Under the pieces are notes generated by a model. It saw only the letters and a program-made list of their open reading frames with translations. It had not been told where the DNA came from and did no database searches. A DNA stretch of 64,000 nucleotides from a virus, in IMG/VR virus record IMGVR_UViG_3300034374_007216, positions 18,799 through 82,798 of that record; one strand, written 5' to 3'. The position numbers and the translations under genes were made by a program. This document shows positions 1 to 64,000 of the stretch, one piece after another. Position 1 is the stretch's first letter. Every line of letters begins with the position of its first letter.

Positions 1-515
1 TGATGAAATGGAATATAATATGATTCAAGGAAACGACCAATAGGAGTTTTGTCATAATTTTTATTTGTGAGCATAGTAATTTTACTTCCACCATGTGTTC
101 TTGATGGTCTATTTGTTATATATCGTGTAGCGTCGCCGGGTGGTAACGCATTAGCAAGTATTTTACGCCATTCTGGATGCATAATATTTGACAATTGATG
201 TGAGTCTGCATTAGTGTGAGTATCATTAAATTGGTTAATTGCATGTTGTACAACCTCTTTAGGGTCAATATTGAGGCCTCGTGCCGCTAAAAATTCACCA
301 ACATGATGAATAACAGCATCAATTCCATGACGAAAATCACCCATTGCTGTTTGCCATACGAATTCTCCGTGTTTTCCTTCAACCCATTGTCCATCGTATG
401 AATTACCTTGACCGTCATGAGCGAATGCTGGAATATCGAATTGGTTTTCACCTGCACGAAAATGTGATGGTGGAGGATTTCTCAAAATTGCTGGTCCTGT
501 TGGTGTGTGAGCCAT
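1..515 (-). CDS. Hypothetical protein, C-terminal part beyond window
   Basis: An open frame starts at the ATG at 515 and runs off the left edge without a stop, giving at least 171 residues. The start is preceded by a good ribosome site (GGGGTGGAG). The protein begins MAHTPTGPAILRNPPP and includes a segment rich in His and Asp. I do not recognise a family. It follows the tagged 554-2203 gene by 38 bp on the same strand and is probably the next gene of the virion operon. Confidence 0.75.
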   Translation of the reverse strand, partial: MAHTPTGPAILRNPPPSHFRAGENQFDIPAFAHDGQGNSYDGQWVEGKHGEFVWQTAMGDFRHGIDAVIHHVGEFLAARGLNIDPKEVVQHAINQFNDTHTNADSHQLSNIMHPEWRKILANALPPGDATRYITNRPSRTHGGSKITMLTNKNYDKTPIGRFLESYYIPFH

Positions 516-553
516 AAGACTCCACCCCTTGAGCAATGGGTATCGAATCTGTA

Positions 554-2203
554 TCATCCCATATGCCCCCTACGAGAAATAAGAATACCAGCAGGGTCAA
601 GACCCATTCTGCTTGAATTTGTTTCAAGATTTTGTGTTGGTCCATCATTCTTTTCATCTTCATCTTCATTGTTTTGAACACCTGCGGGGTGGTCGGGAAC
701 ATGACCGTTTTCAAACGCCGAGCCTCCACCTTGCATCGCTTTCTTTAATTTCGCTTCTCTTTCTTTTGCCGCAATAAGCCGACGCATTAAATTAAGCATT
801 TCCATATGTCTTGCGAAATTTTTTGCTTTCAAAATGTCGCTTTGAGTTCTATCTTCACTCATCATAATACTTGATGGTGGTGCTGGCATACTTGGTACAG
901 ATGATTGAACAGGTGGTAATTGTGGTGGCATCATTGGTGGCATCATTGGTGGTTGTGGAGGTCGTGGTGCTCTTACTCGTAGTGGTCGAAGTGATGGTTG
1001 TCGCATCATTCCCTTTTGTTGTGGCAACAATCCACCAAGACGACCCGCTCCTGTTGGACCAGCATAACTGCCTCGTTGTGCAAATCGAGCGTGTGGTGAA
1101 AATGTAGTTCGCACATTACCAAGAATTTTTCTTGCCTCGGATTGACCTTGATAGGCTCGGTATCGTTGTGGGTCTTTACTCATCGGTTGTTTAGTCGCAA
1201 TACCCCTGTGGCTCATTTCAACGGCTAAGTGAGGCAACATCAAACCTGTTTTCTTACCACCTTTGATACCACGCATACGGGCTTTAAACCGTCGCATTGT
1301 TGCCCCTACCGGGTCCATGCCGCCGGGAGGTCGCTTGAATTGTCCTGTTGATGGTCGAAATTCTTGACGGGCTTCTTGTTTTCTGCGTCGTGCAATTGTG
1401 CGTGGTGTTTCTATTTTGAGCAAATTACTCCAAGCATCATCCATCGGCTCGCTCATAGTGAAACCTGTTTTTTCATTAAACGGTACATCAGTAAAATCAC
1501 GATATTCACCTTCTATATCATCAAACGGGGGTCGTGCATCATCAACAATAAAATTATGTAAATCATATAATCTATCAAAAAAATCTTCACGAGATGTAGC
1601 ACCTGCTAAATGGTCTATATCGGGTTGTGTAAAATCATCCCCAATTCCTTCGTATTCCCACGGTTTATCTATCAATTCTTGAATCCAATTATACCATTCG
1701 GGGTGAACATCATCACGATTTGGCATATTATATCTGTATTTGTATTGATTTTCTCCGGGGTGTACAGTAGGTTCTTCCTTCAACAATGTACTCCAAGCAT
1801 CATCCATCGGCTCGCTCATTGCGATTGGTAATGGTCCTGTCATTGCTGAACCTGTGCCTGTTTTAGCACCTGTAGCAAGGTCAAGTAAATTACCTCGACT
1901 ACCGGGCGGTCCACCTGTAAGTCCAATTTCACGCTCTTCATCTCTTTTGTTTGAATCATTCATAGCAACAGGGCTTTCTTCACCACGCAATCCTTGTGAA
2001 GCACGAATTTTAATGTGTTTTATTTTACCCTTATTTGCTTTCTTTTCTTCTTCTTTGAGTTTCTTTTCTTCACGCTTTTGCTCATTGTATTCGGGTGAAG
2101 CGGGATTGTATTTTGTTTCATCTTCATTTGCAGATGAATACATCTTATCCGATTCACTACGAGGGTTATACAGGCGAGTGTCCGAACCTCTTCCCATAAC
2201 CAT
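554..2203 (-). CDS. Virion-associated-type protein with two AWxLLK tags
   Basis: 549 residues with mosaic composition: a charged Lys/Glu N terminus (residues 40-70), two nearly identical segments SEPMDDAWSTLLKEE (Met at residue 133) and SEPMDDAWSNLLKIE (Met at 254), an acidic stretch between them, a basic middle, and a Pro/Met-rich low-complexity stretch around residues 400-440. The ATG overlaps the stop of the upstream gene as TAATG. The tagged segments match those in nine other proteins of this window. I infer a multi-module protein associated with the virion. No enzymatic fold is recognised. Confidence 0.8.
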   Translation of the reverse strand: MVMGRGSDTRLYNPRSESDKMYSSANEDETKYNPASPEYNEQKREEKKLKEEEKKANKGKIKHIKIRASQGLRGEESPVAMNDSNKRDEEREIGLTGGPPGSRGNLLDLATGAKTGTGSAMTGPLPIAMSEPMDDAWSTLLKEEPTVHPGENQYKYRYNMPNRDDVHPEWYNWIQELIDKPWEYEGIGDDFTQPDIDHLAGATSREDFFDRLYDLHNFIVDDARPPFDDIEGEYRDFTDVPFNEKTGFTMSEPMDDAWSNLLKIETPRTIARRRKQEARQEFRPSTGQFKRPPGGMDPVGATMRRFKARMRGIKGGKKTGLMLPHLAVEMSHRGIATKQPMSKDPQRYRAYQGQSEARKILGNVRTTFSPHARFAQRGSYAGPTGAGRLGGLLPQQKGMMRQPSLRPLRVRAPRPPQPPMMPPMMPPQLPPVQSSVPSMPAPPSSIMMSEDRTQSDILKAKNFARHMEMLNLMRRLIAAKEREAKLKKAMQGGGSAFENGHVPDHPAGVQNNEDEDEKNDGPTQNLETNSSRMGLDPAGILISRRGHMG

Positions 2204-2880
2204 TATTCAACCCCCATGTTTTCTTGCAATTGGCGTTTTATACGCATCCAAGTTTCGGGGCTTTCTTTACCCAACTCAACTTGAAGAATGTTAAATGTTT
2301 GATTGACTTGTTGCCCATCACTCTTTGCACCCCATTGGTCTTGGAAACGCAACAAGTCTTTGACAGTTTCTCGTACTTCTTTATGAAGAGCGACAGCATC
2401 TCGTACAAACCCATCTTCATGTACAGTTCCTTCATCAAGTAGTTCACTTAGTTTGTGATTTAATTTCTCAGCATTTGAACGGAGTAAAGCAATTTCTTGA
2501 CCCGCAACAAGTGCCACTTCCATAGCCGCAGATTTTTGGACAAGTGGTTGAAAATGACTCTTCATATGACGATATACAACAGTTTCTTTTATCTCTAATT
2601 GATTTGCTATTTCATCGGATGTAATTTCATTTGAGAAATAAGCGGTTTCATACTCAGCACGCATTGGTGTAGTACACACAGGACACGATTCATTTGCCGC
2701 TTCGTAATATTCACCCATATGATTTCGATAATGACGGTCTGCGGTGTTCTGCCTCCACCCCATATCTTTATCCAATTGACGAGCAGAAATGTGGCCTTGA
2801 AGCATCTCTTCTTCTAATGAATCACGCTCTTCGGAAATGCAAAAAGCACAGGAACGCTTGACTATACGCTCCGCCGCCAT
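2203..2880 (-). CDS. Tandem Zn-finger/HTH protein, possible small terminase
   Basis: About 225 residues from the ATG at 2880. The frame stays open to an ATG at 2994, but that extension would overlap the divergent plus-strand gene. The protein holds two copies of one module: a CxxC pair (CAFC, then CPVC), a helical stretch resembling helix-turn-helix, and an HxxxH end (RHYRNHM, then RHMKSHF). This suggests a duplicated zinc-stabilised DNA-binding domain. The C-terminal part is helical and charged. Size, DNA-binding look and place at the head of a structural operon would suit a small terminase subunit, but I cannot show that. A regulator is the main alternative. Confidence 0.65.
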   Translation of the reverse strand: MAAERIVKRSCAFCISEERDSLEEEMLQGHISARQLDKDMGWRQNTADRHYRNHMGEYYEAANESCPVCTTPMRAEYETAYFSNEITSDEIANQLEIKETVVYRHMKSHFQPLVQKSAAMEVALVAGQEIALLRSNAEKLNHKLSELLDEGTVHEDGFVRDAVALHKEVRETVKDLLRFQDQWGAKSDGQQVNQTFNILQVELGKESPETWMRIKRQLQENMGVE

Positions 2881-2913
2881 GAGCGTTCTATAGAGTTCAA
2901 GTTCAAAACAATT

Positions 2914-3252
2914 ATGGATGAAAGGTGCTTCCAACATACCATGTGGGGGCGAAAACGAATAGCCAAAATACCCCTCACAAAAGAAACGCTTCAAAGCCTA
3001 ACAAACGCCGCATCCGATGTTTGTCATGGTCGTTTTGCTCCAAAACACATTGTAGCCGAGCGTTTAAGAATTTGTTCAACTTGTCCTTACGGCGGTACAA
3101 GATGTGATTTGTGTGGCTGTTTTATCAAAACAAAAGTATCACTATTGAATTCTAAATGCCCAATAGAAAAGTGGTCAAGCCCCTCTCGTGATGCGGGAAT
3201 AGACAGCACTCAAGAAAATAGTGCTGGCGAAGATTCCAATGACAAGGTATGA
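2914..3252 (+). CDS. Small Cys-rich phage-type protein, divergent gene
   Basis: 112 residues from ATG 2914; 2941 is an alternative start. The core has CSTCPYGGTRCDLCGCF, then K-x-L-x-CP-x-EKW. This is the pattern of a Cys-rich protein common in phages (CxxC, CxxCGCF, K..L..CP..KW), and it probably binds zinc. The gene is alone on the plus strand inside the minus-strand structural block. It diverges from the zinc/HTH gene and overlaps the end of the next minus-strand gene by 77 bp. The role is unknown. Confidence 0.6.
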   Translation: MDERCFQHTMWGRKRIAKIPLTKETLQSLTNAASDVCHGRFAPKHIVAERLRICSTCPYGGTRCDLCGCFIKTKVSLLNSKCPIEKWSSPSRDAGIDSTQENSAGEDSNDKV

Positions 3253-3417
3253 TGCTTTTTCCGAGCCAAGTGTATCTCCTTTAAACAAGAGAATCATTGT
3301 AAGAGCCACAATGAATGAAATAATTTGTACCATAATCATGTCAATAATCACGCTTCGATTTGGGTTTAAAACATCAAGTGTTGTTGCGGCAAATGAAGAT
3401 GGAAGGTATTTATCCAT
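3175..3417 (-). CDS. Small protein with two membrane segments
   Basis: 80 residues with two predicted transmembrane helices (about 23-45 and 55-74) joined by a short polar loop, and a basic C terminus. It lies between structural-type genes, 1 bp from the next. A virion membrane protein, holin-like protein or entry protein are all possible. Nothing in the sequence decides between them. Its 3' end overlaps the convergent gene 2914-3252. Confidence 0.7.
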   Translation of the reverse strand: MDKYLPSSFAATTLDVLNPNRSVIIDMIMVQIISFIVALTMILLFKGDTLGSEKASYLVIGIFASTIFLSAVYSRITRGA

Positions 3418-3418
3418 A

Positions 3419-4054
3419 TTATCTTCCTCCCGTTATAATACTACGAGCAAATGAACCAACACCGCCTCCAACTTTTTGCATCATTCCCTCATCAGCAAGT
3501 GCTGAATGTAGCATACCACCCATCATTGATTGTTGTGCAAAATATGCTAATTGTTGTTGGTTTTGTTCAGCCGCATTAATGTTTTGTTGTGCGGTGCTTT
3601 GAAGAGATGAAAAATGAGATTTTACATTTTCACTGCTAATGGTTTGCAAGTGTTGTGGTAATTTTGATACATCAAGTGTCATTGTTCCATTATCTTCGTC
3701 AATGTTGAATGTAGCATTTCGCAATATTTCAAGAACTGAAAACGAAATAAGTGAAGATAACATATCAATCATTAAGCCCATTTGATTACTTGCAATAAAC
3801 CTGTCAATAGGCACTATACCACGAAGCAACATGATTTGCAATTCCATATCGGATGGTGGAGTAATTGGTTGCTGACCCCATTGACTTGCTTGGCCTCCCG
3901 TCATACCGTTCATGAACGCCCCTGTGCCACCTTGCATCATTGGTTGTTGTGTTGCCCACGGATTTTGCATTTGCATAGGAGAATTTCCCATTGATGCACC
4001 TAAATTTAACGCACCATTGCTATTTGTATATTGTGTGCTACTCAAACCTAACAT
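3419..4054 (-). CDS. Gln/Met-rich structural-type protein
   Basis: 211 residues from the ATG at 4054, which directly follows the previous stop (TAAGATG). The N-terminal 70 residues are rich in Gly, Met, Gln and Asn (for example PMQMQNPWATQQPMM). A hydrophobic helical middle (residues about 85-115) and a Gln-rich tail follow. The composition is typical of virion or scaffold-like proteins. No family recognised. It is in one operon with the genes on either side. Confidence 0.75.
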   Translation of the reverse strand: MLGLSSTQYTNSNGALNLGASMGNSPMQMQNPWATQQPMMQGGTGAFMNGMTGGQASQWGQQPITPPSDMELQIMLLRGIVPIDRFIASNQMGLMIDMLSSLISFSVLEILRNATFNIDEDNGTMTLDVSKLPQHLQTISSENVKSHFSSLQSTAQQNINAAEQNQQQLAYFAQQSMMGGMLHSALADEGMMQKVGGGVGSFARSIITGGR

Positions 4055-4055
4055 C

Positions 4056-4985
4056 TTACTCGATACCCCCAAACATTTCTTGTTCAAGAGCATTTTGGTT
4101 ATTTATCATATCTTGAAATGAGGCAGTTGGTTGGTTCATCATAAATAATTCATGCTCAAAAATCCTCAAATCAAATGTAATTGTAGTGATGTCATTGCGA
4201 TTAGTCATTGGATTTGTATAATGAGTAATTGTAATTCCATTGGTTTTCTTTGAATCTCGAATCAACTCATCAAGGAACGGTTCATATTTTTGCAACATTT
4301 CGGGTGTTGGGTCTTTTTTCTTAAATGAAGAAACCGGCACAGTAACTACGCTGACTCCTTTTTTCACTTGGTCACGAAGTCTTTTTGGATTAGCCTCTCT
4401 AATTTTATCTTCTTCTGCTTCCCACTTGCAAAGAAGATGATACAAATGCATGTGTTCGGGGCAATATGTACCTTTCATTTTTCGACCATTCGTAACTTTT
4501 TCTTTTGCTACAAATGCTTCGGCTTGCCCCGTAACAGGGTTTTGCCAATACAATTCCCAAAGTGTATTACCTGTATCTTCATCGCATATTTTGGCATAGA
4601 GATTATCATATTGAATGAGTGTAGCACAATCGCAACCATCAACAACGCACATACTTGATTGTTTATCGTAGCGATATTTACGACCAAAAAACAATCGAAG
4701 AGGATTTAACAAATTTCTTTTTGATGGAGTGAGCAATCGGTATGCTTGTTTAATGTCTTTTTTTCTTGCTTTGTTTGGGTCGGGATGGCGACTTGGATAA
4801 AAATTGACTTTTGGAACTTCTAAGTTTGCTTGATTTGCAATGTTTTGCATAGACTGTTGAGCGGTGGCTTGCTCTAACAAAGCGGCATGACTTAACCCTG
4901 CATTTCCTTGTTGGCTTAGTGCGTACAAATGTGCTTCATTTGCATCCGATAAACGATACTGTGGTTCTCGATAAAAATTCATCAT
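4056..4985 (-). CDS. Hypothetical protein with Cys/His cluster
   Basis: 310 residues. The ATG at 4985 overlaps the stop of the upstream AbrB-like gene (ATGA). The middle contains CVVDGCDC and, further on, YCPEHMHLYHLLC, which could form a metal site, flanked by very basic stretches (KKDIKQAYRLL, RDQVKKG). The last 40 residues are acidic and Asn/Gln-rich. I do not recognise the family. The position suggests a virion or morphogenesis role. Confidence 0.75.
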   Translation of the reverse strand: MMNFYREPQYRLSDANEAHLYALSQQGNAGLSHAALLEQATAQQSMQNIANQANLEVPKVNFYPSRHPDPNKARKKDIKQAYRLLTPSKRNLLNPLRLFFGRKYRYDKQSSMCVVDGCDCATLIQYDNLYAKICDEDTGNTLWELYWQNPVTGQAEAFVAKEKVTNGRKMKGTYCPEHMHLYHLLCKWEAEEDKIREANPKRLRDQVKKGVSVVTVPVSSFKKKDPTPEMLQKYEPFLDELIRDSKKTNGITITHYTNPMTNRNDITTITFDLRIFEHELFMMNQPTASFQDMINNQNALEQEMFGGIE

Positions 4986-5152
4986 TGTGAATCACCTTTT
5001 ATTTGTGCTGTAAAACCATTGCTGGTTTGTACAATACTCCATTCTATTTTTGTTCCTTTTTTAAGATTTAGAAATTCTGCTATCCACATTGGAATAACAG
5101 TTCTTACACTTTTTGTATCTTTTCCTACTGATGCTACTGTTGTTTTTGTCAT
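4982..5152 (-). CDS. AbrB/SpoVT-type DNA-binding protein
   Basis: 56 residues from ATG 5152, which has the ribosome site AGGTGAT just upstream. The longer frame to 5203 is less likely. The pattern VGKDTKSVRTVIPMWIAEFLNLKKGTKIEW is that of the swapped-hairpin AbrB/MazE fold: a conserved IP after a beta strand, then a short helix and the L-x-K-G-x-x-I-x-W strand. Such proteins bind DNA as dimers and act as transcription regulators or antitoxins. It sits between the small GTPase and a structural-type gene, with no toxin partner visible, so a late-gene regulator is plausible. Confidence 0.75.
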   Translation of the reverse strand: MTKTTVASVGKDTKSVRTVIPMWIAEFLNLKKGTKIEWSIVQTSNGFTAQIKGDSQ

Positions 5153-5160
5153 ATTATCAC

Positions 5161-5877
5161 CTATGCTGTAAGTAAATTTACCATTGTATTTTCCACATTC
5201 CAACCTATTCTCGTTGCCATGAATGATTTTCTTGTTGGTACACCTGCTTTTTGCAAACGAATTAAATCATCACGAAAAGCATCAAATATTTTGTGTTCTC
5301 CTATTCTGTCTTGCCCCCACAACATTGCGGCAGTTTCATCAAAAAACCTATCCGCTTTGTTTGCTACAATCATAATTAACTTTGGAATATATTTTTTACC
5401 TTTCCATCTGCTTTTTAAATTTCTATATCGGTATTGTCTATGTACGATAGCATCCACTAAATATTTGAAACCAGCAATTTGTTGTAATGCTTCTTCGCCG
5501 CCTTTCAACACTCTATCGTCAAATATATACACAATTGCTTCGGCTTGTCGAGTTACCATGTCATCAATCCATAGATTCCAAAAACGCTCTTGACCACCTA
5601 TATCGGATGAAAATACAACACGCTTTTGACCTTTCCATGAAATACGCTTTCGTGTAGGTTTTGGAAGTAAATACCTACCGAGAATTCGCATATGTTCAGT
5701 ACGCTCTTCTAACGGTATGTCTTCCATTTCACCGGGTGTTGTCATAAAACGGTCAAGTGTAGTTTTACCAACTAATCCCGCACCGTAAATACCGACCTTG
5801 CGTGGCTTCCATGAGTTGTATAGGGTTTGACCCCATATTGCCGCACCGACAACCGCCGAGCCAACGGGTTCAACCAT
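5161..5877 (-). CDS. Ras/Arf-like small GTPase
   Basis: 238 residues with the G motifs of the TRAFAC small-GTPase class in order: P-loop GAGLVGKT (32-39), switch II DIGGQER (92-98), which is close to Arf and G-alpha proteins and includes the Gln that activates water, and NKAD (173-176), the guanine-specificity motif. A basic insert (about 146-163, RQYRYRNLKSRWKGKK) precedes the NKAD strand. The N-terminal 25 residues are partly hydrophobic. It overlaps the next membrane-protein gene by 8 bp. Binding and hydrolysis of GTP follow from the motifs. The role is unknown, and a virion-membrane or host-signalling function is speculation. Confidence 0.85.
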   Translation of the reverse strand: MVEPVGSAVVGAAIWGQTLYNSWKPRKVGIYGAGLVGKTTLDRFMTTPGEMEDIPLEERTEHMRILGRYLLPKPTRKRISWKGQKRVVFSSDIGGQERFWNLWIDDMVTRQAEAIVYIFDDRVLKGGEEALQQIAGFKYLVDAIVHRQYRYRNLKSRWKGKKYIPKLIMIVANKADRFFDETAAMLWGQDRIGEHKIFDAFRDDLIRLQKAGVPTRKSFMATRIGWNVENTMVNLLTA

Positions 5878-6130
5878 CTAACCACCCCAATACCCAATTT
5901 CCAAAATCTTCGACTTTGTTCCAAAACCATTCCACTGTATTTACCCATAACGATTCACCTGTTATGTTTTCCCATAAACTCACAAACATCATACCTAAAA
6001 TTGTAAAAAGAATTGTTCTTATCCATCCAATACCTTTTTCGTAATAATTATCAAGTGTGTTTTGCGTATGCAATGCTCGTAGCGTAGCCTCAGTCGAATC
6101 ATCTTCGGGAGTTTTAAAGATTCGACCCAT
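5870..6130 (-). CDS. Single-pass membrane protein
   Basis: 86 residues with one clear transmembrane helix (about 36-53, IRTILFTILGMMFVSLW), an acidic and polar N-terminal part, and a Trp-rich amphipathic C terminus (VEWFWNKVEDFGNWVLGWL). The start has a strong ribosome site (GAGGTGAT). It is co-transcribed with the GTPase, its stop overlapping the GTPase start. No family recognised. It could be a membrane anchor or partner for the GTPase. Confidence 0.75.
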   Translation of the reverse strand: MGRIFKTPEDDSTEATLRALHTQNTLDNYYEKGIGWIRTILFTILGMMFVSLWENITGESLWVNTVEWFWNKVEDFGNWVLGWLDG

Positions 6131-6141
6131 GAGGTATCACC

Positions 6142-6711
6142 TCACTCTTCTTTCTTTTGAAAACGCTTATCTGGTGTTCCATCTTTTTTTAATGTAACAT
6201 CTTCATCTGCAATACCCAAACCTAAATTGATTGGTTGTTTAATTTCAGCAGTATGTTTTGGCGGATTTTCAATAAGTTTGTTTTCTTCTTTAAAAGCGGA
6301 TGGTGCATCTATAACACCCCAAGACGGCGGCATTTTACCGGGATTTAACTCCATCCATCTAAGTTCTGCTTCAAGTTGTGCTTCTTGCACTCTTATTTCC
6401 ATTTCCGACCTGCGTGCATCAAATTGATTTTGCATGTTACGGTATCGAAAACTGCGTTCTCTCTCAATGTTTTGAAGGCGTACTTTTTCTTGCATGTTTT
6501 GTTCAAAGAACATTTTGAAGAAATAATACGCTATACCTTGTACAAAAAATGCCGCCATAGCGTAAGTGAACCCGTTCACTACGGGGTCATTACTGTTTAG
6601 CCACATATCTGCATCAAAGAAACCTATTGCCAATCCTACAAGTGCAGATTGGGCAAGAATTAGCCCCATTAGTCGTATTTCAGCCTCGGTTGTGTTACTA
6701 TTCGGTTGCAT
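6142..6711 (-). CDS. Two-pass membrane protein with coiled coil
   Basis: 189 residues from ATG 6711 (a GTG at 6720 is in frame). Two hydrophobic helices (about 14-32 and 48-66) are followed by a long charged helix, residues about 72-125, rich in Glu, Arg and Gln, with the look of a coiled coil, then a Pro-containing tail. It is the first gene of its operon, immediately downstream of the inverted-repeat element at 6755-6927. Probably a virion or assembly membrane protein. Confidence 0.75.
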   Translation of the reverse strand: MQPNSNTTEAEIRLMGLILAQSALVGLAIGFFDADMWLNSNDPVVNGFTYAMAAFFVQGIAYYFFKMFFEQNMQEKVRLQNIERERSFRYRNMQNQFDARRSEMEIRVQEAQLEAELRWMELNPGKMPPSWGVIDAPSAFKEENKLIENPPKHTAEIKQPINLGLGIADEDVTLKKDGTPDKRFQKKEE

Positions 6712-6754
6712 TGTCCTCACTCTTGGTCAAAAATATGGTCATTATAACTGTTTC

Positions 6755-6927
6755 GCTTTATTCACTTTATTCAAAACTTTATTCACTCAAATGACTATTC
6801 CTACTTTATTCACTTTATTCATAGTGTCTTAAAATAATATATAATAAATAATAGAGGTATAATGAATAATGAATATTTGCTTTGGTCATTTTGGTGAATA
6901 AAGTTTTGAATAAAGTGAATAAAGTGA
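6755..6927. repeat. Iteron-like inverted-repeat element A
   Basis: A 35-bp inverted repeat with two mismatches (6761-6795 and 6885-6919) flanks an AT-rich core with ATAATATATAATAAATAATAG. The arms are built from TGAATAAAGT units, and one more unit is added on the outside of each arm. A further unit in the left half reads CTTTATTCACTTTATTCAT. A sister element with the same layout lies at 15763-16000. Iterons around an AT-rich core are typical of replication origins. A promoter or partition site is possible. Confidence 0.75.
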
Positions 6928-6931
6928 GTGC

Positions 6932-7393
6932 TTACCATTGCCTAAAGACAGGTACTGAAGTATCTCCGTAGCCTAATTGCTGTAATGCTCTCATACGATG
7001 GCGACCATCATGACCCACAGGACTATCGGTAAATACATAGTCTGCTCTTGGTATTACAAAACGCATATCTTCTCCTTGCATTGCTCTTTGCATGAGGTTT
7101 TTGTAGTAATCATCTTCAACCATTTCATCTGTTCCTGTTTCTTGTAAGAATTGATTTGGAGTCATGTTGGTTATTTCCGCAAAATCTTCTAAATCACTTT
7201 CATGCGGTATTTCTCTTTCAGTTGAATCAAATGTTTTTCCTTCTTTTATCCAAACACCCGGTAATCCCCCATGAAGACTTTTATCTTGTGTCCAATCTTC
7301 ATTATCTCCTTGAGTGACAAAACGAATACCGGGTACATTTGTTTCATACACCGGCATTTTCAAAAACAACCAAGCCTTGTCCATCGGAGTCAT
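6932..7393 (-). CDS. AWxLLK-tagged ParB/sulfiredoxin-like protein
   Basis: 153 residues starting with the tag MTPMDKAWLFLKMP. The C terminus has HDGRHRMRALQQLG followed by VPV, resembling the GRHR-x-x-A box of ParB/Srx-fold proteins, which bind nucleotide or DNA. The ATG almost abuts the stop of the multi-tag gene 7396-9726. A small enzyme or DNA-binding cargo protein is my inference. The fold assignment rests on one motif only. Confidence 0.6.
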   Translation of the reverse strand: MTPMDKAWLFLKMPVYETNVPGIRFVTQGDNEDWTQDKSLHGGLPGVWIKEGKTFDSTEREIPHESDLEDFAEITNMTPNQFLQETGTDEMVEDDYYKNLMQRAMQGEDMRFVIPRADYVFTDSPVGHDGRHRMRALQQLGYGDTSVPVFRQW

Positions 7394-7395
7394 TT

Positions 7396-9726
7396 TTACA
7401 ACTCCCGAAGAGTTCCCTTGTCTTTGAAATGTCTTGCCCTGTTTTCATGTTCTCCTTCAAGAGTTAATTTGCCACCTTCGGTGTGGCTGATGTCTTTATG
7501 GTCGTGGCTACCGTATATGCCACGCTTTCTTCGTTCTTGGTTAAGTTGCTCTCTATACTTTATTCTTTCGGGGCTGGACTCATACTTCTTGTCGTACTCC
7601 AACTTGTGCCGCTTGGCTTCGGGGCTTACACGCTCTTTGAGCAGTTGAAAGGCGATTTCCATAGGTTCGCTGGCGAGTTTCTTCCATTGAGAGGGGTGTA
7701 CTGCGTGCGCTCTTACGGGGTCAAGGAGGCCATCGGGTTTAGTATCACCAAAATCAATACCACCGGGCATTTCCGCTTGCGAGTCTTGCCATGCGTCAAA
7801 CATTATTTCCATTACTGCTCGGTCTAATTCCTCTTTTGTAGTAGGAAAATGATTTTGAAAAGCCATATTCATGAAGTAATTTCCTTGATTATTCAAAAAG
7901 GATAACTTGTCATCATCACTCATGTTTTCCACATAATCCCACAAAGAATTGGTAGTAGCAATAAGTTGTTCATCTGCTTCATCATTCCATATTTGTTCAT
8001 GAGGATGAATGTACTCTTCGTCTTGATAATCAATGTCTTCCTTGAGCAGTTGGAAGGCGATGTTCATTGGTTCGCTGGCGAGTTTTTCATCTTCATTTTC
8101 TGCTTCTTCATTTTCTGGCTCTTGCTTTTTAGGCAACCGCACAGTTAATGGTTTTCTGTTTGTATATACATTAACAGGGTTTGCAATTCCCATTCTTTTT
8201 CTTTCTTCATTTGCCGCCTGTAATTCATCTAATCTATTTTGCCATAACATTTCGCCTCTTTTCTTATCATCTGCTCTTTTTTCCCAATAGGTTAAGGGTA
8301 CGAAATCTGGCGATGACTCATTAGTTGTTCTAAAATTTAAATGATTTCTGCCGGTATCTCTCATAGTATTTTTTAAATTGTTAATAAATCTTACATCCAT
8401 ATCATCCGGTTTATCCAAACCTAATGGATAATTGGGTAAATTTTCCATTGGTGCTATATTTTCATTCAATCTAAATCGGGGGCTGAATAACCGGTAGCGG
8501 AGTAATTGACTATAATCATTTTTGAGCAACCGCAAAGCGATGTCCATTGGTTCGCCTGTGTATTTCATTTGGTCGGCTTCACTAAAACCAGCATTATCAC
8601 ACATTTCATCATATAATTCATATTCCATTATTTCTTCACAACTTGCGTTTTCAACTTCTTCTATCAAAGATTCCATATATTTTAACGCTTCGTGCTTATG
8701 CGGAGTTTCATATTCGGGGTCATTTTCCTCACCAAAAGTCCAATTAGGCCCATCTTCATCTTCATCTTCAATTATCTGATTTAGGTAATTTTGGTAATCT
8801 GAAAGTATTTCTGTTCTAACAGTTTCAGCACAAGAGCAAGGGTCATTATTTTCTATTGTTTGCATATCTATCATGGGTGTATCTTCTTGCATTGGTGCTT
8901 GCTCTTCAACACTTTGAGTCATTGGAGGTTGCAATTCAAGGCTTTGTTTGAGCAGTTGGAAGGCGATTTCCATTGGTTCACCTTTTGGAAATGTAAAATC
9001 CGTTAATGGTTCATTTAAAAGTTGTTGATTTTTACTCCATTGTTGAAATGGGTCGTGAAAATCCTCAATAGATTCCCATGATTGAGGTGTTCGCTCAAGA
9101 GTAACGGGTGAAACATCTTCACTAAGAACAGGTGGTATTCCATATGCTATCAATTGTTTTGCGGCTTCAATTTCCTTTTCTTTTAATTCATCAATAGATA
9201 AATTATTCGTTGGCATTAAAGCAGTTGCCGCCATTCTTAATGCATGAAAATCTATAGGTCTGTTTGTAATTCTTTGAATATCACTTTCTGGTACATCGCC
9301 ATAAATTATACCTTCGGGTTGCAAGACTTCTGCATATCTTTGTGGTGTATTTTTACCTTCAAACCCATAAAGATGCAACGGTCTATTTCCATGCTTGTAA
9401 CTTGAAGGCACATCTGCTTTTGAATGCGATTGAAAATCGGGATTGAATGAAAATAATTCTGCGGGATATGTAAAACGGCCACCTAAAGGTACTCCGTCTA
9501 ATTCCAAAGGTAATTTATCTATATTTTTGTGTCGAGCGTATCTTAGGTTATTTCTAAAAAATACATTTTCTCCACTCATTAACGACCTTGCTTCTGCTGG
9601 TGTTTTGTATTCTGCTGGTTGCATTCTAAGTGAATGTATGCTTCCACCTAACGGGTTCACATCTTCAAGATACTGCCGATACTCTTGGGGCGAAATGTAC
9701 GCTTTGCGTATCGCCACCTTCCGCAT
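7396..9726 (-). CDS. Long protein with four internal AWxLLK tags
   Basis: 776 residues. Four copies of [GS]EPM[DNE]IA[FL]xLLK have Met at residues 252, 394, 554 and 689, that is 135-160 residues apart, with unrelated sequence between. Two copies are preceded by LAS. The last module (about 700-776: YDKKYESSPERIKYREQLNQ, then RKRGIYGSHDHKD) matches a recurrent marine-virus sequence that looks like an HNH-type or DNA-binding domain. The tags at 8047-8075 and 7643-7670 are also close in DNA sequence. The layout suggests a polyprotein or a string of cargo modules, perhaps cut near the tags. No protease is recognised in the window. Confidence 0.8.
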   Translation of the reverse strand: MRKVAIRKAYISPQEYRQYLEDVNPLGGSIHSLRMQPAEYKTPAEARSLMSGENVFFRNNLRYARHKNIDKLPLELDGVPLGGRFTYPAELFSFNPDFQSHSKADVPSSYKHGNRPLHLYGFEGKNTPQRYAEVLQPEGIIYGDVPESDIQRITNRPIDFHALRMAATALMPTNNLSIDELKEKEIEAAKQLIAYGIPPVLSEDVSPVTLERTPQSWESIEDFHDPFQQWSKNQQLLNEPLTDFTFPKGEPMEIAFQLLKQSLELQPPMTQSVEEQAPMQEDTPMIDMQTIENNDPCSCAETVRTEILSDYQNYLNQIIEDEDEDGPNWTFGEENDPEYETPHKHEALKYMESLIEEVENASCEEIMEYELYDEMCDNAGFSEADQMKYTGEPMDIALRLLKNDYSQLLRYRLFSPRFRLNENIAPMENLPNYPLGLDKPDDMDVRFINNLKNTMRDTGRNHLNFRTTNESSPDFVPLTYWEKRADDKKRGEMLWQNRLDELQAANEERKRMGIANPVNVYTNRKPLTVRLPKKQEPENEEAENEDEKLASEPMNIAFQLLKEDIDYQDEEYIHPHEQIWNDEADEQLIATTNSLWDYVENMSDDDKLSFLNNQGNYFMNMAFQNHFPTTKEELDRAVMEIMFDAWQDSQAEMPGGIDFGDTKPDGLLDPVRAHAVHPSQWKKLASEPMEIAFQLLKERVSPEAKRHKLEYDKKYESSPERIKYREQLNQERRKRGIYGSHDHKDISHTEGGKLTLEGEHENRARHFKDKGTLREL

Positions 9727-9771
9727 GGTATTTCTAAACGCCCATAAATTAAAGAATTATCGCCTTATGCG
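9727..9771. promoter_or_regulatory. Divergent promoter region
   Basis: The 45 bp between the starts of the divergent genes 7396-9726 and 9772-11655 include the AT-rich CATAAATTAAAGAATTATC, which could supply a TATA element for either direction. The gap is so short that at least one transcript would need almost no leader. Confidence 0.4.
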
Positions 9772-11655
9772 ATGTGCATGAGTCGTGTTGCTGTCAAGAA
9801 AGGCAACGACGACATCGAGAAAGAATTAGCCGGAACTGTTGGTGGAGCGGCGGCTGGTAGGTTGGCTGGTGCGGCTATTGGTAGTATTGTACCGGGAGTA
9901 GGCACTGTTATTGGTGGTATGTTAGGTGGTGCTTTAGGAGCAAAAGTTGGAGATAAAATTACTGATGCGGCGGGTGTTGGAGGTCAAGCCCCAAGTAGTA
10001 CACAAAACTCGATGGCATCTTCATCAATGGCTACATCGGGTTCGGACAACACTCAAGCAGGTCAAGAAGACAACGCCGAACAATTATCCGCCCAACAATC
10101 AGCCGCTCAAAGAGCAGGTGGGGCGGCGATGGCAATAGGCCAACATTTTGCACAGCAACAACAAATGCAACAACAGAACAATCAACAAATGGCTGAAAAG
10201 GCTAAGCAAAATTCACAAATTCAAACAGGCGAGCCGATGGATATGTCATGGCGTTTGTTAAAAGATATTTATTTTAATCAATTATACAATAAACCAGAAT
10301 ATGCTCAAGCAAGACAACAAATCATTGATGCGGCTATTGAAAACATGCAAAATGTTCAATATTCACCAGATACTCATGCAAGGATTCGTGCCGGATTTCC
10401 GGGGTATGAACCATCTCATACAATAAATGGTCGAAATTTTTATACAGATGAACTTGGTCAAGATATAGATGCTCGATACCCCGAAGATTACATGTATGAC
10501 CAAGAACATAGTAACCAAAAAAGATTTCCCGGCATGGTTAATATTCCACCATATCATTTAATGGATGCTATGAAAAATTTTGTTGATTGGGAAAATATAC
10601 CTTTAGTCACAGAAGGTGAAAAAGTAGGTCAAAAAAAAGATGTAGGAATTGAAAATCTATTTGGTATTGGTACACCATATAAACGACAAGAACCTTATCG
10701 TGGTGTTTTACAAGAAAGATTAGGAGGATTACCTTCTGTTAAAACATTTCTTGGTAGGGATATGAGATATAAACCAGAAAGTACAGAAAATATTCACCAT
10801 AGTTATTTTATGCATCCTAATTTAGAGCGTGGGCAAAATTTGCTTGAAGCAAATATTGAAAGACAAAAAGAACAAAAACGATTAGCAGAAGAAGCAGAAG
10901 CAGAACAAAAACGATTAGCAGAAGAACAACGAATAAAAGATGAAAATAGAAAAAGACAACAAGCGATAAATAGAGAAACAAGGAAAAAGAAAAAATTAGC
11001 CGATGAAGCAGGTTTAACTGTTGAAGAATGGGAAAAAGCAGAAGAAGAAAGAATAAAAAGAGAGAAAAAAGAAGAAAAAGCAAGAATAAAAGCAGAAAAA
11101 GAACAAAAATTACAAGAAACAATTGCAGAAAACCAACGAATAATTCAAGCAAAAATTCAAGCAAAAATAGAACGAAACAAAAGAGAAGAAAATTTCCCAA
11201 ACGATGTTAATGAAGTTCCCGAAGATGTTTTAAATACAGAAGAAGGGCGTAAAATAGCATCTAAATGGGAAAGAATTGGAAATAGAGTTTATTATAATAA
11301 AAGTCCTGTTGAAGACATGACTGATATAAGAAATGCGTGGAACATAGATTGGAAAGAAAAAGTTCTTGCTGTTGCTGTTGGGCGTAAATTAGGTTATATT
11401 AAAAAATCCGAACCAATGGATTTGGCTTGGCAACTTCTTAAAAATGAACTACAACTTCCACTTCGCTTAGGAGAAAAAATTCGTGAAGATGTCATGGCAC
11501 TTGACAGGCAACACAAAATAATGGACAATCCCGATGGCACGCTAATTCAAAACATTCATCCCGACATGGAAAATGTCGTTAAGTTGCTCACAAATATGGA
11601 AGCCGATAAACAACCTGTACCTACACGGCCTTCAAGACCTGCATACCTGTTTTGA
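9772..11655 (+). CDS. Tagged protein with glycine zipper and coiled coil
   Basis: 627 residues; ATG 9778 (MSRVAVKKG) is an equally good start. Order of parts: a glycine-zipper membrane-inserting region (about 25-65, with GGAAAGRLAGAAIG and GGMLGGALGAKVG), a Ser/Gln-rich linker, tag 1 (GEPMDMSWRLLKDI, Met 156), a module of about 200 residues, a long Glu/Lys/Arg coiled coil (about 360-470), and tag 2 (SEPMDLAWQLLKNE, Met 549) near the C terminus. Glycine zippers occur in pore-forming and membrane-spanning assemblies. A virion protein acting at the host membrane during entry is possible but untested. Its 3' end overlaps the convergent HMG-CoA lyase gene by 35 bp. Confidence 0.8.
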   Translation: MCMSRVAVKKGNDDIEKELAGTVGGAAAGRLAGAAIGSIVPGVGTVIGGMLGGALGAKVGDKITDAAGVGGQAPSSTQNSMASSSMATSGSDNTQAGQEDNAEQLSAQQSAAQRAGGAAMAIGQHFAQQQQMQQQNNQQMAEKAKQNSQIQTGEPMDMSWRLLKDIYFNQLYNKPEYAQARQQIIDAAIENMQNVQYSPDTHARIRAGFPGYEPSHTINGRNFYTDELGQDIDARYPEDYMYDQEHSNQKRFPGMVNIPPYHLMDAMKNFVDWENIPLVTEGEKVGQKKDVGIENLFGIGTPYKRQEPYRGVLQERLGGLPSVKTFLGRDMRYKPESTENIHHSYFMHPNLERGQNLLEANIERQKEQKRLAEEAEAEQKRLAEEQRIKDENRKRQQAINRETRKKKKLADEAGLTVEEWEKAEEERIKREKKEEKARIKAEKEQKLQETIAENQRIIQAKIQAKIERNKREENFPNDVNEVPEDVLNTEEGRKIASKWERIGNRVYYNKSPVEDMTDIRNAWNIDWKEKVLAVAVGRKLGYIKKSEPMDLAWQLLKNELQLPLRLGEKIREDVMALDRQHKIMDNPDGTLIQNIHPDMENVVKLLTNMEADKQPVPTRPSRPAYLF

Positions 11656-12457
11656 TTTCATCAACAATTGCTGATGAAATTTTTAGTTTCTCTTCATTTA
11701 CGCCTGTTTCAAAACCCCACACATGAAGGTACTTCACAAGTTTTTCAGTTGAAATGTTTGCACCACTTTTTTCGGCAAAAGGACAACCACCAAGCCCTCC
11801 TATGCTACTATCGAATTCAGTAATGCCGTAAAACAAACCGCTTTGAATTATTTTTATAGCCTTTTCTTCATCTCCTTTATGGTGCAAGTGCAACGCAGGT
11901 TTTATTTTCTCAGCAATTGAAATGCTTGCCATGTCTTTCACCTGCCAAATTTCACCGATGCCTACGGTGTCTGCAAACACAACCGTCGAGCCAAATAATT
12001 TTGCATCACGAATACAATTTTTCAATACTAAGTTTGTAACTTTACCGGTGTACGGAGAGCCAAACGCCATGCTAAGATACACTCGCACATTTTCTTTTGG
12101 CACACCATTGAGCATCGTTTGATACATTTGCACAATTTCACTGCGAGTCTTTTTCATGTTTCGCATGTTAAATTCTTCACACGGTGAAAACACGATGTTG
12201 AATTTTTCCGCCCCTGCCGCTTTTGCTCGGTCAAAGCCACGCTGATTCATGACAAGTACGCCGCCATGCTGAAACACCTGCTCCGCATCAGCCATCTGCG
12301 GAACAAGTTTAGGGTGAGCGAAACTTACTTCTTCGACGCTCTCCAACCCCGCATCGTAAAGTGAATGGATAAGACGCACTTTAGTTTCAGTGTCAATAAT
12401 TTGTTTGATATTTTGTAATCCATCTCTCGGACCTACTTCGTACACTGAAACACGCAT
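11621..12457 (-). CDS. mvaB: HMG-CoA lyase-like enzyme (DRE-TIM metallolyase)
   Basis: 278 residues, close to the usual length of about 300. HMG-CoA lyase cleaves 3-hydroxy-3-methylglutaryl-CoA to acetyl-CoA and acetoacetate, the last step of leucine breakdown. Visible signatures: EVGPRDGLQN (residues 7-16, catalytic Arg11 and metal-binding Asp12), SFAHPKLVPQMAD (45-57), DTVGIGE (163-169), metal-ligand pair HLH (190-192), and the catalytic-loop Cys in GGLGGCPFA (Cys225) with Asn234 after it. All key residues are present, so it is probably active. A TATA-like TTTAAA lies about 25 bp upstream of the start. It is a metabolic gene with no pathway neighbours, presumably acquired from a host. Confidence 0.85.
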   Translation of the reverse strand: MRVSVYEVGPRDGLQNIKQIIDTETKVRLIHSLYDAGLESVEEVSFAHPKLVPQMADAEQVFQHGGVLVMNQRGFDRAKAAGAEKFNIVFSPCEEFNMRNMKKTRSEIVQMYQTMLNGVPKENVRVYLSMAFGSPYTGKVTNLVLKNCIRDAKLFGSTVVFADTVGIGEIWQVKDMASISIAEKIKPALHLHHKGDEEKAIKIIQSGLFYGITEFDSSIGGLGGCPFAEKSGANISTEKLVKYLHVWGFETGVNEEKLKISSAIVDEIKTGMQVLKAV

Positions 12458-12487
12458 GGAATCATGAATGCTGTCGAAGTTTTAAAT

Positions 12488-13168
12488 TTATCTTCTTGAG
12501 TGGTATTGACTACCCATTCTTTGCATCATTCTGTTTCTTTGGGAGTTTGGACCGCCGCCTCGTCTTGGTCGTACTTGGACTTTTGGTGTTGTTTGAATTG
12601 GCTTGAAAACATCTCTTCGTGGTGCAGGTGGTTTGGGCGTTGGTCGTGCGGGGTTTGCTTGAGGGAATCTTGGTTGTTCTATTCTTGCAGGGCCTTCGGG
12701 GTCATATGTTGGTACATCTTCGACCATCCCCATTCCGCCCATTGGCGACCAACTTCTTTCTTGATTTACTTCACTCATAGGAGTTTCATCATCCCTTGCA
12801 TACTCTTGCACAGTGCCATCCCATAGCACTTTATCATTATAATGTGCTGGATGTAAAGGGTCATAGGGTAAAGTTTGGAACATTTCCCAATCTTCAACGG
12901 GTTGAATACCTCGACGCTGATTTATTTTTTGTGCCGCAATCAAACGGTTTGCGTCGCTTTGATTACCTGTATTACCCAAATAACTTAACGAAGGAGCGGA
13001 GTGAATTTGAGCACCTGTAGGAGTCATGCCCTGTTCTTCGTATGCTTGTCGGTAATCGGCCATACGCTCCGGTGTCATACGCAACCCACCCGCTCTTGCG
13101 GCGTGTTGTAGGTCTTCACGACTAAGGGCTTTGAGAAGTTCCCATGCTTGATTAAAAGCACTCGCCAT
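12488..13168 (-). CDS. AWxLLK-tagged hypothetical protein
   Basis: 226 residues from ATG 13168, so that it begins with the tag MASAFNQAWELLKAL, as the neighbouring genes do. An in-frame ATG at 13192 would add eight residues. After the tag comes a helical, mildly basic region. The C-terminal 70 residues are rich in Pro and Arg (PRPTPKPPAPRRD, RPRRGGGPNSQRNRMM), so they are probably disordered and nucleic-acid binding. No enzyme fold recognised. Confidence 0.7.
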   Translation of the reverse strand: MASAFNQAWELLKALSREDLQHAARAGGLRMTPERMADYRQAYEEQGMTPTGAQIHSAPSLSYLGNTGNQSDANRLIAAQKINQRRGIQPVEDWEMFQTLPYDPLHPAHYNDKVLWDGTVQEYARDDETPMSEVNQERSWSPMGGMGMVEDVPTYDPEGPARIEQPRFPQANPARPTPKPPAPRRDVFKPIQTTPKVQVRPRRGGGPNSQRNRMMQRMGSQYHSRR

Positions 13169-13200
13169 GCAAGTCGTACGAACATTTAGCATATAAAAAT

Positions 13201-13881
13201 TTAGAAATCTGTAAGTGATGTTTGCTTTGACGGGTCAAAGGGCTTAGATTTGTTACGAGTTCGGTCCATAAACGGATAAGCACCAATGTCATATTCTTTC
13301 AATGGACTGTTTTCTGCGTAAGGAATTTCGGGTTCGTATAAAAATGAACTTGCTTCATGAATAGAATTATCATCGGGCCTTAAATTAGAAAAACTTAATC
13401 TAACACCGGGTGGTAAATTTTGCATAAATTTTTCATGAAAGGAATGTGATTTTTCATTTCTGTTGTCGGATTCAATGTTATAACCTCTTGCTAAAATAGC
13501 ACGAATTAATTTGTCGTAATATCCTTGCCTTCTATAATTTGAATTTGTAAATCCTTGAAAATTTCGTAATGTGTTTTCACCTAAATCAACATCGGAAAGA
13601 CCTGTAATAAAATGTTTATATTCTGGTGTTGCTAAATAAAAACCTGTTTGTCCATAATCGTTAAGATTTCTAACCAAAAGATTTGGGCGTGGCAAATAAA
13701 TTTCCGGCTCTCTAAACGCCCATTCACCTTCCGAATCAGCCCAATCAATTACTTCTCCGGTGTTTGGGTCGAACCGTTTTTGACTAAACAATCCGGCGAT
13801 TTGAGCCATAGTATTTTTATTGCTTAGTTGAGAAAATGGCGACTTAAGCAAGTTCCACGCTTGCTCAAACGGGGTCGCCAT
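13201..13881 (-). CDS. AWxLLK-tagged GNAT-like acetyltransferase
   Basis: 226 residues starting with the tag MATPFEQAWNLLKSP. The middle holds a GNAT-type acetyl-CoA-binding motif, NYRRQGYYDKLIRAIL (Arg/Gln-x-x-Gly-x-x pattern, about residues 119-134). It is followed by a strand and SHSFHEKFM, which fits the last helix of the fold. This suggests an N-acetyltransferase of unknown target, carried with a virion tag. The evidence is motif-level only. It is the first gene of the minus-strand operon that reads away from the control region. Confidence 0.6.
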   Translation of the reverse strand: MATPFEQAWNLLKSPFSQLSNKNTMAQIAGLFSQKRFDPNTGEVIDWADSEGEWAFREPEIYLPRPNLLVRNLNDYGQTGFYLATPEYKHFITGLSDVDLGENTLRNFQGFTNSNYRRQGYYDKLIRAILARGYNIESDNRNEKSHSFHEKFMQNLPPGVRLSFSNLRPDDNSIHEASSFLYEPEIPYAENSPLKEYDIGAYPFMDRTRNKSKPFDPSKQTSLTDF

Positions 13882-13894
13882 AGCACAGGTATGA

Positions 13895-13921
13895 AGATTT
13901 TTTATTTTAAATTTTTTTTGG
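13895..13921 (-). promoter_or_regulatory. Probable promoter of tagged-gene operon
   Basis: Directly upstream of the GNAT-like gene the minus strand has a 25-bp A/T tract with AATTTAAAATAAAAAA, a good archaeal TATA element about 20-35 bp before the ATG. It lacks the TAACTAAGAAA block found on plus-strand early genes, as expected if late genes use a different signal. Confidence 0.5.
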
Positions 13922-14377
13922 GAAGGCGTTTCATGATTTTTTGTCCGAGAGGTGTATGCGACTAAAAGAAGTGCTATGGGATAGCACTTTGCTATGCCTC
14001 CTTCTAAGGCGTGCTATGGGGTCTGTGCTATGGGGTGGTGGCTTGCAGTACCCCACTCTATAGACCGTTGTACTGCTTTGTGCTATGGCCTCAGCCCCTC
14101 CCGTCGTGCGTGCATGGGGCGTAGGGGCAGGGGCGTAGTGCGTCGTTCTATAGAGCCACCACCGTTGCACGCAAGCGTGTGCGTCTATGCAATTTGCATA
14201 CGCCCTCCGCCCTAACCCCTATCCCATATACACCCGTAAAACGCAATCCCCCATGAATAGCGACCATTGACCCCAACCCATATGGGTGCGTTATGCACCT
14301 GCTTCACTGTGCTTTGTGCTTTGTGCTATGTGCATACGCTACATCATGCGTGAGGCAAAATCGGTGTATGGCATTGA
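13922..14377. other. GC-rich non-coding structured region
   Basis: About 450 bp with no convincing gene and visibly higher GC than its surroundings. It holds four copies of GTGCTATGG (13971, 14011, 14025, 14080), a perfect 9-bp hairpin at 13969-13989, a 10-bp inverted repeat GGTGGTGGCT/AGCCACCACC (14034-14043 and 14154-14163), a 5-bp hairpin at 14168-14179, and the palindrome TATGCAA-T-TTGCATA (14186-14200). It separates divergent late and early operons. Possible roles: origin, packaging signal or regulatory RNA. Confidence 0.55.
13969..13989. repeat. Perfect 9-bp hairpin
   Basis: AAGTGCTAT, three G, then ATAGCACTT: a perfect inverted repeat with a 3-nt loop. Its left arm contains the GTGCTAT that recurs three more times downstream, so these copies could be binding sites for one factor. 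Confidence 0.7.
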
Positions 14378-14400
14378 TTAGTATATAAACTAACTAAGAA
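14378..14400 (+). promoter_or_regulatory. Virus promoter block 1
   Basis: TTAGTATATAAAC followed by TAACTAAGAA, a variant of the block seen ten times, with TATATAAA instead of TATTTAAA. The TATA centre is 36.5 bp before the ATG at 14422. Confidence 0.85.
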
Positions 14401-14421
14401 ATAGCAGGTCGGTGAAAAACC

Positions 14422-15264
14422 ATGAGCAAATACATGAAGCCCATAGACACAAGCCCAATAAACAGACAAGACGCATACGCAGTGCAACACAGCGTATGTG
14501 CAAACCGCATCAGCGAGTTCCTTGCGAGCAGGAGTGCAGAAGTATCTCTTCCGTACACTCGTGAGAGCGTACTCGCAGGTGTACCAACCTTCGCAACCAA
14601 CTACGAGCACGCTACCTTCACACAAGCAGAAATCCTTGTGTTCGCAAACCAATGCTTTGAGCATGTGCAAGCATACGGAACAGTTGCAGTGAAAGACCAA
14701 GTGCCTTCATATACGAGCACTGCGAAAGACTTCGCCAAAATGTTCGCCCTCACATACAAAGTGAGCAAGGGTGCAAATGAAGGTCAAGTACGCAACGGTG
14801 TTTTCCAAGCCCTTGCACAGTACCGACGAGCCATGAAGTCTGCACAAGCGAAAGACGAACTCAACACCTCACTCAATGCAGGTGTAGGATGGTTCGCTGA
14901 TGGTGTCGTTGATGCAAACGGCGTTGCACGACCATACGCTGACGAATCTAAGGCTCGCAAAGCATGGGTACGCAAGCATATCGGTGAAGATTGGTGGGTT
15001 GGCCGTACTAAAGCGGACAAGCAATCACTCCTCGCAACCGCTAAAGTGTACAAGCAAGCCAATGCACTCGGCAAATCCGAGCAAGCACCTGCAAACACCT
15101 ACACAATCCAAGCCGTCGAGAAAGCACATCACTCAACCATCAAGCGTATTGCTCGTGATATGAGTGGCGGCACGACCTTTGCAAGCAAGGACAAAGCGTT
15201 GCAGTACATCACTGACAACATCGCTCAATTCTATGCACTCGACTTGAGTGCATACAACCTTTGA
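14422..15264 (+). CDS. Isolated hypothetical protein, probably abundant
   Basis: 280 residues, Ala- and Thr-rich, soluble, with no family recognised. The gene stands alone: its own virus promoter, then two strong hairpins and more than 800 bp before the next plus-strand gene. It is clearly richer in G/C-ending codons than its neighbours. Single-gene transcription, strong termination and distinct codon choice suggest high expression. Nothing in the sequence shows its role; candidates are a DNA-binding, host-takeover or virion protein. The ribosome site GGTGAA precedes the ATG. Confidence 0.85.
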   Translation: MSKYMKPIDTSPINRQDAYAVQHSVCANRISEFLASRSAEVSLPYTRESVLAGVPTFATNYEHATFTQAEILVFANQCFEHVQAYGTVAVKDQVPSYTSTAKDFAKMFALTYKVSKGANEGQVRNGVFQALAQYRRAMKSAQAKDELNTSLNAGVGWFADGVVDANGVARPYADESKARKAWVRKHIGEDWWVGRTKADKQSLLATAKVYKQANALGKSEQAPANTYTIQAVEKAHHSTIKRIARDMSGGTTFASKDKALQYITDNIAQFYALDLSAYNL

Positions 15265-15328
15265 GTAGGCTCGCAGTAGTCCGTTTTCCTGACCCACTCA
15301 CCCGTTGAGTGTTCTCATACGAGTTGTT

Positions 15329-15360
15329 GAGTGCATGAGGGCTTCGGCCCTCATGTACTC
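15329..15360 (+). terminator. UUCG-capped hairpin
   Basis: A 14-bp stem with one mismatch, GAGTGCATGAGGGC then TTCG then GCCCTCATGTACTC. UUCG tetraloops are very stable in RNA. It lies 65 bp after the stop of the isolated gene and may protect the transcript 3' end or begin termination. Confidence 0.8.
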
Positions 15361-15366
15361 CCCTTT

Positions 15367-15401
15367 GGGCGTGGTCGCATAGGCGACCACGCCCTTTTTT
15401 T
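15367..15401 (+). terminator. Strong intrinsic-type terminator
   Basis: A perfect 12-bp stem GGGCGTGGTCGC/GCGACCACGCCC with a 4-nt loop, followed by seven T. Archaeal termination depends mainly on the T run. Together with the hairpin just upstream this insulates the isolated gene from the control region. Confidence 0.85.
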
Positions 15402-15449
15402 ATTTTCAAAATCCTCATAGCACGACGGGTCGTGGGTGCTGTCGCCACG

Positions 15450-15647
15450 CTACGCCCGAACAAAAAGTTCAGCCTTGCGTGTTAATGCGACGCACCCATA
15501 TGGGTTGGACTCTTCACGCATCTTGATTAATTCCGCATCGTGAAGATATTCATTTGAACAATTCCACATCGGGAGGGGTGTGCAATTGCACAATCCCGCA
15601 TTATATATTTGAGCATCCGAATAATATGGGTGTGGGTATTTGCTCAT
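15450..15647 (-). CDS. Possible small protein in control region
   Basis: A 65-residue frame from ATG 15647, weakly preceded by AAGG. The C-terminal half (ELIKMREESNPYGC, then RKAELFVRA) looks protein-like, and two Cys (CNC) occur in the middle. The two identical palindromes at 15677-15718 lie just upstream, where an operator would be expected. No family recognised, and it may be spurious. Confidence 0.35.
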   Translation of the reverse strand: MSKYPHPYYSDAQIYNAGLCNCTPLPMWNCSNEYLHDAELIKMREESNPYGCVALTRKAELFVRA

Positions 15648-15676
15648 CGCCTTGACTTTTAGAGCGACCTAAGATA

Positions 15677-15718
15677 CGAACATGTTCGATTAGTCTGTAT
15701 TGGTATCGAACATGTTCG
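15677..15718. promoter_or_regulatory. Paired operator palindromes
   Basis: CGAACATGTTCG, a perfect 12-bp palindrome, occurs twice (15677-15688 and 15707-15718), exactly 30 bp apart, about three turns of the helix. Two identical palindromes on one face of DNA are typical of cooperative binding by a dimeric regulator. The pair lies between the possible small minus-strand gene and element B. Confidence 0.75.
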
Positions 15719-15762
15719 CCTTTAGTCATATCTTGCGTCAAGCAAACCGTGATACTGCGAGC

Positions 15763-16000
15763 CACTTTATTCACTATGTTCAAAACCCACTTCACTCATT
15801 TGACTATTCGCTTTAGTCATAGTCATGATACCCCTACACTTCATAGCGAAAATGCCCCACGCTTTATTCACTTTATCATAGGTACTACAATTAATAATAA
15901 TATATATTATAGAGTATATGAATAAAGTGAATATTCCTGTACGGCCAAACTGCTTTAGTCAAACGGGTGAATAAAGTTTTGAATAAAGTGAATAAAGTGA
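15763..16000. repeat. Iteron-like inverted-repeat element B
   Basis: Same design as element A at 6755-6927. The degenerate left arm (15763-15803) and the right arm (15958-16000) share the sequence GTGAATAAAGTTTTGAA and its neighbours. An inner inverted pair (about 15872-15888 and 15915-15932) surrounds an AT core ATTAATAATAATATATATTATAG. The right arm is nearly identical to that of element A. Origin, partition site or recombination site are the main options. Confidence 0.75.
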
Positions 16001-16101
16001 TACAAATGACACACACCTAAACGCAACACTGCGAGCCTGTCAAGACTGACCAAGCCTTGCACAACATAACAACCTGCGGTGAATAAAAAGGCCACTGAAA
16101 T

Positions 16102-16128
16102 TGATTAGTATTTAAACTAACTAAGAAA
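16102..16128 (+). promoter_or_regulatory. Virus promoter block 2
   Basis: TTAGTATTTAAAC followed by TAACTAAGAAA. The TATA centre is only 27.5 bp from the ATG at 16140, so the transcript should be leaderless or nearly so. It starts the first long early operon. Confidence 0.85.
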
Positions 16129-16139
16129 GTTTTGAGCCG

Positions 16140-16463
16140 ATGAAAACCGAAAACATCAATCCCCTAAACCTAAACCCACAACAGTTGAACATACAGATGG
16201 CACACATACTACAGAAGTATGGCTTCGATGCAGTGCATGACAGACTACACGCAGTAGGTGGTCGAATGATTATAGGCTCACCTGTTGTCAATCGCACTCA
16301 CATTAACAACCTTGCTCATGTGTCCATTGAACTTATCTTCGATGTGTATAACATGAACACCACCATTCGTATGCTTGAATGGGCAAACGACAACGGCATG
16401 ACCGTGGACTTTTGGAACAACAAGAACGGAATCCTTCACGATGTACGAGAGGTGGTCGCATGA
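16140..16463 (+). CDS. Hypothetical early protein
   Basis: 107 residues, first gene of the operon under promoter block 2. It has an Asn-rich N terminus, then mixed alpha/beta character with ELIFDVYNMNTTIRML. No recognised family or metal site. Its TGA overlaps the next ATG. Confidence 0.7.
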   Translation: MKTENINPLNLNPQQLNIQMAHILQKYGFDAVHDRLHAVGGRMIIGSPVVNRTHINNLAHVSIELIFDVYNMNTTIRMLEWANDNGMTVDFWNNKNGILHDVREVVA

Positions 16464-16675
16464 TTGGGCCTGTCGCATGGGAAGAACTGCATTGCCGACC
16501 ACCTGCTACACCACAGAAGTTTCTTGAGATTGAGTACAAAGGACAGTTGTACAAATACGATGTTGCGAGTGCAGTGTGGTTGTTCGATTACTACCAACAG
16601 TTTCGTACATGGTGCGAAGAAGATGTACGCAACAACAACGGTGAATACGCAGACGAGATTGAGGTGATTGCTTGA
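16460..16675 (+). CDS. Small hypothetical early protein
   Basis: 71 residues from ATG 16460 (ATGA overlap with the previous stop). The frame continues upstream, but this start fits the coupling used throughout. Aromatic-rich middle (AVWLFDYYQQF) and acidic C terminus ending DEIEVIA, where the GAGGTGATTGC ribosome site of the next gene is encoded. Family unknown. Confidence 0.65.
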   Translation: MIGPVAWEELHCRPPATPQKFLEIEYKGQLYKYDVASAVWLFDYYQQFRTWCEEDVRNNNGEYADEIEVIA

Positions 16676-16794
16676 ACCACGATACATTACTAAAATCCTA
16701 TATGAATGAATGTCTTAAACAATGTAAAGTGCCGACATGGGAAGGGTGGACTGAATTAAAACGATTGCATGAGGAGATTGAGGTGATTGCTTGA
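16672..16794 (+). CDS. Very small protein, TTG start
   Basis: 40 residues starting at TTG 16672, which overlaps the previous stop as TTGA and has GAGGTGAT as ribosome site. It ends EEIEVIA, the same as its upstream neighbour, because the next ribosome site is encoded there. Unknown function; a translational-coupling gene of the small early operon. Confidence 0.5.
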   Translation: MNHDTLLKSYMNECLKQCKVPTWEGWTELKRLHEEIEVIA

Positions 16795-17078
16795 CAGAAG
16801 AATACGAATACCCCGATGACTTAGACGAATGGGATTACCCACAGTGGCACGAAGACTTGTACGAAACACTACAACAATTCGGCTTGGCAGACAAGCCTCG
16901 ATTACTCTTAGGGTTGGAACGAATCATGCGAGCACATATCAACAACGCAGATGCTTCACAACTTTCAAGACTACGACAAGAGAACACAGTGCTACAATCA
17001 AAATTACAGAATGCGAATGAGCAATTCAAACTTTTGTACACAGAAATTTACATGAAACATGATGGGGTGATTGCTTGA
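16791..17078 (+). CDS. Acidic coiled-coil early protein
   Basis: 95 residues from TTG 16791 (TTGA overlap). N-terminal 25 residues are very acidic and aromatic (EYEYPDDLDEWDYPQW). C-terminal 35 residues form a likely coiled coil (RLRQENTVLQSKLQNANEQF). Acidic aromatic proteins can mimic DNA, but nothing proves that here. Confidence 0.6.
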   Translation: MTEEYEYPDDLDEWDYPQWHEDLYETLQQFGLADKPRLLLGLERIMRAHINNADASQLSRLRQENTVLQSKLQNANEQFKLLYTEIYMKHDGVIA

Positions 17079-17320
17079 GCCGTGATGTCCACTGCACAAC
17101 ATGCGTTGATTGGTACAACCCTGTACCCTACGACGAAGACGAAGGTGAGAACTCCGAGCCTATCGCTTTCAGCAAACGCCCATGTCAAATGGACATGAGT
17201 GAATGGTGTCACTTCGCAGGTGAACGACACATCATACACATAGTAAATGATAACTTACTTACACACATGGAAGTATGCACCGACTGTTATATGAAACATG
17301 AAGGAGTGTATGAACAATGA
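17075..17320 (+). CDS. Small zinc-binding-type protein
   Basis: 81 residues from TTG 17075 (TTGA overlap). Cys pairs CTTC near the N terminus and CTDC near the C terminus, with other Cys and His between (PCQMDMSEWCHFAGERH), suggest one zinc site. Ends YMKHEGVYEQ, overlapping the next ATG. Function unknown. Confidence 0.6.
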   Translation: MSRDVHCTTCVDWYNPVPYDEDEGENSEPIAFSKRPCQMDMSEWCHFAGERHIIHIVNDNLLTHMEVCTDCYMKHEGVYEQ

Positions 17321-17481
17321 ACAACCATCAAAGGATTCTAAACAGAATCAAAGAATTGGCACAAGAAATAAAGAACGAACCATATACAAAGTCGTGTATG
17401 GAAGGCGACCGTGTAGGCTGGATTAGTGGTGAAGCACTTCTTGACATAATTCAAGAATTTGAAGAAATTTACTTGAGTTGA
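17317..17481 (+). CDS. Small hypothetical protein
   Basis: 54 residues from ATG 17317 (ATGA overlap). Helical, with a Gly-Trp-Ile-Ser-Gly-Glu-Ala turn in the middle. No family recognised. Confidence 0.5.
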   Translation: MNNHQRILNRIKELAQEIKNEPYTKSCMEGDRVGWISGEALLDIIQEFEEIYLS

Positions 17482-17491
17482 GGGGTGAAGA

Positions 17492-17590
17492 ATGAACAAC
17501 ATCGAAACAAGACACGGACTCGCAACACCTGTTGTTGCATACGAAACTGATGGGCAACTTACCATCGTACTAATGATTGAGGATGAATAG
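17492..17590 (+). CDS. Very small hypothetical protein
   Basis: 32 residues from ATG 17492, after GGGGTGAAG. Its TAG stop overlaps the next promoter block. Last gene of the first small-gene run. May be real because of the ribosome site and spacing. Confidence 0.4.
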   Translation: MNNIETRHGLATPVVAYETDGQLTIVLMIEDE

Positions 17591-17611
17591 TATTTAAACT
17601 AACTAAGAAAA
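17588..17611 (+). promoter_or_regulatory. Virus promoter block 3
   Basis: TAGTATTTAAAC then TAACTAAGAAAA, with GGAGATGA after it. The TATA centre is 32.5 bp before ATG 17627. The block contains the stop of the previous gene. Confidence 0.85.
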
Positions 17612-17626
17612 ATGGAGATGAATTAT

Positions 17627-17746
17627 ATGAACAGGAATGAATGGATAAAAAGACATGAACAAATGAGCAAAGATGAACTGCTTGTACTTGCGTACAGGTT
17701 GAGCATACAACATGAAGAATGGAGAAAGAAAGCACAGGAGGAATAA
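17627..17746 (+). CDS. Very small helical protein
   Basis: 39 residues, first gene after promoter block 3. Highly charged and helical (MNRNEWIKRHEQM). The AGGAGG in its last codons is the ribosome site of the next large gene. Confidence 0.5.
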   Translation: MNRNEWIKRHEQMSKDELLVLAYRLSIQHEEWRKKAQEE

Positions 17747-17748
17747 AT

Positions 17749-20055
17749 ATGGGTAGCCAAAAGAAAGAAGCATTAGAAAAGTACAGACAACTGATAAGCG
17801 ACTACGAAATGGATTATCCCTTCAACACGATGAACATGATAAGCATTGACCTTATACCCGAAGGCGAAAAGGTTTCTGCAAAGATAATCAAAGACACAAA
17901 GTTACGAATCACAGCCGATGAAAACAGCAACATCGCTACATTCATCAGCAACCACCTTCCTGTATTCATACGAGCATGTCCACTCGTGCCACGACCCGGA
18001 GTTCTTGAATCAACACCTGCCTACTCATCGAATGAGGCATGGAAAATCATTGAGCGTATTTCAAATAAGATGTTGAGCAAAGACAAATCACCAAAACCTA
18101 TGTACGACAATGGCTACATTGACCCTTATGGTTCTATCATTATCATGCCTTATGTTAATGCTGACGCATCAGCAGTTGCATCTCTCGGTCATTACATTTA
18201 CATGGGTGAGGGCAAAGACGGTATCACCGCAGGTGGCGATGGCTTCAAGATGGCTGTACCACTTAAACCGATGAGTGAATGTTCCGTAGCAAATGATTTG
18301 AGAAAGCATGGCTTCGACCCTGCTAAACTTGAACTTGAATTCGTATCAGTAAATAATACAACTGCGAGAGATAGTTATATTGGCACAAGTAATTACATTG
18401 TTCAGTTGCGTGGGTGTGAAGGCCCAAGAGCAATCGCACCTGCACCAAAGGGCGTTACCATTAGTGGTACATTCCACGGTGAAGGTCGTATCATTGTTGA
18501 GCATGTCTTCCTGTGTGCAGATGACAGCGAAGAAGAATTGGCGAAGTTAGAAGATGCCTTGCGTGAAGGTATGCCAAGCGGTACTGTTGTCATTCACCCA
18601 ACAGGGTGTCATCTTACTCACCATGCAGGACAGTGCATGAAGTATAATGTTCCTTACATAGCCTCAGCCAATGTCAAGGTTGGTGAACAATGGACTCAAG
18701 CGGCGGCAGGTTGGGTTGTCCTTGACCCCAATGGTACTTACGAGCCACAACCCTATGACATGACTGATTACATTGATGAGTTCATTCAAGGACTCAACTC
18801 ACAAATCGGTGGTTACGCTCGACAACATGGTTGGCTCTCCAATATGTTTCATCAATTCATGGGTGGCCCAATCAATGACCCACATCATACAGCAATTCTT
18901 GCAGGTGCGTTTGTTGGTTGGCTCGCTAAGGCAACCCTTTCAGTTGGTATGGGTGAAACAAGACACATCGTTTCTAACACAGAAGGTAATTTACCTCTTG
19001 TTCAAATGTCGCTTGCTACCATATACAGAAATAATTCTTACATAGTGAATTCGAGTGAGATTGGAGAGAGTTACTTATCAAGTAAAAGGAGGCATTACTA
19101 TGCTGATATAGAAGCAACACCTATGTCTTGGAAATCTGTTGAGTCTATGTATCAAATTGTAGGCGATGCTTATGGTACGAAAATTGATTGGAGTACATCA
19201 TACGGTGGTGCGAAGTATCGCAAATCAATGAAGATGGGTTTAAACACTACTCGTGCAATCATTAAACTGTTGCGTCATCCTTCCGCTTCAAACCTCAAAG
19301 ATTTGTGCGACAAAGCCAATGCAAATGAACACGCAACACACAACACTAACTTCTTCTTTAGCAAATTCTTGAGCAAGTCTGCTCTTGATTGGGGTACAAA
19401 ACCACAACACATTCACACTCTTTCCCCATTCAATATGTTCTATGCAGGTCTTGATGTTATGAACAATCTTAATACATCATACAATACAAAATCATTTGAC
19501 AAGAGAGTTGCGAATGTGCATAAGGAATACAAGTCGGAAACAATTGAATCACTTCGTAAATCTCCTATAGGATTACGAAGCGAAGGTTTGCTTCGTGAGG
19601 GTATGAAAACTCTTAATGAAAATCAAAGACACCCAAGAGGTCAGCATTCCAATCCGGGTAACCTAAGCACATATATTCCTTGTGGTATTAACAATTGTAA
19701 AAGATGTGCTGAATACCTTGACCAAATGAAATATACACTCGTACAAAATATTCAATCGAATATTCCTGTTCAAGAGTCATTCGTTTTATCATTCCCTGTT
19801 CAACTCATTGGTAAAGCAGTACATGAGGAATCAATGGAAGACTTATCAAACAAACTTACAGTGTGGAAGAACCTTCATACACAACTTAACACTTTTGAAA
19901 AACGCCAAGCGATTGATAGCATTAAGAAAATAACGAAGTCAATTCCACATAATATAATGGCAAAGAACAACATACTGATAACAAAGATAGCCTACTTCTT
20001 TAGCACACTTGATGCAGAATTACTCATTTACTTTAACACAAATGGAGATGAATGA
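17749..20055 (+). CDS. Large protein with PEP-utilising-like swivel domain
   Basis: 768 residues from ATG 17749, chosen for the AGGAGG ribosome site; the frame extends to 17719. Around residues 283-330 the pattern HPTGCHLTHHAGQCMKYNVP, then a Gly-rich turn and VVLDPNGTYE, resembles the phosphohistidine swivelling domain of PEP-utilising enzymes (G-x-x-[ST]HA-x-x-AR-x-x-GIP). A Cys cluster CGINNCKRC lies near residue 645. The rest is unrecognised. Its size and early position suggest a major enzyme, but the substrate is unknown, and the swivel-domain call rests on one motif. Confidence 0.7.
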   Translation: MGSQKKEALEKYRQLISDYEMDYPFNTMNMISIDLIPEGEKVSAKIIKDTKLRITADENSNIATFISNHLPVFIRACPLVPRPGVLESTPAYSSNEAWKIIERISNKMLSKDKSPKPMYDNGYIDPYGSIIIMPYVNADASAVASLGHYIYMGEGKDGITAGGDGFKMAVPLKPMSECSVANDLRKHGFDPAKLELEFVSVNNTTARDSYIGTSNYIVQLRGCEGPRAIAPAPKGVTISGTFHGEGRIIVEHVFLCADDSEEELAKLEDALREGMPSGTVVIHPTGCHLTHHAGQCMKYNVPYIASANVKVGEQWTQAAAGWVVLDPNGTYEPQPYDMTDYIDEFIQGLNSQIGGYARQHGWLSNMFHQFMGGPINDPHHTAILAGAFVGWLAKATLSVGMGETRHIVSNTEGNLPLVQMSLATIYRNNSYIVNSSEIGESYLSSKRRHYYADIEATPMSWKSVESMYQIVGDAYGTKIDWSTSYGGAKYRKSMKMGLNTTRAIIKLLRHPSASNLKDLCDKANANEHATHNTNFFFSKFLSKSALDWGTKPQHIHTLSPFNMFYAGLDVMNNLNTSYNTKSFDKRVANVHKEYKSETIESLRKSPIGLRSEGLLREGMKTLNENQRHPRGQHSNPGNLSTYIPCGINNCKRCAEYLDQMKYTLVQNIQSNIPVQESFVLSFPVQLIGKAVHEESMEDLSNKLTVWKNLHTQLNTFEKRQAIDSIKKITKSIPHNIMAKNNILITKIAYFFSTLDAELLIYFNTNGDE

Positions 20056-20056
20056 C

Positions 20057-21259
20057 ATGAGAAGAAACAAAAACAAACAATACAGAAAAGAGAAAAAGAA
20101 AGGAAACAAATTCAATTTGAGCAAAGCAAAACAATTAACACAAAAAGAAACGGAGATAACAACAATGAACAATTATAAAACAACAACGACGACAACATGG
20201 CAAACAAAAGCGGATTGCCACAGCGGTCAGCGTGTAGTATTCACTACACATGACGGCATAGAAATATTAGCAGGTGGTAAGAATCGTAGTGGTGGGTGGC
20301 ACAAGGCACACCCACTACCACAACTCGCCATAGGCCCAGATGAAACGATGGCTTCACCATCAATTCTCAAATCAAAAACAATCGTACCTCAAGGTTGGTC
20401 TTGCGAGCAACACTTGACGAACCCCGAACCACCAATCTTCGTGTACCTCGACTTTCCAGATTTCGGTGTACCCGCACTCAACAGATACTTTTGGTATGCT
20501 CTTGTTGATGACATCCGTGAACATGGTATCAAGTCTGTATCAACACAGTGTGCAGGTGGTCATGGTCGTACAGGTGTTCAACTTGCTATCCTTCGCTACC
20601 TCATGGCTACTGATGAAGAGCGTGCTACTTATACCGACGCAGGTGTATTGATTGATTGGGTGCGTGGCGTTCACTGTACCCATGCTGTTGAAACCAAAGG
20701 CCAACAAGAATACATCGCTATGGTCTGCGACATTCCTGTTGGTGAGAACAAGATACACAGTTACTACGGTGGCTACTCTTACGGTGGAGGTAAGTCCTCT
20801 TTCTATCAAGGGGCTGATACGGGAAAAGTAACGACGGCTACTACTACTTCTAAGCAAACAAGTTGGGATGATTGGGATGACATTGAATGGAAGAGTAGTA
20901 GTCGTGATAAGTATGATGATGATATTGTTGAGTGTGATGCTTGCAATTCTCTTTCATTCGATATGGTTTCAATGACTTGTTCTAATTGTGATTACGACAG
21001 CGAGTATGCTGAATCAAAACTTCAACATCAATGTGAACAGTGTTTCTCTAACCGACCCTATGGTGAATTCCTTGCGGGTGATTTCATCTGCATACAATGT
21101 CGTGCTGATAACATGGGTATTAAACACAATGAGCATGAGGCTGAATGTTCAACCTGTAACAAAATGATTGACAACAGATACCTTTCTCAAATAGATAGCA
21201 TTGATACATTCATTTGTCGCAAGTGCGATGCTGAACAATTGGAGAGTGAAGAACAATGA
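20057..21259 (+). CDS. Dual-specificity phosphatase with C-terminal zinc ribbons
   Basis: 400 residues from ATG 20057. A start at 20165 (MNNYKTTTTT) is also likely, since a promoter-like leader TTAACACAAAAAGAAACGG precedes it. The phosphatase loop is QCAGGHGRTG (Cys165, Arg171), the CX5R signature of protein-tyrosine/dual-specificity phosphatases. Three Cys-rich stretches follow (CDACN..CSNC, CEQC..CIQC, CSTC..CRKC), which look like zinc ribbons. This fusion is unusual. It could dephosphorylate host proteins or RNA ends, and the zinc ribbons could bind partners or nucleic acid. Confidence 0.75.
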   Translation: MRRNKNKQYRKEKKKGNKFNLSKAKQLTQKETEITTMNNYKTTTTTTWQTKADCHSGQRVVFTTHDGIEILAGGKNRSGGWHKAHPLPQLAIGPDETMASPSILKSKTIVPQGWSCEQHLTNPEPPIFVYLDFPDFGVPALNRYFWYALVDDIREHGIKSVSTQCAGGHGRTGVQLAILRYLMATDEERATYTDAGVLIDWVRGVHCTHAVETKGQQEYIAMVCDIPVGENKIHSYYGGYSYGGGKSSFYQGADTGKVTTATTTSKQTSWDDWDDIEWKSSSRDKYDDDIVECDACNSLSFDMVSMTCSNCDYDSEYAESKLQHQCEQCFSNRPYGEFLAGDFICIQCRADNMGIKHNEHEAECSTCNKMIDNRYLSQIDSIDTFICRKCDAEQLESEEQ

Positions 21260-21366
21260 TTGTAATTGAAATGGAAGATGATAATTTTATCGTAAGAGTA
21301 TATGATAGGGAAACAGGAAAAGATGTTGATTATAGAATTGATTATGTGGAAGGTGAAGAACAATGA
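21256..21366 (+). CDS. Very small acidic protein
   Basis: 36 residues from ATG 21256 (ATGA overlap), beta-rich and acidic (MIVIEMEDDNFIVRVYDRET). Ends GEEQ with the next ATG overlapping. Unknown. Confidence 0.5.
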   Translation: MIVIEMEDDNFIVRVYDRETGKDVDYRIDYVEGEEQ

Positions 21367-21818
21367 TTGAAATAAAACATAACATGAGTGAGAAAGATTT
21401 TCAACAAGCGATTGATGAAGGTTTGATTCATCGAGGAACAAATGAAAAATACAATTGGCATCGTTATCACATCAAAGGTACACAAATCTTTTGGAATGAA
21501 TATCATTCTCGTAGGGATATTGAAACACTTGTCGAAGCAGGTCATGGTGGTATCGCTACCATTATGGCAGGTACACAATCTTCATGCAATTGGAAATCGA
21601 GAGAATATGCTTTACTTAAATATGAACACAGCAAGTTGAAACAGTTGGCTCTTGATACAGGTCTAATCAAACGCAACGGGAAACCCTGCACCGCATGTAA
21701 ATCAACCAACACTGAAACAGATGGACAACCACATTACATTGATGGTGGGTATGCTCACACTTGGTCGAGGTACTGTTTTGATTGTGAGCATAGCGAAGTC
21801 GGAGGTGCTACATTTTGA
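21363..21818 (+). CDS. Hypothetical protein with zinc ribbon
   Basis: 151 residues from ATG 21363 (ATGA overlap). The N-terminal two thirds are mixed alpha/beta with HGGIATIMAG. The C-terminal part has CTAC and CFDC separated by 31 residues, a likely zinc ribbon. Its stop overlaps the TTG start of the helicase gene, so the two are translationally coupled. Confidence 0.65.
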   Translation: MIEIKHNMSEKDFQQAIDEGLIHRGTNEKYNWHRYHIKGTQIFWNEYHSRRDIETLVEAGHGGIATIMAGTQSSCNWKSREYALLKYEHSKLKQLALDTGLIKRNGKPCTACKSTNTETDGQPHYIDGGYAHTWSRYCFDCEHSEVGGATF

Positions 21819-24424
21819 ACAATAACATCATACACAAAATGGTTCGGGTCTTCGTGGGGTACGGAGAGCCTATCGAGATTGACGACAGGGGTGCGAACAA
21901 ACCCGACTATCCTTTCTTCCACAAGTTAGCATCGCAACAAACAATTGACGACTACCAACTTGTCGAAGCGAGTGAGCGATTCCATAAGTATCGTAACACG
22001 CAACTACCTCAACTCCTTCGTGATGCGGGGTTGATTGAACAAGCCTCCGAAGTGAATCAGTTTCTTTTACTGATGAAAGAAAAGGGTGAGCGTGGTATGA
22101 TTGAACGGGAACGCATACTGCAAGAACAAAGCGAAGCCGATAAGCGTATGCGAAAGGCATCGGCTTTGATTAGCAACGCACTCCGCAAGGGTAAGTCTGC
22201 TTTACCTTTGGTGAATGAAGTGGGCGATGCTCTCAAGTGCGAGCATGATGATGCTCTTGCTTTCATCGAGCAGGGTGTTTCGGTATGGAAGCCACCCACT
22301 TCTCTTCAAGTTCACTTCTCGGAGGTTGATGATAAATGGACAAACCGATGGGGCAATACTTTCACGAATAAAAGAATTGCACTGCACTACGAATACAATC
22401 CATCACTCAATCAAGTCTTGAAGAATACACTCGGCTTCCCTGCCATCAAGTTCGATGGTGCAACTAAACTTTGGACAATACAAGATGATGTTGATGTTAT
22501 CAACAATGCTCTCAAAGTTCTCGCTGAGTTCCGTACTCCCGAAGGTTACATTCTCTTTGTTGATGAAGATTCGTTGAAGCGAATCAATGTATCAGCAACC
22601 AAACAGAAATCTATAGAACACTCGACTGAAACGAAGGCGACCCTTATCAATGGCGGTACAAGTATTGAGTTAGTTATTCCTTACATACAAGATAAGTTCG
22701 TGCGTGAATGTATGATGAGTGAGGTCAAGGCTACGCAGGGTAGGAAGTTCGACCCCGACAAGAAGGTATGGACTATCGCTATCGGTGAAGCCTCTCCGCT
22801 TATTGACCGCTTGCGTAAGTATGATGACGATGATGACGATGACGACATGACTCCGCTTCTCAAGTTAGCCGATGTGATTCAAGGCATACCCGAAGTGGCC
22901 GACTACATGGAGGAGAGAGCGAAGCGTATAGCCATCAGTGGTGCTTCATCACTTGATGACGAGATGATAGTCGCTAAATTACAGGAAGATTTGATGAGTG
23001 TCTTTCCCGAAGGGCGAAGCCTCTATCCGTTTCAGTATGTAGGGGTACAGTTCGCTCAACTGTCGGGAGGGCGATGCCTCATTGGAGATGACATGGGTAT
23101 CGGAAAGACGATACAAGCCATCGCACACATAGGACTCAACCAAGACAAACTACCTGCTCTCATCATTGTACCCGCATCGGTCAAGTACAATTGGCTCAAA
23201 GAATGTGGTGCGTGGCTACCAGATATGACGAGTATTGTTCTTGAAGGGCGTAGTGGTGTGATACCGAATGCCGACATCGTGATATGCAACTACGATATTG
23301 TTGTAGGTCGGCAACCTGCTCTCATGGACTACGGTTTCAACATTGTCGTATGCGATGAGTCGCATTACCTCAAGAACAGTAAAGCAAAGCGTACTCAAGC
23401 CACGCTTGAAATCGCTAAACAATCCGAGTCCGTTGTTTGTTTGTCGGGTACGGCAATCACCAACAGACCCAACGAGTTCTTCACGACGCTTAACTTGTTG
23501 CGACCCAATGAGTTCCCTTCATTCTTCGACTACGGTATTCGATACTGTGCAGGTGAACAAACACGCTTTGGTTGGGATTTCAACGGTGCATCGAACACCG
23601 ATGAGTTGCACAATCGAACAAGAGATTTCTGTATTCGCAGACTCAAGAAAGAAGTCTTGACTGAACTGCCCGACAAGATACGCACGATACATACAGTCGA
23701 GCCGAGCAGTAAGGAAATCAAACGATACAACGAACTTCATCGTGCATGGATGGAGGAATACAACTCACTTGAAACATTACCCGCAGGTTTCGTACTCAAC
23801 ATGCTTACTGCCTTGCGACATGAGTGTGGTCTTATCAAAGTACCATCGGCAGTACAATACATCAAGGAGTACCGTGAAATCACAGGCAAACAACTCGTTG
23901 TCTTTGCACATCACACTGATGTTCTTCGTGATACTGCGAACCTGCTTCGCCAAGACAAAGACCACAAGTGGAGGATTGGTGGTATCACAGGCGACATGCC
24001 AGCCGAGAAGCGACAACAGAATGTTGAGGCATTCCAAAACGGACAGTTAGATGTCATTCTATGTAGCACAGTGGCGGCGAAGGAGGGTATCACACTCACC
24101 AATGCTGACACGGTTCTCTTCATCGAAAGAGAATGGACACCTGCATGGGAAGAGCAAGCAGAAGATAGGGTGAATCGTATCGGTCAAGAATCACAGTCGG
24201 TACAGGCTGTATTCTTATCGGTGGCGAACACCATTGACGAGAAGTTCAACCATGTGGTTGAGAATAAACGAGCCGTCATACAAGCGGTACTTGACGGTGG
24301 CACACTCGATGAGCGTGAGGGCATTGCCTCCATGCTCATTAAGACAATGATTGAGGCAGGTGATTTACCTGCTGATTTCTTAAACAAAGGAAAGAAAAAG
24401 GAGAAACAATTGAAGAGTATTTAA
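21815..24424 (+). CDS. SNF2-family helicase, SMARCAL1-like
   Basis: 869 residues from TTG 21815 (TTGA overlap). The helicase core has GDDMGIGKT (424-432, motif I), DESH (514-517, motif II), GTAITNRP (motif III) and EDRVNRIGQ (783-791, motif VI). Upstream, residues about 166-230 contain FPAIKFDGATKLWTI, resembling the HARP domain of SMARCAL1-type annealing helicases. Such ATPases rewind or remodel DNA at stalled forks, so a role in viral replication or repair is likely. The C terminus ends KKEKQLKSI, the last codons and stop lying inside the next promoter block. Confidence 0.9.
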   Translation: MNNNIIHKMVRVFVGYGEPIEIDDRGANKPDYPFFHKLASQQTIDDYQLVEASERFHKYRNTQLPQLLRDAGLIEQASEVNQFLLLMKEKGERGMIERERILQEQSEADKRMRKASALISNALRKGKSALPLVNEVGDALKCEHDDALAFIEQGVSVWKPPTSLQVHFSEVDDKWTNRWGNTFTNKRIALHYEYNPSLNQVLKNTLGFPAIKFDGATKLWTIQDDVDVINNALKVLAEFRTPEGYILFVDEDSLKRINVSATKQKSIEHSTETKATLINGGTSIELVIPYIQDKFVRECMMSEVKATQGRKFDPDKKVWTIAIGEASPLIDRLRKYDDDDDDDDMTPLLKLADVIQGIPEVADYMEERAKRIAISGASSLDDEMIVAKLQEDLMSVFPEGRSLYPFQYVGVQFAQLSGGRCLIGDDMGIGKTIQAIAHIGLNQDKLPALIIVPASVKYNWLKECGAWLPDMTSIVLEGRSGVIPNADIVICNYDIVVGRQPALMDYGFNIVVCDESHYLKNSKAKRTQATLEIAKQSESVVCLSGTAITNRPNEFFTTLNLLRPNEFPSFFDYGIRYCAGEQTRFGWDFNGASNTDELHNRTRDFCIRRLKKEVLTELPDKIRTIHTVEPSSKEIKRYNELHRAWMEEYNSLETLPAGFVLNMLTALRHECGLIKVPSAVQYIKEYREITGKQLVVFAHHTDVLRDTANLLRQDKDHKWRIGGITGDMPAEKRQQNVEAFQNGQLDVILCSTVAAKEGITLTNADTVLFIEREWTPAWEEQAEDRVNRIGQESQSVQAVFLSVANTIDEKFNHVVENKRAVIQAVLDGGTLDEREGIASMLIKTMIEAGDLPADFLNKGKKKEKQLKSI

Positions 24425-24440
24425 ACTAACAAAGAAAAAA
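24415..24440 (+). promoter_or_regulatory. Virus promoter block 4
   Basis: GAGTATTTAAAC then TAACAAAGAAAAAA, with GGAGATGA after it. The TATA centre is 32.5 bp before ATG 24454. The TAA stop of the helicase lies within TATTTAAAC. The preceding ACAATTGAA is identical to that before block 6. Confidence 0.85.
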
Positions 24441-24453
24441 GGAGATGAAAATT

Positions 24454-24723
24454 ATGACAATGATAACAGAAATATATAGAATAAAAGAAGAAGGAACGGT
24501 AGTAAGCCTATGTGAGTTTCTTAATGAAACCGAATGGCATGAGGCGTTTTGCAAAAGATACCCCGAATACCATGACAATGATGACTTCGATATTCACGCA
24601 CACATCAGTAGTGATATGTGTGAAATTGAAGCAATGCTTCAAGCAGACCATAGGATTTGGTCGGTTGAATGGATTGAAGAAGCGGATTACTTTTTGATTC
24701 GTGAATGGGAGAAGGTGGAATAA
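24454..24723 (+). CDS. Hypothetical acidic early protein
   Basis: 89 residues from ATG 24454, the start that keeps the common promoter spacing; an ATG at 24445 is in frame but lies in the ribosome site. Rich in Asp, Glu, His and Trp (YHDNDDFDIHAHISSD). No family recognised. Confidence 0.65.
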   Translation: MTMITEIYRIKEEGTVVSLCEFLNETEWHEAFCKRYPEYHDNDDFDIHAHISSDMCEIEAMLQADHRIWSVEWIEEADYFLIREWEKVE

Positions 24724-25059
24724 ATGACATTGAAAGAAGAAAGACTATTGGCCTATCCTATTGAATGGGATGATGTAAAAAGGAACAACAAGTACCCTGC
24801 TGACGACAATAACGACGGTTTCCACTATGGTATTGAGTGGATGGATGACGACAGATACACTGTTGCAGACATTACATGGTACAAGACGGAAGAAGAGCGA
24901 TGGTCTATCCTCGCCCAACAATGCTTGAAGTGTGGTAGTTATGGACACATTACAGGACACCACGAAATGCCGAGAACTCACTCGCTTGACCAACTTGAAA
25001 GGTTTGGTTGGGATGGTATCAAAGAGTACATTGAATATGAGGAAAGCAAGGTGGAATAA
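24724..25059 (+). CDS. Small protein with zinc-knuckle-like motif
   Basis: 111 residues, start directly after the previous stop. C-terminal CLKCGSYGHITGHH (CxxC-x4-H-x3-H) is a zinc-knuckle-like motif, often binding RNA or single-stranded DNA. The N-terminal half is acidic. Confidence 0.65.
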   Translation: MTLKEERLLAYPIEWDDVKRNNKYPADDNNDGFHYGIEWMDDDRYTVADITWYKTEEERWSILAQQCLKCGSYGHITGHHEMPRTHSLDQLERFGWDGIKEYIEYEESKVE

Positions 25060-25080
25060 CTAACAAAGAAAAAGGAGATG
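25057..25080 (+). promoter_or_regulatory. Partial promoter block without TATA
   Basis: ATAACTAACAAAGAAAAAGG then GAGATGA is nearly identical to the second half of block 4, but the AGTATTTAAA half is missing. It may be a remnant of a duplication that now provides only the ribosome site for the gene at 25087. Confidence 0.7.
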
Positions 25081-25086
25081 AAAAAT

Positions 25087-25527
25087 ATGGATGAATATTG
25101 GTATGAATATAGAGGATTGAGAAAGACAGACAAGCCCTTCTTACAATTGAGAAGGCTCGCCACAAATGGTGTATTACACATACAGGGGTACGGAAATGAG
25201 GCGAACAGACCATACGGTTTTGCTGATAGATTTTCAGCACCCGATGTGGTTGTTGAAGCGGTTGCCAAGCATGAACAAGAGCGTGAGTTTTCACTCGCAA
25301 GTGACGAAAAGTTATACTTTAGAAATGTGTTGGAGATTGTTCGCTACGCTGACGGCCACCAACTTATCATCAAGATTGAACACGATGACAACAACGACGA
25401 CGGACAATTTGTTCTTGACATGGATTCAAGAGCAGATGGGTTGCTCAACTTCGCAGAAGAGAACGGACTTATCATTGATTGTAGCGATAAGCAACGATTC
25501 GTTTCAGTCGTTGGTGATGAAGAGTGA
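25087..25527 (+). CDS. Hypothetical early protein
   Basis: 146 residues from ATG 25087. Mixed alpha/beta; an acidic loop HDDNNDDGQ around residue 105. No family recognised. Its stop overlaps the GTG start of the next gene. Confidence 0.65.
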   Translation: MDEYWYEYRGLRKTDKPFLQLRRLATNGVLHIQGYGNEANRPYGFADRFSAPDVVVEAVAKHEQEREFSLASDEKLYFRNVLEIVRYADGHQLIIKIEHDDNNDDGQFVLDMDSRADGLLNFAEENGLIIDCSDKQRFVSVVGDEE

Positions 25528-25739
25528 GCGTGATGGCTACCATTTCAATTAAAGAAAGAATGCTTGACTACATCTTAGATGTAACAGAAAGAGGTGCATC
25601 ATACTCGGCCAAACAAATTCATGAAAGAGTATTCATGAAGTACGAGCCACGACACATGCCGAGTGTAACCGCCATGCCTTCTTTCATCAAGAGAACAGGT
25701 GAGTTTAGACGAGAGTTTGAGATGTGGCGAAGATTATGA
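25524..25739 (+). CDS. Possible winged-helix protein
   Basis: 71 residues from GTG 25524 (GTGA overlap); ATG 25533 is an alternative. The order helix (KERMLDYILDVTERG), helix (SAKQIHERVF), helix and basic strand (FIKRTGEFRREFEMWRR) fits a small winged helix-turn-helix DNA-binding protein. Confidence in that fold is moderate. Confidence 0.55.
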   Translation: MSVMATISIKERMLDYILDVTERGASYSAKQIHERVFMKYEPRHMPSVTAMPSFIKRTGEFRREFEMWRRL

Positions 25740-25831
25740 GATGCTACAAGTGTAAAGAGAAAGCGTACCCGATGCATCCAGAATACAGGGTGTGTCGAGC
25801 ATGTTGGACAGGTATGAGGAAGAAGAAATGA
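25736..25831 (+). CDS. Mini zinc-finger protein
   Basis: 31 residues from ATG 25736 (ATGA overlap): CYKC, 14 residues, then CRAC and a basic tail GMRKKK. Just long enough to form one zinc ribbon. Likely real because of the two Cys pairs and coupling on both sides. Confidence 0.55.
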   Translation: MRCYKCKEKAYPMHPEYRVCRACWTGMRKKK

Positions 25832-25950
25832 AATGTCAAATAAATAATTGTGCTAATCAAACGAATATGAAAATAAACCGATTCAAAATAGGAGTAAGTA
25901 CCATGTACAAAATATGGGTATGTGAAGAATGTTATAAAAAAGGGGAATAA
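25828..25950 (+). CDS. Mini zinc-finger protein
   Basis: 40 residues from ATG 25828 (ATGA overlap): C-x4-C near the N terminus and CEEC near the C terminus, with a basic middle. Similar in design to the gene before it. Unknown function. Confidence 0.55.
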   Translation: MKCQINNCANQTNMKINRFKIGVSTMYKIWVCEECYKKGE

Positions 25951-25952
25951 AA

Positions 25953-26021
25953 ATGAAAGACGAATTAAAAATAAGAATTGAAACAGACGAATACATTTAC
26001 GAAGAGTGGGTGATTGAATGA
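25953..26021 (+). CDS. Possible leader-like micro-ORF
   Basis: 22 residues from ATG 25953, ending EEWVIE where the ribosome site and ATG of the first MIDTDKY gene are encoded. Could be a true small protein or merely a coupling ORF. Confidence 0.3.
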   Translation: MKDELKIRIETDEYIYEEWVIE

Positions 26022-26329
26022 TTGACACAGACAAATACAAAGGGCATACACCCGTTAGGAAGGAATGGCCTCGTTGGTGCGAGGATTGGCTATACAGCAT
26101 ATATAATCGAAACGCATTGGTTGAAATCATCCCAAATTGGAATCAAGATAACAACCTTGCTTGCGACGCACCACTTATCCTTCAAGCATACGAAGAGAAA
26201 TGCAAAGAAGTCAAGCGGTTGCGTGAACGACTCATCCGAGCATACGATTGGGTTGAGAAAGTAGTTCACGGTGATGACTCAGTGATGGCGGATTACACGG
26301 AATATGTATGCGGAGATGAAGAAGAATGA
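26018..26329 (+). CDS. MIDTDKY family protein 1
   Basis: 103 residues beginning MIDTDKYKGHTP. It contains the family's second half, ACDAPLILQAYEEKCKEVKRLRERL, a helical segment like the DAPLLLAEVKRLRE sequence of phage Ea22-type proteins. The middle is specific to this copy. First of a tandem family made by duplication. Function unknown in the family. Confidence 0.7.
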   Translation: MIDTDKYKGHTPVRKEWPRWCEDWLYSIYNRNALVEIIPNWNQDNNLACDAPLILQAYEEKCKEVKRLRERLIRAYDWVEKVVHGDDSVMADYTEYVCGDEEE

Positions 26330-26655
26330 TTGACACAGACAAATACAAGTTAGTTAATGGAACAAGTTATGACAAGAGAACTGATGATGAAGTCATTAGA
26401 ATCTTAGAACACTGTCGCATGAATAACATCAGGGTCATCTTAGATTATGGCGACACTAAAACAGGTAAGTCTTGGAATGATAGATACGGTATTACAGGTA
26501 GGGTCGGTAGGTCAAGCGGTCAAATAAAAATCCCTATCCTTCTTCACAACAAAAGAAGTAATTGGGGAGGGGCTATGCTTACTCATTGTATAATCGGCAT
26601 CAAAAGAAGTAAAGGTAAAGATACACTTTACAGATGGAAGGAGATGATTGAATGA
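26326..26655 (+). CDS. MIDTDKY-headed phage protein
   Basis: 109 residues. Only the first seven residues match the MIDTDKY family. The rest (VNGTSYDKRTDDEVIRILE, LDYGDTKTGKSW, GRVGRSSGQIKIPILLHNKRS) matches a conserved hypothetical protein common in phages of bacteria. It looks as if the 5' end of a family member was joined to a different gene. Confidence 0.7.
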   Translation: MIDTDKYKLVNGTSYDKRTDDEVIRILEHCRMNNIRVILDYGDTKTGKSWNDRYGITGRVGRSSGQIKIPILLHNKRSNWGGAMLTHCIIGIKRSKGKDTLYRWKEMIE

Positions 26656-27035
26656 TTGACACAGACAAATATGGAGATATGACTATGAAAGATATAACTG
26701 CACCTATTGACGAAAAAACTGGTGAACCACAACAGATACCTGCAAGGTGGGAGGTTAAGTTGTGTTGGACAGAAGCGTATAGTATAATAGGCGGTGGTGA
26801 GGTGATTTGTAATCTAACAGGAAACAAAGACTCAGCAAACAGAAAGGAATGGGCTGAACTCATAGCAGACGCACCACTTCTCCTTGCCGAAGTCAAGCGA
26901 TTACAAGATGCACTCAAAGAGGCAGTTGAAGTTGTTAAGGAAATGGAGGGCATGGCATATGCTGGTGCTGATGCTGACAAGTTTGCTAACCATACGCTTG
27001 AGTTCATAGGGAATGTAAAGGAGTTGATTGAATGA
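26652..27035 (+). CDS. MIDTDKY family protein 2
   Basis: 127 residues: MIDTDKYGDMTM at the start, then a copy-specific part, then LIADAPLLLAEVKRLQDAL and a helical C terminus. ATGA-coupled on both sides through GATTGAATGATTGAC. Function unknown. Confidence 0.7.
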   Translation: MIDTDKYGDMTMKDITAPIDEKTGEPQQIPARWEVKLCWTEAYSIIGGGEVICNLTGNKDSANRKEWAELIADAPLLLAEVKRLQDALKEAVEVVKEMEGMAYAGADADKFANHTLEFIGNVKELIE

Positions 27036-27508
27036 TTGACACAGACAAATACGAAGGACATACAGAAGGTAAATGGCATTGCGAAACAGGGTCATCCATA
27101 GAGGGAGAAGAACAGGGAAGTGTTGAACTCATTTCTTCTCATTCCAAAGAGTTCCATGAGCGATGGTTGTCCGATGCTTCCCTTCGCCATGATGAGCAAC
27201 AGGATGAAAACACAATGGGCGAAAGAACGCAACACCTCATTACCAACATAGCGCACATGTACCACCCCAATGATGAAGGGAGATATGGCATGTGGTATGA
27301 AGAGCATAACAGACTTGTGCCAGATGAGATTTGGCAAAAGGAACAACGAGCGAACATGCGACTGATAGAAGACGCACCACTCCTGCTCGCAGAAGTCAAG
27401 CGGTTGCGTGAAGCATTACAAAAGATGCTAAATGACTTTGAAACGAAGAAAACTGATATGTGGACTATGCGAAACCGTATAGAAACTATACTCAAAGGAG
27501 ATGATTGA
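27032..27508 (+). CDS. MIDTDKY family protein 3
   Basis: 158 residues, the longest of the family: MIDTDKYEGHTEGKW, a copy-specific His-rich middle, then EDAPLLLAEVKRLREAL. Function unknown. The shared ends and unlike middle suggest recombination between family members or with incoming DNA. Confidence 0.7.
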   Translation: MIDTDKYEGHTEGKWHCETGSSIEGEEQGSVELISSHSKEFHERWLSDASLRHDEQQDENTMGERTQHLITNIAHMYHPNDEGRYGMWYEEHNRLVPDEIWQKEQRANMRLIEDAPLLLAEVKRLREALQKMLNDFETKKTDMWTMRNRIETILKGDD

Positions 27509-27901
27509 ATGATTGACACAGACAAATACGAAGGACATACACCTCCACCGTGGGAGTGCAACGACATAGAAGGGCGAGAGATATGGAAATGTCTTTTCAA
27601 TGGGGAGTGCTTCACTGACCCTTCAACCTACGGTACAGATGGCTATGAAGAAGTAGTGATTGCGACCATGAATCCGTTATCGGATGACGAGAACGAAGAA
27701 GAGTTCACGACAATGATGACCAACAAAATACTCATGGCAGACGCACCACTTTTCCTTGAGGAAGTCAAGCGGTTGCGTCGTGTTCTTGAGGACATTGAAT
27801 CCATGATACCCGACAACCACGAAGAGATAAGCCCTATCTTGAGCGACATCCTTAGCGAATGCCACAGGGTACTACCCATGTTTAACGAAGTGATTGAATG
27901 A
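27509..27901 (+). CDS. MIDTDKY family protein 4
   Basis: 130 residues: MIDTDKYEGHTPPPWEC, copy-specific middle, then MADAPLFLEEVKRLRRVL and a C terminus of its own. Stop overlaps the next ATG. Function unknown. Confidence 0.7.
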   Translation: MIDTDKYEGHTPPPWECNDIEGREIWKCLFNGECFTDPSTYGTDGYEEVVIATMNPLSDDENEEEFTTMMTNKILMADAPLFLEEVKRLRRVLEDIESMIPDNHEEISPILSDILSECHRVLPMFNEVIE

Positions 27902-28146
27902 GCCTTGAAAATGTTTTAGAACACTGTGGATTTAAAACCGCATTTGATTTTCTTTATCATCATCTTTCTCAAGATGAGTTGTTAGATTTGCTCGAAGCAT
28001 ATGTCAATGCAGATACTTCGGGTGAACCTTACCAATGGATTAAAGAAATCGCAGAAGAGAGTTATGAGTATGTTGATTATCAACAATTAGCAGACGACAA
28101 AGACGATGCGAAGTACAGGGAATGGGAGGACAGAAGGAATGGTTAG
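27898..28146 (+). CDS. Hypothetical acidic early protein
   Basis: 82 residues from ATG 27898 (ATGA overlap); helical and strongly acidic, with the segment LLDLLEAYVNAD. No family recognised. It overlaps the next gene by 8 bp. Confidence 0.65.
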   Translation: MSLENVLEHCGFKTAFDFLYHHLSQDELLDLLEAYVNADTSGEPYQWIKEIAEESYEYVDYQQLADDKDDAKYREWEDRRNG

Positions 28147-28426
28147 AAGGTGTTCGTACTGCGATGAAGAGGGGCATACCCTAAAGGGTTGCAGGGAGTT
28201 GAAGGCGTACAACAAATTACAGGCTTCACTTCCCACACCAGATGTTGTACACATAGGTCATCCTTTGAAGTTAGGTCATGCACAACCATACCTTTGTGCA
28301 ACCAAGAAAGTAAGATGGCCGAACAAGTTATGGCATGACAACAAGTTCACTGATTCATTACCAATATGTGAAGAGTGTCTTGAAGTGTATAGTGCAACGA
28401 CGGGAAAACAATTGAAGAGTATTTAA
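28139..28426 (+). CDS. CCHC zinc-knuckle protein
   Basis: 95 residues from ATG 28139. The N-terminal RRCSYCDEEGHTLKGCREL is a canonical CX2CX4HX4C zinc knuckle, usually binding RNA or ssDNA. A second Cys pair is spread over the C-terminal half (CATKK, CEEC). It ends KQLKSI with the stop in promoter block 6, exactly as the helicase ends in block 4. Confidence 0.75.
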   Translation: MVRRCSYCDEEGHTLKGCRELKAYNKLQASLPTPDVVHIGHPLKLGHAQPYLCATKKVRWPNKLWHDNKFTDSLPICEECLEVYSATTGKQLKSI

Positions 28427-28443
28427 ACTAACTAAGAAAAAAG
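28417..28443 (+). promoter_or_regulatory. Virus promoter block 6
   Basis: GAGTATTTAAAC then TAACTAAGAAAAAAG. The TATA centre is 32.5 bp before ATG 28456. The stop of the previous gene lies inside the block. Confidence 0.85.
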
Positions 28444-28455
28444 AAGGTGAAAATT

Positions 28456-28761
28456 ATGAATAAAGAAGAAGCAATAGAAAAACTACGAGAAGAAATTAAA
28501 CCAAACGATATACTATACACGCAACTACATCATGTATCAAAGTCAGGTATGACGAGGCACATAGCAGTGCGTTTCCTCAAAGACAATTACCCTTACGATT
28601 ATACTTACCTTGTAGCAAAAGCACTTGACGGTAAAATCAGCGACAAATACCACGGCATCAAGCGAGAAGGATGTGGCATGGATATGGGCTTCGACCTCAT
28701 CTATAACTTATCCTATGTCCTCTATGGTGACGGCTACGCAATCAAACAAAGGTGGTTATGA
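28456..28761 (+). CDS. Conserved phage-type protein
   Basis: 101 residues from ATG 28456. The pattern YTQLHHVSKSGMTRHI with GCGMDMGFDLIYNLSYVLYGDGY and a C-terminal RW is that of a hypothetical protein widely found in phages. Function unknown in the family. The ATG in the ribosome site at 28447 was rejected as start. Confidence 0.75.
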   Translation: MNKEEAIEKLREEIKPNDILYTQLHHVSKSGMTRHIAVRFLKDNYPYDYTYLVAKALDGKISDKYHGIKREGCGMDMGFDLIYNLSYVLYGDGYAIKQRWL

Positions 28762-29018
28762 AGATGAACGGAAGAGAATTTAAAGAAGAGATGATAAATA
28801 AATTGAGAAGCGGTGAAGCATTCAGTTTAGTCACAAGATACGGAAACGAAGTTTGGGTTGAGGCTGAATTAAATAGCGATGAAAGTATTTCATCAGCACA
28901 ATTATGGTGTGGTACGAAAACGATTGCTATTGCACACAGTGATACAGTTACAGATGAGGCATGGGCATTAGCAGTAGCGAGAACTGCTCAAGAGTTTGAT
29001 GAAAGAGAGGAGGAATGA
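28758..29018 (+). CDS. Hypothetical early protein
   Basis: 86 residues from ATG 28758 (ATGA overlap). Mixed beta and alpha, ending REEE where the next ribosome site lies. A following ORF of 11 codons at 29022 is probably not a gene. Confidence 0.65.
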   Translation: MKMNGREFKEEMINKLRSGEAFSLVTRYGNEVWVEAELNSDESISSAQLWCGTKTIAIAHSDTVTDEAWALAVARTAQEFDEREEE

Positions 29019-29058
29019 AGAATGAATAAAGAACAGTATGGAAAGATGAGGTGGTAGC

Positions 29059-29589
29059 ATGAAAAAATTTGAAGAGCAAATAAAAGAATTGATAGAAAGA
29101 ATACAGAAAGACATTGATGAAGGTAATTTAAACTTACCTACCAACATGGTAACATGTTTAACTTACTTGAAAAAACAAGAACAGAAATTAATGGTAAAAC
29201 AAAATGAACTAAAATTTACGCCTCAAGTGGGCATGGTGTGGTTTGAAGATTATGATTACACATCTTTAGTTGGGTTCATGATAAATGATTATTTATCCAC
29301 GGTGTATAATTTACCTGCGTCTTGGTTCTTCCTTTTACGCTACAATCTGCGTTTATCAAATGATGATGAAATTATATTTTCTTTAGTTGATGGGGAGATT
29401 GATGTAATGAATAACTTGCGAGTACCATACACATGTGCTTTCAATGAAGGGAAGATGTTAGGTTTGATTGATGAGAATGAAGAGATAAAATATCCTACGC
29501 CAGATGTTATTCTTGATGCGTTGTATTTGATAGAAGAATTAGAACTTTTATCGAACATAAACAGTAGCCATGCATTCACACTCGCATGA
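29059..29589 (+). CDS. Hypothetical protein
   Basis: 176 residues from ATG 29059 after AGGTGGTAGC. N-terminal coiled coil (FEEQIKELIERIQKDI), then an aromatic alpha/beta part. More A/T-rich codons than its neighbours. No family recognised. Confidence 0.7.
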   Translation: MKKFEEQIKELIERIQKDIDEGNLNLPTNMVTCLTYLKKQEQKLMVKQNELKFTPQVGMVWFEDYDYTSLVGFMINDYLSTVYNLPASWFFLLRYNLRLSNDDEIIFSLVDGEIDVMNNLRVPYTCAFNEGKMLGLIDENEEIKYPTPDVILDALYLIEELELLSNINSSHAFTLA

Positions 29590-29837
29590 ATTTGATGATA
29601 GTCATTGGTGATAATATGAAAAGAAAATTTACAGTAGGACAAAACAAATGGCTCGTAGTCGAGCGAATTTACAAGGACTTCTATCAAATCATCGAGGCAC
29701 ACCGATGCCCCGAAGTACAGGTAGGCGACCTTATGCGTAAAGAAGGGAGGGGATGGACAGCGTACAAGTCATTAGACTCGGCTTTACCACGACACACATT
29801 CCCAACACAGATTGATTTTGGAGGCGAAGAAGAATGA
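29586..29837 (+). CDS. Hypothetical protein
   Basis: 83 residues from ATG 29586 (ATGA overlap). ATG 29616 (MKRKFTVGQNKW), with GGTGATA before it, is at least as likely as the true start, giving 73 residues. Small beta-rich protein with RCPEVQVGDLM. Ends GGEEE. Confidence 0.6.
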   Translation: MNLMIVIGDNMKRKFTVGQNKWLVVERIYKDFYQIIEAHRCPEVQVGDLMRKEGRGWTAYKSLDSALPRHTFPTQIDFGGEEE

Positions 29838-30007
29838 CTGACACAGACAAATACGAATACATGGTGACTCACGACAAGTGTGGTGAATCCGATGGCCCGT
29901 TTGCAACATACGAAGAAGCGAAGGCTCACTACGAATACCTATGCTCCGAGGCTGACCCCGATAGCACCCAATACTATTTCATTGAGGAAGTGAAGAAGAA
30001 TGATTGA
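29834..30007 (+). CDS. Small TDTDKY-headed protein
   Basis: 57 residues beginning MTDTDKYEYMV; the first codons are nearly identical in DNA to the MIDTDKY genes 2-4 kb upstream. The remainder is unrelated and acidic. A further copy of the spreading 5' end. Confidence 0.6.
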   Translation: MTDTDKYEYMVTHDKCGESDGPFATYEEAKAHYEYLCSEADPDSTQYYFIEEVKKND

Positions 30008-30260
30008 CACGCAAGAGCCAACCTTTGAGGTTGTATGGTTGTGTGAACCCGATGAAAAGAATTGGGATGGTATTTTAGGTGCAGGTATGTATGAACCACG
30101 ACCTAATTTCTATACAGAACATGATGCAATGTTGTATATCAAAAACGAGCAACTACGGAGTCGTGCTATTATCAATTACTACAAAGTAGTTGAAGGCGAA
30201 ATAGAGTTTGATAGATACAAAATAATAGAGGCGAAGAAGAATGAATTTATTTACAAATAA
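30000..30260 (+). CDS. Hypothetical early protein
   Basis: 86 residues from ATG 30000 (MIDTQEPTFEVVW), overlapping the previous gene by 8 bp. Start resembles the MIDTDKY genes, the rest does not. Mixed alpha/beta. Unknown function. Confidence 0.6.
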   Translation: MIDTQEPTFEVVWLCEPDEKNWDGILGAGMYEPRPNFYTEHDAMLYIKNEQLRSRAIINYYKVVEGEIEFDRYKIIEAKKNEFIYK

Positions 30261-30456
30261 ACAATTGAAATTGATACATTACTGTATCACATCGGAGTAT
30301 TTCAACGGTATGGATGACCCTTGGTATCTTTGGCTTCAACTTGGTTTTGGAGATAGGGAAGAATTCCCCGAAGGGAAAGAAAGAGATGAAAAAGATGAGC
30401 AAGCACTTAAAACGCTTAGTGAACTTGCCGATTCGATATTACTAATGATAGAATAA
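30241..30456 (+). CDS. Hypothetical early protein
   Basis: 71 residues from ATG 30241, overlapping the previous gene by 20 bp. Helical, with an acidic loop (EFPEGKERDEKDEQ). Last gene before the tagged kinase-like gene. Confidence 0.6.
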   Translation: MNLFTNKQLKLIHYCITSEYFNGMDDPWYLWLQLGFGDREEFPEGKERDEKDEQALKTLSELADSILLMIE

Positions 30457-30487
30457 CGATAAAATAAAATGTTGAGGTACGGGTATC

Positions 30488-31147
30488 ATGGTCGCACCTT
30501 TCGATGAGGCTTTCTCATACCTGCGACAAAATAATCCGACAGGACAATACATAGGTGGTAGCACAGGGGCGAGAAGATTCGACTTACCAATGGGGCAGTT
30601 CGTCGGTAAGCGTGGCGATAGCCCTGCTCACCTTCAAAACGAATTCGACATGAATCAATACTTGAATGCACTTGGCGTTGATGTACCACAGGCACAGGAA
30701 CAACTAATGGATGGGCGACCCATGATGCTTACTGAGTTTGAACAGGGTCAAGAATTAGGGCGAGCAAGCCCACAGGATATTCAACAATTAACGACGGACT
30801 TCGTGCCTCATGCCCTCATATCCAATTGGGATATGTTGGGGTTGGGGCGTGATAATGTCATACGCAGACCCGATGGTTCTCTTACCTATGTGGATGTAGG
30901 TGGGGCAGGTCCTTTCCGAGCACAAGGGGGGCATAAGGGTGCGTTTGGAACAAGCGTAGGGGAGTTAGATACCCTACGAGAAAAGAATCCCGAACTTGCA
31001 GGTATTACTGAACAAGACATCGGGCGGTCATTCGATGAGTACGGCGGTCAATCCGCTATGGAAGATGCGTTACAACATCTAAGAGATAGGCGTACTCAAG
31101 ACATTATGCGACAAAGAATACAGGATTTAACCCGCCGAGTCGCATAA
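30488..31147 (+). CDS. AWxLLK-tag-bearing HipA/PI-kinase-like protein
   Basis: 219 residues beginning MVAPFDEAFSYLRQ, a divergent form of the tag. Kinase-fold features: a Lys-containing strand (FVGKRGDSPAHLQNE), the catalytic-loop pattern ISNWDMLGLGRDNV (D, then DN), and YVDVGGAGPF in the place of the DFG/DxG metal-binding loop. This layout is that of HipA and phosphatidylinositol-kinase-like proteins. It is the only tagged gene inside the early plus-strand block and is separated from neighbours by about 30 bp on each side. A phosphotransferase loaded into virions and delivered to the host is my inference. Confidence 0.65.
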   Translation: MVAPFDEAFSYLRQNNPTGQYIGGSTGARRFDLPMGQFVGKRGDSPAHLQNEFDMNQYLNALGVDVPQAQEQLMDGRPMMLTEFEQGQELGRASPQDIQQLTTDFVPHALISNWDMLGLGRDNVIRRPDGSLTYVDVGGAGPFRAQGGHKGAFGTSVGELDTLREKNPELAGITEQDIGRSFDEYGGQSAMEDALQHLRDRRTQDIMRQRIQDLTRRVA

Positions 31148-31156
31148 TTCTTTAAT

Positions 31157-31180
31157 CAGTATTTAAACTGACTAAGAAAG
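31157..31180 (+). promoter_or_regulatory. Virus promoter block 7
   Basis: CAGTATTTAAAC then TGACTAAGAAAG. The TATA centre is 38.5 bp before ATG 31202, longer than usual. It lies 10 bp after the kinase-like gene. Confidence 0.8.
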
Positions 31181-31201
31181 AAGGGGTTGAAAAACAAGGA
31201 G

Positions 31202-31462
31202 ATGAAAAAAGTGGCATACATTTTGAGAACAGACGGAACAACGACAGACATTGGGTGGAATCCACCATACGAAAAGATACGAGATGGAGTAGGAGGGTGG
31301 ATTGAATATGTACCCACTGCTGATGGTAACTACATGTATTGTCATGAAGAAGGCAAACTATTGGGGCTACCCGTTAATGAGAAGGCGACATCTATGATTG
31401 ATTTCGATGACATCATTGTAGGTGATGTTGTGGTTATGGATGCAAAAGAAGAGGAGGAATGA
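31202..31462 (+). CDS. DUF3846-type protein
   Basis: 86 residues from ATG 31202; TTG 31187 and GTG 31211 are alternatives, the GTG having the better ribosome spacing. VGGWIEYVP, then EGKLLGLPVNEKAT and IVGDVVVM is the DUF3846 pattern seen in many phages. Function unknown in the family. Ends KEEEE. Confidence 0.75.
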   Translation: MKKVAYILRTDGTTTDIGWNPPYEKIRDGVGGWIEYVPTADGNYMYCHEEGKLLGLPVNEKATSMIDFDDIIVGDVVVMDAKEEEE

Positions 31463-31465
31463 AGA

Positions 31466-31726
31466 ATGAGAATGACGAAAGAAAATAGAGAATGGCTTGA
31501 AATTGCTTTGTTATTAGGCGAAGACAATATGACATTATTCCACGATTCCCGTTGGGAATGGATTTGTGAATATGATGTGTTCATGAATGCTTATGTTCGT
31601 TTTGGCGGAGATGCAGACACACACTTTACAAATGACGAGGCTCTTGAGCAGACGATAGAATACGCATACATGAAAATCCAAGATTGTTTTGAAGAAATTT
31701 GCAGAAGGATGATGAGGCTGAAATAA
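31466..31726 (+). CDS. Hypothetical early protein
   Basis: 86 residues from ATG 31466 after GAGGAGGAATGAAG. Helical, aromatic (WEWICEYDVFMNAYVRF). A start at 31472 is possible. No family recognised. Confidence 0.65.
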   Translation: MRMTKENREWLEIALLLGEDNMTLFHDSRWEWICEYDVFMNAYVRFGGDADTHFTNDEALEQTIEYAYMKIQDCFEEICRRMMRLK

Positions 31727-31727
31727 A

Positions 31728-32021
31728 ATGACAAAAGAAAAAGAAATTGAAAAGCAAATAAAACAGGAGATGCTTGTCATACAAGCAAAGATGGAACGGC
31801 TACAGGCATGGAAGGACAGTGGGTACGGGCAACCTTGTGTTGAACACACTTGGCAACTTTTAAACAATCCCGAAATAATTCTTGGCACGAATCCTAAGAT
31901 ATACATTTTGAAATTCAAATGCAACAGATGTGGTATGGCTATGCAAGAACAGGCATCGGTTGTCGAAGAAACACTCTATGACGAGTGGCAAGAATTTAGA
32001 GAAGGAGGCGAAGAAGAATGA
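31728..32021 (+). CDS. Hypothetical zinc-binding-type protein
   Basis: 97 residues. N-terminal coiled coil (KEIEKQIKQEMLVIQAKMERL), then PCVEHTW and CNRCGM, which could bind one zinc, and an acidic tail ending EEE. Unknown function. Confidence 0.65.
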   Translation: MTKEKEIEKQIKQEMLVIQAKMERLQAWKDSGYGQPCVEHTWQLLNNPEIILGTNPKIYILKFKCNRCGMAMQEQASVVEETLYDEWQEFREGGEEE

Positions 32022-32536
32022 ATATTTTCGTACTTGATACCAACCCAATCATTGCGGCTGAAATGCACTGCGACAAGCATGTGCCTAAGATGTGTGTTGA
32101 AGCGGCACAAATGATGGCATCAGCCCTACGCCGCCACGGTGCGACTGATGAGCAGATGCCACTCACCAAAGCAGGTAAAGCATACAAAGGTGGGTACAAA
32201 CATCACCCATGTACAGTATGGGCGGGAGATTCATGGGCAAACCTCGATTGGCTTGCTTCTCACGCTATTGCTTTGTGCGTTGAGTTTGAGTTCCGCTTCG
32301 GAAAAGAACACGCTTGCCTACAACCTATTGTCAAAATGGATGCACTCAACAGAAAAATGTACGAATCTATTCCATACAAAGAACTTACACCATTCGCACA
32401 GGCAATGCCCGACGAGTATCGTGATGAAGATGCGGTCAAGGCATACCGAGCATACTACCATTCCAAGCAGTTCGCCAAGTGGGAGAAGGGTACACCTGCT
32501 CCTTCGTGGTGGCGAGGCGTGGAGGTGACAGCGTGA
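32018..32536 (+). CDS. Pyrimidine-dimer DNA glycosylase family protein
   Basis: 172 residues from ATG 32018 (ATGA overlap). The conserved pattern of the Pyr_excise family (PF03013) is visible: INxF..P near the start (MNIFVLDTNPI), DKHVPKMCVEAAQMM, YKHHPCTVWAGDSWANLDWLASH and EFEFRFGKEH. The family is named after T4 endonuclease V-like activity on UV-damaged DNA. Many phage members are uncharacterised, so repair of light damage is likely but not certain. Confidence 0.8.
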   Translation: MNIFVLDTNPIIAAEMHCDKHVPKMCVEAAQMMASALRRHGATDEQMPLTKAGKAYKGGYKHHPCTVWAGDSWANLDWLASHAIALCVEFEFRFGKEHACLQPIVKMDALNRKMYESIPYKELTPFAQAMPDEYRDEDAVKAYRAYYHSKQFAKWEKGTPAPSWWRGVEVTA

Positions 32537-32694
32537 GTTGTGAAAACAAATGGCTTACTACAGGGTGGCACATCTCTTACGGGTGGACTCCAATAGCAAG
32601 GAGGCAAAAGTGGCATTGGTATTGCGAGTGCTGTGGTGAGGAAAGGTATTCTTCAACTACACCACGAAAGCGAGGCGTGGAGGTGACGGCATGA
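32533..32694 (+). CDS. Small zinc-binding-type protein
   Basis: 53 residues from GTG 32533 (GTGA overlap). Trp-rich with CECC near the middle. Ends RGVEVTA like its two neighbours, because GGCGTGGAGGTGAC carries the next ribosome site. Confidence 0.6.
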   Translation: MSCENKWLTTGWHISYGWTPIARRQKWHWYCECCGEERYSSTTPRKRGVEVTA

Positions 32695-32900
32695 GTGAAT
32701 ATAGAAAACAGTTAGAAGAAAGAGATGGAGTTAGCCGAGTGTTTTGTTTGAAGTGTAATACTTTGTATCAAGACCCTAATGGTTATCCGATAGGTTTCAC
32801 TGTGAGATATTGTTGCTCTCAAGAAACTGAAACAAACCAAGAGCGTATAGATTTCCTCGTGACTTATCCTCATAGGCAAGGCGTGGAGGTGACAGTATGA
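32691..32900 (+). CDS. Small zinc-binding-type protein
   Basis: 69 residues from ATG 32691 (ATGA overlap). CLKC near residue 19 and CC about 20 residues later suggest a zinc site. Ends QGVEVTV through the embedded ribosome site. Confidence 0.6.
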   Translation: MSEYRKQLEERDGVSRVFCLKCNTLYQDPNGYPIGFTVRYCCSQETETNQERIDFLVTYPHRQGVEVTV

Positions 32901-33055
32901 GTGAAAAATGTAGTAGTAAAGGATGTAATGAACCAGCATACAGACAATGCAAAAATTGTGAAGTAATACGATGTGAAGACTGTGAATCAATTTTCCCAAA
33001 CGGGATTGATTATTTCACAAGTCTTTGTCGTGAATGCGAGGAGGTGAAGGCGTGA
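32897..33055 (+). CDS. Small Cys-rich protein
   Basis: 52 residues from ATG 32897 (ATGA overlap) with nine Cys: CSSKGC, CKNC, CEDC and CREC. Probably two zinc sites in a treble-clef or B-box-like arrangement. Ends EEVKA with the GTG start of the methylase overlapping. Confidence 0.6.
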   Translation: MSEKCSSKGCNEPAYRQCKNCEVIRCEDCESIFPNGIDYFTSLCRECEEVKA

Positions 33056-33702
33056 GAGTTCTTGTAGCATGTGAATGTAGTGGAAGAGTGCGTGAGGCTT
33101 TTCGGAAGTTGGGGCATGATGCTTGGTCTTGCGACATACAACCTGCCGACGATGATTCACCGTATCATTACCAAACTGATGTATTCGATGTTATTAACAA
33201 AGGGTGGGATTTGATGATTGCACACCCTCCATGTACATACCTTACCGTAACGGGTAATTCATGGTTCTATCATCCAGATGACAAACACTTACCTTTGGAA
33301 GAGCGACGACCTCATCCACGGTTTCCGAATCGCAGACAACACCGTGAAGAAGCGGTGGAGTTCTTCATGGCGTTGTACAATGCCGACATACCAAAGATTG
33401 CTATTGAGAATCCTGTTGGTATCATGAGTACGAGGTTTAGAAAACCCGACCAAATATTTCAGCCGTATCAATTCGGCGACCCTTACGAGAAAAAGACATG
33501 CCTTTGGTTGAAGGGGCTTGACAAACTTGAAGATACAAATGTTGTCGAACCCGAACCAAGAGTTGTTTTCAAGAGTGGTAAGTCAATGCCAGCATGGTAT
33601 GTGGAGGCGGCGAAACTACCACCGAAAGAAAGAGAGAAAGCAAGGAGTGTTACATTCCAAGGGTTTGCCGATGCAATGGCTGAACAATGGGGAGATGAAT
33701 AA
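33052..33702 (+). CDS. Dcm-like DNA methylase
   Basis: 216 residues from GTG 33052 (GTGA overlap). It matches a phage methylase family related to C5-cytosine methyltransferases: VLVACECSGRVREAF (SAM-binding motif I), AHPPCTYLTVTG (PC catalytic motif), AIENPVGIMST (ENV-like motif), QPYQFGDPYEKKTCLWLKG. It lacks the large target-recognition region of classical enzymes. Probably modifies viral or host DNA. A second, classical C5-methyltransferase is at 48361. Confidence 0.8.
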   Translation: MRVLVACECSGRVREAFRKLGHDAWSCDIQPADDDSPYHYQTDVFDVINKGWDLMIAHPPCTYLTVTGNSWFYHPDDKHLPLEERRPHPRFPNRRQHREEAVEFFMALYNADIPKIAIENPVGIMSTRFRKPDQIFQPYQFGDPYEKKTCLWLKGLDKLEDTNVVEPEPRVVFKSGKSMPAWYVEAAKLPPKEREKARSVTFQGFADAMAEQWGDE

Positions 33703-34044
33703 ATGTGGATAGCAATAACAGAAGGATGGCTAAGTATAGTAGGACATAGGGATAAACCCGAACACCTCTTAGTAAGGGCGAGGAATCCCGAAGCAATAAG
33801 AAGAACATTTGGTAAGGAACGGATGTATTACATTGGTGATGCAGACTATCCTTATCGAGCAGATATACCAAGAGGTGAGGTTGCCGAGTTTCTCACTCGC
33901 AGACTGACACACATGAAGTATGACAACTTCAAGAACACAGTTGATGATTGGGAATATAGGGATGTATTACATTCAGTATGGAACAGAATGTACAGATACG
34001 GAGAACAATACAGAAGAGATGGATTAGGAGTTGAAGAAGAATGA
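33703..34044 (+). CDS. Conserved phage-type protein
   Basis: 113 residues starting right after the methylase stop. The pattern SIVGHRDKPEHLLVRAR, then DYPYRADIPR, MKYDNFKNTV and VWNRMYRYG matches a short protein common in phages of bacteria, of unknown function. Ends VEEE. Confidence 0.75.
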   Translation: MWIAITEGWLSIVGHRDKPEHLLVRARNPEAIRRTFGKERMYYIGDADYPYRADIPRGEVAEFLTRRLTHMKYDNFKNTVDDWEYRDVLHSVWNRMYRYGEQYRRDGLGVEEE

Positions 34045-34343
34045 AGGAACATGACTTTGCTACGAAGATAATTGATGGTTTGGTTGAGAAATTGGAACGA
34101 TTACAAAAGTTGGAGGCGGCGGTTGTTGGTTCGTGGATGGAGTCTTGTGACCAAGGCTCACCGTGGCACAAACTGTTGAGATACCCTTGTGTTGATTTAG
34201 GATATTTGGAACTGCGTGATGTTGAAGTCACTCGTGAGGCGTTTGACGGTAGCACTTTCTCATACACTACTCGTGAGTTTCACTTGAAAGAAGAGTACGA
34301 AGAAATGGCGAAAGCGTGGATTGCACGAGGTGAAGAAGAATGA
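34041..34343 (+). CDS. Hypothetical early protein
   Basis: 100 residues from ATG 34041 (ATGA overlap). Helical N terminus with two Leu-rich turns, then beta/alpha. No family recognised. Ends GEEE, overlapping the phosphatase start. Confidence 0.65.
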   Translation: MKEHDFATKIIDGLVEKLERLQKLEAAVVGSWMESCDQGSPWHKLLRYPCVDLGYLELRDVEVTREAFDGSTFSYTTREFHLKEEYEEMAKAWIARGEEE

Positions 34344-34774
34344 ACACACCAATTAAGGTAGGTGGTGGCACACTCACGATGTGCGACATCCATGACTTCC
34401 GTGATACACTACGCAAAGAACATACGGTGGTAACTCTATGTCGCTACCCTCCGAATTGGAGTAGTAGTGATAAGAATGAGCGACATCACTATTACTTTAG
34501 AGCACACAACAGCGACCCTGCGATTTGGTGTCATGCTGTTAATTTAGTCATGGACTTACTCAAAGAGGGTAAAGATGTTCTCTTGCATTGTGTTCATGGT
34601 CGTGACCGAACAGGTGGGGTTGCGTATGTCGTGCTACGACTACATGACTACGACCACGACACAGCATACAGAACAATGGTTGAGGCTCGCCCTTCACAAG
34701 AGATGGAGTGGGCGACCAAGTTAGTGTACGGGCAACCATTGTACAGACAAATAATTGATGAGTATTTAAACTAA
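34340..34774 (+). CDS. Dual-specificity phosphatase-like protein
   Basis: 144 residues, almost the minimal length for the fold. The signature HCVHGRDRTG (Cys84, Arg90) is the canonical HCX5R(S/T)G of dual-specificity phosphatases. A possible general acid lies upstream in the acidic and His-rich stretch. It likely removes phosphate from protein or RNA. It is the last gene of its operon and its TAA stop lies in promoter block 8. The phosphatase at 20057 has a different signature and zinc ribbons, so the two are not recent copies. Confidence 0.8.
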   Translation: MNTPIKVGGGTLTMCDIHDFRDTLRKEHTVVTLCRYPPNWSSSDKNERHHYYFRAHNSDPAIWCHAVNLVMDLLKEGKDVLLHCVHGRDRTGGVAYVVLRLHDYDHDTAYRTMVEARPSQEMEWATKLVYGQPLYRQIIDEYLN

Positions 34775-34785
34775 CTAAGAAAAAA
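34760..34785 (+). promoter_or_regulatory. Virus promoter block 8
   Basis: GAGTATTTAAAC then TAACTAAGAAAAAA, followed by GGAGATGA. The TATA centre is 32.5 bp before ATG 34799. The previous gene ends within it. Confidence 0.85.
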
Positions 34786-34798
34786 GGAGATGAATAAT

Positions 34799-35794
34799 AT
34801 GGCACACAATATAGCACAAACAGAAAATGGAAGATATATGACCGCATGGACAGGCAATACGCCGTGGCATGGGTTGGGAACACAAGCACAAGGTTTGATG
34901 ACCGCAACGGAAGCATTGACACTTGCCCATCTTGATTGGGAAGTTGAGAAGCGACCACTATGGAACAAGCGAGAAGATGGGTTGCTTGAGGTTATACCCG
35001 ACACATTTGGCGTATTTAGAAAGGACAATGGCGTGTCACTAACAAGAGGAAAAGCAGTAGGTAAGGTATGGAAACCATTTCAAAATATTGAATCAATGGA
35101 TTTTCTCGATGAACTTACACAGACTCAAGAGGCGAAGATTGAGGTAACGGGTGCTCTCGGTAACGGTGAGCAGGTATGGGTACTTGCTAAACTACCCGAT
35201 TCAATTATCATCAATGGTATGGATGTAGTGGACCAATATATTCTCGTGGTGAACAATCACGACGGTAGTGGTTCTCTCAAGATTTTCCTTACACCTATTC
35301 GTGTCGTTTGTAACAATACACTTACAATGGCTCTTAGAGGCAGAAACAACGGCTACAACATTCGACACACAGGCAAACTACACGACAGGGTTGCGGCGGC
35401 ACGAGAGGCACTTAACATGGTCAATAAGGACTTCATGGATTGGGGTGAATTGGCAGGGCAACTTGTTACCTTTGAAATGACCGAAGATGACATGGACTCA
35501 TACTTCATTGATACACTCGGTTTGACTTTCAACAAAGAAGGCGACTTGACAACCCGTTCCAGCAATATTCTTTTATCAGTAAAAGAAACTCTTGCTCGGC
35601 CAACAAACAAACTCGCCGGCATGGAAGGTACGGCGTGGGCGGCATACAATGCCGTAACCGAAGCGATTGACCACGACTTCACTAAACTACAGAACGGTGA
35701 AGTGAGTCATAAGCGAATGGAGTCAGCATTGTTTGGTACATACGCACGAACAAAACAGAAGGCATTCATGAAAGCGTTGGAGATGACAGTTTGA
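34799..35794 (+). CDS. DUF932 (phage/plasmid-like) protein
   Basis: 331 residues from ATG 34799. Features of the DUF932/TIGR03299 family: TPWHGLGTQ near the N terminus, FGVFRKDNG, VWKPFQNIE, ILVVNNHDGSGSLKIFLTPIRVVCNNTL, and AAAREALNM. Found in many phages and plasmids, with no established role; some link to DNA metabolism is assumed. First gene after promoter block 8, so probably well expressed. Confidence 0.85.
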   Translation: MAHNIAQTENGRYMTAWTGNTPWHGLGTQAQGLMTATEALTLAHLDWEVEKRPLWNKREDGLLEVIPDTFGVFRKDNGVSLTRGKAVGKVWKPFQNIESMDFLDELTQTQEAKIEVTGALGNGEQVWVLAKLPDSIIINGMDVVDQYILVVNNHDGSGSLKIFLTPIRVVCNNTLTMALRGRNNGYNIRHTGKLHDRVAAAREALNMVNKDFMDWGELAGQLVTFEMTEDDMDSYFIDTLGLTFNKEGDLTTRSSNILLSVKETLARPTNKLAGMEGTAWAAYNAVTEAIDHDFTKLQNGEVSHKRMESALFGTYARTKQKAFMKALEMTV

Positions 35795-36114
35795 AATTAC
35801 ATGGAATAGGAACTGATACATGGTACAAAAGAGAACCTGTAGTGTGTGCTGATGGATATAAAATATCCATTCAAGCATCTTCCACTCATTACTCATCACC
35901 AAGAAGTACAGCAAAAAAATACAAGGCTTGTGAATTAGGTTATCCAAGTGAAGCAGACGAACTAATCAATAGTTATGCAGAAAGCGAAGATTATACCTCC
36001 ACTATATATCCTTATGTTCCCGCCAAAGTGATTCAAGCATTGCTTGAGAAACATGGTGGTGTTGTTAGTGGTGAATGTCCATTGTTAGATTTGACGGAGA
36101 GTGAAGAAGAGTGA
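35791..36114 (+). CDS. Hypothetical early protein
   Basis: 107 residues from TTG 35791 (TTGA overlap). Mixed composition, few motifs. Ends ESEEE with a GTGA overlap to the next gene. No family recognised. Confidence 0.6.
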   Translation: MKLHGIGTDTWYKREPVVCADGYKISIQASSTHYSSPRSTAKKYKACELGYPSEADELINSYAESEDYTSTIYPYVPAKVIQALLEKHGGVVSGECPLLDLTESEEE

Positions 36115-36368
36115 AAGATGAAACAATCACAATCATAGATGTTGATGATGAGTTCATCAATGATACAATCATTTTAGATAACGAAGAAAGAAGATTTATT
36201 TCTATGACAAAGGCTGAGGGCATTGCTTGTCCACACTGTAAAGAGCGTGATGAAAGAAACCTTCTGTATCAAATGGACAACGGTGAATACTTTTACATAG
36301 GGTATTGTTGTGGGAAGTTTAGCATCTGCGAGGTAAATGGTGAGGACAATGGATTGGCAACCGAGTAA
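36111..36368 (+). CDS. Small zinc-binding-type protein
   Basis: 85 residues from GTG 36111 (GTGA overlap). CPHC and, 24 residues later, CC then C suggest a zinc ribbon. The N-terminal half is acidic. It overlaps the next gene by 20 bp. Confidence 0.6.
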   Translation: MKDETITIIDVDDEFINDTIILDNEERRFISMTKAEGIACPHCKERDERNLLYQMDNGEYFYIGYCCGKFSICEVNGEDNGLATE

Positions 36369-37068
36369 AGAACTTATACAATGGGGAAACGAACATTTTG
36401 GAATGTTAGCAAAGGATTCAGTTTGGTCGCCCGAAGATTCGGGCGTACAGTATCGAAAAATGGATGACAACAAGTTTGCTCTCATCTTCATGCTCAATCA
36501 TCCTTTGGCTCAAGAACATCATGAAAAATTCAGTTTGCTGATGGAGGCTTGCGGGTACGAAGTTGAGAAACCCGATGGGCTACAAATGGTAACACCTCCA
36601 CTCAATCCAATTCAACAAGCAGAAATGCAACATGAAATGAGGCAAAAGATTGCTGAAACATGGGCGTGTGAGTGTGGTTTTCCTCTCGCTAACTGCGACC
36701 TTGAACAAAGAGTTGATGAGTATGTTGAAACTATTGATGCTGATGTTGGCGACGGTCAAACAACTCCCGTTGATATTTGGCGTTGCATTATTCAGTGTAG
36801 TGCGTGTGGTACGGATTTGTCTATTGACCCCGACGACTATCATCTTTTAGCAGGTGATTCATTGTTCATGTCTTGGACATCAAGCACCCATCACTACACT
36901 GCTCTAACAAGAGCACAGTTGAAGGACTTCGCTGATGCGGGTTTATTCACCGATGGCTACAGTGCCAACATTACAGTTCTTGGTGAAAAGGTAGGAGATG
37001 AGAAAGTACCTTCATGGTTATGGGGTATTTCAGTAATATCAAAAGAACTGAATGATGAAGAAGAGTAA
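36349..37068 (+). CDS. Hypothetical protein with zinc ribbon
   Basis: 239 residues from ATG 36349 with GGTGAGGAC before it. Alpha/beta N-terminal half. The middle has CECG, C, and CSACG, probably a zinc ribbon split by an acidic insert. No family recognised. Ends NDEEE. Confidence 0.7.
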   Translation: MDWQPSKELIQWGNEHFGMLAKDSVWSPEDSGVQYRKMDDNKFALIFMLNHPLAQEHHEKFSLLMEACGYEVEKPDGLQMVTPPLNPIQQAEMQHEMRQKIAETWACECGFPLANCDLEQRVDEYVETIDADVGDGQTTPVDIWRCIIQCSACGTDLSIDPDDYHLLAGDSLFMSWTSSTHHYTALTRAQLKDFADAGLFTDGYSANITVLGEKVGDEKVPSWLWGISVISKELNDEEE

Positions 37069-37069
37069 C

Positions 37070-38281
37070 ATGAAACTCTCAAAAGCGTGTGATTTAATCA
37101 CACTTATGCCAAAGATTTCCGCTTCGGATGTAACGAAAGAAGAGTGCATCGAACTATGGGAATTTTTAAACACCGATAAAAGATTATCAATGACTCAACA
37201 CATGTTGAAAATCAAGTTAGCCGATGAGTGTGGTGTATTTGTTGATAACCTCATCGAAGCGATGGATGATAAACCATTGTGTGAAGTTCTATCATGGGAA
37301 GCAGGTGATACAGGCAACGATGAGATAGAACTTATACACATCATGAACATCATGCGTAACGCTCATGCTCATGAAAGACATTGGATATTGGATTTATGTT
37401 TCAATCTATCAGCACCCCAATGTGAATTTGTTTGGAGATGGGCGTTAAATTACAGATGGAATTCTATACGCAACATCATGGTGAAGTGGCTTGACAAAGA
37501 AAGCAAACTGAATGAAACATACGACTTCGATACGAAACTTTCAGTCATTTACGACGGTTTAGATGTAGGTATGATAGATGAGGACTACGAGAAACTTGAG
37601 GCGTGGGCATCGAATGATGTACCAGAAAAGTATTGGTTTGTTACTGATTGCTCGACATTGATGTTTGTTAAGAATGGCATAGTTCGATGGCGAAACGGAA
37701 AAATAAATACTGAGTATTCTATTGTTACCAGCAAAGATAATTCATCGGCATGGGTGTGGGAGAATCCAAAACAAACAGGGCTTTGGTGCAGTGAGGACAC
37801 AGGACTATCTTTTGCTACATACAAAGAGCCATTAGATACATCGTGGATTCAATCAAGAATGTTATTAGAATCGTATGCGAAAGGCGGATTTTTAATTCAT
37901 CATAAAAATAAATACTACTTACTTACAAGTGGAACAAACACATTATACGCACAGGTTATGACTGTACAGAATTTGGATAAAGGAGGATATGAATTTGTTA
38001 TCGGTTTTGTTGATGGTAGCGAGGTTGTTGATACGACGACACTCGTGATGGAACTATTACCATTTGAACTTGAGAGTGCTCTCAAAAGGAGGAAGGTCTA
38101 TCCGAACATTAGACACGCATTCCATCCCATAGAAGATTGTTTAGTGGTGAAATTAAACTTTACATGGACAGTTGAAAAGGGGTGGCACATTGTTTTCGAT
38201 AGTGTTGAAGATTCATACGGTATTGATAACATAGATGACATAGCGTATTTCTATTCGATAGTTGGTGATGATTATGAGTAA
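37070..38281 (+). CDS. Large hypothetical protein
   Basis: 403 residues from ATG 37070, directly after the previous stop; the frame extends to 37052. N-terminal helical half, C-terminal beta-rich half with many Trp. No motif for an enzyme recognised. In the same operon as the DUF932 gene. Confidence 0.7.
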   Translation: MKLSKACDLITLMPKISASDVTKEECIELWEFLNTDKRLSMTQHMLKIKLADECGVFVDNLIEAMDDKPLCEVLSWEAGDTGNDEIELIHIMNIMRNAHAHERHWILDLCFNLSAPQCEFVWRWALNYRWNSIRNIMVKWLDKESKLNETYDFDTKLSVIYDGLDVGMIDEDYEKLEAWASNDVPEKYWFVTDCSTLMFVKNGIVRWRNGKINTEYSIVTSKDNSSAWVWENPKQTGLWCSEDTGLSFATYKEPLDTSWIQSRMLLESYAKGGFLIHHKNKYYLLTSGTNTLYAQVMTVQNLDKGGYEFVIGFVDGSEVVDTTTLVMELLPFELESALKRRKVYPNIRHAFHPIEDCLVVKLNFTWTVEKGWHIVFDSVEDSYGIDNIDDIAYFYSIVGDDYE

Positions 38282-38684
38282 TGTAGCATACATAGGATTG
38301 GGTTTAATTCTTAATAAAATTAGATACCATACTGTAGTTGCTATTCGCAAAGGTGGGTATGGGTACAAGGCGAGATGTTACATTAAGCGTATGAAGTGCA
38401 GTGATGAACAATTGAAGTGTATGGAAATATGGGCTAACATGCATGGCTTGACGCTAATGGAAACCACCAAAATAGAAAACAAAGAAAATTTGGTTAAGTG
38501 GTTAGATGTGCTTGAGCCTTACATACATCTTTTAGACTCGGATATAAGAAAAGGCTATCTTAGAGTGAAGTGGATGTGTGAGAATCCCATGCCACGCATA
38601 CCCAAAAACATGCATAGGTATTGGAATCAATTCTATGATTGGGTAAGAGCATGGGATGCATACAACGAGGAAATTGATGATTAG
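38274..38684 (+). CDS. Hypothetical basic protein
   Basis: 136 residues from ATG 38274 (ribosome site GGTGATG), overlapping the previous gene by 8 bp. It is basic, with YGYKARCYIKRMKCSDEQLKCMEIW and VKWLDVLEPYI; the layout is faintly like LAGLIDADG-type homing endonucleases, but the LAGLIDADG motif itself is not seen. Its TAG stop is inside promoter block 9. Confidence 0.6.
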   Translation: MSNVAYIGLGLILNKIRYHTVVAIRKGGYGYKARCYIKRMKCSDEQLKCMEIWANMHGLTLMETTKIENKENLVKWLDVLEPYIHLLDSDIRKGYLRVKWMCENPMPRIPKNMHRYWNQFYDWVRAWDAYNEEIDD

Positions 38685-38707
38685 TATTTAAACTAACTAA
38701 GAAAAAA
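38681..38707 (+). promoter_or_regulatory. Virus promoter block 9
   Basis: TTAGTATTTAAAC then TAACTAAGAAAAAA. The TATA centre is 33.5 bp before ATG 38722. It opens the replication-gene operon, showing that replication genes share the signal of the small early genes. Confidence 0.85.
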
Positions 38708-38721
38708 GGGGTTGAGAAAAA

Positions 38722-39651
38722 ATGACTTGGAATGAATTGATACGACCACAAACGCCACAAGAAATTGTTGGCAACGATGAGTTTGTCCTTGACGCTCAAG
38801 AGTGGGAGAGAACGGGGCAATACCCATCTGCTCTCCTATTTATTGGTGAATCGGGAACAGGTAAATCAAGTGCGGCCCATGTCATTGTACGCTCCCTGCT
38901 TGGAAAGTATCACAACGATATGAATGTCCTTTGGACAAACGCAAGCGACGATAGAGGTATTGCTTACATTCGTGAGGAATTGAAGGACTTTGTTCGTTTG
39001 CGAGGTATCGGTGTAAAGCGAAAACCTGTAGTATTGGATGAGGCTGATGGGCTTACTCCTACGGCACAAGACGCTTTGCGTGGTATTATGGAACAATATT
39101 CCGAGAGTATTGTCTTCATACTAACGGCTAACTATGGCGATAAAATTAGACCTGCTATCAAAAGCAGATGTACAACATACATTTTCAATCGCTTGTCGCC
39201 GGAGCAGGGGGCTTCTCACCTTCACAGACTTACAGAATCATGCGGTGCTCCTGTTGATTGGACTCCGTATTATGGCGATGTTGTAAAGTATCACGATGGC
39301 GACCTCCGAGCCGCCATCAATACACTTGAACGCATTCCTAAAACAGCAGACGCTATTCAAAGATTCGTCATTGAGGATAATGACGATTGGTGGGATTACA
39401 TACCAGAAAACAAGTGGAATGAACTTCGTAAGCAAATGCTTACATTATTAAATTCAACGGGCGATAGGTTGGCCTTCATGAACAACTTCCATCGTAGCAC
39501 GAGGAAACACTTTGACACAGATGCAGATACTACATTTGCTGTCATGTCGGTGTATGGTGATATGATGAGGTATGTGTATGAGTGGGGTGGCAGTGACATC
39601 TCATTCGTGGAAGTGCTTGTAGCACGATTGAAAAAGGAAATTGGTGAATGA
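38722..39651 (+). CDS. rfcS: Clamp-loader (RFC) small subunit
   Basis: 309 residues, a little shorter than cellular RFC small subunits (about 320-330). AAA+ ATPase motifs: Walker A GESGTGKS (42-49), Walker B VVLDEAD (Asp106, Glu107), sensor/arginine-finger region IKSRCTTYIF with the SRC motif typical of clamp loaders. It loads the sliding clamp onto primed DNA. No large subunit is seen in the window, so the virus may use the host one or a homo-oligomer. It heads the operon with the RecA-like protein. Confidence 0.9.
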   Translation: MTWNELIRPQTPQEIVGNDEFVLDAQEWERTGQYPSALLFIGESGTGKSSAAHVIVRSLLGKYHNDMNVLWTNASDDRGIAYIREELKDFVRLRGIGVKRKPVVLDEADGLTPTAQDALRGIMEQYSESIVFILTANYGDKIRPAIKSRCTTYIFNRLSPEQGASHLHRLTESCGAPVDWTPYYGDVVKYHDGDLRAAINTLERIPKTADAIQRFVIEDNDDWWDYIPENKWNELRKQMLTLLNSTGDRLAFMNNFHRSTRKHFDTDADTTFAVMSVYGDMMRYVYEWGGSDISFVEVLVARLKKEIGE

Positions 39652-39652
39652 A

Positions 39653-40987
39653 ATGACTAATTGGGAAACAGAAGATGAATATGGAGATATAGAAGAGGTT
39701 GAGGCTCAAGGCTTTGGTGCATCCGAAGCACCTGCTGAGAAATCAATCCTTCCGAATGAGGTAATGAGTCGTATTTCGGCTTATGCTGAACGAACAGGAA
39801 AAAGTGTAGTTGAGGCTACACAGGAGTTTTATGCTGACATTGAGAAGCATTACGGTTGTACCGAGCCGAGCCAAGAAGATGAAGAACTGCTTATTGATTG
39901 GGCAGAACAATTCTTTGTTGAAACACGAAAAAGAAGTGGTGGTGCAAGTAGCAAACTACAGACCTTTGTAGGTTGCTTCGTTGGTATGGCTGACAAAAAG
40001 GCTGACCGACTAAAGAACATTGTGGCGGCGAACCTTAAGTTGTTTAAGGAAAACCCGAATGAAGCAATCTCATCCGGCAGACTCGGTGCGTTTGAGAAAG
40101 GCGACAACGGCAAATGGACTCTCGTAACCAAAGAGGGTACAAAGGAATTAGATACACCTACAAGTGAAACACCACAATACTCTATCAAAGTGGGAAGTGA
40201 TTTAGTTTGTTTGACAACATACAACAACGACCCTTCCCCTTATGTGAAAATGGGGAGATACTTTTACTTCTTAGGTGATGAAGAAGAAAACTTTGTGAAG
40301 AATGGTTCGATACGCTTGTGGCGTATTGACATGACAGGTAAAAATGTCTATCTCAAAGTTGATGTTGGGCGACCTTGTAAAATTCAAGTAACTCCACCAA
40401 GAGATAATGCAGGTGAGGCATTCCAAGATGTACTCGGTACATACGATGATGTTGATATTACTTACACAGATGAGTTCGTTTCGGACAACCTACGACCATT
40501 ACTACACCCATCTCGATTTTGGACTAATCCGGAATTTCATGACTTGTTCGTTTCTATTGATGAACTTGAAGAAGCATACGAAGAAAGAAAGTTGTTTGCT
40601 AACATTGAGGGAGAGCGTAAATCATACGGTCCTCTCGTCATTACAAAAGGTACAATCAATCGCTTGAACACTGAACCTCGTGATAGCGACTATGATGATG
40701 AGGGTCATAACTACAACATGACACTCAACAGCAACATTACAGGCGACATTGACTGTTGGATTCCGGGTGCAGTTGGTAAATGTAGCGAACCGTTCCGAGC
40801 ACATTGGGGTGAAGATTCATACCTGTACGCTGAGAAATCCACCGTCTTCGTATTCGGCAGAATCGGTATGAAGACAAAGGATGGTCTTACATCACCCAAA
40901 CTCACAGTGTTTGGCATCTATGCCGACCCACGACGCTCACGAGAGCGTATCACAGGCGGCGATACAGGAGTAGGTCAATTCGATTAG
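39653..40987 (+). CDS. Possible ssDNA-binding protein
   Basis: 444 residues from ATG 39653. Acidic N terminus, helical residues 30-130, and beta-rich sections (VGSDLVCLTTYNNDPS, NMTLNSNITGDIDCW, STVFVFGRIGMKTKDG) that could be OB folds. A C-terminal tail ends GVGQFD, short and acidic-aromatic as in many SSBs. Location between clamp loader and RecA-like ATPase supports an RPA/SSB role. No diagnostic motif proves it. Confidence 0.5.
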   Translation: MTNWETEDEYGDIEEVEAQGFGASEAPAEKSILPNEVMSRISAYAERTGKSVVEATQEFYADIEKHYGCTEPSQEDEELLIDWAEQFFVETRKRSGGASSKLQTFVGCFVGMADKKADRLKNIVAANLKLFKENPNEAISSGRLGAFEKGDNGKWTLVTKEGTKELDTPTSETPQYSIKVGSDLVCLTTYNNDPSPYVKMGRYFYFLGDEEENFVKNGSIRLWRIDMTGKNVYLKVDVGRPCKIQVTPPRDNAGEAFQDVLGTYDDVDITYTDEFVSDNLRPLLHPSRFWTNPEFHDLFVSIDELEEAYEERKLFANIEGERKSYGPLVITKGTINRLNTEPRDSDYDDEGHNYNMTLNSNITGDIDCWIPGAVGKCSEPFRAHWGEDSYLYAEKSTVFVFGRIGMKTKDGLTSPKLTVFGIYADPRRSRERITGGDTGVGQFD

Positions 40988-40998
40988 GAGTAATAAAT

Positions 40999-41979
40999 AT
41001 GGCAGGTTTTGGAGCAACAGTAAAAGTTGAAGAAGAGAAAGAAGTACAAGAAGAGAAACCAACAAAGAGTGCATCAGCACCCAAGTTGAGTAACGGCGAC
41101 CCATTCGCACATCTTCGTAACGAAGAAGCGAACATGGTTGATGAAAAAATTACTCATCATTTTGTTGGAATTTGTGGGCATGATGGTACAGGTAAGTCGG
41201 GTATTGTTCTCGACGCATTCAACCAATACATGCAGAAGAATCCCGATGCAGAACTACACTCGATTGATTTCGATATGGGTGTAGCAATGCTTAACTCGGC
41301 TATCACGAACAACCCTAACATCAAGTCATGGAAGGCTTGGCAGATGGGTGTTACAGACCGTACCGCATACGATTATCCGGGTACACATCAGCGTGTTATG
41401 GAAATCATACGATACATCTTACAGCGTGTTGAAAGAGAAGGTGCTCCGGTATGGGGCGTACTCATTAGTGGTATTGACTCATGGCTTGAGGTATGTACCA
41501 ACAACATGCGTATCATTGATTTGGGTTTGGCTAAAGATGGTATCGAAGCCGCCGACAATCGTGGTGCGGGTGAAGCAAAGCGTGTTGAGCGACAATCCGA
41601 TTGGGCTATTCGTAACACTCGATTCCACCAACTTACAGCACTATCTCGTAGTCTTGTAAGAGCAGGTGTTCGTGTGTATTGGGAAACCCATCTTCGTAAC
41701 ACCAACTTTTCGTACAATCAAGATTCATCAAGTAACACTTCGTGGCAACCCGAATGGGAAAAGAAAACGAACAACTACTTGCCTACAATCATTTGGACAG
41801 AACAAGAGTTGCACTACGACGATGAAGGTGAACTTGTCAAGACTGAATACAAAGCACGATTCCACAAGTGTAAAACGAATCCAGCACTTCAAGACCAAGT
41901 GCGTACCATATTCGTTACACAACCAGATGGAGAACCACAGTGGTTCGGCTTGCCCGAACTATACGATGGTAGTTTGTGA
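40999..41979 (+). CDS. RecA-fold ATPase (RadA/Sak4-like)
   Basis: 326 residues. Disordered charged N terminus (to about residue 40), Walker A GHDGTGKS (60-67), and a Walker B-like strand GVLISGIDSW. Length and layout resemble the Sak4/AAA_24-type phage recombinases, which are single-domain RecA/RadA relatives promoting strand annealing. It has no recognisable N-terminal HhH domain of cellular RadA. It probably acts in recombination or replication restart together with the possible ssDNA-binding protein next to it. Confidence 0.75.
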   Translation: MAGFGATVKVEEEKEVQEEKPTKSASAPKLSNGDPFAHLRNEEANMVDEKITHHFVGICGHDGTGKSGIVLDAFNQYMQKNPDAELHSIDFDMGVAMLNSAITNNPNIKSWKAWQMGVTDRTAYDYPGTHQRVMEIIRYILQRVEREGAPVWGVLISGIDSWLEVCTNNMRIIDLGLAKDGIEAADNRGAGEAKRVERQSDWAIRNTRFHQLTALSRSLVRAGVRVYWETHLRNTNFSYNQDSSSNTSWQPEWEKKTNNYLPTIIWTEQELHYDDEGELVKTEYKARFHKCKTNPALQDQVRTIFVTQPDGEPQWFGLPELYDGSL

Positions 41980-42117
41980 TATTCACTCTCTATGGGATTA
42001 CCATGAGTGAAAAAAATGGTTTTGTGGGGGTAATAAACGGAAGAGGCTCAACCTACTCACAGGGGGATTTTATCATTTTCATCTCCTTTCCGTTTTCCAT
42101 TTTTTTGAGGCGATAAT
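41980..42117 (+). other. Intergenic region before clamp gene, with hairpin
   Basis: 138 bp without a gene. It contains an imperfect inverted repeat AAACGGAAGAGG/CCTTTCCGTTT (about 42037-42098) followed by a run of seven T at 42102-42109, a possible terminator. The clamp gene starts right after, with TGAGGCGATAAT as ribosome site. The usual promoter block is absent here. Confidence 0.5.
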
Positions 42118-42870
42118 ATGACACATGTTTTAGTTGATAGGAAAAAGTTTCTTGACTTTTTATCTTGCTTCGGCAAGAGTGCTACAGATTTACGATTAGA
42201 TTGTACAACATCAAGAATTACGGGTGAAATAGCATTTGCTCAGTATTTCTTTAGGCGACAGTTTAACGGTGCTACAGTCAAAGAAGAAGGCACGCTACAC
42301 ATTGTTTTCTTAGAAAAGGTAATTGCTTTCTTGAAGGCGAGCAAACAACCAACAGTTGAATTTCGACAAGTAAGTGTAGCAAAGCCCATACACATTGAAA
42401 GTGGCGGCAACAAGATACAACTGCCAAGCAGTGATGACATCATATCAGCAAGCAAAGTGCCTGTTGTGAAAAGAATGCTCGACAAATCTTTGAAGAACAA
42501 TTGGACATCATTTGCAGAAGATGAACTTACAGTACACGCTTCTATAGAAACTAAGGATTTAATTTCTCTTTCTTCAATGAAGAGTTTGGTATCGGATAAT
42601 GCTGAATACAAACTTCGTGTTCATTGCGGTGAGAAAGAGTTTGGTATCATTGCAGGTAAAGCAATTAGTGGTCGAATATTTACCACTATTCCAACAAATG
42701 ATTGCGATGGCCCGAACACTACTATCTCATCGAACTTTGGTAAGTGGTTGCCTACTTGTTTCATGTATCTCGATGACGGTCATGCAAGAGTACACATGGG
42801 TCAAGATACCGTTGTCATCTTTGAACAAGATAATACTTTACTCATGATAATAAACGAAAGTGATTTTTGA
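42118..42870 (+). CDS. PCNA-like sliding clamp
   Basis: 250 residues, exactly the length typical of PCNA monomers. It lies between clamp loader/RecA genes and PolB, the classical clamp position. Secondary-structure order is two similar halves of alternating beta strands and short helices, with a C-terminal strand DTVVIFEQDNTLLMIINESDF. Sequence motifs of PCNA are weak, so the call is largely from context and length. It would tether the viral polymerase to DNA. Confidence 0.7.
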   Translation: MTHVLVDRKKFLDFLSCFGKSATDLRLDCTTSRITGEIAFAQYFFRRQFNGATVKEEGTLHIVFLEKVIAFLKASKQPTVEFRQVSVAKPIHIESGGNKIQLPSSDDIISASKVPVVKRMLDKSLKNNWTSFAEDELTVHASIETKDLISLSSMKSLVSDNAEYKLRVHCGEKEFGIIAGKAISGRIFTTIPTNDCDGPNTTISSNFGKWLPTCFMYLDDGHARVHMGQDTVVIFEQDNTLLMIINESDF

Positions 42871-45266
42871 TGATTGTTGATTGGTTCTCGGAAGACCCGT
42901 ATGACCCGCCGACTATTTATGAGCGTACTCGTGATACTAACGGTAACTTACATGAAACATGGATTACCAGCGAAGATGAAGGATATGTTTATCCTTTCTG
43001 TTGGGTAAGGCAGAACGCTCCTACATGGGTACTGAATCGCCTTGTAAGAGCGAAAGCACGCATACAACACGACATAGTGGCGAAGGACATCAATGGATGC
43101 AAACTATGGCGAGTTGATACGAACCATCCAAATGCAGTGTGGGAAATCAAAGAGATGTGTGAGAAGTGGACTTGCGAAGCAGACCTTCCCTATCTTGACC
43201 AAATACTCATTCAAAGATACCCACATGGTATTCCAGAATTTGTACCTCGCAAGTGGTATTACGATATGGAATGGAAAACAGATGGTAAGGGGGAGATAAC
43301 AGTTATCGCTGTTGTTGATACCCATACAGATACACCTGTTGTATTTTCATGGAGTAAAGAATCCCAACAGAAGTTCTTGACTGATGACAAATACATTGAC
43401 AGGTATGGAGGCTACGAACTTCGGACTTATCCAAATGAAGATAGAATGCTCAAAGGATTCTTAGCACATCTCAAAGAATGCGACCCCGACATGCTCATTG
43501 CTCACGCAGGGGCGTGGGCTGACTTACCTAAATTGTATGAGCGTCTTGGTGATATGAGAAAGGACATGTCGCCGCTCGGTGTCTTTTTACCACCAAAGAA
43601 AAACGGTGAAGGTTACAAAAGTACAGCACAACCAATCAAAGGCAGACTCGTATTTGATACTGCGGCGATGTCATCCGAAGGCAGTGGCTTTGAGGGTGTA
43701 TGGCAGAAGTCGGGGCGGGGGCAAGCACAAGAGCGTAAGTTGAATTGGTTTGCTGTTGAATTAAACTTAGGACACAAACTTACCAATGAAATAGAAGGCA
43801 TGACTGTATTCAATGGTTGGGATGATTACTATGATGACTTCGTTGATTACTGTTTAGTTGATACTACTCTCCTTCGTGATATTGATGTAAAACTCAATTG
43901 TACCGATTTCCACTTAGCCTTGCAGAAGGTTGCAGGTGTTCAGTTCGCAAGCACTCACAATGTATCACGATACTTCCGTGGGTTGATTGCTCGCATTACT
44001 GATATGAAAGCACCGACGACATACAAAGAAACACGACCCGAACTACAGGCCGCATGGGTTATGCCACCAATTCCGGGCCGACATGAGAATGTAGCGTTAG
44101 TTGATTTTGCTTCGCTATATCCAAATATTATTTTATCAGCAAATCTTTGTTGGACTACGCTTACTGATAAGCCGGGTCCAAACACTCTCACTCTCGACAT
44201 TCCACCTAAGTTAGATGACAAAGGTAATCACATTCCGGGTACGGGTGGGGTGTTCCATTGGCGACAGGACATTGAAGGTATTCTTCCAAAGGCAGTGCGT
44301 CAATTACTCGCTTTGCGTAAATCATACAAGCAACGCATGAAAGACGCTACAGACCCCGACATCAAACTTGGTTATCACATGTTACAGATGGCGGTCAAGG
44401 TTGCGGTCAATGCTATCTATGGTATGGTGGGTATGAGTAAATTGCAGGGTGGATGGATAAGTTATCCTATCGCTCAATCAATTACTTATCTTGGTCGTAA
44501 GTCTATCACTATGCTTGTGGATAGAAGCGAAGAGATGGGTTATCGTGGTCTTGCAGGTCATACTGATTCTTGTTACATACAAGTTCCGTTTGATGAGGCT
44601 GAGGATGTAGCACAGAAACTTACAGATATTGCACAGAATGAAATGAATTTGAAATTCCTCGATGTTGAATTAGAAGCATTCTTCCCGTATTGGTTCACAG
44701 CCAATACTAAGAATCGTAACTTCGGCATCAAGTCCTACCCTCCCGAAGATGCGGGTGACATGAAGGTTACAGGTTATTCGTTGAAGGCATCGAATGCACC
44801 ACCGCTAACAAAAGAAATACTCATGAAAGTATTTACTATGATTTCAAACGGCGAAGAAGAGGATGCCATCTTTGATGAGGTTCGCCCTCACATCAAGCGT
44901 ACATACAATGGTGAGCGTGAAATTGATGAGGCGGCATCGTATGGTCGCATACAAAAACATCTTGATGATTATGATGTAGTAGTGCCTAATCCAGCGAAGG
45001 CGGCACGCTATTCAAACAGATACTTAGGTACGAATTACGGAAAGAATGAGAGTGTCAAATGGGTATTCATTGATGGTGTACCAAATGGTCAAGATGTATG
45101 TAATGTTATTGCTTACGACAAGGTGAAACAGTTGGAAGAATATTCTATAGATTGGTACACTGTGGTTGATAAGTGGATTAAGAAGAAATTAAAATCGGTG
45201 TATGAAGCACTCGATTGGGATTTAGAAAGACTCACAGCACTTCGTGCGGCGAGAAAATTATGGTGA
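42870..45266 (+). CDS. polB: Family B DNA polymerase
   Basis: 798 residues from ATG 42870 (TGATG overlap with the clamp stop). Exonuclease motif I YDMEW (Asp132, Glu134) indicates proofreading. Polymerase motif A DFASLYPN (Asp412), motif B KVAVNAIYG (from Lys510), and motif C GHTDSCYI (His564-Thr565-Asp566). Motif C usually reads DTDS; here the first Asp is His while the essential second Asp is kept. It replicates the viral genome. PolB is followed 4 bp later by the GHKL gene, implying one transcript. Confidence 0.95.
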   Translation: MIVDWFSEDPYDPPTIYERTRDTNGNLHETWITSEDEGYVYPFCWVRQNAPTWVLNRLVRAKARIQHDIVAKDINGCKLWRVDTNHPNAVWEIKEMCEKWTCEADLPYLDQILIQRYPHGIPEFVPRKWYYDMEWKTDGKGEITVIAVVDTHTDTPVVFSWSKESQQKFLTDDKYIDRYGGYELRTYPNEDRMLKGFLAHLKECDPDMLIAHAGAWADLPKLYERLGDMRKDMSPLGVFLPPKKNGEGYKSTAQPIKGRLVFDTAAMSSEGSGFEGVWQKSGRGQAQERKLNWFAVELNLGHKLTNEIEGMTVFNGWDDYYDDFVDYCLVDTTLLRDIDVKLNCTDFHLALQKVAGVQFASTHNVSRYFRGLIARITDMKAPTTYKETRPELQAAWVMPPIPGRHENVALVDFASLYPNIILSANLCWTTLTDKPGPNTLTLDIPPKLDDKGNHIPGTGGVFHWRQDIEGILPKAVRQLLALRKSYKQRMKDATDPDIKLGYHMLQMAVKVAVNAIYGMVGMSKLQGGWISYPIAQSITYLGRKSITMLVDRSEEMGYRGLAGHTDSCYIQVPFDEAEDVAQKLTDIAQNEMNLKFLDVELEAFFPYWFTANTKNRNFGIKSYPPEDAGDMKVTGYSLKASNAPPLTKEILMKVFTMISNGEEEDAIFDEVRPHIKRTYNGEREIDEAASYGRIQKHLDDYDVVVPNPAKAARYSNRYLGTNYGKNESVKWVFIDGVPNGQDVCNVIAYDKVKQLEEYSIDWYTVVDKWIKKKLKSVYEALDWDLERLTALRAARKLW

Positions 45267-45270
45267 TAAT

Positions 45271-46725
45271 ATGGCAAAGAGAATATTGAAAATGGAAAGT
45301 AATAACGAACTAATGGCTAACACAATGTCAAAAAGTGGATTCACTTTTTACACTGCGTTGAATGAATTGATTGATAATGCAATTGTATCAGCAAAAAACA
45401 TTTCAATCAATTTACTTGTTGAAAATTTTGGACAAAGAAGTATTAAGAAAATATCAGTCATTGATGACGGTTGCGGTATTTCTTTGGATGATGCAAGCAT
45501 TGCTTTGAGTGTAGGTGCAAGAACGAATCAAGGCATCAATGAACACGGAGTAGGTATGAAAAGTGCTATCGCTTATTTTGGAAATTCCGACATTCGTAGG
45601 GGATTAGATAAAATCAATTCATATGATGGAGTTGATTCGTATTGTATTTACGGATATGAAGGTAATGATTTGCTCATCGAAGATGATATGCCTATACCAG
45701 ATAATACAGGCACTAAGATTGTCATGAATATTGATTTGAATATTTATGCCGCACAAAGAGTTATTTCTCTAAGAGATTCATTGGGTGTAAGATATGGTCT
45801 TTTCATCAAAAATGGCGGCAGTATAGTAATCAACGAAGTGGATTTAAATGATGGTAAAATTATGAAAGACGCTAAAGGTAATCCTGTTACAACTAAAGTG
45901 AATGCAATTTTTCCACCTTACTTCCATCCAACAACTTTGACGAATGTTCATTTGATGAAGAAAGAAATCACAACAACAGACATCGTGGCAGAACTAACAA
46001 TTGGTATGAGTCCAGATGACCATGAAGGTGTGTGGGCTAAACAAAGTTATGGTGGGGGAATAGATGTTGTACAAAATGAAAGAGTGATTATGCACCGTTC
46101 ATATGAACCACTTACTACATGGCGAGCCAAAAATCACACATCATTGAATAGTCTTGTCGGTCAATTGGTCATTAAGGAAGGACATTTACCTACAACGCCG
46201 AAAAAAGACGGTGTACAACAAACAGATACTTGGGCTGAACTCAAGAAAGAAATAGCAGAAACAATAAAAGAAAACAAAATTAGTTCATTTTTTAATCCTC
46301 CCGAAGATGGTGATAATTATGATAGCGTAAGTGAATCTTTAATTCGTGATGCTTTGGCTGATTATTTGAAAGCCCAAACACTACCTACAGGGGAATCAAT
46401 ATGGGCAGATGTGAAGACAGAAGAATCAACAGATACGAACTTAAGTATGGATGCTACTGCTATGAGTGGTGATACATTTTATGTTTTTGAAGTTAAGAAA
46501 GGGAACTTCAATGCTCAAGACATGAATCAACTTGTTGGTTACATGGTTACAGTTGGTGCTACACACGGTGTAGTTTTCGCTAAGAATGTTCTCGCTAACG
46601 CTAAAAAGCAATTTGATGAACATTGGAAACCACTACTTAGTGATTTTAACATACAGTATTGGGATGAAAAATCAGTACAACACAAAACTGTTTTAACAAC
46701 TTATTTGAACATAGACGGTGAATAA
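45271..46725 (+). CDS. GHKL ATPase fused to nuclease-like domain (MORC-like)
   Basis: 484 residues from ATG 45271 (GGTGATAAT before it). The GHKL ATP-binding fold shows ELIDN (32-36, catalytic Glu and Mg-binding Asn), DDGCGI (65-70) and HGVGMKSA (92-99). The C-terminal third has VFEVKKG (Glu407, Lys409) followed by a helix and a strand GVVFAKN, the ExK core of a PD-(D/E)XK nuclease of Mrr/VRR-like type. ATP-gated clamps of this class include MutL, MORC, Hsp90 and topoisomerase VI-B. The C-terminal nuclease suggests DNA repair, recombination or defence. Location next to PolB favours a replication-linked role. Confidence 0.8.
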   Translation: MAKRILKMESNNELMANTMSKSGFTFYTALNELIDNAIVSAKNISINLLVENFGQRSIKKISVIDDGCGISLDDASIALSVGARTNQGINEHGVGMKSAIAYFGNSDIRRGLDKINSYDGVDSYCIYGYEGNDLLIEDDMPIPDNTGTKIVMNIDLNIYAAQRVISLRDSLGVRYGLFIKNGGSIVINEVDLNDGKIMKDAKGNPVTTKVNAIFPPYFHPTTLTNVHLMKKEITTTDIVAELTIGMSPDDHEGVWAKQSYGGGIDVVQNERVIMHRSYEPLTTWRAKNHTSLNSLVGQLVIKEGHLPTTPKKDGVQQTDTWAELKKEIAETIKENKISSFFNPPEDGDNYDSVSESLIRDALADYLKAQTLPTGESIWADVKTEESTDTNLSMDATAMSGDTFYVFEVKKGNFNAQDMNQLVGYMVTVGATHGVVFAKNVLANAKKQFDEHWKPLLSDFNIQYWDEKSVQHKTVLTTYLNIDGE

Positions 46726-46726
46726 A

Positions 46727-47161
46727 ATGAGTGGATTAGTAAAAGAATGTAAGCGGTGTAAGAAACCGTTCATGACTTGGAGTATCAAGGTGAGCGATGC
46801 TGTTGAATTCTGTGATACATGCAGAAATATTAGAAGAGAAGAAACGATGACGAAGAAGAAAACTGACAGATTTCACAACGACATTATTGCTATCGAAGAT
46901 AGAATGAAATCTATAGAACAGCATACTGAAGACATGATGAATAACATGTCAAGTGTCGTTAATGCTGAAATTCTTAATCTTACGCAAGATAGATTAGAAG
47001 TCATTACACAACAAATCCTCAATGATTTTAAACAGGAGGTAAATAAAATGTTAAAGAAGTTTGAAAAGAAAATGCAGAAGCAAAATACAATTATGCACAC
47101 GAGAATGAAGGACATGGAGAAAGTTTTAGGGGAATACTTAGGGGCTGAATTTGATGAGTAA
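46727..47161 (+). CDS. Zinc-finger coiled-coil protein
   Basis: 144 residues from ATG 46727. CKRC and CDTC within the first 40 residues form a likely zinc ribbon. The rest is a long amphipathic helix (about 50-140) with coiled-coil character. It could be an accessory of the GHKL protein upstream, from which it is separated by 1 bp. Function unknown. Confidence 0.7.
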   Translation: MSGLVKECKRCKKPFMTWSIKVSDAVEFCDTCRNIRREETMTKKKTDRFHNDIIAIEDRMKSIEQHTEDMMNNMSSVVNAEILNLTQDRLEVITQQILNDFKQEVNKMLKKFEKKMQKQNTIMHTRMKDMEKVLGEYLGAEFDE

Positions 47162-47336
47162 GATAGAAGATAAAGTATGCGAGAAGATACAGCAACGGGC
47201 TGAGATTGGTAAGACCAAGTACGGAGTAACGATGGAAGAGGAAGTCCTATCTATCCGTGAGTGGTTGAACCATCTCCAGCAAGAACTGATGGATGCATCA
47301 GTCTATGTTGAGAAGTTATTGGAGTTGGTCGAATGA
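47154..47336 (+). CDS. Conserved phage-type protein
   Basis: 60 residues from ATG 47154, overlapping the previous gene by 8 bp. KIQQRAEIGKTKYGVTME, then REWLNHLQQELMDASVYVEKL is a short helical pattern seen in many phages (R..G..KYG....WL.h...E..DA..Y). Function unknown. Confidence 0.7.
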   Translation: MSKIEDKVCEKIQQRAEIGKTKYGVTMEEEVLSIREWLNHLQQELMDASVYVEKLLELVE

Positions 47337-47569
47337 AAAACCAATTAAGTAAATTGCCGCCACATGAAGGTTTAGGAGATATTGTATTACAAGATGCAGA
47401 CGAAAATGGTGATATTCCGTTTTATAGACCGTGTTTGTATCGTTGGAGTAAAAAAGAAATGGCAAAATACGAGGCTGAAAATGATAGAAGTTATTTTGGT
47501 TGGTGTGTTTATGGTGCTAATCCTGTTTATGGAGTATCAGCATGGATAGTGAAGGAGGAGAGTGAATGA
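47333..47569 (+). CDS. Hypothetical protein
   Basis: 78 residues from ATG 47333 (ATGA overlap). Trp/Tyr-rich; PFYRPCLYRWSKKEM and SYFGWCVYGANPVYG. No family recognised. Ends KEESE with the next ATG overlapping. Confidence 0.6.
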   Translation: MKNQLSKLPPHEGLGDIVLQDADENGDIPFYRPCLYRWSKKEMAKYEAENDRSYFGWCVYGANPVYGVSAWIVKEESE

Positions 47570-47703
47570 GCGGAAGATGTATGGGTTTTCCAAAAAATTC
47601 TTGTCGTGCGTACAGCGACTATGCTGATGCAAAAATGAAAGGTTGGATGTGTAAAAAGTGCAAAGAAAAAAGACTCTCTAAATGGCAAGGTGAAAATGTT
47701 TGA
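47566..47703 (+). CDS. Mini zinc-finger protein
   Basis: 45 residues from ATG 47566 (ATGA overlap), with C-x7-C and CKKC near the end, basic C terminus. One zinc site is likely. Its stop overlaps the TTG start of the HNH gene. Confidence 0.55.
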   Translation: MSGRCMGFPKNSCRAYSDYADAKMKGWMCKKCKEKRLSKWQGENV

Positions 47704-48149
47704 AGGTGTGTGAAATGAGTTATAGGCAAAAAGACAAAAATGGCAAACCTAAACCCGACAAAGAAGTAATTGCTAAACATTGGCTATTACCTTTAAATGA
47801 ATGTTGGGCTTGCGGTGTCGAAGACCCTGTTGAATTACATAGAGCACATATTTTCCCTTTACAATCGGGTGGAACAAATGATTGTGGTAATTTTCATCTA
47901 TTATGTTATGTATGTCATTATGAAAGTGAGCATTTGATTGAACAAGCATATGAACAATGGTTTTGGTTAAAAAGTAATATGTATCATAAAGGTAAGTTAC
48001 AATCTAATAATTTATTTGGTTGGAATTTTTTGAAAGAGGATGAAGATACGCATTATTCTAATTTACAAGCATTAGATGATTTGATTTATTTTTCCAAAAA
48101 GAATGTGGGATTTTGTTTAGAATGGAAGCGAGTGAATGAAGGCGTGTGA
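47700..48149 (+). CDS. HNH endonuclease
   Basis: 149 residues from TTG 47700 (TTGA overlap); ATG 47715 is an alternative. CWACG, then ELHRAHIFPLQSGGTNDCGNFHLLCYVCH is a zinc-stabilised HNH core (H-R-A-H, N-F-H-L-L-C, C-H). It nicks or cuts DNA. The free-standing gene may be a homing endonuclease or a recombination or packaging nuclease. Confidence 0.8.
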   Translation: MKVCEMSYRQKDKNGKPKPDKEVIAKHWLLPLNECWACGVEDPVELHRAHIFPLQSGGTNDCGNFHLLCYVCHYESEHLIEQAYEQWFWLKSNMYHKGKLQSNNLFGWNFLKEDEDTHYSNLQALDDLIYFSKKNVGFCLEWKRVNEGV

Positions 48150-48267
48150 ACTGTGTGGTAAAGAGGGTGGCGGTGTTCGCCATGCAAAGCATACTGCTTG
48201 CTTTTCATGTATTGATAAGATGCTTGAGTTTTGCATTACTGCGGGAATGAGGTTTGACAATGAGTGA
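48136..48267 (+). CDS. Mini zinc-finger protein
   Basis: 43 residues from ATG 48136: CELC and CFSC about 16 residues apart, with His between. Overlaps the HNH gene by 14 bp. Function unknown. Confidence 0.5.
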   Translation: MKACELCGKEGGGVRHAKHTACFSCIDKMLEFCITAGMRFDNE

Positions 48268-48343
48268 ATGTAACTTCTGCGAAGCAGACCACAATTGTTC
48301 GGTTTGTAAGAACTGCTCTATGCATTGCGATTGCGACGGTTAA
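48260..48343 (+). CDS. Cys-rich micro-protein
   Basis: 27 residues from ATG 48260 with eight Cys (CNFC, C, CKNC, C, C), enough to bind one or two metal ions. Overlaps the previous gene by 8 bp. Small but the Cys density argues for a real product. Confidence 0.45.
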   Translation: MSECNFCEADHNCSVCKNCSMHCDCDG

Positions 48344-48360
48344 GATGGTGAGGTGAACAC

Positions 48361-49284
48361 ATGGTAAAAATTAAGAATGCATTGGGGCTGTTTGATGGTA
48401 TTAGTTGTGGGCAAGTTGCTTTGCAACGGGCAGGTGTTACTTACGATACTTACTATGCGTCGGAGATTGTTGAAAATTCAATCAAAATTACTCAAAAGAA
48501 TTTTCCAAACACCGTTCAATTAGGCGACATCGCCAAATGGAGAGAATGGAACTTAGAAAATGTGGATTTGATTATAGGAGGCTCGCCGTGTCAAGGCTTT
48601 TCTGCCGCCGGAAACAAACTCAATTTTAATGACCCACGAAGTAAGTTGTTCTTTGATTTCGTGGATGTCTTGGAACATCACAAGCCGAAGTATTTTTTAT
48701 TGGAGAATGTTAAAATGAAGGGAGAGTGGCGTGACATTATTACTGAATACTTAGGCGTAAAACCTATTCTCATCAATTCCAATTTAGTGTCAGCACAAAA
48801 TAGACCGAGATATTATTGGACAAATATACCAAACATCCAACAACCACAAGACAAGGGTATTTTCCTCAAAGATATAATCGAAGATAATGTTGATGAAAAA
48901 TACTATCTTAGTCAAAAAAACAAAAACTTCCGAAGCGTCGCTACACCATTTGCTCTTACGGAAAGAAGAACCGAAGAAGCCAAAAAAATTAGGAGAGAAT
49001 ATCAACATAAATATGGAAGAGATTTTTCTCCAAGAAGAGGCAAGGAGTTGGTCGCAAGAAATGATGGGAAGATGAACTGTTTAACAAAAACCTATTCTCT
49101 CAAAGAACATACTCTTTTTGATAATCAAAACATTTACAGAAAATTAACTCCCGTTGAATGCGAAAGATTACAGACATTACCTAACGGTTATACTGCGGGT
49201 TTTAGCGATTCACAACGATACAAGGTGTTAGGCGACGGTTGGACAGTTGATGTAATCGCTCATATTTTTAGAAACATTCGGTGA
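48361..49284 (+). CDS. C5-cytosine DNA methyltransferase
   Basis: 307 residues with the classical motif series: LFDGISCGQVALQRAG (motif I), SPCQGFSAAG (motif IV, catalytic Cys77), ENVKM (motif VI), QNRPRYYW (motif VIII), LTPVECERLQTLP (motif IX), LGDGWTVDVIAHIF (motif X). It is complete and probably active. The short recognition region lies between 180 and 240. It likely methylates viral DNA for protection. No cognate restriction enzyme is next to it, though the HNH and GHKL/nuclease genes are close. Confidence 0.95.
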   Translation: MVKIKNALGLFDGISCGQVALQRAGVTYDTYYASEIVENSIKITQKNFPNTVQLGDIAKWREWNLENVDLIIGGSPCQGFSAAGNKLNFNDPRSKLFFDFVDVLEHHKPKYFLLENVKMKGEWRDIITEYLGVKPILINSNLVSAQNRPRYYWTNIPNIQQPQDKGIFLKDIIEDNVDEKYYLSQKNKNFRSVATPFALTERRTEEAKKIRREYQHKYGRDFSPRRGKELVARNDGKMNCLTKTYSLKEHTLFDNQNIYRKLTPVECERLQTLPNGYTAGFSDSQRYKVLGDGWTVDVIAHIFRNIR

Positions 49285-50306
49285 AAAACATGAGATACAA
49301 TCCTAAAGATGATGATAGTCGTCAAACCATAGACGAGTACGGAGAAGAAACAGGTCATTGGGAAGAGGTTGAATCCTACAAGAACAGCACTTACGCTTGG
49401 AATCCTTTAGAGGATGCGACCAAGATACTCCGTGTAACGAAGTCAAGCCTTGGTACATTTGCATGGTGTCCTCAGCAATACTACCTTGAGAAGTTCAAGG
49501 GGCTACGGAGTGAACAAAGATACTACCATGATAGAGGTTTGAATGTTCACGACATGGTGGAATACTTTTGGGCGAACTTCGATAAGACCGACGAGGCTCT
49601 AAAGTTAATTGCTGATGAAAGATATGATGAGGCCAAGCAACTTCTCTATGATACTATTCCCATGCCTACTACACCCTATTCTTATGGGGAAGAAGACCAA
49701 ATCGAACAATGGTTGGATTGGCAGTTTGAACGGCTGATTCAAACAAACGGCAAGTATTGGAAGCCAGCGAAGGTTGAAGCAAATATCCAAGCAACGAGGT
49801 TTGTTATGATTGATAACACACCTGTTCCTATTCACATGAATGGTTACATAGATACCATTTTTAGACACGATGACGATAGTTATGCACTTATGGAATTGAA
49901 AACAGGTAAGTGGAAAAAGAATAAGATGAGCAACATGCGGCAAGAAATGGGTTTCTATCGCATGATGTTAGAGAACAGTAACCACCACGAATTCCTACCT
50001 ATCACCCATTGGGGTTGGGAATTTCCGGGTGGTAACATAGAGGGCGGTGAAAACACGAAAATTCACTACGAAAAAGCAAATTCTTCCACGATGAAATCAG
50101 TGGAGAAAAATTTAGAAAGACTCGTTAAGGCACATATAGATATGGACTTTGCACCTAATCCTTGGTTGGGTAAATCGAAGCCCGAAGTTCCACTTGAAGA
50201 ACAAACTCTCAAGTGTAATTGGTGCGACTACAAAGCGGATTGTTCGTTTTGGAGTTTGACCGATGAGTTCCTTGACGAAATAATGGAGGATGAAAAGAAT
50301 GAATGA
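49281..50306 (+). CDS. Cas4/RecB-type nuclease with Fe-S cysteines
   Basis: 341 residues from GTG 49281 (GTGA overlap); ATG 49290 is an alternative. PD-(D/E)XK core: His90 (NVHDMV), Asp191 (GYIDTIF), Glu205-x-Lys207 (ELKTGK). Cys63 together with Cys312, Cys315 and Cys321 has the spacing of the iron-sulphur cluster of Cas4 and AddB-type nucleases. It likely processes DNA ends during recombination. No CRISPR genes or arrays are nearby. Confidence 0.85.
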   Translation: MKNMRYNPKDDDSRQTIDEYGEETGHWEEVESYKNSTYAWNPLEDATKILRVTKSSLGTFAWCPQQYYLEKFKGLRSEQRYYHDRGLNVHDMVEYFWANFDKTDEALKLIADERYDEAKQLLYDTIPMPTTPYSYGEEDQIEQWLDWQFERLIQTNGKYWKPAKVEANIQATRFVMIDNTPVPIHMNGYIDTIFRHDDDSYALMELKTGKWKKNKMSNMRQEMGFYRMMLENSNHHEFLPITHWGWEFPGGNIEGGENTKIHYEKANSSTMKSVEKNLERLVKAHIDMDFAPNPWLGKSKPEVPLEEQTLKCNWCDYKADCSFWSLTDEFLDEIMEDEKNE

Positions 50307-50604
50307 AGTAATAACATTGTTGGAATATGTATTGAATGAACAGATAGCAAACGGCTCTTGTGTAGTGCGTTTGTACAAAGGTAAGGGTGGCAACTTGGAA
50401 AACCGAAGTGCCTTCCTTAGAAAATCATATCGTCAAACCACTTTAGATGAGTTTGTTGATATTGATTTTGGTAGCGTGGCTATAGCACAACCGCACTATC
50501 TCCACTACACAATACATCCAAGAGAATTGTTCAATGAGAACATTCTCAGTTTATACCACAAACTGAAAGACGATATTGCTGACTATCTTATTAGAAGCCG
50601 GTGA
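50299..50604 (+). CDS. Hypothetical protein
   Basis: 101 residues from ATG 50299 (ribosome site GGAGGATG), overlapping the nuclease gene by 8 bp. Mixed alpha/beta with VVRLYKGKGGNLENRSAFLRKS. Between nuclease and primase, so possibly a replication accessory. No family recognised. Confidence 0.65.
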   Translation: MNEVITLLEYVLNEQIANGSCVVRLYKGKGGNLENRSAFLRKSYRQTTLDEFVDIDFGSVAIAQPHYLHYTIHPRELFNENILSLYHKLKDDIADYLIRSR

Positions 50605-50608
50605 TTGA

Positions 50609-51694
50609 GTGGCTTTCATTCCAATAGACTTCCCAAGGGAAGTCCTTGAATTGCCGAGCGATGGAATGAAAGGTTGGCGGCGAATGGTAAAAAACGCTGA
50701 TGAATTAGAATCGTATTGGCGTGGTAAAAATGGTTCGGGCAATGTGTATTTCACAGCCTACGGCTATACTGATACCACAGCACCTAAACATCACAGGGTT
50801 GATTACAACACTCCGTTGATACATCACTTTGTAATGGACTTCGATTGTAAGGATTTCAAAAACAAGGGTGCAGATGTACCGTTTGAAGTACCACAAGAAG
50901 AAGTGCGACGACTCCATAATTATTTACTCAGTAAAGAAATATTACACTTTGTTTGGTTTTCGGGTGGGGGCTTTCACATTTGGATTCCTCTTGCTGAATC
51001 ACTACAACCAAAATCGGGCAGTGAAGTATCTCAAATCAAATATTCTGGAAGGGTTCTCATTAATACATGGGAGAAAGAAATCGGTACATTACGATGTAAT
51101 GACCCTACTGTAGCGTTTGATACATCGGGTATGATACGCATACCCAATTCTTACAATGCGAAGCGTGGCTGTTGGAGTATTCCTCTATCCTCCGAAGAAT
51201 TACTCACACTTAGCCATGATGATTTGATGAATCTTGCTCAAGAATCGAGGCGGGGGTATTACCCTCTCGGTCAAAATAAATTAACGATGAAAATAATTGT
51301 TAATAAGATAGCACAGCAACACAACGGTAAGGCTGTTGATTTACCTACAGTATTGTTTGATGATGTGCATATACTGCCTTGCTTATCACAGGCGGCGATG
51401 GGTGGAGGCAATCCTATCCATCGTGCGAGATACCACTTTGTTTCTTATTTAGCGGATAGGTTTCGTATGTTTTTCCCTGCTTGGAAGGTCGCTGATGATG
51501 AAAAAGAAAAGCACATAGTTGATATTGTGTCAATCTGTGAACAACAGCAATGGGTGGATTTTAATAGAGAAATTACTGAGGGGCAAGTACGAAGCATTGT
51601 CATGACAGGTTACTCCCATGCGACCTGTGGCACGCTTTACTCCGAAGGATTTTGTGTAGGTAAATGTAAGTATTACGATAAAACAGGTGAATAA
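50609..51694 (+). CDS. Archaeo-eukaryotic primase small-subunit-like protein
   Basis: 361 residues from GTG 50609. Catalytic DxD in FVMDFDCKD (Asp77, Asp79), the conserved SGGGFHIW (Ser118 to His123), and a later RIPNSYNAK that fits the third catalytic segment. The C-terminal Cys set CGTLYSEGFCVGKCKYY may form a zinc or iron-sulphur site, as in some PriCT/PriL-like tails. It makes primers for PolB. A fused C-terminal domain could replace a separate large subunit, which is not found here. Confidence 0.85.
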   Translation: MAFIPIDFPREVLELPSDGMKGWRRMVKNADELESYWRGKNGSGNVYFTAYGYTDTTAPKHHRVDYNTPLIHHFVMDFDCKDFKNKGADVPFEVPQEEVRRLHNYLLSKEILHFVWFSGGGFHIWIPLAESLQPKSGSEVSQIKYSGRVLINTWEKEIGTLRCNDPTVAFDTSGMIRIPNSYNAKRGCWSIPLSSEELLTLSHDDLMNLAQESRRGYYPLGQNKLTMKIIVNKIAQQHNGKAVDLPTVLFDDVHILPCLSQAAMGGGNPIHRARYHFVSYLADRFRMFFPAWKVADDEKEKHIVDIVSICEQQQWVDFNREITEGQVRSIVMTGYSHATCGTLYSEGFCVGKCKYYDKTGE

Positions 51695-51695
51695 T

Positions 51696-51944
51696 ATGGC
51701 AGAAAAGAAATTGAAAGATAAAGTAATTGAAGCGTTAGAAGGTGCAGAATTAACTTCAAGAGAAATTCTTGATAAGATAAACAAGAAATACAAAAGAGGA
51801 GCAACGATGCATGAAGTTACAAATATGCTTCGTGCTTCCGAATTTGAAAAACTTGAAAGAACTGTAAAAATAAGTTATGGTTTAGGACAAACTCATGTAA
51901 TGCCTTATTGGAGGTTAAAGGATGAAGCCGCATTTAATAATTGA
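51696..51944 (+). CDS. Small winged-helix protein
   Basis: 82 residues from ATG 51696. Helix (KLKDKVIEALEGA), helix (TSREILDKINKKY), helix (TMHEVTNMLRAS) and a beta wing (VKISYGLGQTHVMPYWRL) fit a winged helix-turn-helix DNA-binding fold. It lies between primase and nuclease genes; a replication-initiation or regulatory role is possible. It overlaps the nuclease gene by 23 bp. Confidence 0.65.
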   Translation: MAEKKLKDKVIEALEGAELTSREILDKINKKYKRGATMHEVTNMLRASEFEKLERTVKISYGLGQTHVMPYWRLKDEAAFNN

Positions 51945-52617
51945 TACGAATGAAAGAGGATTGCTATGCGAATCTATTGAGCGTAAAGCGAACAATGCTG
52001 GTCTTACAGTTGTTCGACAAAATTTGTTAGTGGGTGATTACTTACTTGGAGGGGCTTGCGTTGAGGCTAAGAGTATTCCCGACTTATTCCAATCAAGTTA
52101 CAGTGGTCATCTGTGGAGGCAACTTGAAAATATGGATATGAATTATGAAAGATTCTTCCTTGTAGTACACGGTTCTATAGAAAAGCATGTGGCACAAATG
52201 AAACAAAATGGTAAAGTTGTTAGTTATTCAAAGATACAAAGTGAATTGTTAGGTACGCTTGCTCGATTGATGTCGGATTTTGAATGCCAAGTATTTTTTT
52301 CACCATCAACAAGTGATGCGGCATCTTTTATTGTAAAACTACATGACAAACTCCACAAACCCGCAAGTAAGCATGGAGCACAATCTTTGAGGCGTGTAGC
52401 ATCAAATGACTTGCGAGTTGATATGATAGCAACAATTCCGGGTATCGGGCATGAAACTGCCGAGAAGATGCTTGAGAAATGCGGAAGCATAGAAGAGATG
52501 TGCTTTGCTGAATCGTTAAAACAAATTAAAGGATTAGGAGATAAAAGAAGGAAGTTAATAGTTGATATATTGACGAGCGAAGAACCTGTTCGACAAGAAC
52601 GGAAAATCAATCGTTAA
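51922..52617 (+). CDS. ERCC4/XPF-type nuclease
   Basis: 231 residues. Nuclease core: DTNERG (Asp8, Glu11), VGDY (Asp39) and EAKSIPDL (Glu48, Lys50), the divergent form of ERKxxxD. The C-terminal part has two helix-hairpin-helix elements, IATIPGIGHETAEKML and IKGLGDKRRKLI. This matches the nuclease plus HhH half of archaeal XPF/Hef, without helicase. It cuts branched or flap DNA during recombination or replication. Its TAA stop lies in promoter block 10. Confidence 0.9.
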   Translation: MKPHLIIDTNERGLLCESIERKANNAGLTVVRQNLLVGDYLLGGACVEAKSIPDLFQSSYSGHLWRQLENMDMNYERFFLVVHGSIEKHVAQMKQNGKVVSYSKIQSELLGTLARLMSDFECQVFFSPSTSDAASFIVKLHDKLHKPASKHGAQSLRRVASNDLRVDMIATIPGIGHETAEKMLEKCGSIEEMCFAESLKQIKGLGDKRRKLIVDILTSEEPVRQERKINR

Positions 52618-52640
52618 TATTTAAACTGACTAAGAAAAAA
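52614..52640 (+). promoter_or_regulatory. Virus promoter block 10
   Basis: TTAATATTTAAAC then TGACTAAGAAAAAA, followed by GGAGATGA. The TATA centre is 32.5 bp before ATG 52654. It drives the helicase-exonuclease-chaperonin group. Confidence 0.85.
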
Positions 52641-52653
52641 GGAGATGAGAGAG

Positions 52654-54054
52654 ATGACTATTGTAAAAAATTACCGAGCCGTACAGAAATTTCCAATATT
52701 AAATGCATACCTACACCATTTTTCATTGACATCATTGAGAAATGAAATACCGGGTTTGTTATCGTTTTTTTTCATACAGGGTCAAACAACACTACCATAC
52801 TTACGACTACCAACAGGCGATACGCATTTGGACCTACGAGTACATGTGTTTTGGATTCAACCCTCAAGGACAGGTAAATCAATCGCATGGAACTTCATCA
52901 GTGACATAATGAAGGAAGCCGATATTCCTTTTGAGTTATTCGCATCGGGTACAGACGCAGGTTTGATTGGTTCAACAGATACCGAGTATGATGGAAACGG
53001 TAAGCCTACAGGTGAAGTAATAACAGTTGAAGGGCTTTTAAGTGGTCGTAAAGCAATCAATTTCGATGAAGGGTCAATCCTTCTAACACCGAATAAACAT
53101 AGTCAAGAAACAGTGTTGTATCTTCAAACGGCATGTAACCCTGTAGGTAGCGGAAATAATACACTCGTTAAACACATGAAAGGAAACAAAATTGAGTGTC
53201 CTTCACTTGTGTCGCTTTGGATTACCACTTACCCTCCAAAGGGAGTAAAAGAGTATGTTCTCACTAAGGGTATCTTTCAGCGTGTATTGTTGCATTACGC
53301 TCATTGGGATTTAGATGACAGACAAGATGTAAGTTATACTCGATTGAATACCTTTTACAAAAAGCCAAATGTAGTTGAATATTCAAGAGAAGATTTGTAT
53401 GAATACTTTATAAATACTGACAAAAGAATTCGTGACCGATTATTGAATCTTGAAGAAATTACTTTCACTCAATGGAGTGAATCTTCAAGTGAAGAAAAAG
53501 AAGAGATAGTGCAACGACACATGTGGGAAATGTTTAGTGTGTCAAAGGATTTTGAAACTGCTTTACTACAATCATCGGATGAAATATACGATTTACTTCG
53601 CAACATGTCGCCTACGATGTCGGATATTGTTGCATCTTTCGTACCTGCGATAGAAAATTATCTTGGTATATTTTCTGTTCACATGGCATTGCTTGATGAG
53701 TCGTGGGTCATTACTGCTGAACATGTGGATATGTCGCATGAAATTTTGATTGACATATTTAGAAATCTAATCACATGGCTTGAAGATTCAGTTGAGATTG
53801 GTAACAACAAACAAAAAGAATCGAAGATTACTGAATCCATGATGAGTGTCTATCTTGAATGCACTCCTCATGAAATAGAAAACTTTGGCGACGGTTGGAG
53901 ATTACAGTCAATTGTCATGGGTCAATATGAAAATACGGCAAAAGTTTCTAAGAGCACAGCACAACGGCACTTCAAGGACTACGGCGGTGATTTGTTTCAA
54001 CGAAAGAAATCTGGTGGTCGTGTATATATTCGTAGGAAGGGTACAAATGAGTGA
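52654..54054 (+). CDS. P-loop ATPase, probable replicative helicase (DUF3987-like)
   Basis: 466 residues from ATG 52654, which keeps the common promoter spacing. Walker A QPSRTGKS (69-76) and Walker B INFDEGS (Asp138, Glu139) lie in the N-terminal half. The C-terminal half is helical and ends in a likely winged helix (SKSTAQRHFKDYGGDLFQRKKSGGRVYIRR). The layout resembles DUF3987-type primase-associated helicases and, more distantly, MCM-type AAA+ proteins. No other replicative helicase is seen in the window, which supports this role. Confidence 0.7.
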   Translation: MTIVKNYRAVQKFPILNAYLHHFSLTSLRNEIPGLLSFFFIQGQTTLPYLRLPTGDTHLDLRVHVFWIQPSRTGKSIAWNFISDIMKEADIPFELFASGTDAGLIGSTDTEYDGNGKPTGEVITVEGLLSGRKAINFDEGSILLTPNKHSQETVLYLQTACNPVGSGNNTLVKHMKGNKIECPSLVSLWITTYPPKGVKEYVLTKGIFQRVLLHYAHWDLDDRQDVSYTRLNTFYKKPNVVEYSREDLYEYFINTDKRIRDRLLNLEEITFTQWSESSSEEKEEIVQRHMWEMFSVSKDFETALLQSSDEIYDLLRNMSPTMSDIVASFVPAIENYLGIFSVHMALLDESWVITAEHVDMSHEILIDIFRNLITWLEDSVEIGNNKQKESKITESMMSVYLECTPHEIENFGDGWRLQSIVMGQYENTAKVSKSTAQRHFKDYGGDLFQRKKSGGRVYIRRKGTNE

Positions 54055-54652
54055 TGTGTTGGCATTAGATATTGAAACTACAAACTTCTCGTGGGAAATT
54101 GGAGGTTGGGATAAGACGGCATCGTTTGAACCATCAGTCGTGGCGACATGGGATGGTAACAAAGGAACTATCTATTGTGATGAATCCATTGATAATGAGC
54201 ATGTTGTAAAAGCCCTACATCCTCGTACTCTCGGAGATGACCTAACAGAACACATAGAAAAGGGCGGTGTAATCATAGGGCATAATATCAAATCATTTGA
54301 TTTACCCGTATTGCGTGATTCACTCGATTGTTGGGCTGTCAATGATTTACTTGGTAAATCCGATGCCGTCATAGATACAAGACATTTGATAAACAAAGCA
54401 TCTCTAAGTGTTGGTAAAGTTGATTTAACACTTGGTATGCTTGCAAAAACTACATTCAACGACAATAAGTTAATGAACAGTGCAGATGCACCGATTGCTT
54501 GGAGAGAGGGGCGATATGATGAGGTGGCAAAATACTGCTTGAGTGATGCCAAAATAACATACGATTTGTATGAGTTTGGTAAGAGTGAAGGCTACATTTC
54601 ATCACGAAGTCTTGAAACAGGCGATGTCGTTGAAATCCAAGTTGAGTGGTAA
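54047..54652 (+). CDS. DEDD-family 3'-5' exonuclease
   Basis: 201 residues from ATG 54047, overlapping the ATPase gene by 8 bp. ExoI LALDIETT (Asp8, Glu10), ExoII GHNIKSFDLPVL (His, Asn, then Asp), ExoIII YCLSDAKITYDLY (Tyr-x3-Asp). The Tyr in ExoIII makes it the DEDDy kind, like proofreading domains of DNA polymerases. Free-standing enzymes of this type trim DNA or RNA 3' ends. It adds to the proofreading domain already present in PolB. Confidence 0.85.
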   Translation: MSDVLALDIETTNFSWEIGGWDKTASFEPSVVATWDGNKGTIYCDESIDNEHVVKALHPRTLGDDLTEHIEKGGVIIGHNIKSFDLPVLRDSLDCWAVNDLLGKSDAVIDTRHLINKASLSVGKVDLTLGMLAKTTFNDNKLMNSADAPIAWREGRYDEVAKYCLSDAKITYDLYEFGKSEGYISSRSLETGDVVEIQVEW

Positions 54653-54654
54653 AT

Positions 54655-56154
54655 ATGGAGAAGGAAACAAACAAAGGAACAGCACAAGTACATAACATAA
54701 GAGCGGCGAAAACTGTAGCAGAAACAGTCAAATCAACGCTTGGCCCTATGGGTATGGATAAAATGATGGTGGATGGGCATGGCAATGTCATTGTAACAAA
54801 TGACGGTGCTACCATTCTTCGTGAATTAGATGTATCACATCCGGGCGGGAAGATGATTGCAGAAGTTGCAAAAACTCAAGAAACTCTTTGTTATGATGGA
54901 ACAACAAGTACAGTGGTACTCGCAGGTCAATTGTTAGGCAACAGCGAAACCCTGTTTGAAAAAGGGTTACACCCCAATGTCATTTGTCGTGGGTATCATG
55001 AAGCCGCACAGATGGCTGTCAAGTATCTTGCTGATGAAATTAAAATTGGCGACAAAAGTAATGAAGCATTGATAGGTGTAGCAAAAACTGCAATCACAGG
55101 TAAGACGCTTGAAAGTGCTCTCGATGCAGTAGCCTCACTTTGTGTATCAGCCGTACAAAAAGCGGGTGATGCAGAAAGCGTCAAGGTCGTATCGTTTGCA
55201 GGTGGTTCGTTAGAAGATTCTTACTTGTATGATGGTATCATTGTCAATAAGGACTATGTGCTTGAGGGTGAAGATAATTACTCACAAATGCTTCTCATCA
55301 ACGCAGGTCTTGAAGTTGAAAAGAGCGAAGAAAATGTACAGGTGCAATTGGATGCATCGTCATTCCAAACATACAAGAGTGCAGGTAAGGCTGATTTACT
55401 TTTACAAGCAAAAGAAATAGTTACCGCTTTGCCAAACGGCGGTGTTGTATTTGTACGGGATGGAGTACATGACATTGTTTGTGCTCATCTCAAAAAGAAC
55501 AATATCATGGTGGTACGAAGAGTACCCGAATCATCATTGCGTGCTTTGAGCCGTATGGCAAATACTCCAATCTATCAAACCGCAGAAGATATTGAGGCGG
55601 CGGCTGATGTAAAAATTACTCGTGAAAGAAAAAACGATGTTTGGTATTTGTTTGTTGATAGCGAACATGAATCAAACGAAGCAACACTTGTATTGCGTGG
55701 TGCTACAACGCACACACTTGAAGAAGTCGAGCGTGGGTTTGATGATGCACTTGGCGTAGTTTCACTCGTTATGAACAGTAAAGAGTATGTTGTTGGTGGA
55801 GGTAATTCGTATCTTCGCATGGCTGTACACCTACGCCAACATGCCGCACAGATTGGTGGAAGAGCACAAATGGCGATTGAAGCATTTGCTGACGCATTAG
55901 AAATTATCCCTGCCACGATTGCAGAAAATGCGGGGCATGACCCACTTGACACCATTCTTGCTATGCGACACGAGATTCTTCAAGGCAACACATCGGTAGG
56001 TCCAAATGTAACCAATGGTGGTGTCAAAGACCTGCTTGAAGATATGGTTATTGAACCCGTTGAATTAGTTCGTCAAGCGGTGCTAAGTGCGGCAGAAGTT
56101 ACTAATGCTATCTTACGCATTGACGACATTATTGCACGACGACCTACACAGTGA
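54655..56154 (+). CDS. Group II chaperonin (thermosome subunit)
   Basis: 499 residues from ATG 54655, shorter than cellular thermosome subunits (about 540). Motifs: STLGPMGMDKMM, NDGATILREL, YDGTTSTVVLAGQLL (the cellular form is GDGTT) and VVGGGNSYLRMA (cellular: GGGA-x-E). The ATP-binding and catalytic Asp of DGTT and a late Asp in FDDALGVV are kept, so it probably hydrolyses ATP. It folds proteins, perhaps capsid or replication proteins, or replaces host subunits. A thermosome gene is a known trait of magroviruses and points to an archaeal host. Confidence 0.95.
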   Translation: MEKETNKGTAQVHNIRAAKTVAETVKSTLGPMGMDKMMVDGHGNVIVTNDGATILRELDVSHPGGKMIAEVAKTQETLCYDGTTSTVVLAGQLLGNSETLFEKGLHPNVICRGYHEAAQMAVKYLADEIKIGDKSNEALIGVAKTAITGKTLESALDAVASLCVSAVQKAGDAESVKVVSFAGGSLEDSYLYDGIIVNKDYVLEGEDNYSQMLLINAGLEVEKSEENVQVQLDASSFQTYKSAGKADLLLQAKEIVTALPNGGVVFVRDGVHDIVCAHLKKNNIMVVRRVPESSLRALSRMANTPIYQTAEDIEAAADVKITRERKNDVWYLFVDSEHESNEATLVLRGATTHTLEEVERGFDDALGVVSLVMNSKEYVVGGGNSYLRMAVHLRQHAAQIGGRAQMAIEAFADALEIIPATIAENAGHDPLDTILAMRHEILQGNTSVGPNVTNGGVKDLLEDMVIEPVELVRQAVLSAAEVTNAILRIDDIIARRPTQ

Positions 56155-56158
56155 TACA

Positions 56159-56359
56159 ATGGGTAAATTGTTTGATAGGCTACAGCAACCTTGTCCTCGT
56201 TGCGGGGCTATAGATGTGCCAAGAAGAATGATTGCACGATTCGTTGATGGTGATAGAGAGCGAGCATATCTTATGTTTTGTCCTCACTGCGGGGAGTTTT
56301 GGCTCGACCCAACCGTGAGAAGAAAGAAGCAGTACCATTTTGAGGCTTTGAAAAGATAG
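56159..56359 (+). CDS. Zinc-ribbon protein
   Basis: 66 residues from ATG 56159, 4 bp after the chaperonin stop. CPRCG and CPHCG separated by 26 residues form a zinc ribbon like those in transcription factors and polymerase subunits. Basic C terminus. It ends the plus-strand operon; about 60 bp later the convergent structural operon ends. Confidence 0.75.
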   Translation: MGKLFDRLQQPCPRCGAIDVPRRMIARFVDGDRERAYLMFCPHCGEFWLDPTVRRKKQYHFEALKR

Positions 56360-56419
56360 CGTTCTTTACTACTTGTATGCTCATTATTTTTTCCACATAT
56401 TCGTCTAACCATTTGTCCA

Positions 56420-58663
56420 TCATACCAACCCCAAGTTACTTAGTGAAGTGATAAGGTCATCTAATTTTGTTTGAATATTGTTAATGTTGATGTTGAGTTG
56501 ATTGATTGCTGTGGTAAAATCTGCGTGTGCTGTATCACCAACACCCGGTGGAGTTGGCACACCTGTTGGAGCACCTGCTTGAGGACCCAAACTTGGAACT
56601 GCTGTTTGAGAAGCGGGTGCTGTTCCAAAGAAGCCAACATTTTGACTCACAGATAAATTACCCGAAATATCAACAATTCTATTTGCTTCTGCACCGTCTA
56701 TTCCTGCTGTAATATCTATGACTTTTACATTACCACCCGTTGTTCCTGCGGCATAAATTTCTAAATCATCTCCTGCATTATAAACTTGTAATTTTGCTGG
56801 CCCTGTTCCATAGCCTAATTGCATACTATTTGCATATATCTTGTCGGGAACAATTAAAGCCTTAGCAGAAACATCAACTTGTGCAATATTTGTTGGAGTT
56901 CCTCCAAAATTACCTTTAAGAAATATATCTTTGTCTAAAAAAGTATTTTCAATAATAACATCATTAGAAGTTACTGATAATTTTAAATCACTTTGAACAG
57001 TTACTGTTCCTGTTAAATCCAATGTGGATTCTCCTTCAACGGCGGCAATTGCGTCAGCATCAACATAAGCAGTAGCCCCTGTTGCTATACCTGTTAATTT
57101 ATTTCTTTCGGATGTTGTCATCATCACATTAGTTAAACCATCAGCCAAATCATCAGCATCTAAAACTACAGCACCCGTTGCACTGTTCACGCTTTGTACA
57201 GGGGCGGCTGATGCGGCGGCGGCGGCATCAGTAAAACCTGCATCGTTAGTGAGTTCACTGATGTTATCGTTTGCACGCATAACAGCGTTAGAGCCAATTT
57301 TCGGTCGGTTGGATGCTCCACTGTCGAGCCATAGTGTATTACCGGCTACGCCACCGGGATTAGCACCTTGAGGGTCAAGTTCAAGCCCCGTGGGGTCAAT
57401 GAGTCCTGTAACAGTTAATTTACCATTCACAGTCAATTCTCCACCAACGGCATCCCACGATAAGTCGGCATCGCTTGTGAATCCACCAGCACCATCGGAG
57501 AGTTGCACAAGACCACTTGCACCCGATGAAGCAGGGCTTACTGTACCGCTTACCATCACTTTCTTCCACGCACTTCCATCGTAGGTGAACATTGTAGCCT
57601 CAGTTGCCACTACATTTGAATTCAATCCTGTACTATCGAATGTTACAGTGCTTCCACTTGGTACGCTTACAAACACGGTGTAGCCGGGTGGAAATGTACC
57701 ACTTGGATTGAGGTTAATGGTAGTGGATGGGGTGAGGACAAAAATTTGATTACTCCCAAAAGTAAATGTTTGGTTTGATGAGGGAGATGAAACATCAATA
57801 TGAGTTGGACCGAGAAGATGTGTATGCCGTGTGCCTCCCGAATCTTTTGACGAGTAATACAAATTTGCATCACCGTCTGCGTTGTATGATTGCCACATCG
57901 CACCGAGTCGGCTTGCCGCCAAGTTACCTGTTTCGGAGTGTAGGCTATCGAGGGCGGCGTGACCACTTACTGCTGTTGTAGCACCTACGATACCTGTAGT
58001 AACGGGTGTGAAATAAATTGGATTAGGTCGTACAAATATTCGCTTATCATTGCTTTCACTAATATTAAGATAAAGGTCGCCGCCTGTACCAGAATACACC
58101 GCACGAATAACAGCAAGCACTACACTTTGTTTTACCGTTAATCCACTTTTAGGCTCACTAAGAAATGCTGATGGGGTGGTTGGGTATGTGTTTGATGCTG
58201 TTGTAACGGGTGTACCCATTTCCCATGTAATGCACTGATTTGTTGTATCTGTTGATACATACACAACGATGAGAACTTCTTGACCTGTTGTAAGAGCACT
58301 GTAAGTTGCTCTTCGATGAGGACTTGTTGTAGTAAAAGCAACATCTTGAGTTGAGCCGGGTCCACCTGCAAACGCATATACTACACCGTCAATTACAGCG
58401 TGTCCACCTTCAATTCGCACAGTGTAACTGTTCGTTACTTGTTCGCATACACCCGGCAAATCTTCGGGAGTATTACGGTCACTGTCGGATGAGGCTGTAT
58501 CTTCCTCAAGTATGATACCGTTACCATGCACACCTTCAAGCATGTTGGTAAGCGATGGGCTTGTGATATGCTCTCCATCTTCTAAACTATCTGTAAATAC
58601 CCCGCTACCCGTCATGGATGCTTGGTTTGCCGCCGTATGCCCCGATAATGGATTCCCTGTCAT
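56420..58663 (-). CDS. Tail-fibre/receptor-binding-type protein
   Basis: 747 residues. Thr/Ser/Gly-rich and beta-structured throughout, like tail fibres. Recurrent phage-fibre pieces are visible: PVQSVNSATGAVVLDADDL, MMTTSERNKLTGIATGATAY, and a repeat-like ELTVNGKLTVTG. The C terminus is Pro-rich, then a helical coiled coil (INQLNININNIQTKLDDLI) that could trimerise. It probably contacts the host surface. Last gene of the minus-strand operon from 64 kb. Confidence 0.8.
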   Translation of the reverse strand: MTGNPLSGHTAANQASMTGSGVFTDSLEDGEHITSPSLTNMLEGVHGNGIILEEDTASSDSDRNTPEDLPGVCEQVTNSYTVRIEGGHAVIDGVVYAFAGGPGSTQDVAFTTTSPHRRATYSALTTGQEVLIVVYVSTDTTNQCITWEMGTPVTTASNTYPTTPSAFLSEPKSGLTVKQSVVLAVIRAVYSGTGGDLYLNISESNDKRIFVRPNPIYFTPVTTGIVGATTAVSGHAALDSLHSETGNLAASRLGAMWQSYNADGDANLYYSSKDSGGTRHTHLLGPTHIDVSSPSSNQTFTFGSNQIFVLTPSTTINLNPSGTFPPGYTVFVSVPSGSTVTFDSTGLNSNVVATEATMFTYDGSAWKKVMVSGTVSPASSGASGLVQLSDGAGGFTSDADLSWDAVGGELTVNGKLTVTGLIDPTGLELDPQGANPGGVAGNTLWLDSGASNRPKIGSNAVMRANDNISELTNDAGFTDAAAAASAAPVQSVNSATGAVVLDADDLADGLTNVMMTTSERNKLTGIATGATAYVDADAIAAVEGESTLDLTGTVTVQSDLKLSVTSNDVIIENTFLDKDIFLKGNFGGTPTNIAQVDVSAKALIVPDKIYANSMQLGYGTGPAKLQVYNAGDDLEIYAAGTTGGNVKVIDITAGIDGAEANRIVDISGNLSVSQNVGFFGTAPASQTAVPSLGPQAGAPTGVPTPPGVGDTAHADFTTAINQLNININNIQTKLDDLITSLSNLGLV

Positions 58664-59007
58664 TATGCCACCTCAATTGCTATTTGTATCTTCAATTCAT
58701 TTGATGAAGATTTAGTTATTGGGTTAATTGTATATCGTGCAACAGGTGTAAATTCTGTTGCACCACGAAATTGAATATACACCTCTTTTATTTTATCAGT
58801 AAATGTTGTATCGTATGGTAACTTTGCTTCAACAAGTAATGAAGTGTCATCAACAATAGTAATCGTAGGAGTGAGAGTGATGGCGGGGCGACCTGCCGCA
58901 CCGTCGTCAGTAGTGGCTGGTGTACCATCAAAACCTAAAATAACTTCATTGATATTATCAGCCAAAGTGTCAAGCAAAAGACGACGCATATAATCGCTAA
59001 TCGGCAT
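58663..59007 (-). CDS. Small structural-type protein
   Basis: 114 residues from ATG 59007 with ribosome site GGAGGAATC; the frame runs on to 59148 but that part lies in the previous gene. N-terminal helix (YMRRLLLDTLADNINEVILG), then beta strands (VEAKLPYDTTFT, EVYIQFRG). It overlaps the hub-like gene by 11 bp and abuts the fibre gene, so a tail or baseplate connector is likely. Confidence 0.7.
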   Translation of the reverse strand: MPISDYMRRLLLDTLADNINEVILGFDGTPATTDDGAAGRPAITLTPTITIVDDTSLLVEAKLPYDTTFTDKIKEVYIQFRGATEFTPVARYTINPITKSSSNELKIQIAIEVA

Positions 59008-60412
59008 ATAGATTCCTCCTTTGTCTTGTCTTGTTCGCACCAATCGGAAGCCCGTTCTTGCCGAGTAGCCCTCGATTATGTGTTCCCTTAACACCTCCGA
59101 TAAGGTACGCCGTATTAAATACCCCACGCTCTTTAACAACTGATACAATCCTTAATTCGACTTTTCCAAACAAAGCCAAATTCTGTTCAACAACTTGAAC
59201 ATAAGTAGCGGGGTTTGTTTCATTCACCCCAACAGTCGTTCCTTCTGCTATGCCCTGCAAAATACCTTCAATACCTGTATCTAAATTGAGGAGTGTAATG
59301 TCACTCATGTTACGCATTGGCATGTGTTTTACTTCACTTACAACTTTCTTTTCTCCGCCATAATTGATAGCCATACCGGGTCTTAAGTTGAGCAAATTCA
59401 TGTGTCCTTCACTTGATATGCTACCACGAGCAAGCGAGCGTGATTTGAGTATTTGTCGTGCCACTCTTCGTGCGGCATTTGTTGTTCTTGCTGTATTATC
59501 AACAACGGGCGAAGAATCTTCACGAACCTCCTCCACCTGTCCTTCAACATCATCAACAGTAACAATGACCAAATCGTTTAGTGCTAATGGGTGTCCTTGA
59601 ACCGTAACACGATTGGATATGTTTTCTATTGGATTATCTTGTTTTCCACCAAATCGGAAATTCTTGTCCACGAAAATTGACGCTTCACTAAATGTAATCG
59701 GTATGTAAAGTAAGTTACCAAATCTATCAAGCAACAACATACGGCTATCATGTCGGCCTAAGAATCGAAGTGCTGTCATCAAATTCATATTGTTGAAGTC
59801 TTGACCTACAAATCGTGTACTATGCTTACGAGCAGATGATGCTGTTGAGTTTTTTGGTCGTGATATATTGACACTTGTAGCACCGCTATTGATTGATTCA
59901 CCGAGTCGGATTGCTAAATCAGTAGTACGCAGACCGACATCTATTGGTTGCCCCATTTTAACGATGTTATTTGTAAAACCTATACCGCTCAATGTTTTAC
60001 CTTTCATGTTTCGTAAATTTGCAATTACACCATACGATGCTGATTCTATTGTATGGGGAAGCAACCTTTGATTTGTTTCATCAGCATTGTAAATTAACAT
60101 TGGTTTGTTTGTTGATGAAATAACATTATCAGCAAAGAAAGGAGCGGCAAGACTTGAATGACCGGGTTGTTCATTGTGTGTAAGTTGTATGTATGATTCA
60201 CCTTCAACCAATTGATATGTACGCTCCGGTGTAACTTGTAATGTACGAGAATTACTTTTTTCAATAATTACTTTTGCTTTTGGTGATGTTTGAATAGAAA
60301 CACGAGCATGATGTACTGCGTTATCAACAAAAACAGGCTTACGCACATGTTTCATAATTTCATCAGCATCAGTATTGTACCGACCTTTTCGGGTATTGCT
60401 GATTACTGCCAT
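58997..60412 (-). CDS. Putative tail/baseplate hub-type protein
   Basis: 471 residues, beta-rich. The segment NRVTVQGHPLALNDLVIVTVDD, then repeated Arg/Thr-rich helices (ARRVARQILKSRSLARG) and LRPGMAINYGGEKKVVSEVKH resembles the arrangement in phage late-control/hub proteins (gpD, gp44-like), which link tail tube and tip. The Arg/Lys-rich C terminus is unusual. The call rests on general pattern and neighbours, not on a decisive motif. Confidence 0.5.
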   Translation of the reverse strand: MAVISNTRKGRYNTDADEIMKHVRKPVFVDNAVHHARVSIQTSPKAKVIIEKSNSRTLQVTPERTYQLVEGESYIQLTHNEQPGHSSLAAPFFADNVISSTNKPMLIYNADETNQRLLPHTIESASYGVIANLRNMKGKTLSGIGFTNNIVKMGQPIDVGLRTTDLAIRLGESINSGATSVNISRPKNSTASSARKHSTRFVGQDFNNMNLMTALRFLGRHDSRMLLLDRFGNLLYIPITFSEASIFVDKNFRFGGKQDNPIENISNRVTVQGHPLALNDLVIVTVDDVEGQVEEVREDSSPVVDNTARTTNAARRVARQILKSRSLARGSISSEGHMNLLNLRPGMAINYGGEKKVVSEVKHMPMRNMSDITLLNLDTGIEGILQGIAEGTTVGVNETNPATYVQVVEQNLALFGKVELRIVSVVKERGVFNTAYLIGGVKGTHNRGLLGKNGLPIGANKTRQRRNLYAD

Positions 60413-60414
60413 TA

Positions 60415-61131
60415 CTAATCACCCCTAAGCCAAGATTCACGAGTTTCTTGTACTAAAGGTTGAAATTCTTTACTCCAACCAAGAGCCATTCGACCATCTC
60501 TCGGTTGCCATTGAATTTGGTCAAAATAATCAGTTCCGAAACTTGGCATTTGAACAAGTCTTTCGGGTGGTATATCTTGTTCTAAATATGCTTCTGCTGG
60601 TTCACCCACATCACCTTCATTGCGGAATTGACCTGTTGTAATTTCAGCAGGTAATCGAATGCCTATCCATTTTCTATCTTCTGGATTTATATGTTGATGT
60701 ATTGGAACATCGGGAGGTGCAACAAAAGACCCTCTTTTTCCTTTGTCATCGTATAGTTCTTCAAATAAATTAAATGGAACTATACCATAATCGGGATTGA
60801 ATTCTTTAAAACCGTGTTGCATGATTATATCATGTTCCCAATCAATTGCATCGGGATGAGGCTCAGACCCAATAAGACCTGTATGGATTAACCTTTCAGC
60901 AGGTGGATGTAATATTTTATCACGAATTGCCTGTTCAATTTTTGCTCTTTTTTCTGCAACACTTAAATCTTCTAATTCTAATCTTGGGTCTTGCATATAC
61001 CAATCCATTGTAGGATGCCATCGAGTCATAGTTACCGGCCCATACGAACTTGGTAAATCGGGATGGAACTCACCTAATTCAGTTTGGCGAGTAGCCTTGA
61101 GGAAAACCCATGCTTTGTGAAAGGCGGTCAT
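60415..61131 (-). CDS. AWxLLK-tagged ART-like hypothetical protein
   Basis: 238 residues from ATG 61131 (TGA of the previous gene overlaps; ribosome site GGAGGG). Begins MTAFHKAWVFLKATRQ, the tag, then GEFHPDLPSSYGPV, which is shared with the next gene upstream. The C-terminal YLEQDIPPERLVQMP resembles the last strand of ADP-ribosyltransferase-fold enzymes (D/N-IPPE-x-L). An HIINQHGF-like middle is unassigned. Enzymatic role uncertain; a virion-delivered effector is the working idea. Confidence 0.6.
   Translation of the reverse strand: MTAFHKAWVFLKATRQTELGEFHPDLPSSYGPVTMTRWHPTMDWYMQDPRLELEDLSVAEKRAKIEQAIRDKILHPPAERLIHTGLIGSEPHPDAIDWEHDIIMQHGFKEFNPDYGIVPFNLFEELYDDKGKRGSFVAPPDVPIHQHINPEDRKWIGIRLPAEITTGQFRNEGDVGEPAEAYLEQDIPPERLVQMPSFGTDYFDQIQWQPRDGRMALGWSKEFQPLVQETRESWLRGD
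61033..61115. repeat. Duplicated tag-coding segment, copy 1
   Basis: 83 bp encoding KAWVFLKATRQ and GEFHPDLPSSYGP, 79 of 83 bases identical to 61603-61685. All four differences are silent. Direct repeat 570 bp apart in the same operon. Confidence 0.85.
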
Positions 61132-61991
61132 TGCGTTTCCCTCCATTCAATGAAGTCTTGGTCACGCTTTTGCTGTTCGGGATATAGGCTCTCATTCAAT
61201 CTCGCTTGTTCACTTGTTCTTCCAATTCTTACAAGTGCTTCGGGTGGAATGTTTTGTGGAATTGCATATGAATTGAACAACTGCCTTTCCCCGAACTCAT
61301 CGGGAGAATACGATTCATCCAAATAAGCATCGTTAAGCCTATTACCTCTTATCCCCCATACATCCATCGCTCCTGTGGGTGAACGAGCCGACACTTCACC
61401 ACCCATATCGTGTACCATCCTTACGACTTTCTCCATGTTGCTCGTCGTGGGTTCAATATTGTTATTAAGCATCCACGCCCAAACTGCTTTTTCGGGCATG
61501 TCTTCACTATGATATTGCTTCCAACCTTTTGTTGGTAAAGCCTTCATACCCTCGCTTTGGATTTGTTTTCTGCGAGACTCTTTTGTGTAGCGTGCTCCTC
61601 TCACCGGCCCATACGAACTTGGTAAATCGGGATGAAACTCACCCAACTCCGTTTGGCGAGTAGCCTTGAGGAAAACCCATGCTTTACTCATTGCTAATTT
61701 TTGTTGTCCGGGTTGATTAGCAATATCGGCACGCCATTGTTCTCTTTGTTGGCGTTCCATTGCCTCTTGCTTGTTCTTTTCAGCCTGTGCTTTTGCTTCT
61801 TCAATAGGAGTTAAGGTTGCTTGTACTCCACCGTCAAGGGTTGATTGCATACCGAATCGGGTTTGCCCTTGAGGGAGTTCTTTTTTCATGGGTAATTTTT
61901 TGTCTTTTGGAGTTTTAGCCTCAAATTCACGAGCCAACTTTGGGTGTTTTGCATACATAAAACGCCTTTGGGCTTGACTCTCAAATGGCAA
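61128..61991 (-). CDS. Tag-bearing virion protein, possible ART-like domain
   Basis: 287 residues. N-terminal FESQAQRRFMYAKHPKLAREFE is a motif of small capsid-region phage proteins. A charged linker follows, then the tag AMSKAWVFLKATRQ near residue 102, then about 170 residues in which SRRKQIQSEGMKALPTKGW, VWGIRGNRLNDAYL and IPQNIPPEALVRIGR could be the three parts of an ADP-ribosyltransferase-like fold. It looks like a structural piece joined through the tag to an enzyme-like piece. The ART assignment is tentative. Confidence 0.6.
   Translation of the reverse strand: MPFESQAQRRFMYAKHPKLAREFEAKTPKDKKLPMKKELPQGQTRFGMQSTLDGGVQATLTPIEEAKAQAEKNKQEAMERQQREQWRADIANQPGQQKLAMSKAWVFLKATRQTELGEFHPDLPSSYGPVRGARYTKESRRKQIQSEGMKALPTKGWKQYHSEDMPEKAVWAWMLNNNIEPTTSNMEKVVRMVHDMGGEVSARSPTGAMDVWGIRGNRLNDAYLDESYSPDEFGERQLFNSYAIPQNIPPEALVRIGRTSEQARLNESLYPEQQKRDQDFIEWRETQ
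61603..61685. repeat. Duplicated tag-coding segment, copy 2
   Basis: Second copy of the 83-bp direct repeat described at 61033-61115. Here the tag is internal, about residue 102 of the encoded protein, rather than at the N terminus. Confidence 0.85.
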
Positions 61992-61997
61992 CCATCC

Positions 61998-62423
61998 TCA
62001 CCACTTGACCTTATCAGCCCAATATGCGGCACTCATTGGACCACGAGCAATGTTTTTAGCGTGGCGAGATTTGAATGATTTACGCTTATTTTTCATGCGT
62101 TGAGATTCACCCGCTTTTGGTTTGCCAGCCACACTTGCACCTTGTTCACCAAATCGAATAGTCTTTGTTTTTCCACCCGACCTCGCTACAACAATATGTG
62201 ATTTCTTAGGATGATTAGGTGTACGCTTTGGTTTGTTAAACCCACTCACACCCGCACGAGCGAGGCGTGGGTCACGCTTTTGTGCTTTTTCTAACTCTTT
62301 ATATCCACCACATGAAGCACAATCGGGCCTACCGCAATAACTCCATCCTTCTTTATGTGAATAATCTTCACAGTCATATTGTTTGGCTTTAAGAAGATTC
62401 CATGCGTCATTCATTGGATTCAT
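61998..62423 (-). CDS. AWxLLK-tagged basic phage-type protein
   Basis: 141 residues starting with the tag MNPMNDAWNLLKAKQ. Next comes a Cys/His zinc-like stretch (CGRPDCASCGG), then KSHIVVARSGGKTKTIRFGEQGA and KSFKSRHAKNIARGPMSAAYWADKVKW. The latter matches a small, basic, conserved phage protein (DUF6321/DUF5872-like). Strongly basic, so it may bind packaged DNA. Overlaps the next gene by 4 bp. Confidence 0.7.
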   Translation of the reverse strand: MNPMNDAWNLLKAKQYDCEDYSHKEGWSYCGRPDCASCGGYKELEKAQKRDPRLARAGVSGFNKPKRTPNHPKKSHIVVARSGGKTKTIRFGEQGASVAGKPKAGESQRMKNKRKSFKSRHAKNIARGPMSAAYWADKVKW

Positions 62424-64000
62424 GATGCATCACCACTATGGTCTTGTTCATTGTAAGAAACATCTCCTTTATGTCCTTTTTGATGAAGAGATTGAGAGTA
62501 TCTTGGTTTGACGGTGAAATCCATTCGCTCTTGCTTTGTTTCTCCTTCGCTATGGCTTCTTCTTCGGGGTGCATCCGACCTGTAATGTTGAAGTGTATTT
62601 TCACTTATTACAACACGAGTAATTTCATTGTCCAACAAAGTTGAATCAAATGATGATTCTTCCGTACCGATTATCTTCGGCCCTTTGCTTACAGGCGTTG
62701 CATCATCTGCACCTGTGTCCATTACATACAACGGAGCGTAAGGTGGGTTGCCATCGGGGTTGGTGCTACGAATGTAGTACCCATCCGCCGCCCTACCGTT
62801 TTCAATTTCGTACATGAACATACCATACTTACCACCTGCCGTAGCCGAAAAGAAGTTACTGCCGTATTGCGGCGAAGAAGCGTGTAAGTTATTGTTCGGT
62901 CTAAACATCTCAACATGTTGTTTATCGAGTAATCGAATTGGCCGCATCATGTATGTCACTTTCTTGTCAGTCAAATTGGTTTGTTGAGATGAAGAATCAA
63001 ATACATTTGTTTCGTATGGGTTTGATGTTTTGTTAGCCCCACTTATTCCGCCCCATTGATAATCATTTATTGGTGAAACAAAGTTGCGAGATTCAGCAAG
63101 ATATGTGCCGCCAAGAGGATTGAAGTTTGATGTATGAGATAGTTTCATTGCTCCGCCATCTGGTTGTACGGCGAAGTCTATACCTGTTAAATCATAATGT
63201 CCAATTGTTTGCGAACCTGCGGTATATCCACCTTGCAATACTACACGCTGTCCTACATTTCTATCTGTATGCAAACTGTGTGCTTCTGTATTGATAATGA
63301 TGAGGTTATCATCAACGCCCTCAACATTTTCAGTGTCAAGTCCGATACGAGGACTACTACGGCTTACTGCATCTTTGTGTGGCGAATCGCCTACAACTGT
63401 TTCGACCCTATCACTTACTACGGCTTCGGGTTTGAGTAATCCATTTTCGTCTATGTTGAGTCTTGCACTAATACCACGAGGCACTTCATATGCTTGCAGT
63501 ACATCGTTTCTTGCTCGTATGTAACCATCATTCATGTTTGGTTCAGCCGTGTGATGAGATAGTACAACACCTGTCGTATGTATGGGTTCATCAAGTGCAG
63601 TGAGTACATCTTCATTGAATGCTGTAGGATAGCGTAGTCCACGCCCATGCCCGTCATCACCTACACGATTTGCATTGGTAGGCATATACACATCAACGAG
63701 AATGGTCGAATCGTTGTTATTGACATTGTTTAACCTACCACCAAAACGAGGCACTGTAAAGCCCGTTGCTACACTTACATTACCCGAAGCATCAATCAAT
63801 CCCTTCATATTGACAACAGGTGCTCCGCTATTGTATAATCGTGCATATGGTGTTTTGCCATTTGTTCTGTCATATTCATACGCATCTGCCGCATCCCATG
63901 CGGGTCGAATACCGAAACTTCGTACAGGGTGTCGTCGTACATCTTCTCCACGAGTGTTGCCCCACCAATCAACGAGATAGTAACCAACAGCCTCATCTAT
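62420..64000 (-). CDS. Large structural-type protein, 5' end outside window
   Basis: At least 526 residues. The frame is open without a stop from 62420 to the right window edge, so the ATG at 63808 is internal and the true start lies beyond 64000. Upstream residues continue in protein-like sequence (DEAVGYYLVDWWGNTRGEDVR, IRPAWDAADAYEYDR). Beta- and turn-rich with many Asn, Gly and Thr, and few charged helices; typical of a virion surface or tail protein. No family recognised. Confidence 0.8.
   Translation of the reverse strand: MDEAVGYYLVDWWGNTRGEDVRRHPVRSFGIRPAWDAADAYEYDRTNGKTPYARLYNSGAPVVNMKGLIDASGNVSVATGFTVPRFGGRLNNVNNNDSTILVDVYMPTNANRVGDDGHGRGLRYPTAFNEDVLTALDEPIHTTGVVLSHHTAEPNMNDGYIRARNDVLQAYEVPRGISARLNIDENGLLKPEAVVSDRVETVVGDSPHKDAVSRSSPRIGLDTENVEGVDDNLIIINTEAHSLHTDRNVGQRVVLQGGYTAGSQTIGHYDLTGIDFAVQPDGGAMKLSHTSNFNPLGGTYLAESRNFVSPINDYQWGGISGANKTSNPYETNVFDSSSQQTNLTDKKVTYMMRPIRLLDKQHVEMFRPNNNLHASSPQYGSNFFSATAGGKYGMFMYEIENGRAADGYYIRSTNPDGNPPYAPLYVMDTGADDATPVSKGPKIIGTEESSFDSTLLDNEITRVVISENTLQHYRSDAPRRRSHSEGETKQERMDFTVKPRYSQSLHQKGHKGDVSYNEQDHSGDAS

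What the first reader, a model, noticed from the sequence alone, without database searches (positions are those of the whole stretch)
45271..46725. GHKL ATPase joined to a PD-(D/E)XK nuclease-like domain, next to PolB
All three GHKL motifs are intact in the N-terminal part, and ExK with the expected following helix and strand appears at Glu407-Lys409. MORC, MutL and topoisomerase VI-B are related ATP-gated clamps, but a fusion with this nuclease class in a viral replication operon is unusual. It could be a DNA-clamping nuclease for mismatch or recombination repair, or an anti-host weapon. The zinc/coiled-coil protein 1 bp downstream may be its partner.
Basis: partly seen in the sequence, partly recalled or inferred. 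Interest (0 to 1): 0.72.

Follow-up and report, generated by a model that had tools for sequence, protein, structure and literature searches.

The report
Virus-borne ATP-gated clamp nuclease gene
A tailed virus, probably of marine archaea, carries one protein that joins a DNA-clamp ATPase to a DNA-cutting domain; its cellular relatives lie among bacterial and archaeal antiviral genes, and the virus gene comes and goes as an exact single-gene cassette beside the DNA polymerase, so it looks like a tradable weapon or defence rather than replication machinery.

Summary
These nuclease residues are invariant in viral and cellular homologues, and the nuclease profile hits only NucS/EndoMS and Cas4 in the PDB. 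The fusion itself is not new: it has the architecture described as paraMORC3 in 2008, and a GHKL+Shedu-nuclease protein (VcSduA) is a tested antiphage system. What is new is the behaviour in these viruses. Of 77 related viral loci only 10 carry the gene, always directly after PolB. Genomes 93-96% identical differ by exactly this ORF, start to stop, and its tree conflicts with PolB's. It is therefore a horizontally exchanged accessory gene under strong purifying selection (dN/dS about 0.04), not core replication machinery. Several cellular homologues adjoin type I R-M, BREX, Sau3AI/MutH, SIR2 or DNA-methylase genes. The best reading is a virus-borne conflict nuclease, perhaps against rival viruses; target and activity are untested. 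The downstream zinc/coiled-coil gene is not its partner: 8 of 10 carriers lack it.

The parts
45271..46725 (+). GHKL-S5-PD-(D/E)XK protein, 484 aa
   Evidence: 13 viral contigs with 64-100% identical homologues
45271..45810 (+). GHKL ATPase domain (about residues 1-180)
   Evidence: Pfam HATPase_c_3 8e-8; profile to TopoVI-B 2e-8; fold match to GyrB 43K and Hsp90
45364..45378 (+). N box, E32-LID-N36
   Evidence: E32 and D35 nearly invariant in 19 homologues
45463..45477 (+). G1 box, D65DGCG69
   Evidence: D65 and G69 invariant in 19 homologues
45547..45561 (+). G2 box / ATP lid, G93VGMK97, preceded by E91-H92
   Evidence: EHGxGxK invariant
45811..46305 (+). transducer (S5-like) domain and linker, about residues 181-345
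   Evidence: GyrB-43K/TopoVI-B-type fold match over about 380 columns
46204..46206 (+). K312, probable ATP-sensing transducer lysine
   Evidence: invariant in 19 homologues; its role is inferred from MutL/GyrB/TopoVI-B
46306..46722 (+). PD-(D/E)XK nuclease domain, residues 346-484
   Evidence: AF2 core; NucS/Cas4 profile hits; weak Pfam hits mostly to PD-(D/E)XK families
46333..46335 (+). E355, motif I Glu on first helix
   Evidence: invariant in the nuclease-domain alignment
46450..46452 (+). D394, upstream catalytic Asp
   Evidence: invariant; aligns with the Asp of the D-ExK motif of NucS
46489..46497 (+). E407-V-K409, ExK motif
   Evidence: invariant
46528..46542 (+). Q420-xxx-Y424, RecB/Cas4/NucS-type motif
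   Evidence: invariant
45262..45266 (+). left cassette border: GGTGA overlapping the PolB stop, before the start codon
   Evidence: corresponds to the exact breakpoint with empty sites in near-isogenic genomes
46717..46729 (+). right cassette border: GGTGA at the gene's 3' end, then the next gene's ATG
   Evidence: corresponds to the exact breakpoint with empty sites in near-isogenic genomes
42867..45266 (+). family B DNA polymerase, always directly upstream of the gene
   Evidence: Pfam DNA_pol_B 1e-42; synteny

Best explanation
The gene encodes a paraMORC3-type ATP-gated DNA clamp nuclease. Proposed mechanism: ATP binding closes the two GHKL heads of a homodimer (the ATPase N-gate); the transducer domains form a cavity that holds DNA; the two C-terminal PD-(D/E)XK domains cut both strands in a metal-dependent way; ATP hydrolysis resets the clamp. 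In these tailed viruses it is an accessory conflict gene taken from a cellular defence repertoire. It is traded between related viruses as an exact one-gene cassette that fits between PolB and the next gene at Shine-Dalgarno-start borders, and is most likely used against competing DNA (other viruses or plasmids). Shown here: domains, motifs, fold, purifying selection, single-gene presence/absence, gene-tree conflict, and defence neighbours of several cellular homologues. Inferred: dimer, DNA clamping, cleavage, target, cellular origin and the conflict role.
For: Architecture and invariant E-D-ExK-Q-Y and GHKL residues in viral and cellular homologues; AF2 fold; GyrB/Hsp90 fold matches for the N-terminal part; NucS/Cas4 profile matches. 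Cellular homologues in defence neighbourhoods: Clostridium after a type I R-M set R, M, S; Haloarcula after PglX and BrxHII; Robertmurraya with SIR2 PDC-S65 and dGTPase; Priestia plasmid among REases, C5-MTase, SNF2 and MutH/Sau3AI; Lactiplantibacillus near Sau3AI. Accessory and mobile: 10 of 77 loci; exact ORF presence/absence in near-isogenic pairs; at least 5 state changes on the PolB tree; gene-tree conflict, AU p=1e-7, and L018/L021 94% identical against 67% for PolB. Precedent: VcSduA needs both ATPase and nuclease residues for antiphage activity (PMC12137116).
Against: The gene is always in the replication operon and more constrained than PolB in most compared pairs (dN/dS 0.037-0.055), which also suits a housekeeping DNA role. 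No modification or immunity gene is conserved beside it, so how self-cleavage is avoided is unknown. The viral clade is very divergent from cellular homologues (branch 2.6 changes per site). Several cellular homologues showed no obvious defence gene in the flanks (read by eye). No activity, partner or target has been measured.
Confidence: 0.5

Rival explanations
1. Auxiliary repair or recombination nuclease of the virus: a MutL-like clamp with a NucS-like nuclease that nicks mismatched, branched or broken DNA during replication.
For: Directly 3' of PolB in all carriers, among RecA-like, Cas4-like, primase and ERCC4 genes; strong purifying selection; nuclease profile nearest to NucS/EndoMS, a mismatch endonuclease, and Cas4; ATPase part resembles MutL and TopoVI-B; in an unrelated virus a homologue lies next to a UvsX-like recombinase.
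Against: 67 of 77 related viruses lack it with the rest of the replication module intact, including 93-96% identical genomes; cellular homologues lie in defence islands.
Confidence: 0.25
2. Anti-host or counter-defence factor: degrades host chromosome or plasmids, or blocks host immunity, as the GHKL protein rIIA is thought to do in T4-like phages.
For: rIIA proteins are among the viral fold matches and have been grouped with phage counter-defence (PMC7824862); a sporadic, mobile gene fits an arms race.
Against: rIIA C-terminal regions are described as highly variable, whereas here the nuclease is the most conserved part (82.5%); no host data.
Confidence: 0.13
3. Free-standing homing-type endonuclease that spreads by cutting empty PolB-adjacent alleles.
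For: One fixed slot beside a conserved polymerase gene, occupied/empty alleles, horizontal movement, nuclease fold.
Against: No flank co-conversion: identity steps from 64% to 86% exactly at the start codon between L064 and L073, and near-isogenic flanks match up to the junction; cellular homologues are in defence islands; no known DNA-recognition module.
Confidence: 0.1

Closest known systems
paraMORC3 family (Iyer, Abhiman, Aravind 2008, PMC2292703)
   Same: GHKL + S5 + C-terminal restriction-endonuclease-fold domain with E-D-ExK; sporadic, laterally mobile; some standalone.
   Different: Described in cellular genomes, many in R-M neighbourhoods; here a divergent viral clade beside a viral PolB, with no conserved R-M partner.
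VcSduA, GHKL-type Shedu type I-D (PMC12137116)
   Same: N-terminal GHKL plus C-terminal PD-(D/E)XK in one standalone protein; both sites needed for antiphage defence.
   Different: Its nuclease is SduA_C/DUF4263, which this protein does not match; it is a bacterial chromosomal island gene.
NucS/EndoMS and Cas4 nucleases
   Same: Nuclease domain has the same D-ExK-Q-Y motif order and gives profile hits.
   Different: No GHKL domain; NucS is a housekeeping mismatch endonuclease.
MutL, TopoVI-B, GyrB, MORC
   Same: GHKL plus transducer ATPase part.
   Different: Different C-terminal effectors; the MutL curated cut-off is not reached (24 against 180 bits).
T4-type rIIA
   Same: Virus-encoded GHKL protein with an added C-terminal region; fold matches.
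   Different: A conserved PD-(D/E)XK nuclease is the C-terminal part here.

Membership tests
paraMORC3 | N-terminal GHKL with conserved ATP-binding motifs | tested here: met
paraMORC3 | S5-type transducer domain after the GHKL | tested here: met
   AF2 model matches GyrB 43K and TopoVI-B N-terminal regions including the transducer; K312 invariant
paraMORC3 | C-terminal restriction-endonuclease-fold domain with E-D-ExK, RecB-like | tested here: met
   E355, D394, E407, K409 invariant; Cas4 and NucS profile hits
paraMORC3 | sequence relationship to the originally listed paraMORC3 proteins | not tested
   those sequences were not retrieved; homology shown only to same-architecture cellular proteins
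paraMORC3 | linkage to R-M or SFII helicase genes (not universal in the family) | tested here: inconclusive
   met for several cellular homologues; not conserved around the viral gene
Shedu (type I-D, VcSduA-like) | SduA_C / DUF4263 nuclease domain | tested here: not met
   PF14082 not matched by the protein, the isolated domain, the 19-member domain set or the virus record
Shedu (type I-D, VcSduA-like) | GHKL ATPase N-terminal regulatory domain | tested here: met
Shedu (type I-D, VcSduA-like) | antiviral activity needing both active sites | not testable with these tools
   needs an experiment
MutL | match to MutL above the curated cut-off | tested here: not met
   24.2 bits against 180
Free-standing homing endonuclease | occupied and empty alleles at one site in a conserved gene region | tested here: met
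Free-standing homing endonuclease | co-conversion of flanking DNA on transfer | tested here: not met
   sharp identity step at the ORF borders
Free-standing homing endonuclease | cleavage of the empty allele | not testable with these tools
   needs purified protein

The most novel reading that the evidence does not exclude
Marine archaeal tailed viruses carry a domesticated ATP-gated clamp nuclease from cellular immunity as an interviral weapon, and trade it as a precise single-gene cassette through crossovers at the Shine-Dalgarno-start borders behind PolB.
Probability: 0.35. Interest if true: 0.72.

Novelty: new variant of a known kind. Interest (0 to 1): 0.52.

Why it matters
It places a defence-island protein architecture inside the replication operon of uncultured marine viruses and gives a natural experiment: near-identical viral genomes with and without exactly this gene. 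That makes it testable whether clamp nucleases of this type protect one virus against another, and what DNA they recognise. It also shows gene-by-gene exchange between viruses at ribosome-binding-site borders.

Tried and rejected
Zinc/coiled-coil gene as obligate partner: rejected. C5-methylase and HNH genes at 47700-49284 as a conserved R-M set with the nuclease: rejected, seen only in the window and its 100% copies. Core replication gene: first suggested by synteny and high conservation, then rejected by the PolB-anchored survey. Shedu membership: not met. MzaB (PADLOC) and MutL (NCBIfam) hits: weak and limited to the N-terminal GHKL motifs. tblastn against phage and plasmid records with the window protein at 1e-3: no match. 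First genome scan with the viral profile plus L041: no relative; success came only after using the plasmid homologue. L052 hit: chance match in a structural protein. First AF2 model with 8 close rows: poor (pLDDT 54). The original Shedu paper and the magrovirus reference genome ON649702 were not held.

Full report
Observation. The ORF at 45271-46725 encodes 484 residues and follows the PolB stop by 4 bp. Pfam gives HATPase_c_3 at 8e-8, and the GHKL boxes E32-LID-N36, D65DGCG69 and G93VGMK97 are intact. The isolated C-terminal part gives only weak Pfam hits, but these are mostly PD-(D/E)XK families: NERD, Cas4, Mrr, Hjc, NucS_C. A 19-row alignment of viral and cellular homologues leaves D65, G69, E91, H92, G93, G95, K97, K312, D394, E407, K409, Q420 and Y424 invariant; E355 is also invariant when the nuclease domain is aligned alone. 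The profile of that domain matches three PDB sequences only, all PD-(D/E)XK: NucS (3e-4), Cas4 (4e-4) and EndoMS (0.18). The full-length profile matches TopoVI-B (2e-8), GyrB, MutL and MORC. AlphaFold2 reaches pLDDT 82 and pTM 0.65, with helix 355-368, strands 379-386, 392-399 and 402-413, helix 415-428 and strand 432-440. The N-terminal part matches GyrB 43K and Hsp90 structures. The nuclease domain was not fold-searched on its own.

Virus. The window is part of an 82.8 kb virus record. It has PolB, a clamp-loader-like AAA protein, a Cas4/PDDEXK_1 nuclease, an ERCC4 nuclease, an archaeal-type chaperonin (Cpn60_TCP1 2.6e-123), an SNF2 helicase and an HMG-CoA lyase-like gene. PolB finds haloarchaeal tailed viruses among its best-covered matches at 23% identity. 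Chaperonin, HMG-CoA lyase and the replication set resemble magroviruses of marine Poseidoniales (PMC10768690). The host assignment is therefore an inference.

Distribution. Thirteen IMG/VR contigs carry the gene at 64-100% identity, always with PolB upstream and the same flanking replication genes where the contig reaches. A survey anchored on PolB gave 80 loci; of 77 with at least 2 kb downstream, 10 carry the gene, and no distant homologue was found in the others. On the PolB tree the presence/absence pattern needs 6 changes, at least 5 on well-supported branches. Genomes 93-96% identical differ by exactly this ORF: L073/L067, L073/L068, L058/L059, L086/L100 and L064/L065. The break points fall at GGTGA-like ribosome-binding sites and start codons; such sites precede 25 of 37 gene starts examined against 8.7% of all ATGs. 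Gene and PolB trees conflict: the grouping L017+L019 seen in the PolB tree is rejected by the nuclease gene (AU p=1e-7), and W+L017, strongly supported by the nuclease gene, is rejected by PolB (p=0.005). L018 and L021 share 94% of residues in this gene but 67% in PolB. Identity steps sharply at the gene borders, so no flank was co-transferred. For W and L017 synonymous divergence of gene and PolB is equal, so their high protein identity alone is not evidence of transfer; the tree conflict is. Direction (gain or loss) in each near-isogenic pair cannot be told.

Selection. dN/dS is 0.037-0.055 for the gene against 0.06-0.12 for PolB; the nuclease domain is the most conserved part, 82.5% mean identity. 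Synonymous sites are near saturation, so the ratios are approximate.

The slot. Without the gene the PolB-to-Cas4 interval is 104-1613 bp and holds varied small genes, including a CoiA_N protein and a DNA N6/N4-methylase. In the window it also holds an HNH gene and a C5-methylase. The zinc/coiled-coil family downstream occurs in 12 loci, 10 of them without the nuclease, so it is not a required partner.

Cellular relatives. A Priestia plasmid protein (28% identical to the distant viral homologue in L041, E=3e-29; 26% to the window protein, E=4e-4) lies among REases, SbcCD, C5-methylase, SNF2 and MutH/Sau3AI genes. A Lactiplantibacillus homologue lies near a Sau3AI REase. A genome scan gave homologues in Clostridium, Chloroflexota, Omnitrophota, haloarchaea and others. 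PADLOC models identify type I R, M and S genes just upstream in Clostridium, a type I methylase nearby in a Clostridia genome, SIR2 PDC-S65, dGTPase and a DrmC-like protein in Robertmurraya, and PglX and BrxHII directly upstream in Haloarcula. Only selected neighbours were scanned, so this is not an enrichment statistic. Homologues are rare, 1 full-length match in 394 genomes of the Haloarcula phylum. Homologues also occur on other mobile DNA: between two large serine recombinases (L163) and next to a UvsX-like gene (L041). The viral clade sits on a long branch.

Interpretation. The architecture is that of paraMORC3 (PMC2292703) and is functionally paralleled by VcSduA (PMC12137116), whose nuclease is of the DUF4263 type that this protein does not match. 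The molecular function, an ATP-gated nuclease, is well supported by sequence and fold but unmeasured. The biological role is less certain: mobility, accessory status and defence-island relatives favour a conflict role; constant placement behind PolB and strong constraint keep a repair role open.

Noticed in passing
window 6932-7393 (-), 12488-13192 (-), 13201-13881 (-), 30488-31147 (+), 60415-61146 (-), 61998-62423 (-): Six otherwise different proteins share an N-terminal peptide of the form M..[FM][DNEHK].A[WF].[FLY]L[KR] (e.g. MASAFNQAWELLK, MATPFEQAWNLLK); none of 200 shuffles gave a match (the pattern was written after seeing the sequences). Possibly a virion-targeting or processing signal.
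   Followed up: partly
L067:4074-4790, absent from near-isogenic L073: An N6/N4 DNA methylase gene sits as another one-gene insertion just before PolB.
   Followed up: partly
window 47700-49284: HNH endonuclease and C5 DNA methylase genes inserted in the same PolB-Cas4 slot, seen only in this virus and its near-identical copies.
   Followed up: partly
window 11621-12457 (-), 54646-56154 (+): HMG-CoA lyase-like and archaeal-type chaperonin genes in a viral genome, as in magroviruses.
   Followed up: partly
window 26326-27901 (+): Three neighbouring small ORFs begin with nearly the same peptide MIDTDKY(EGHT), apparently tandem paralogues.
   Followed up: no
L041 (IMGVR_UViG_3300028394_000260): A different virus with a divergent copy of the same fusion directly upstream of a UvsX-like recombinase gene, with a ThyX-like gene (recognised by eye) further downstream.
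   Followed up: partly
L163:800-5997: A homologue of the fusion lies between two large serine recombinase genes (recognised by eye) on a viral/mobile contig.
   Followed up: no
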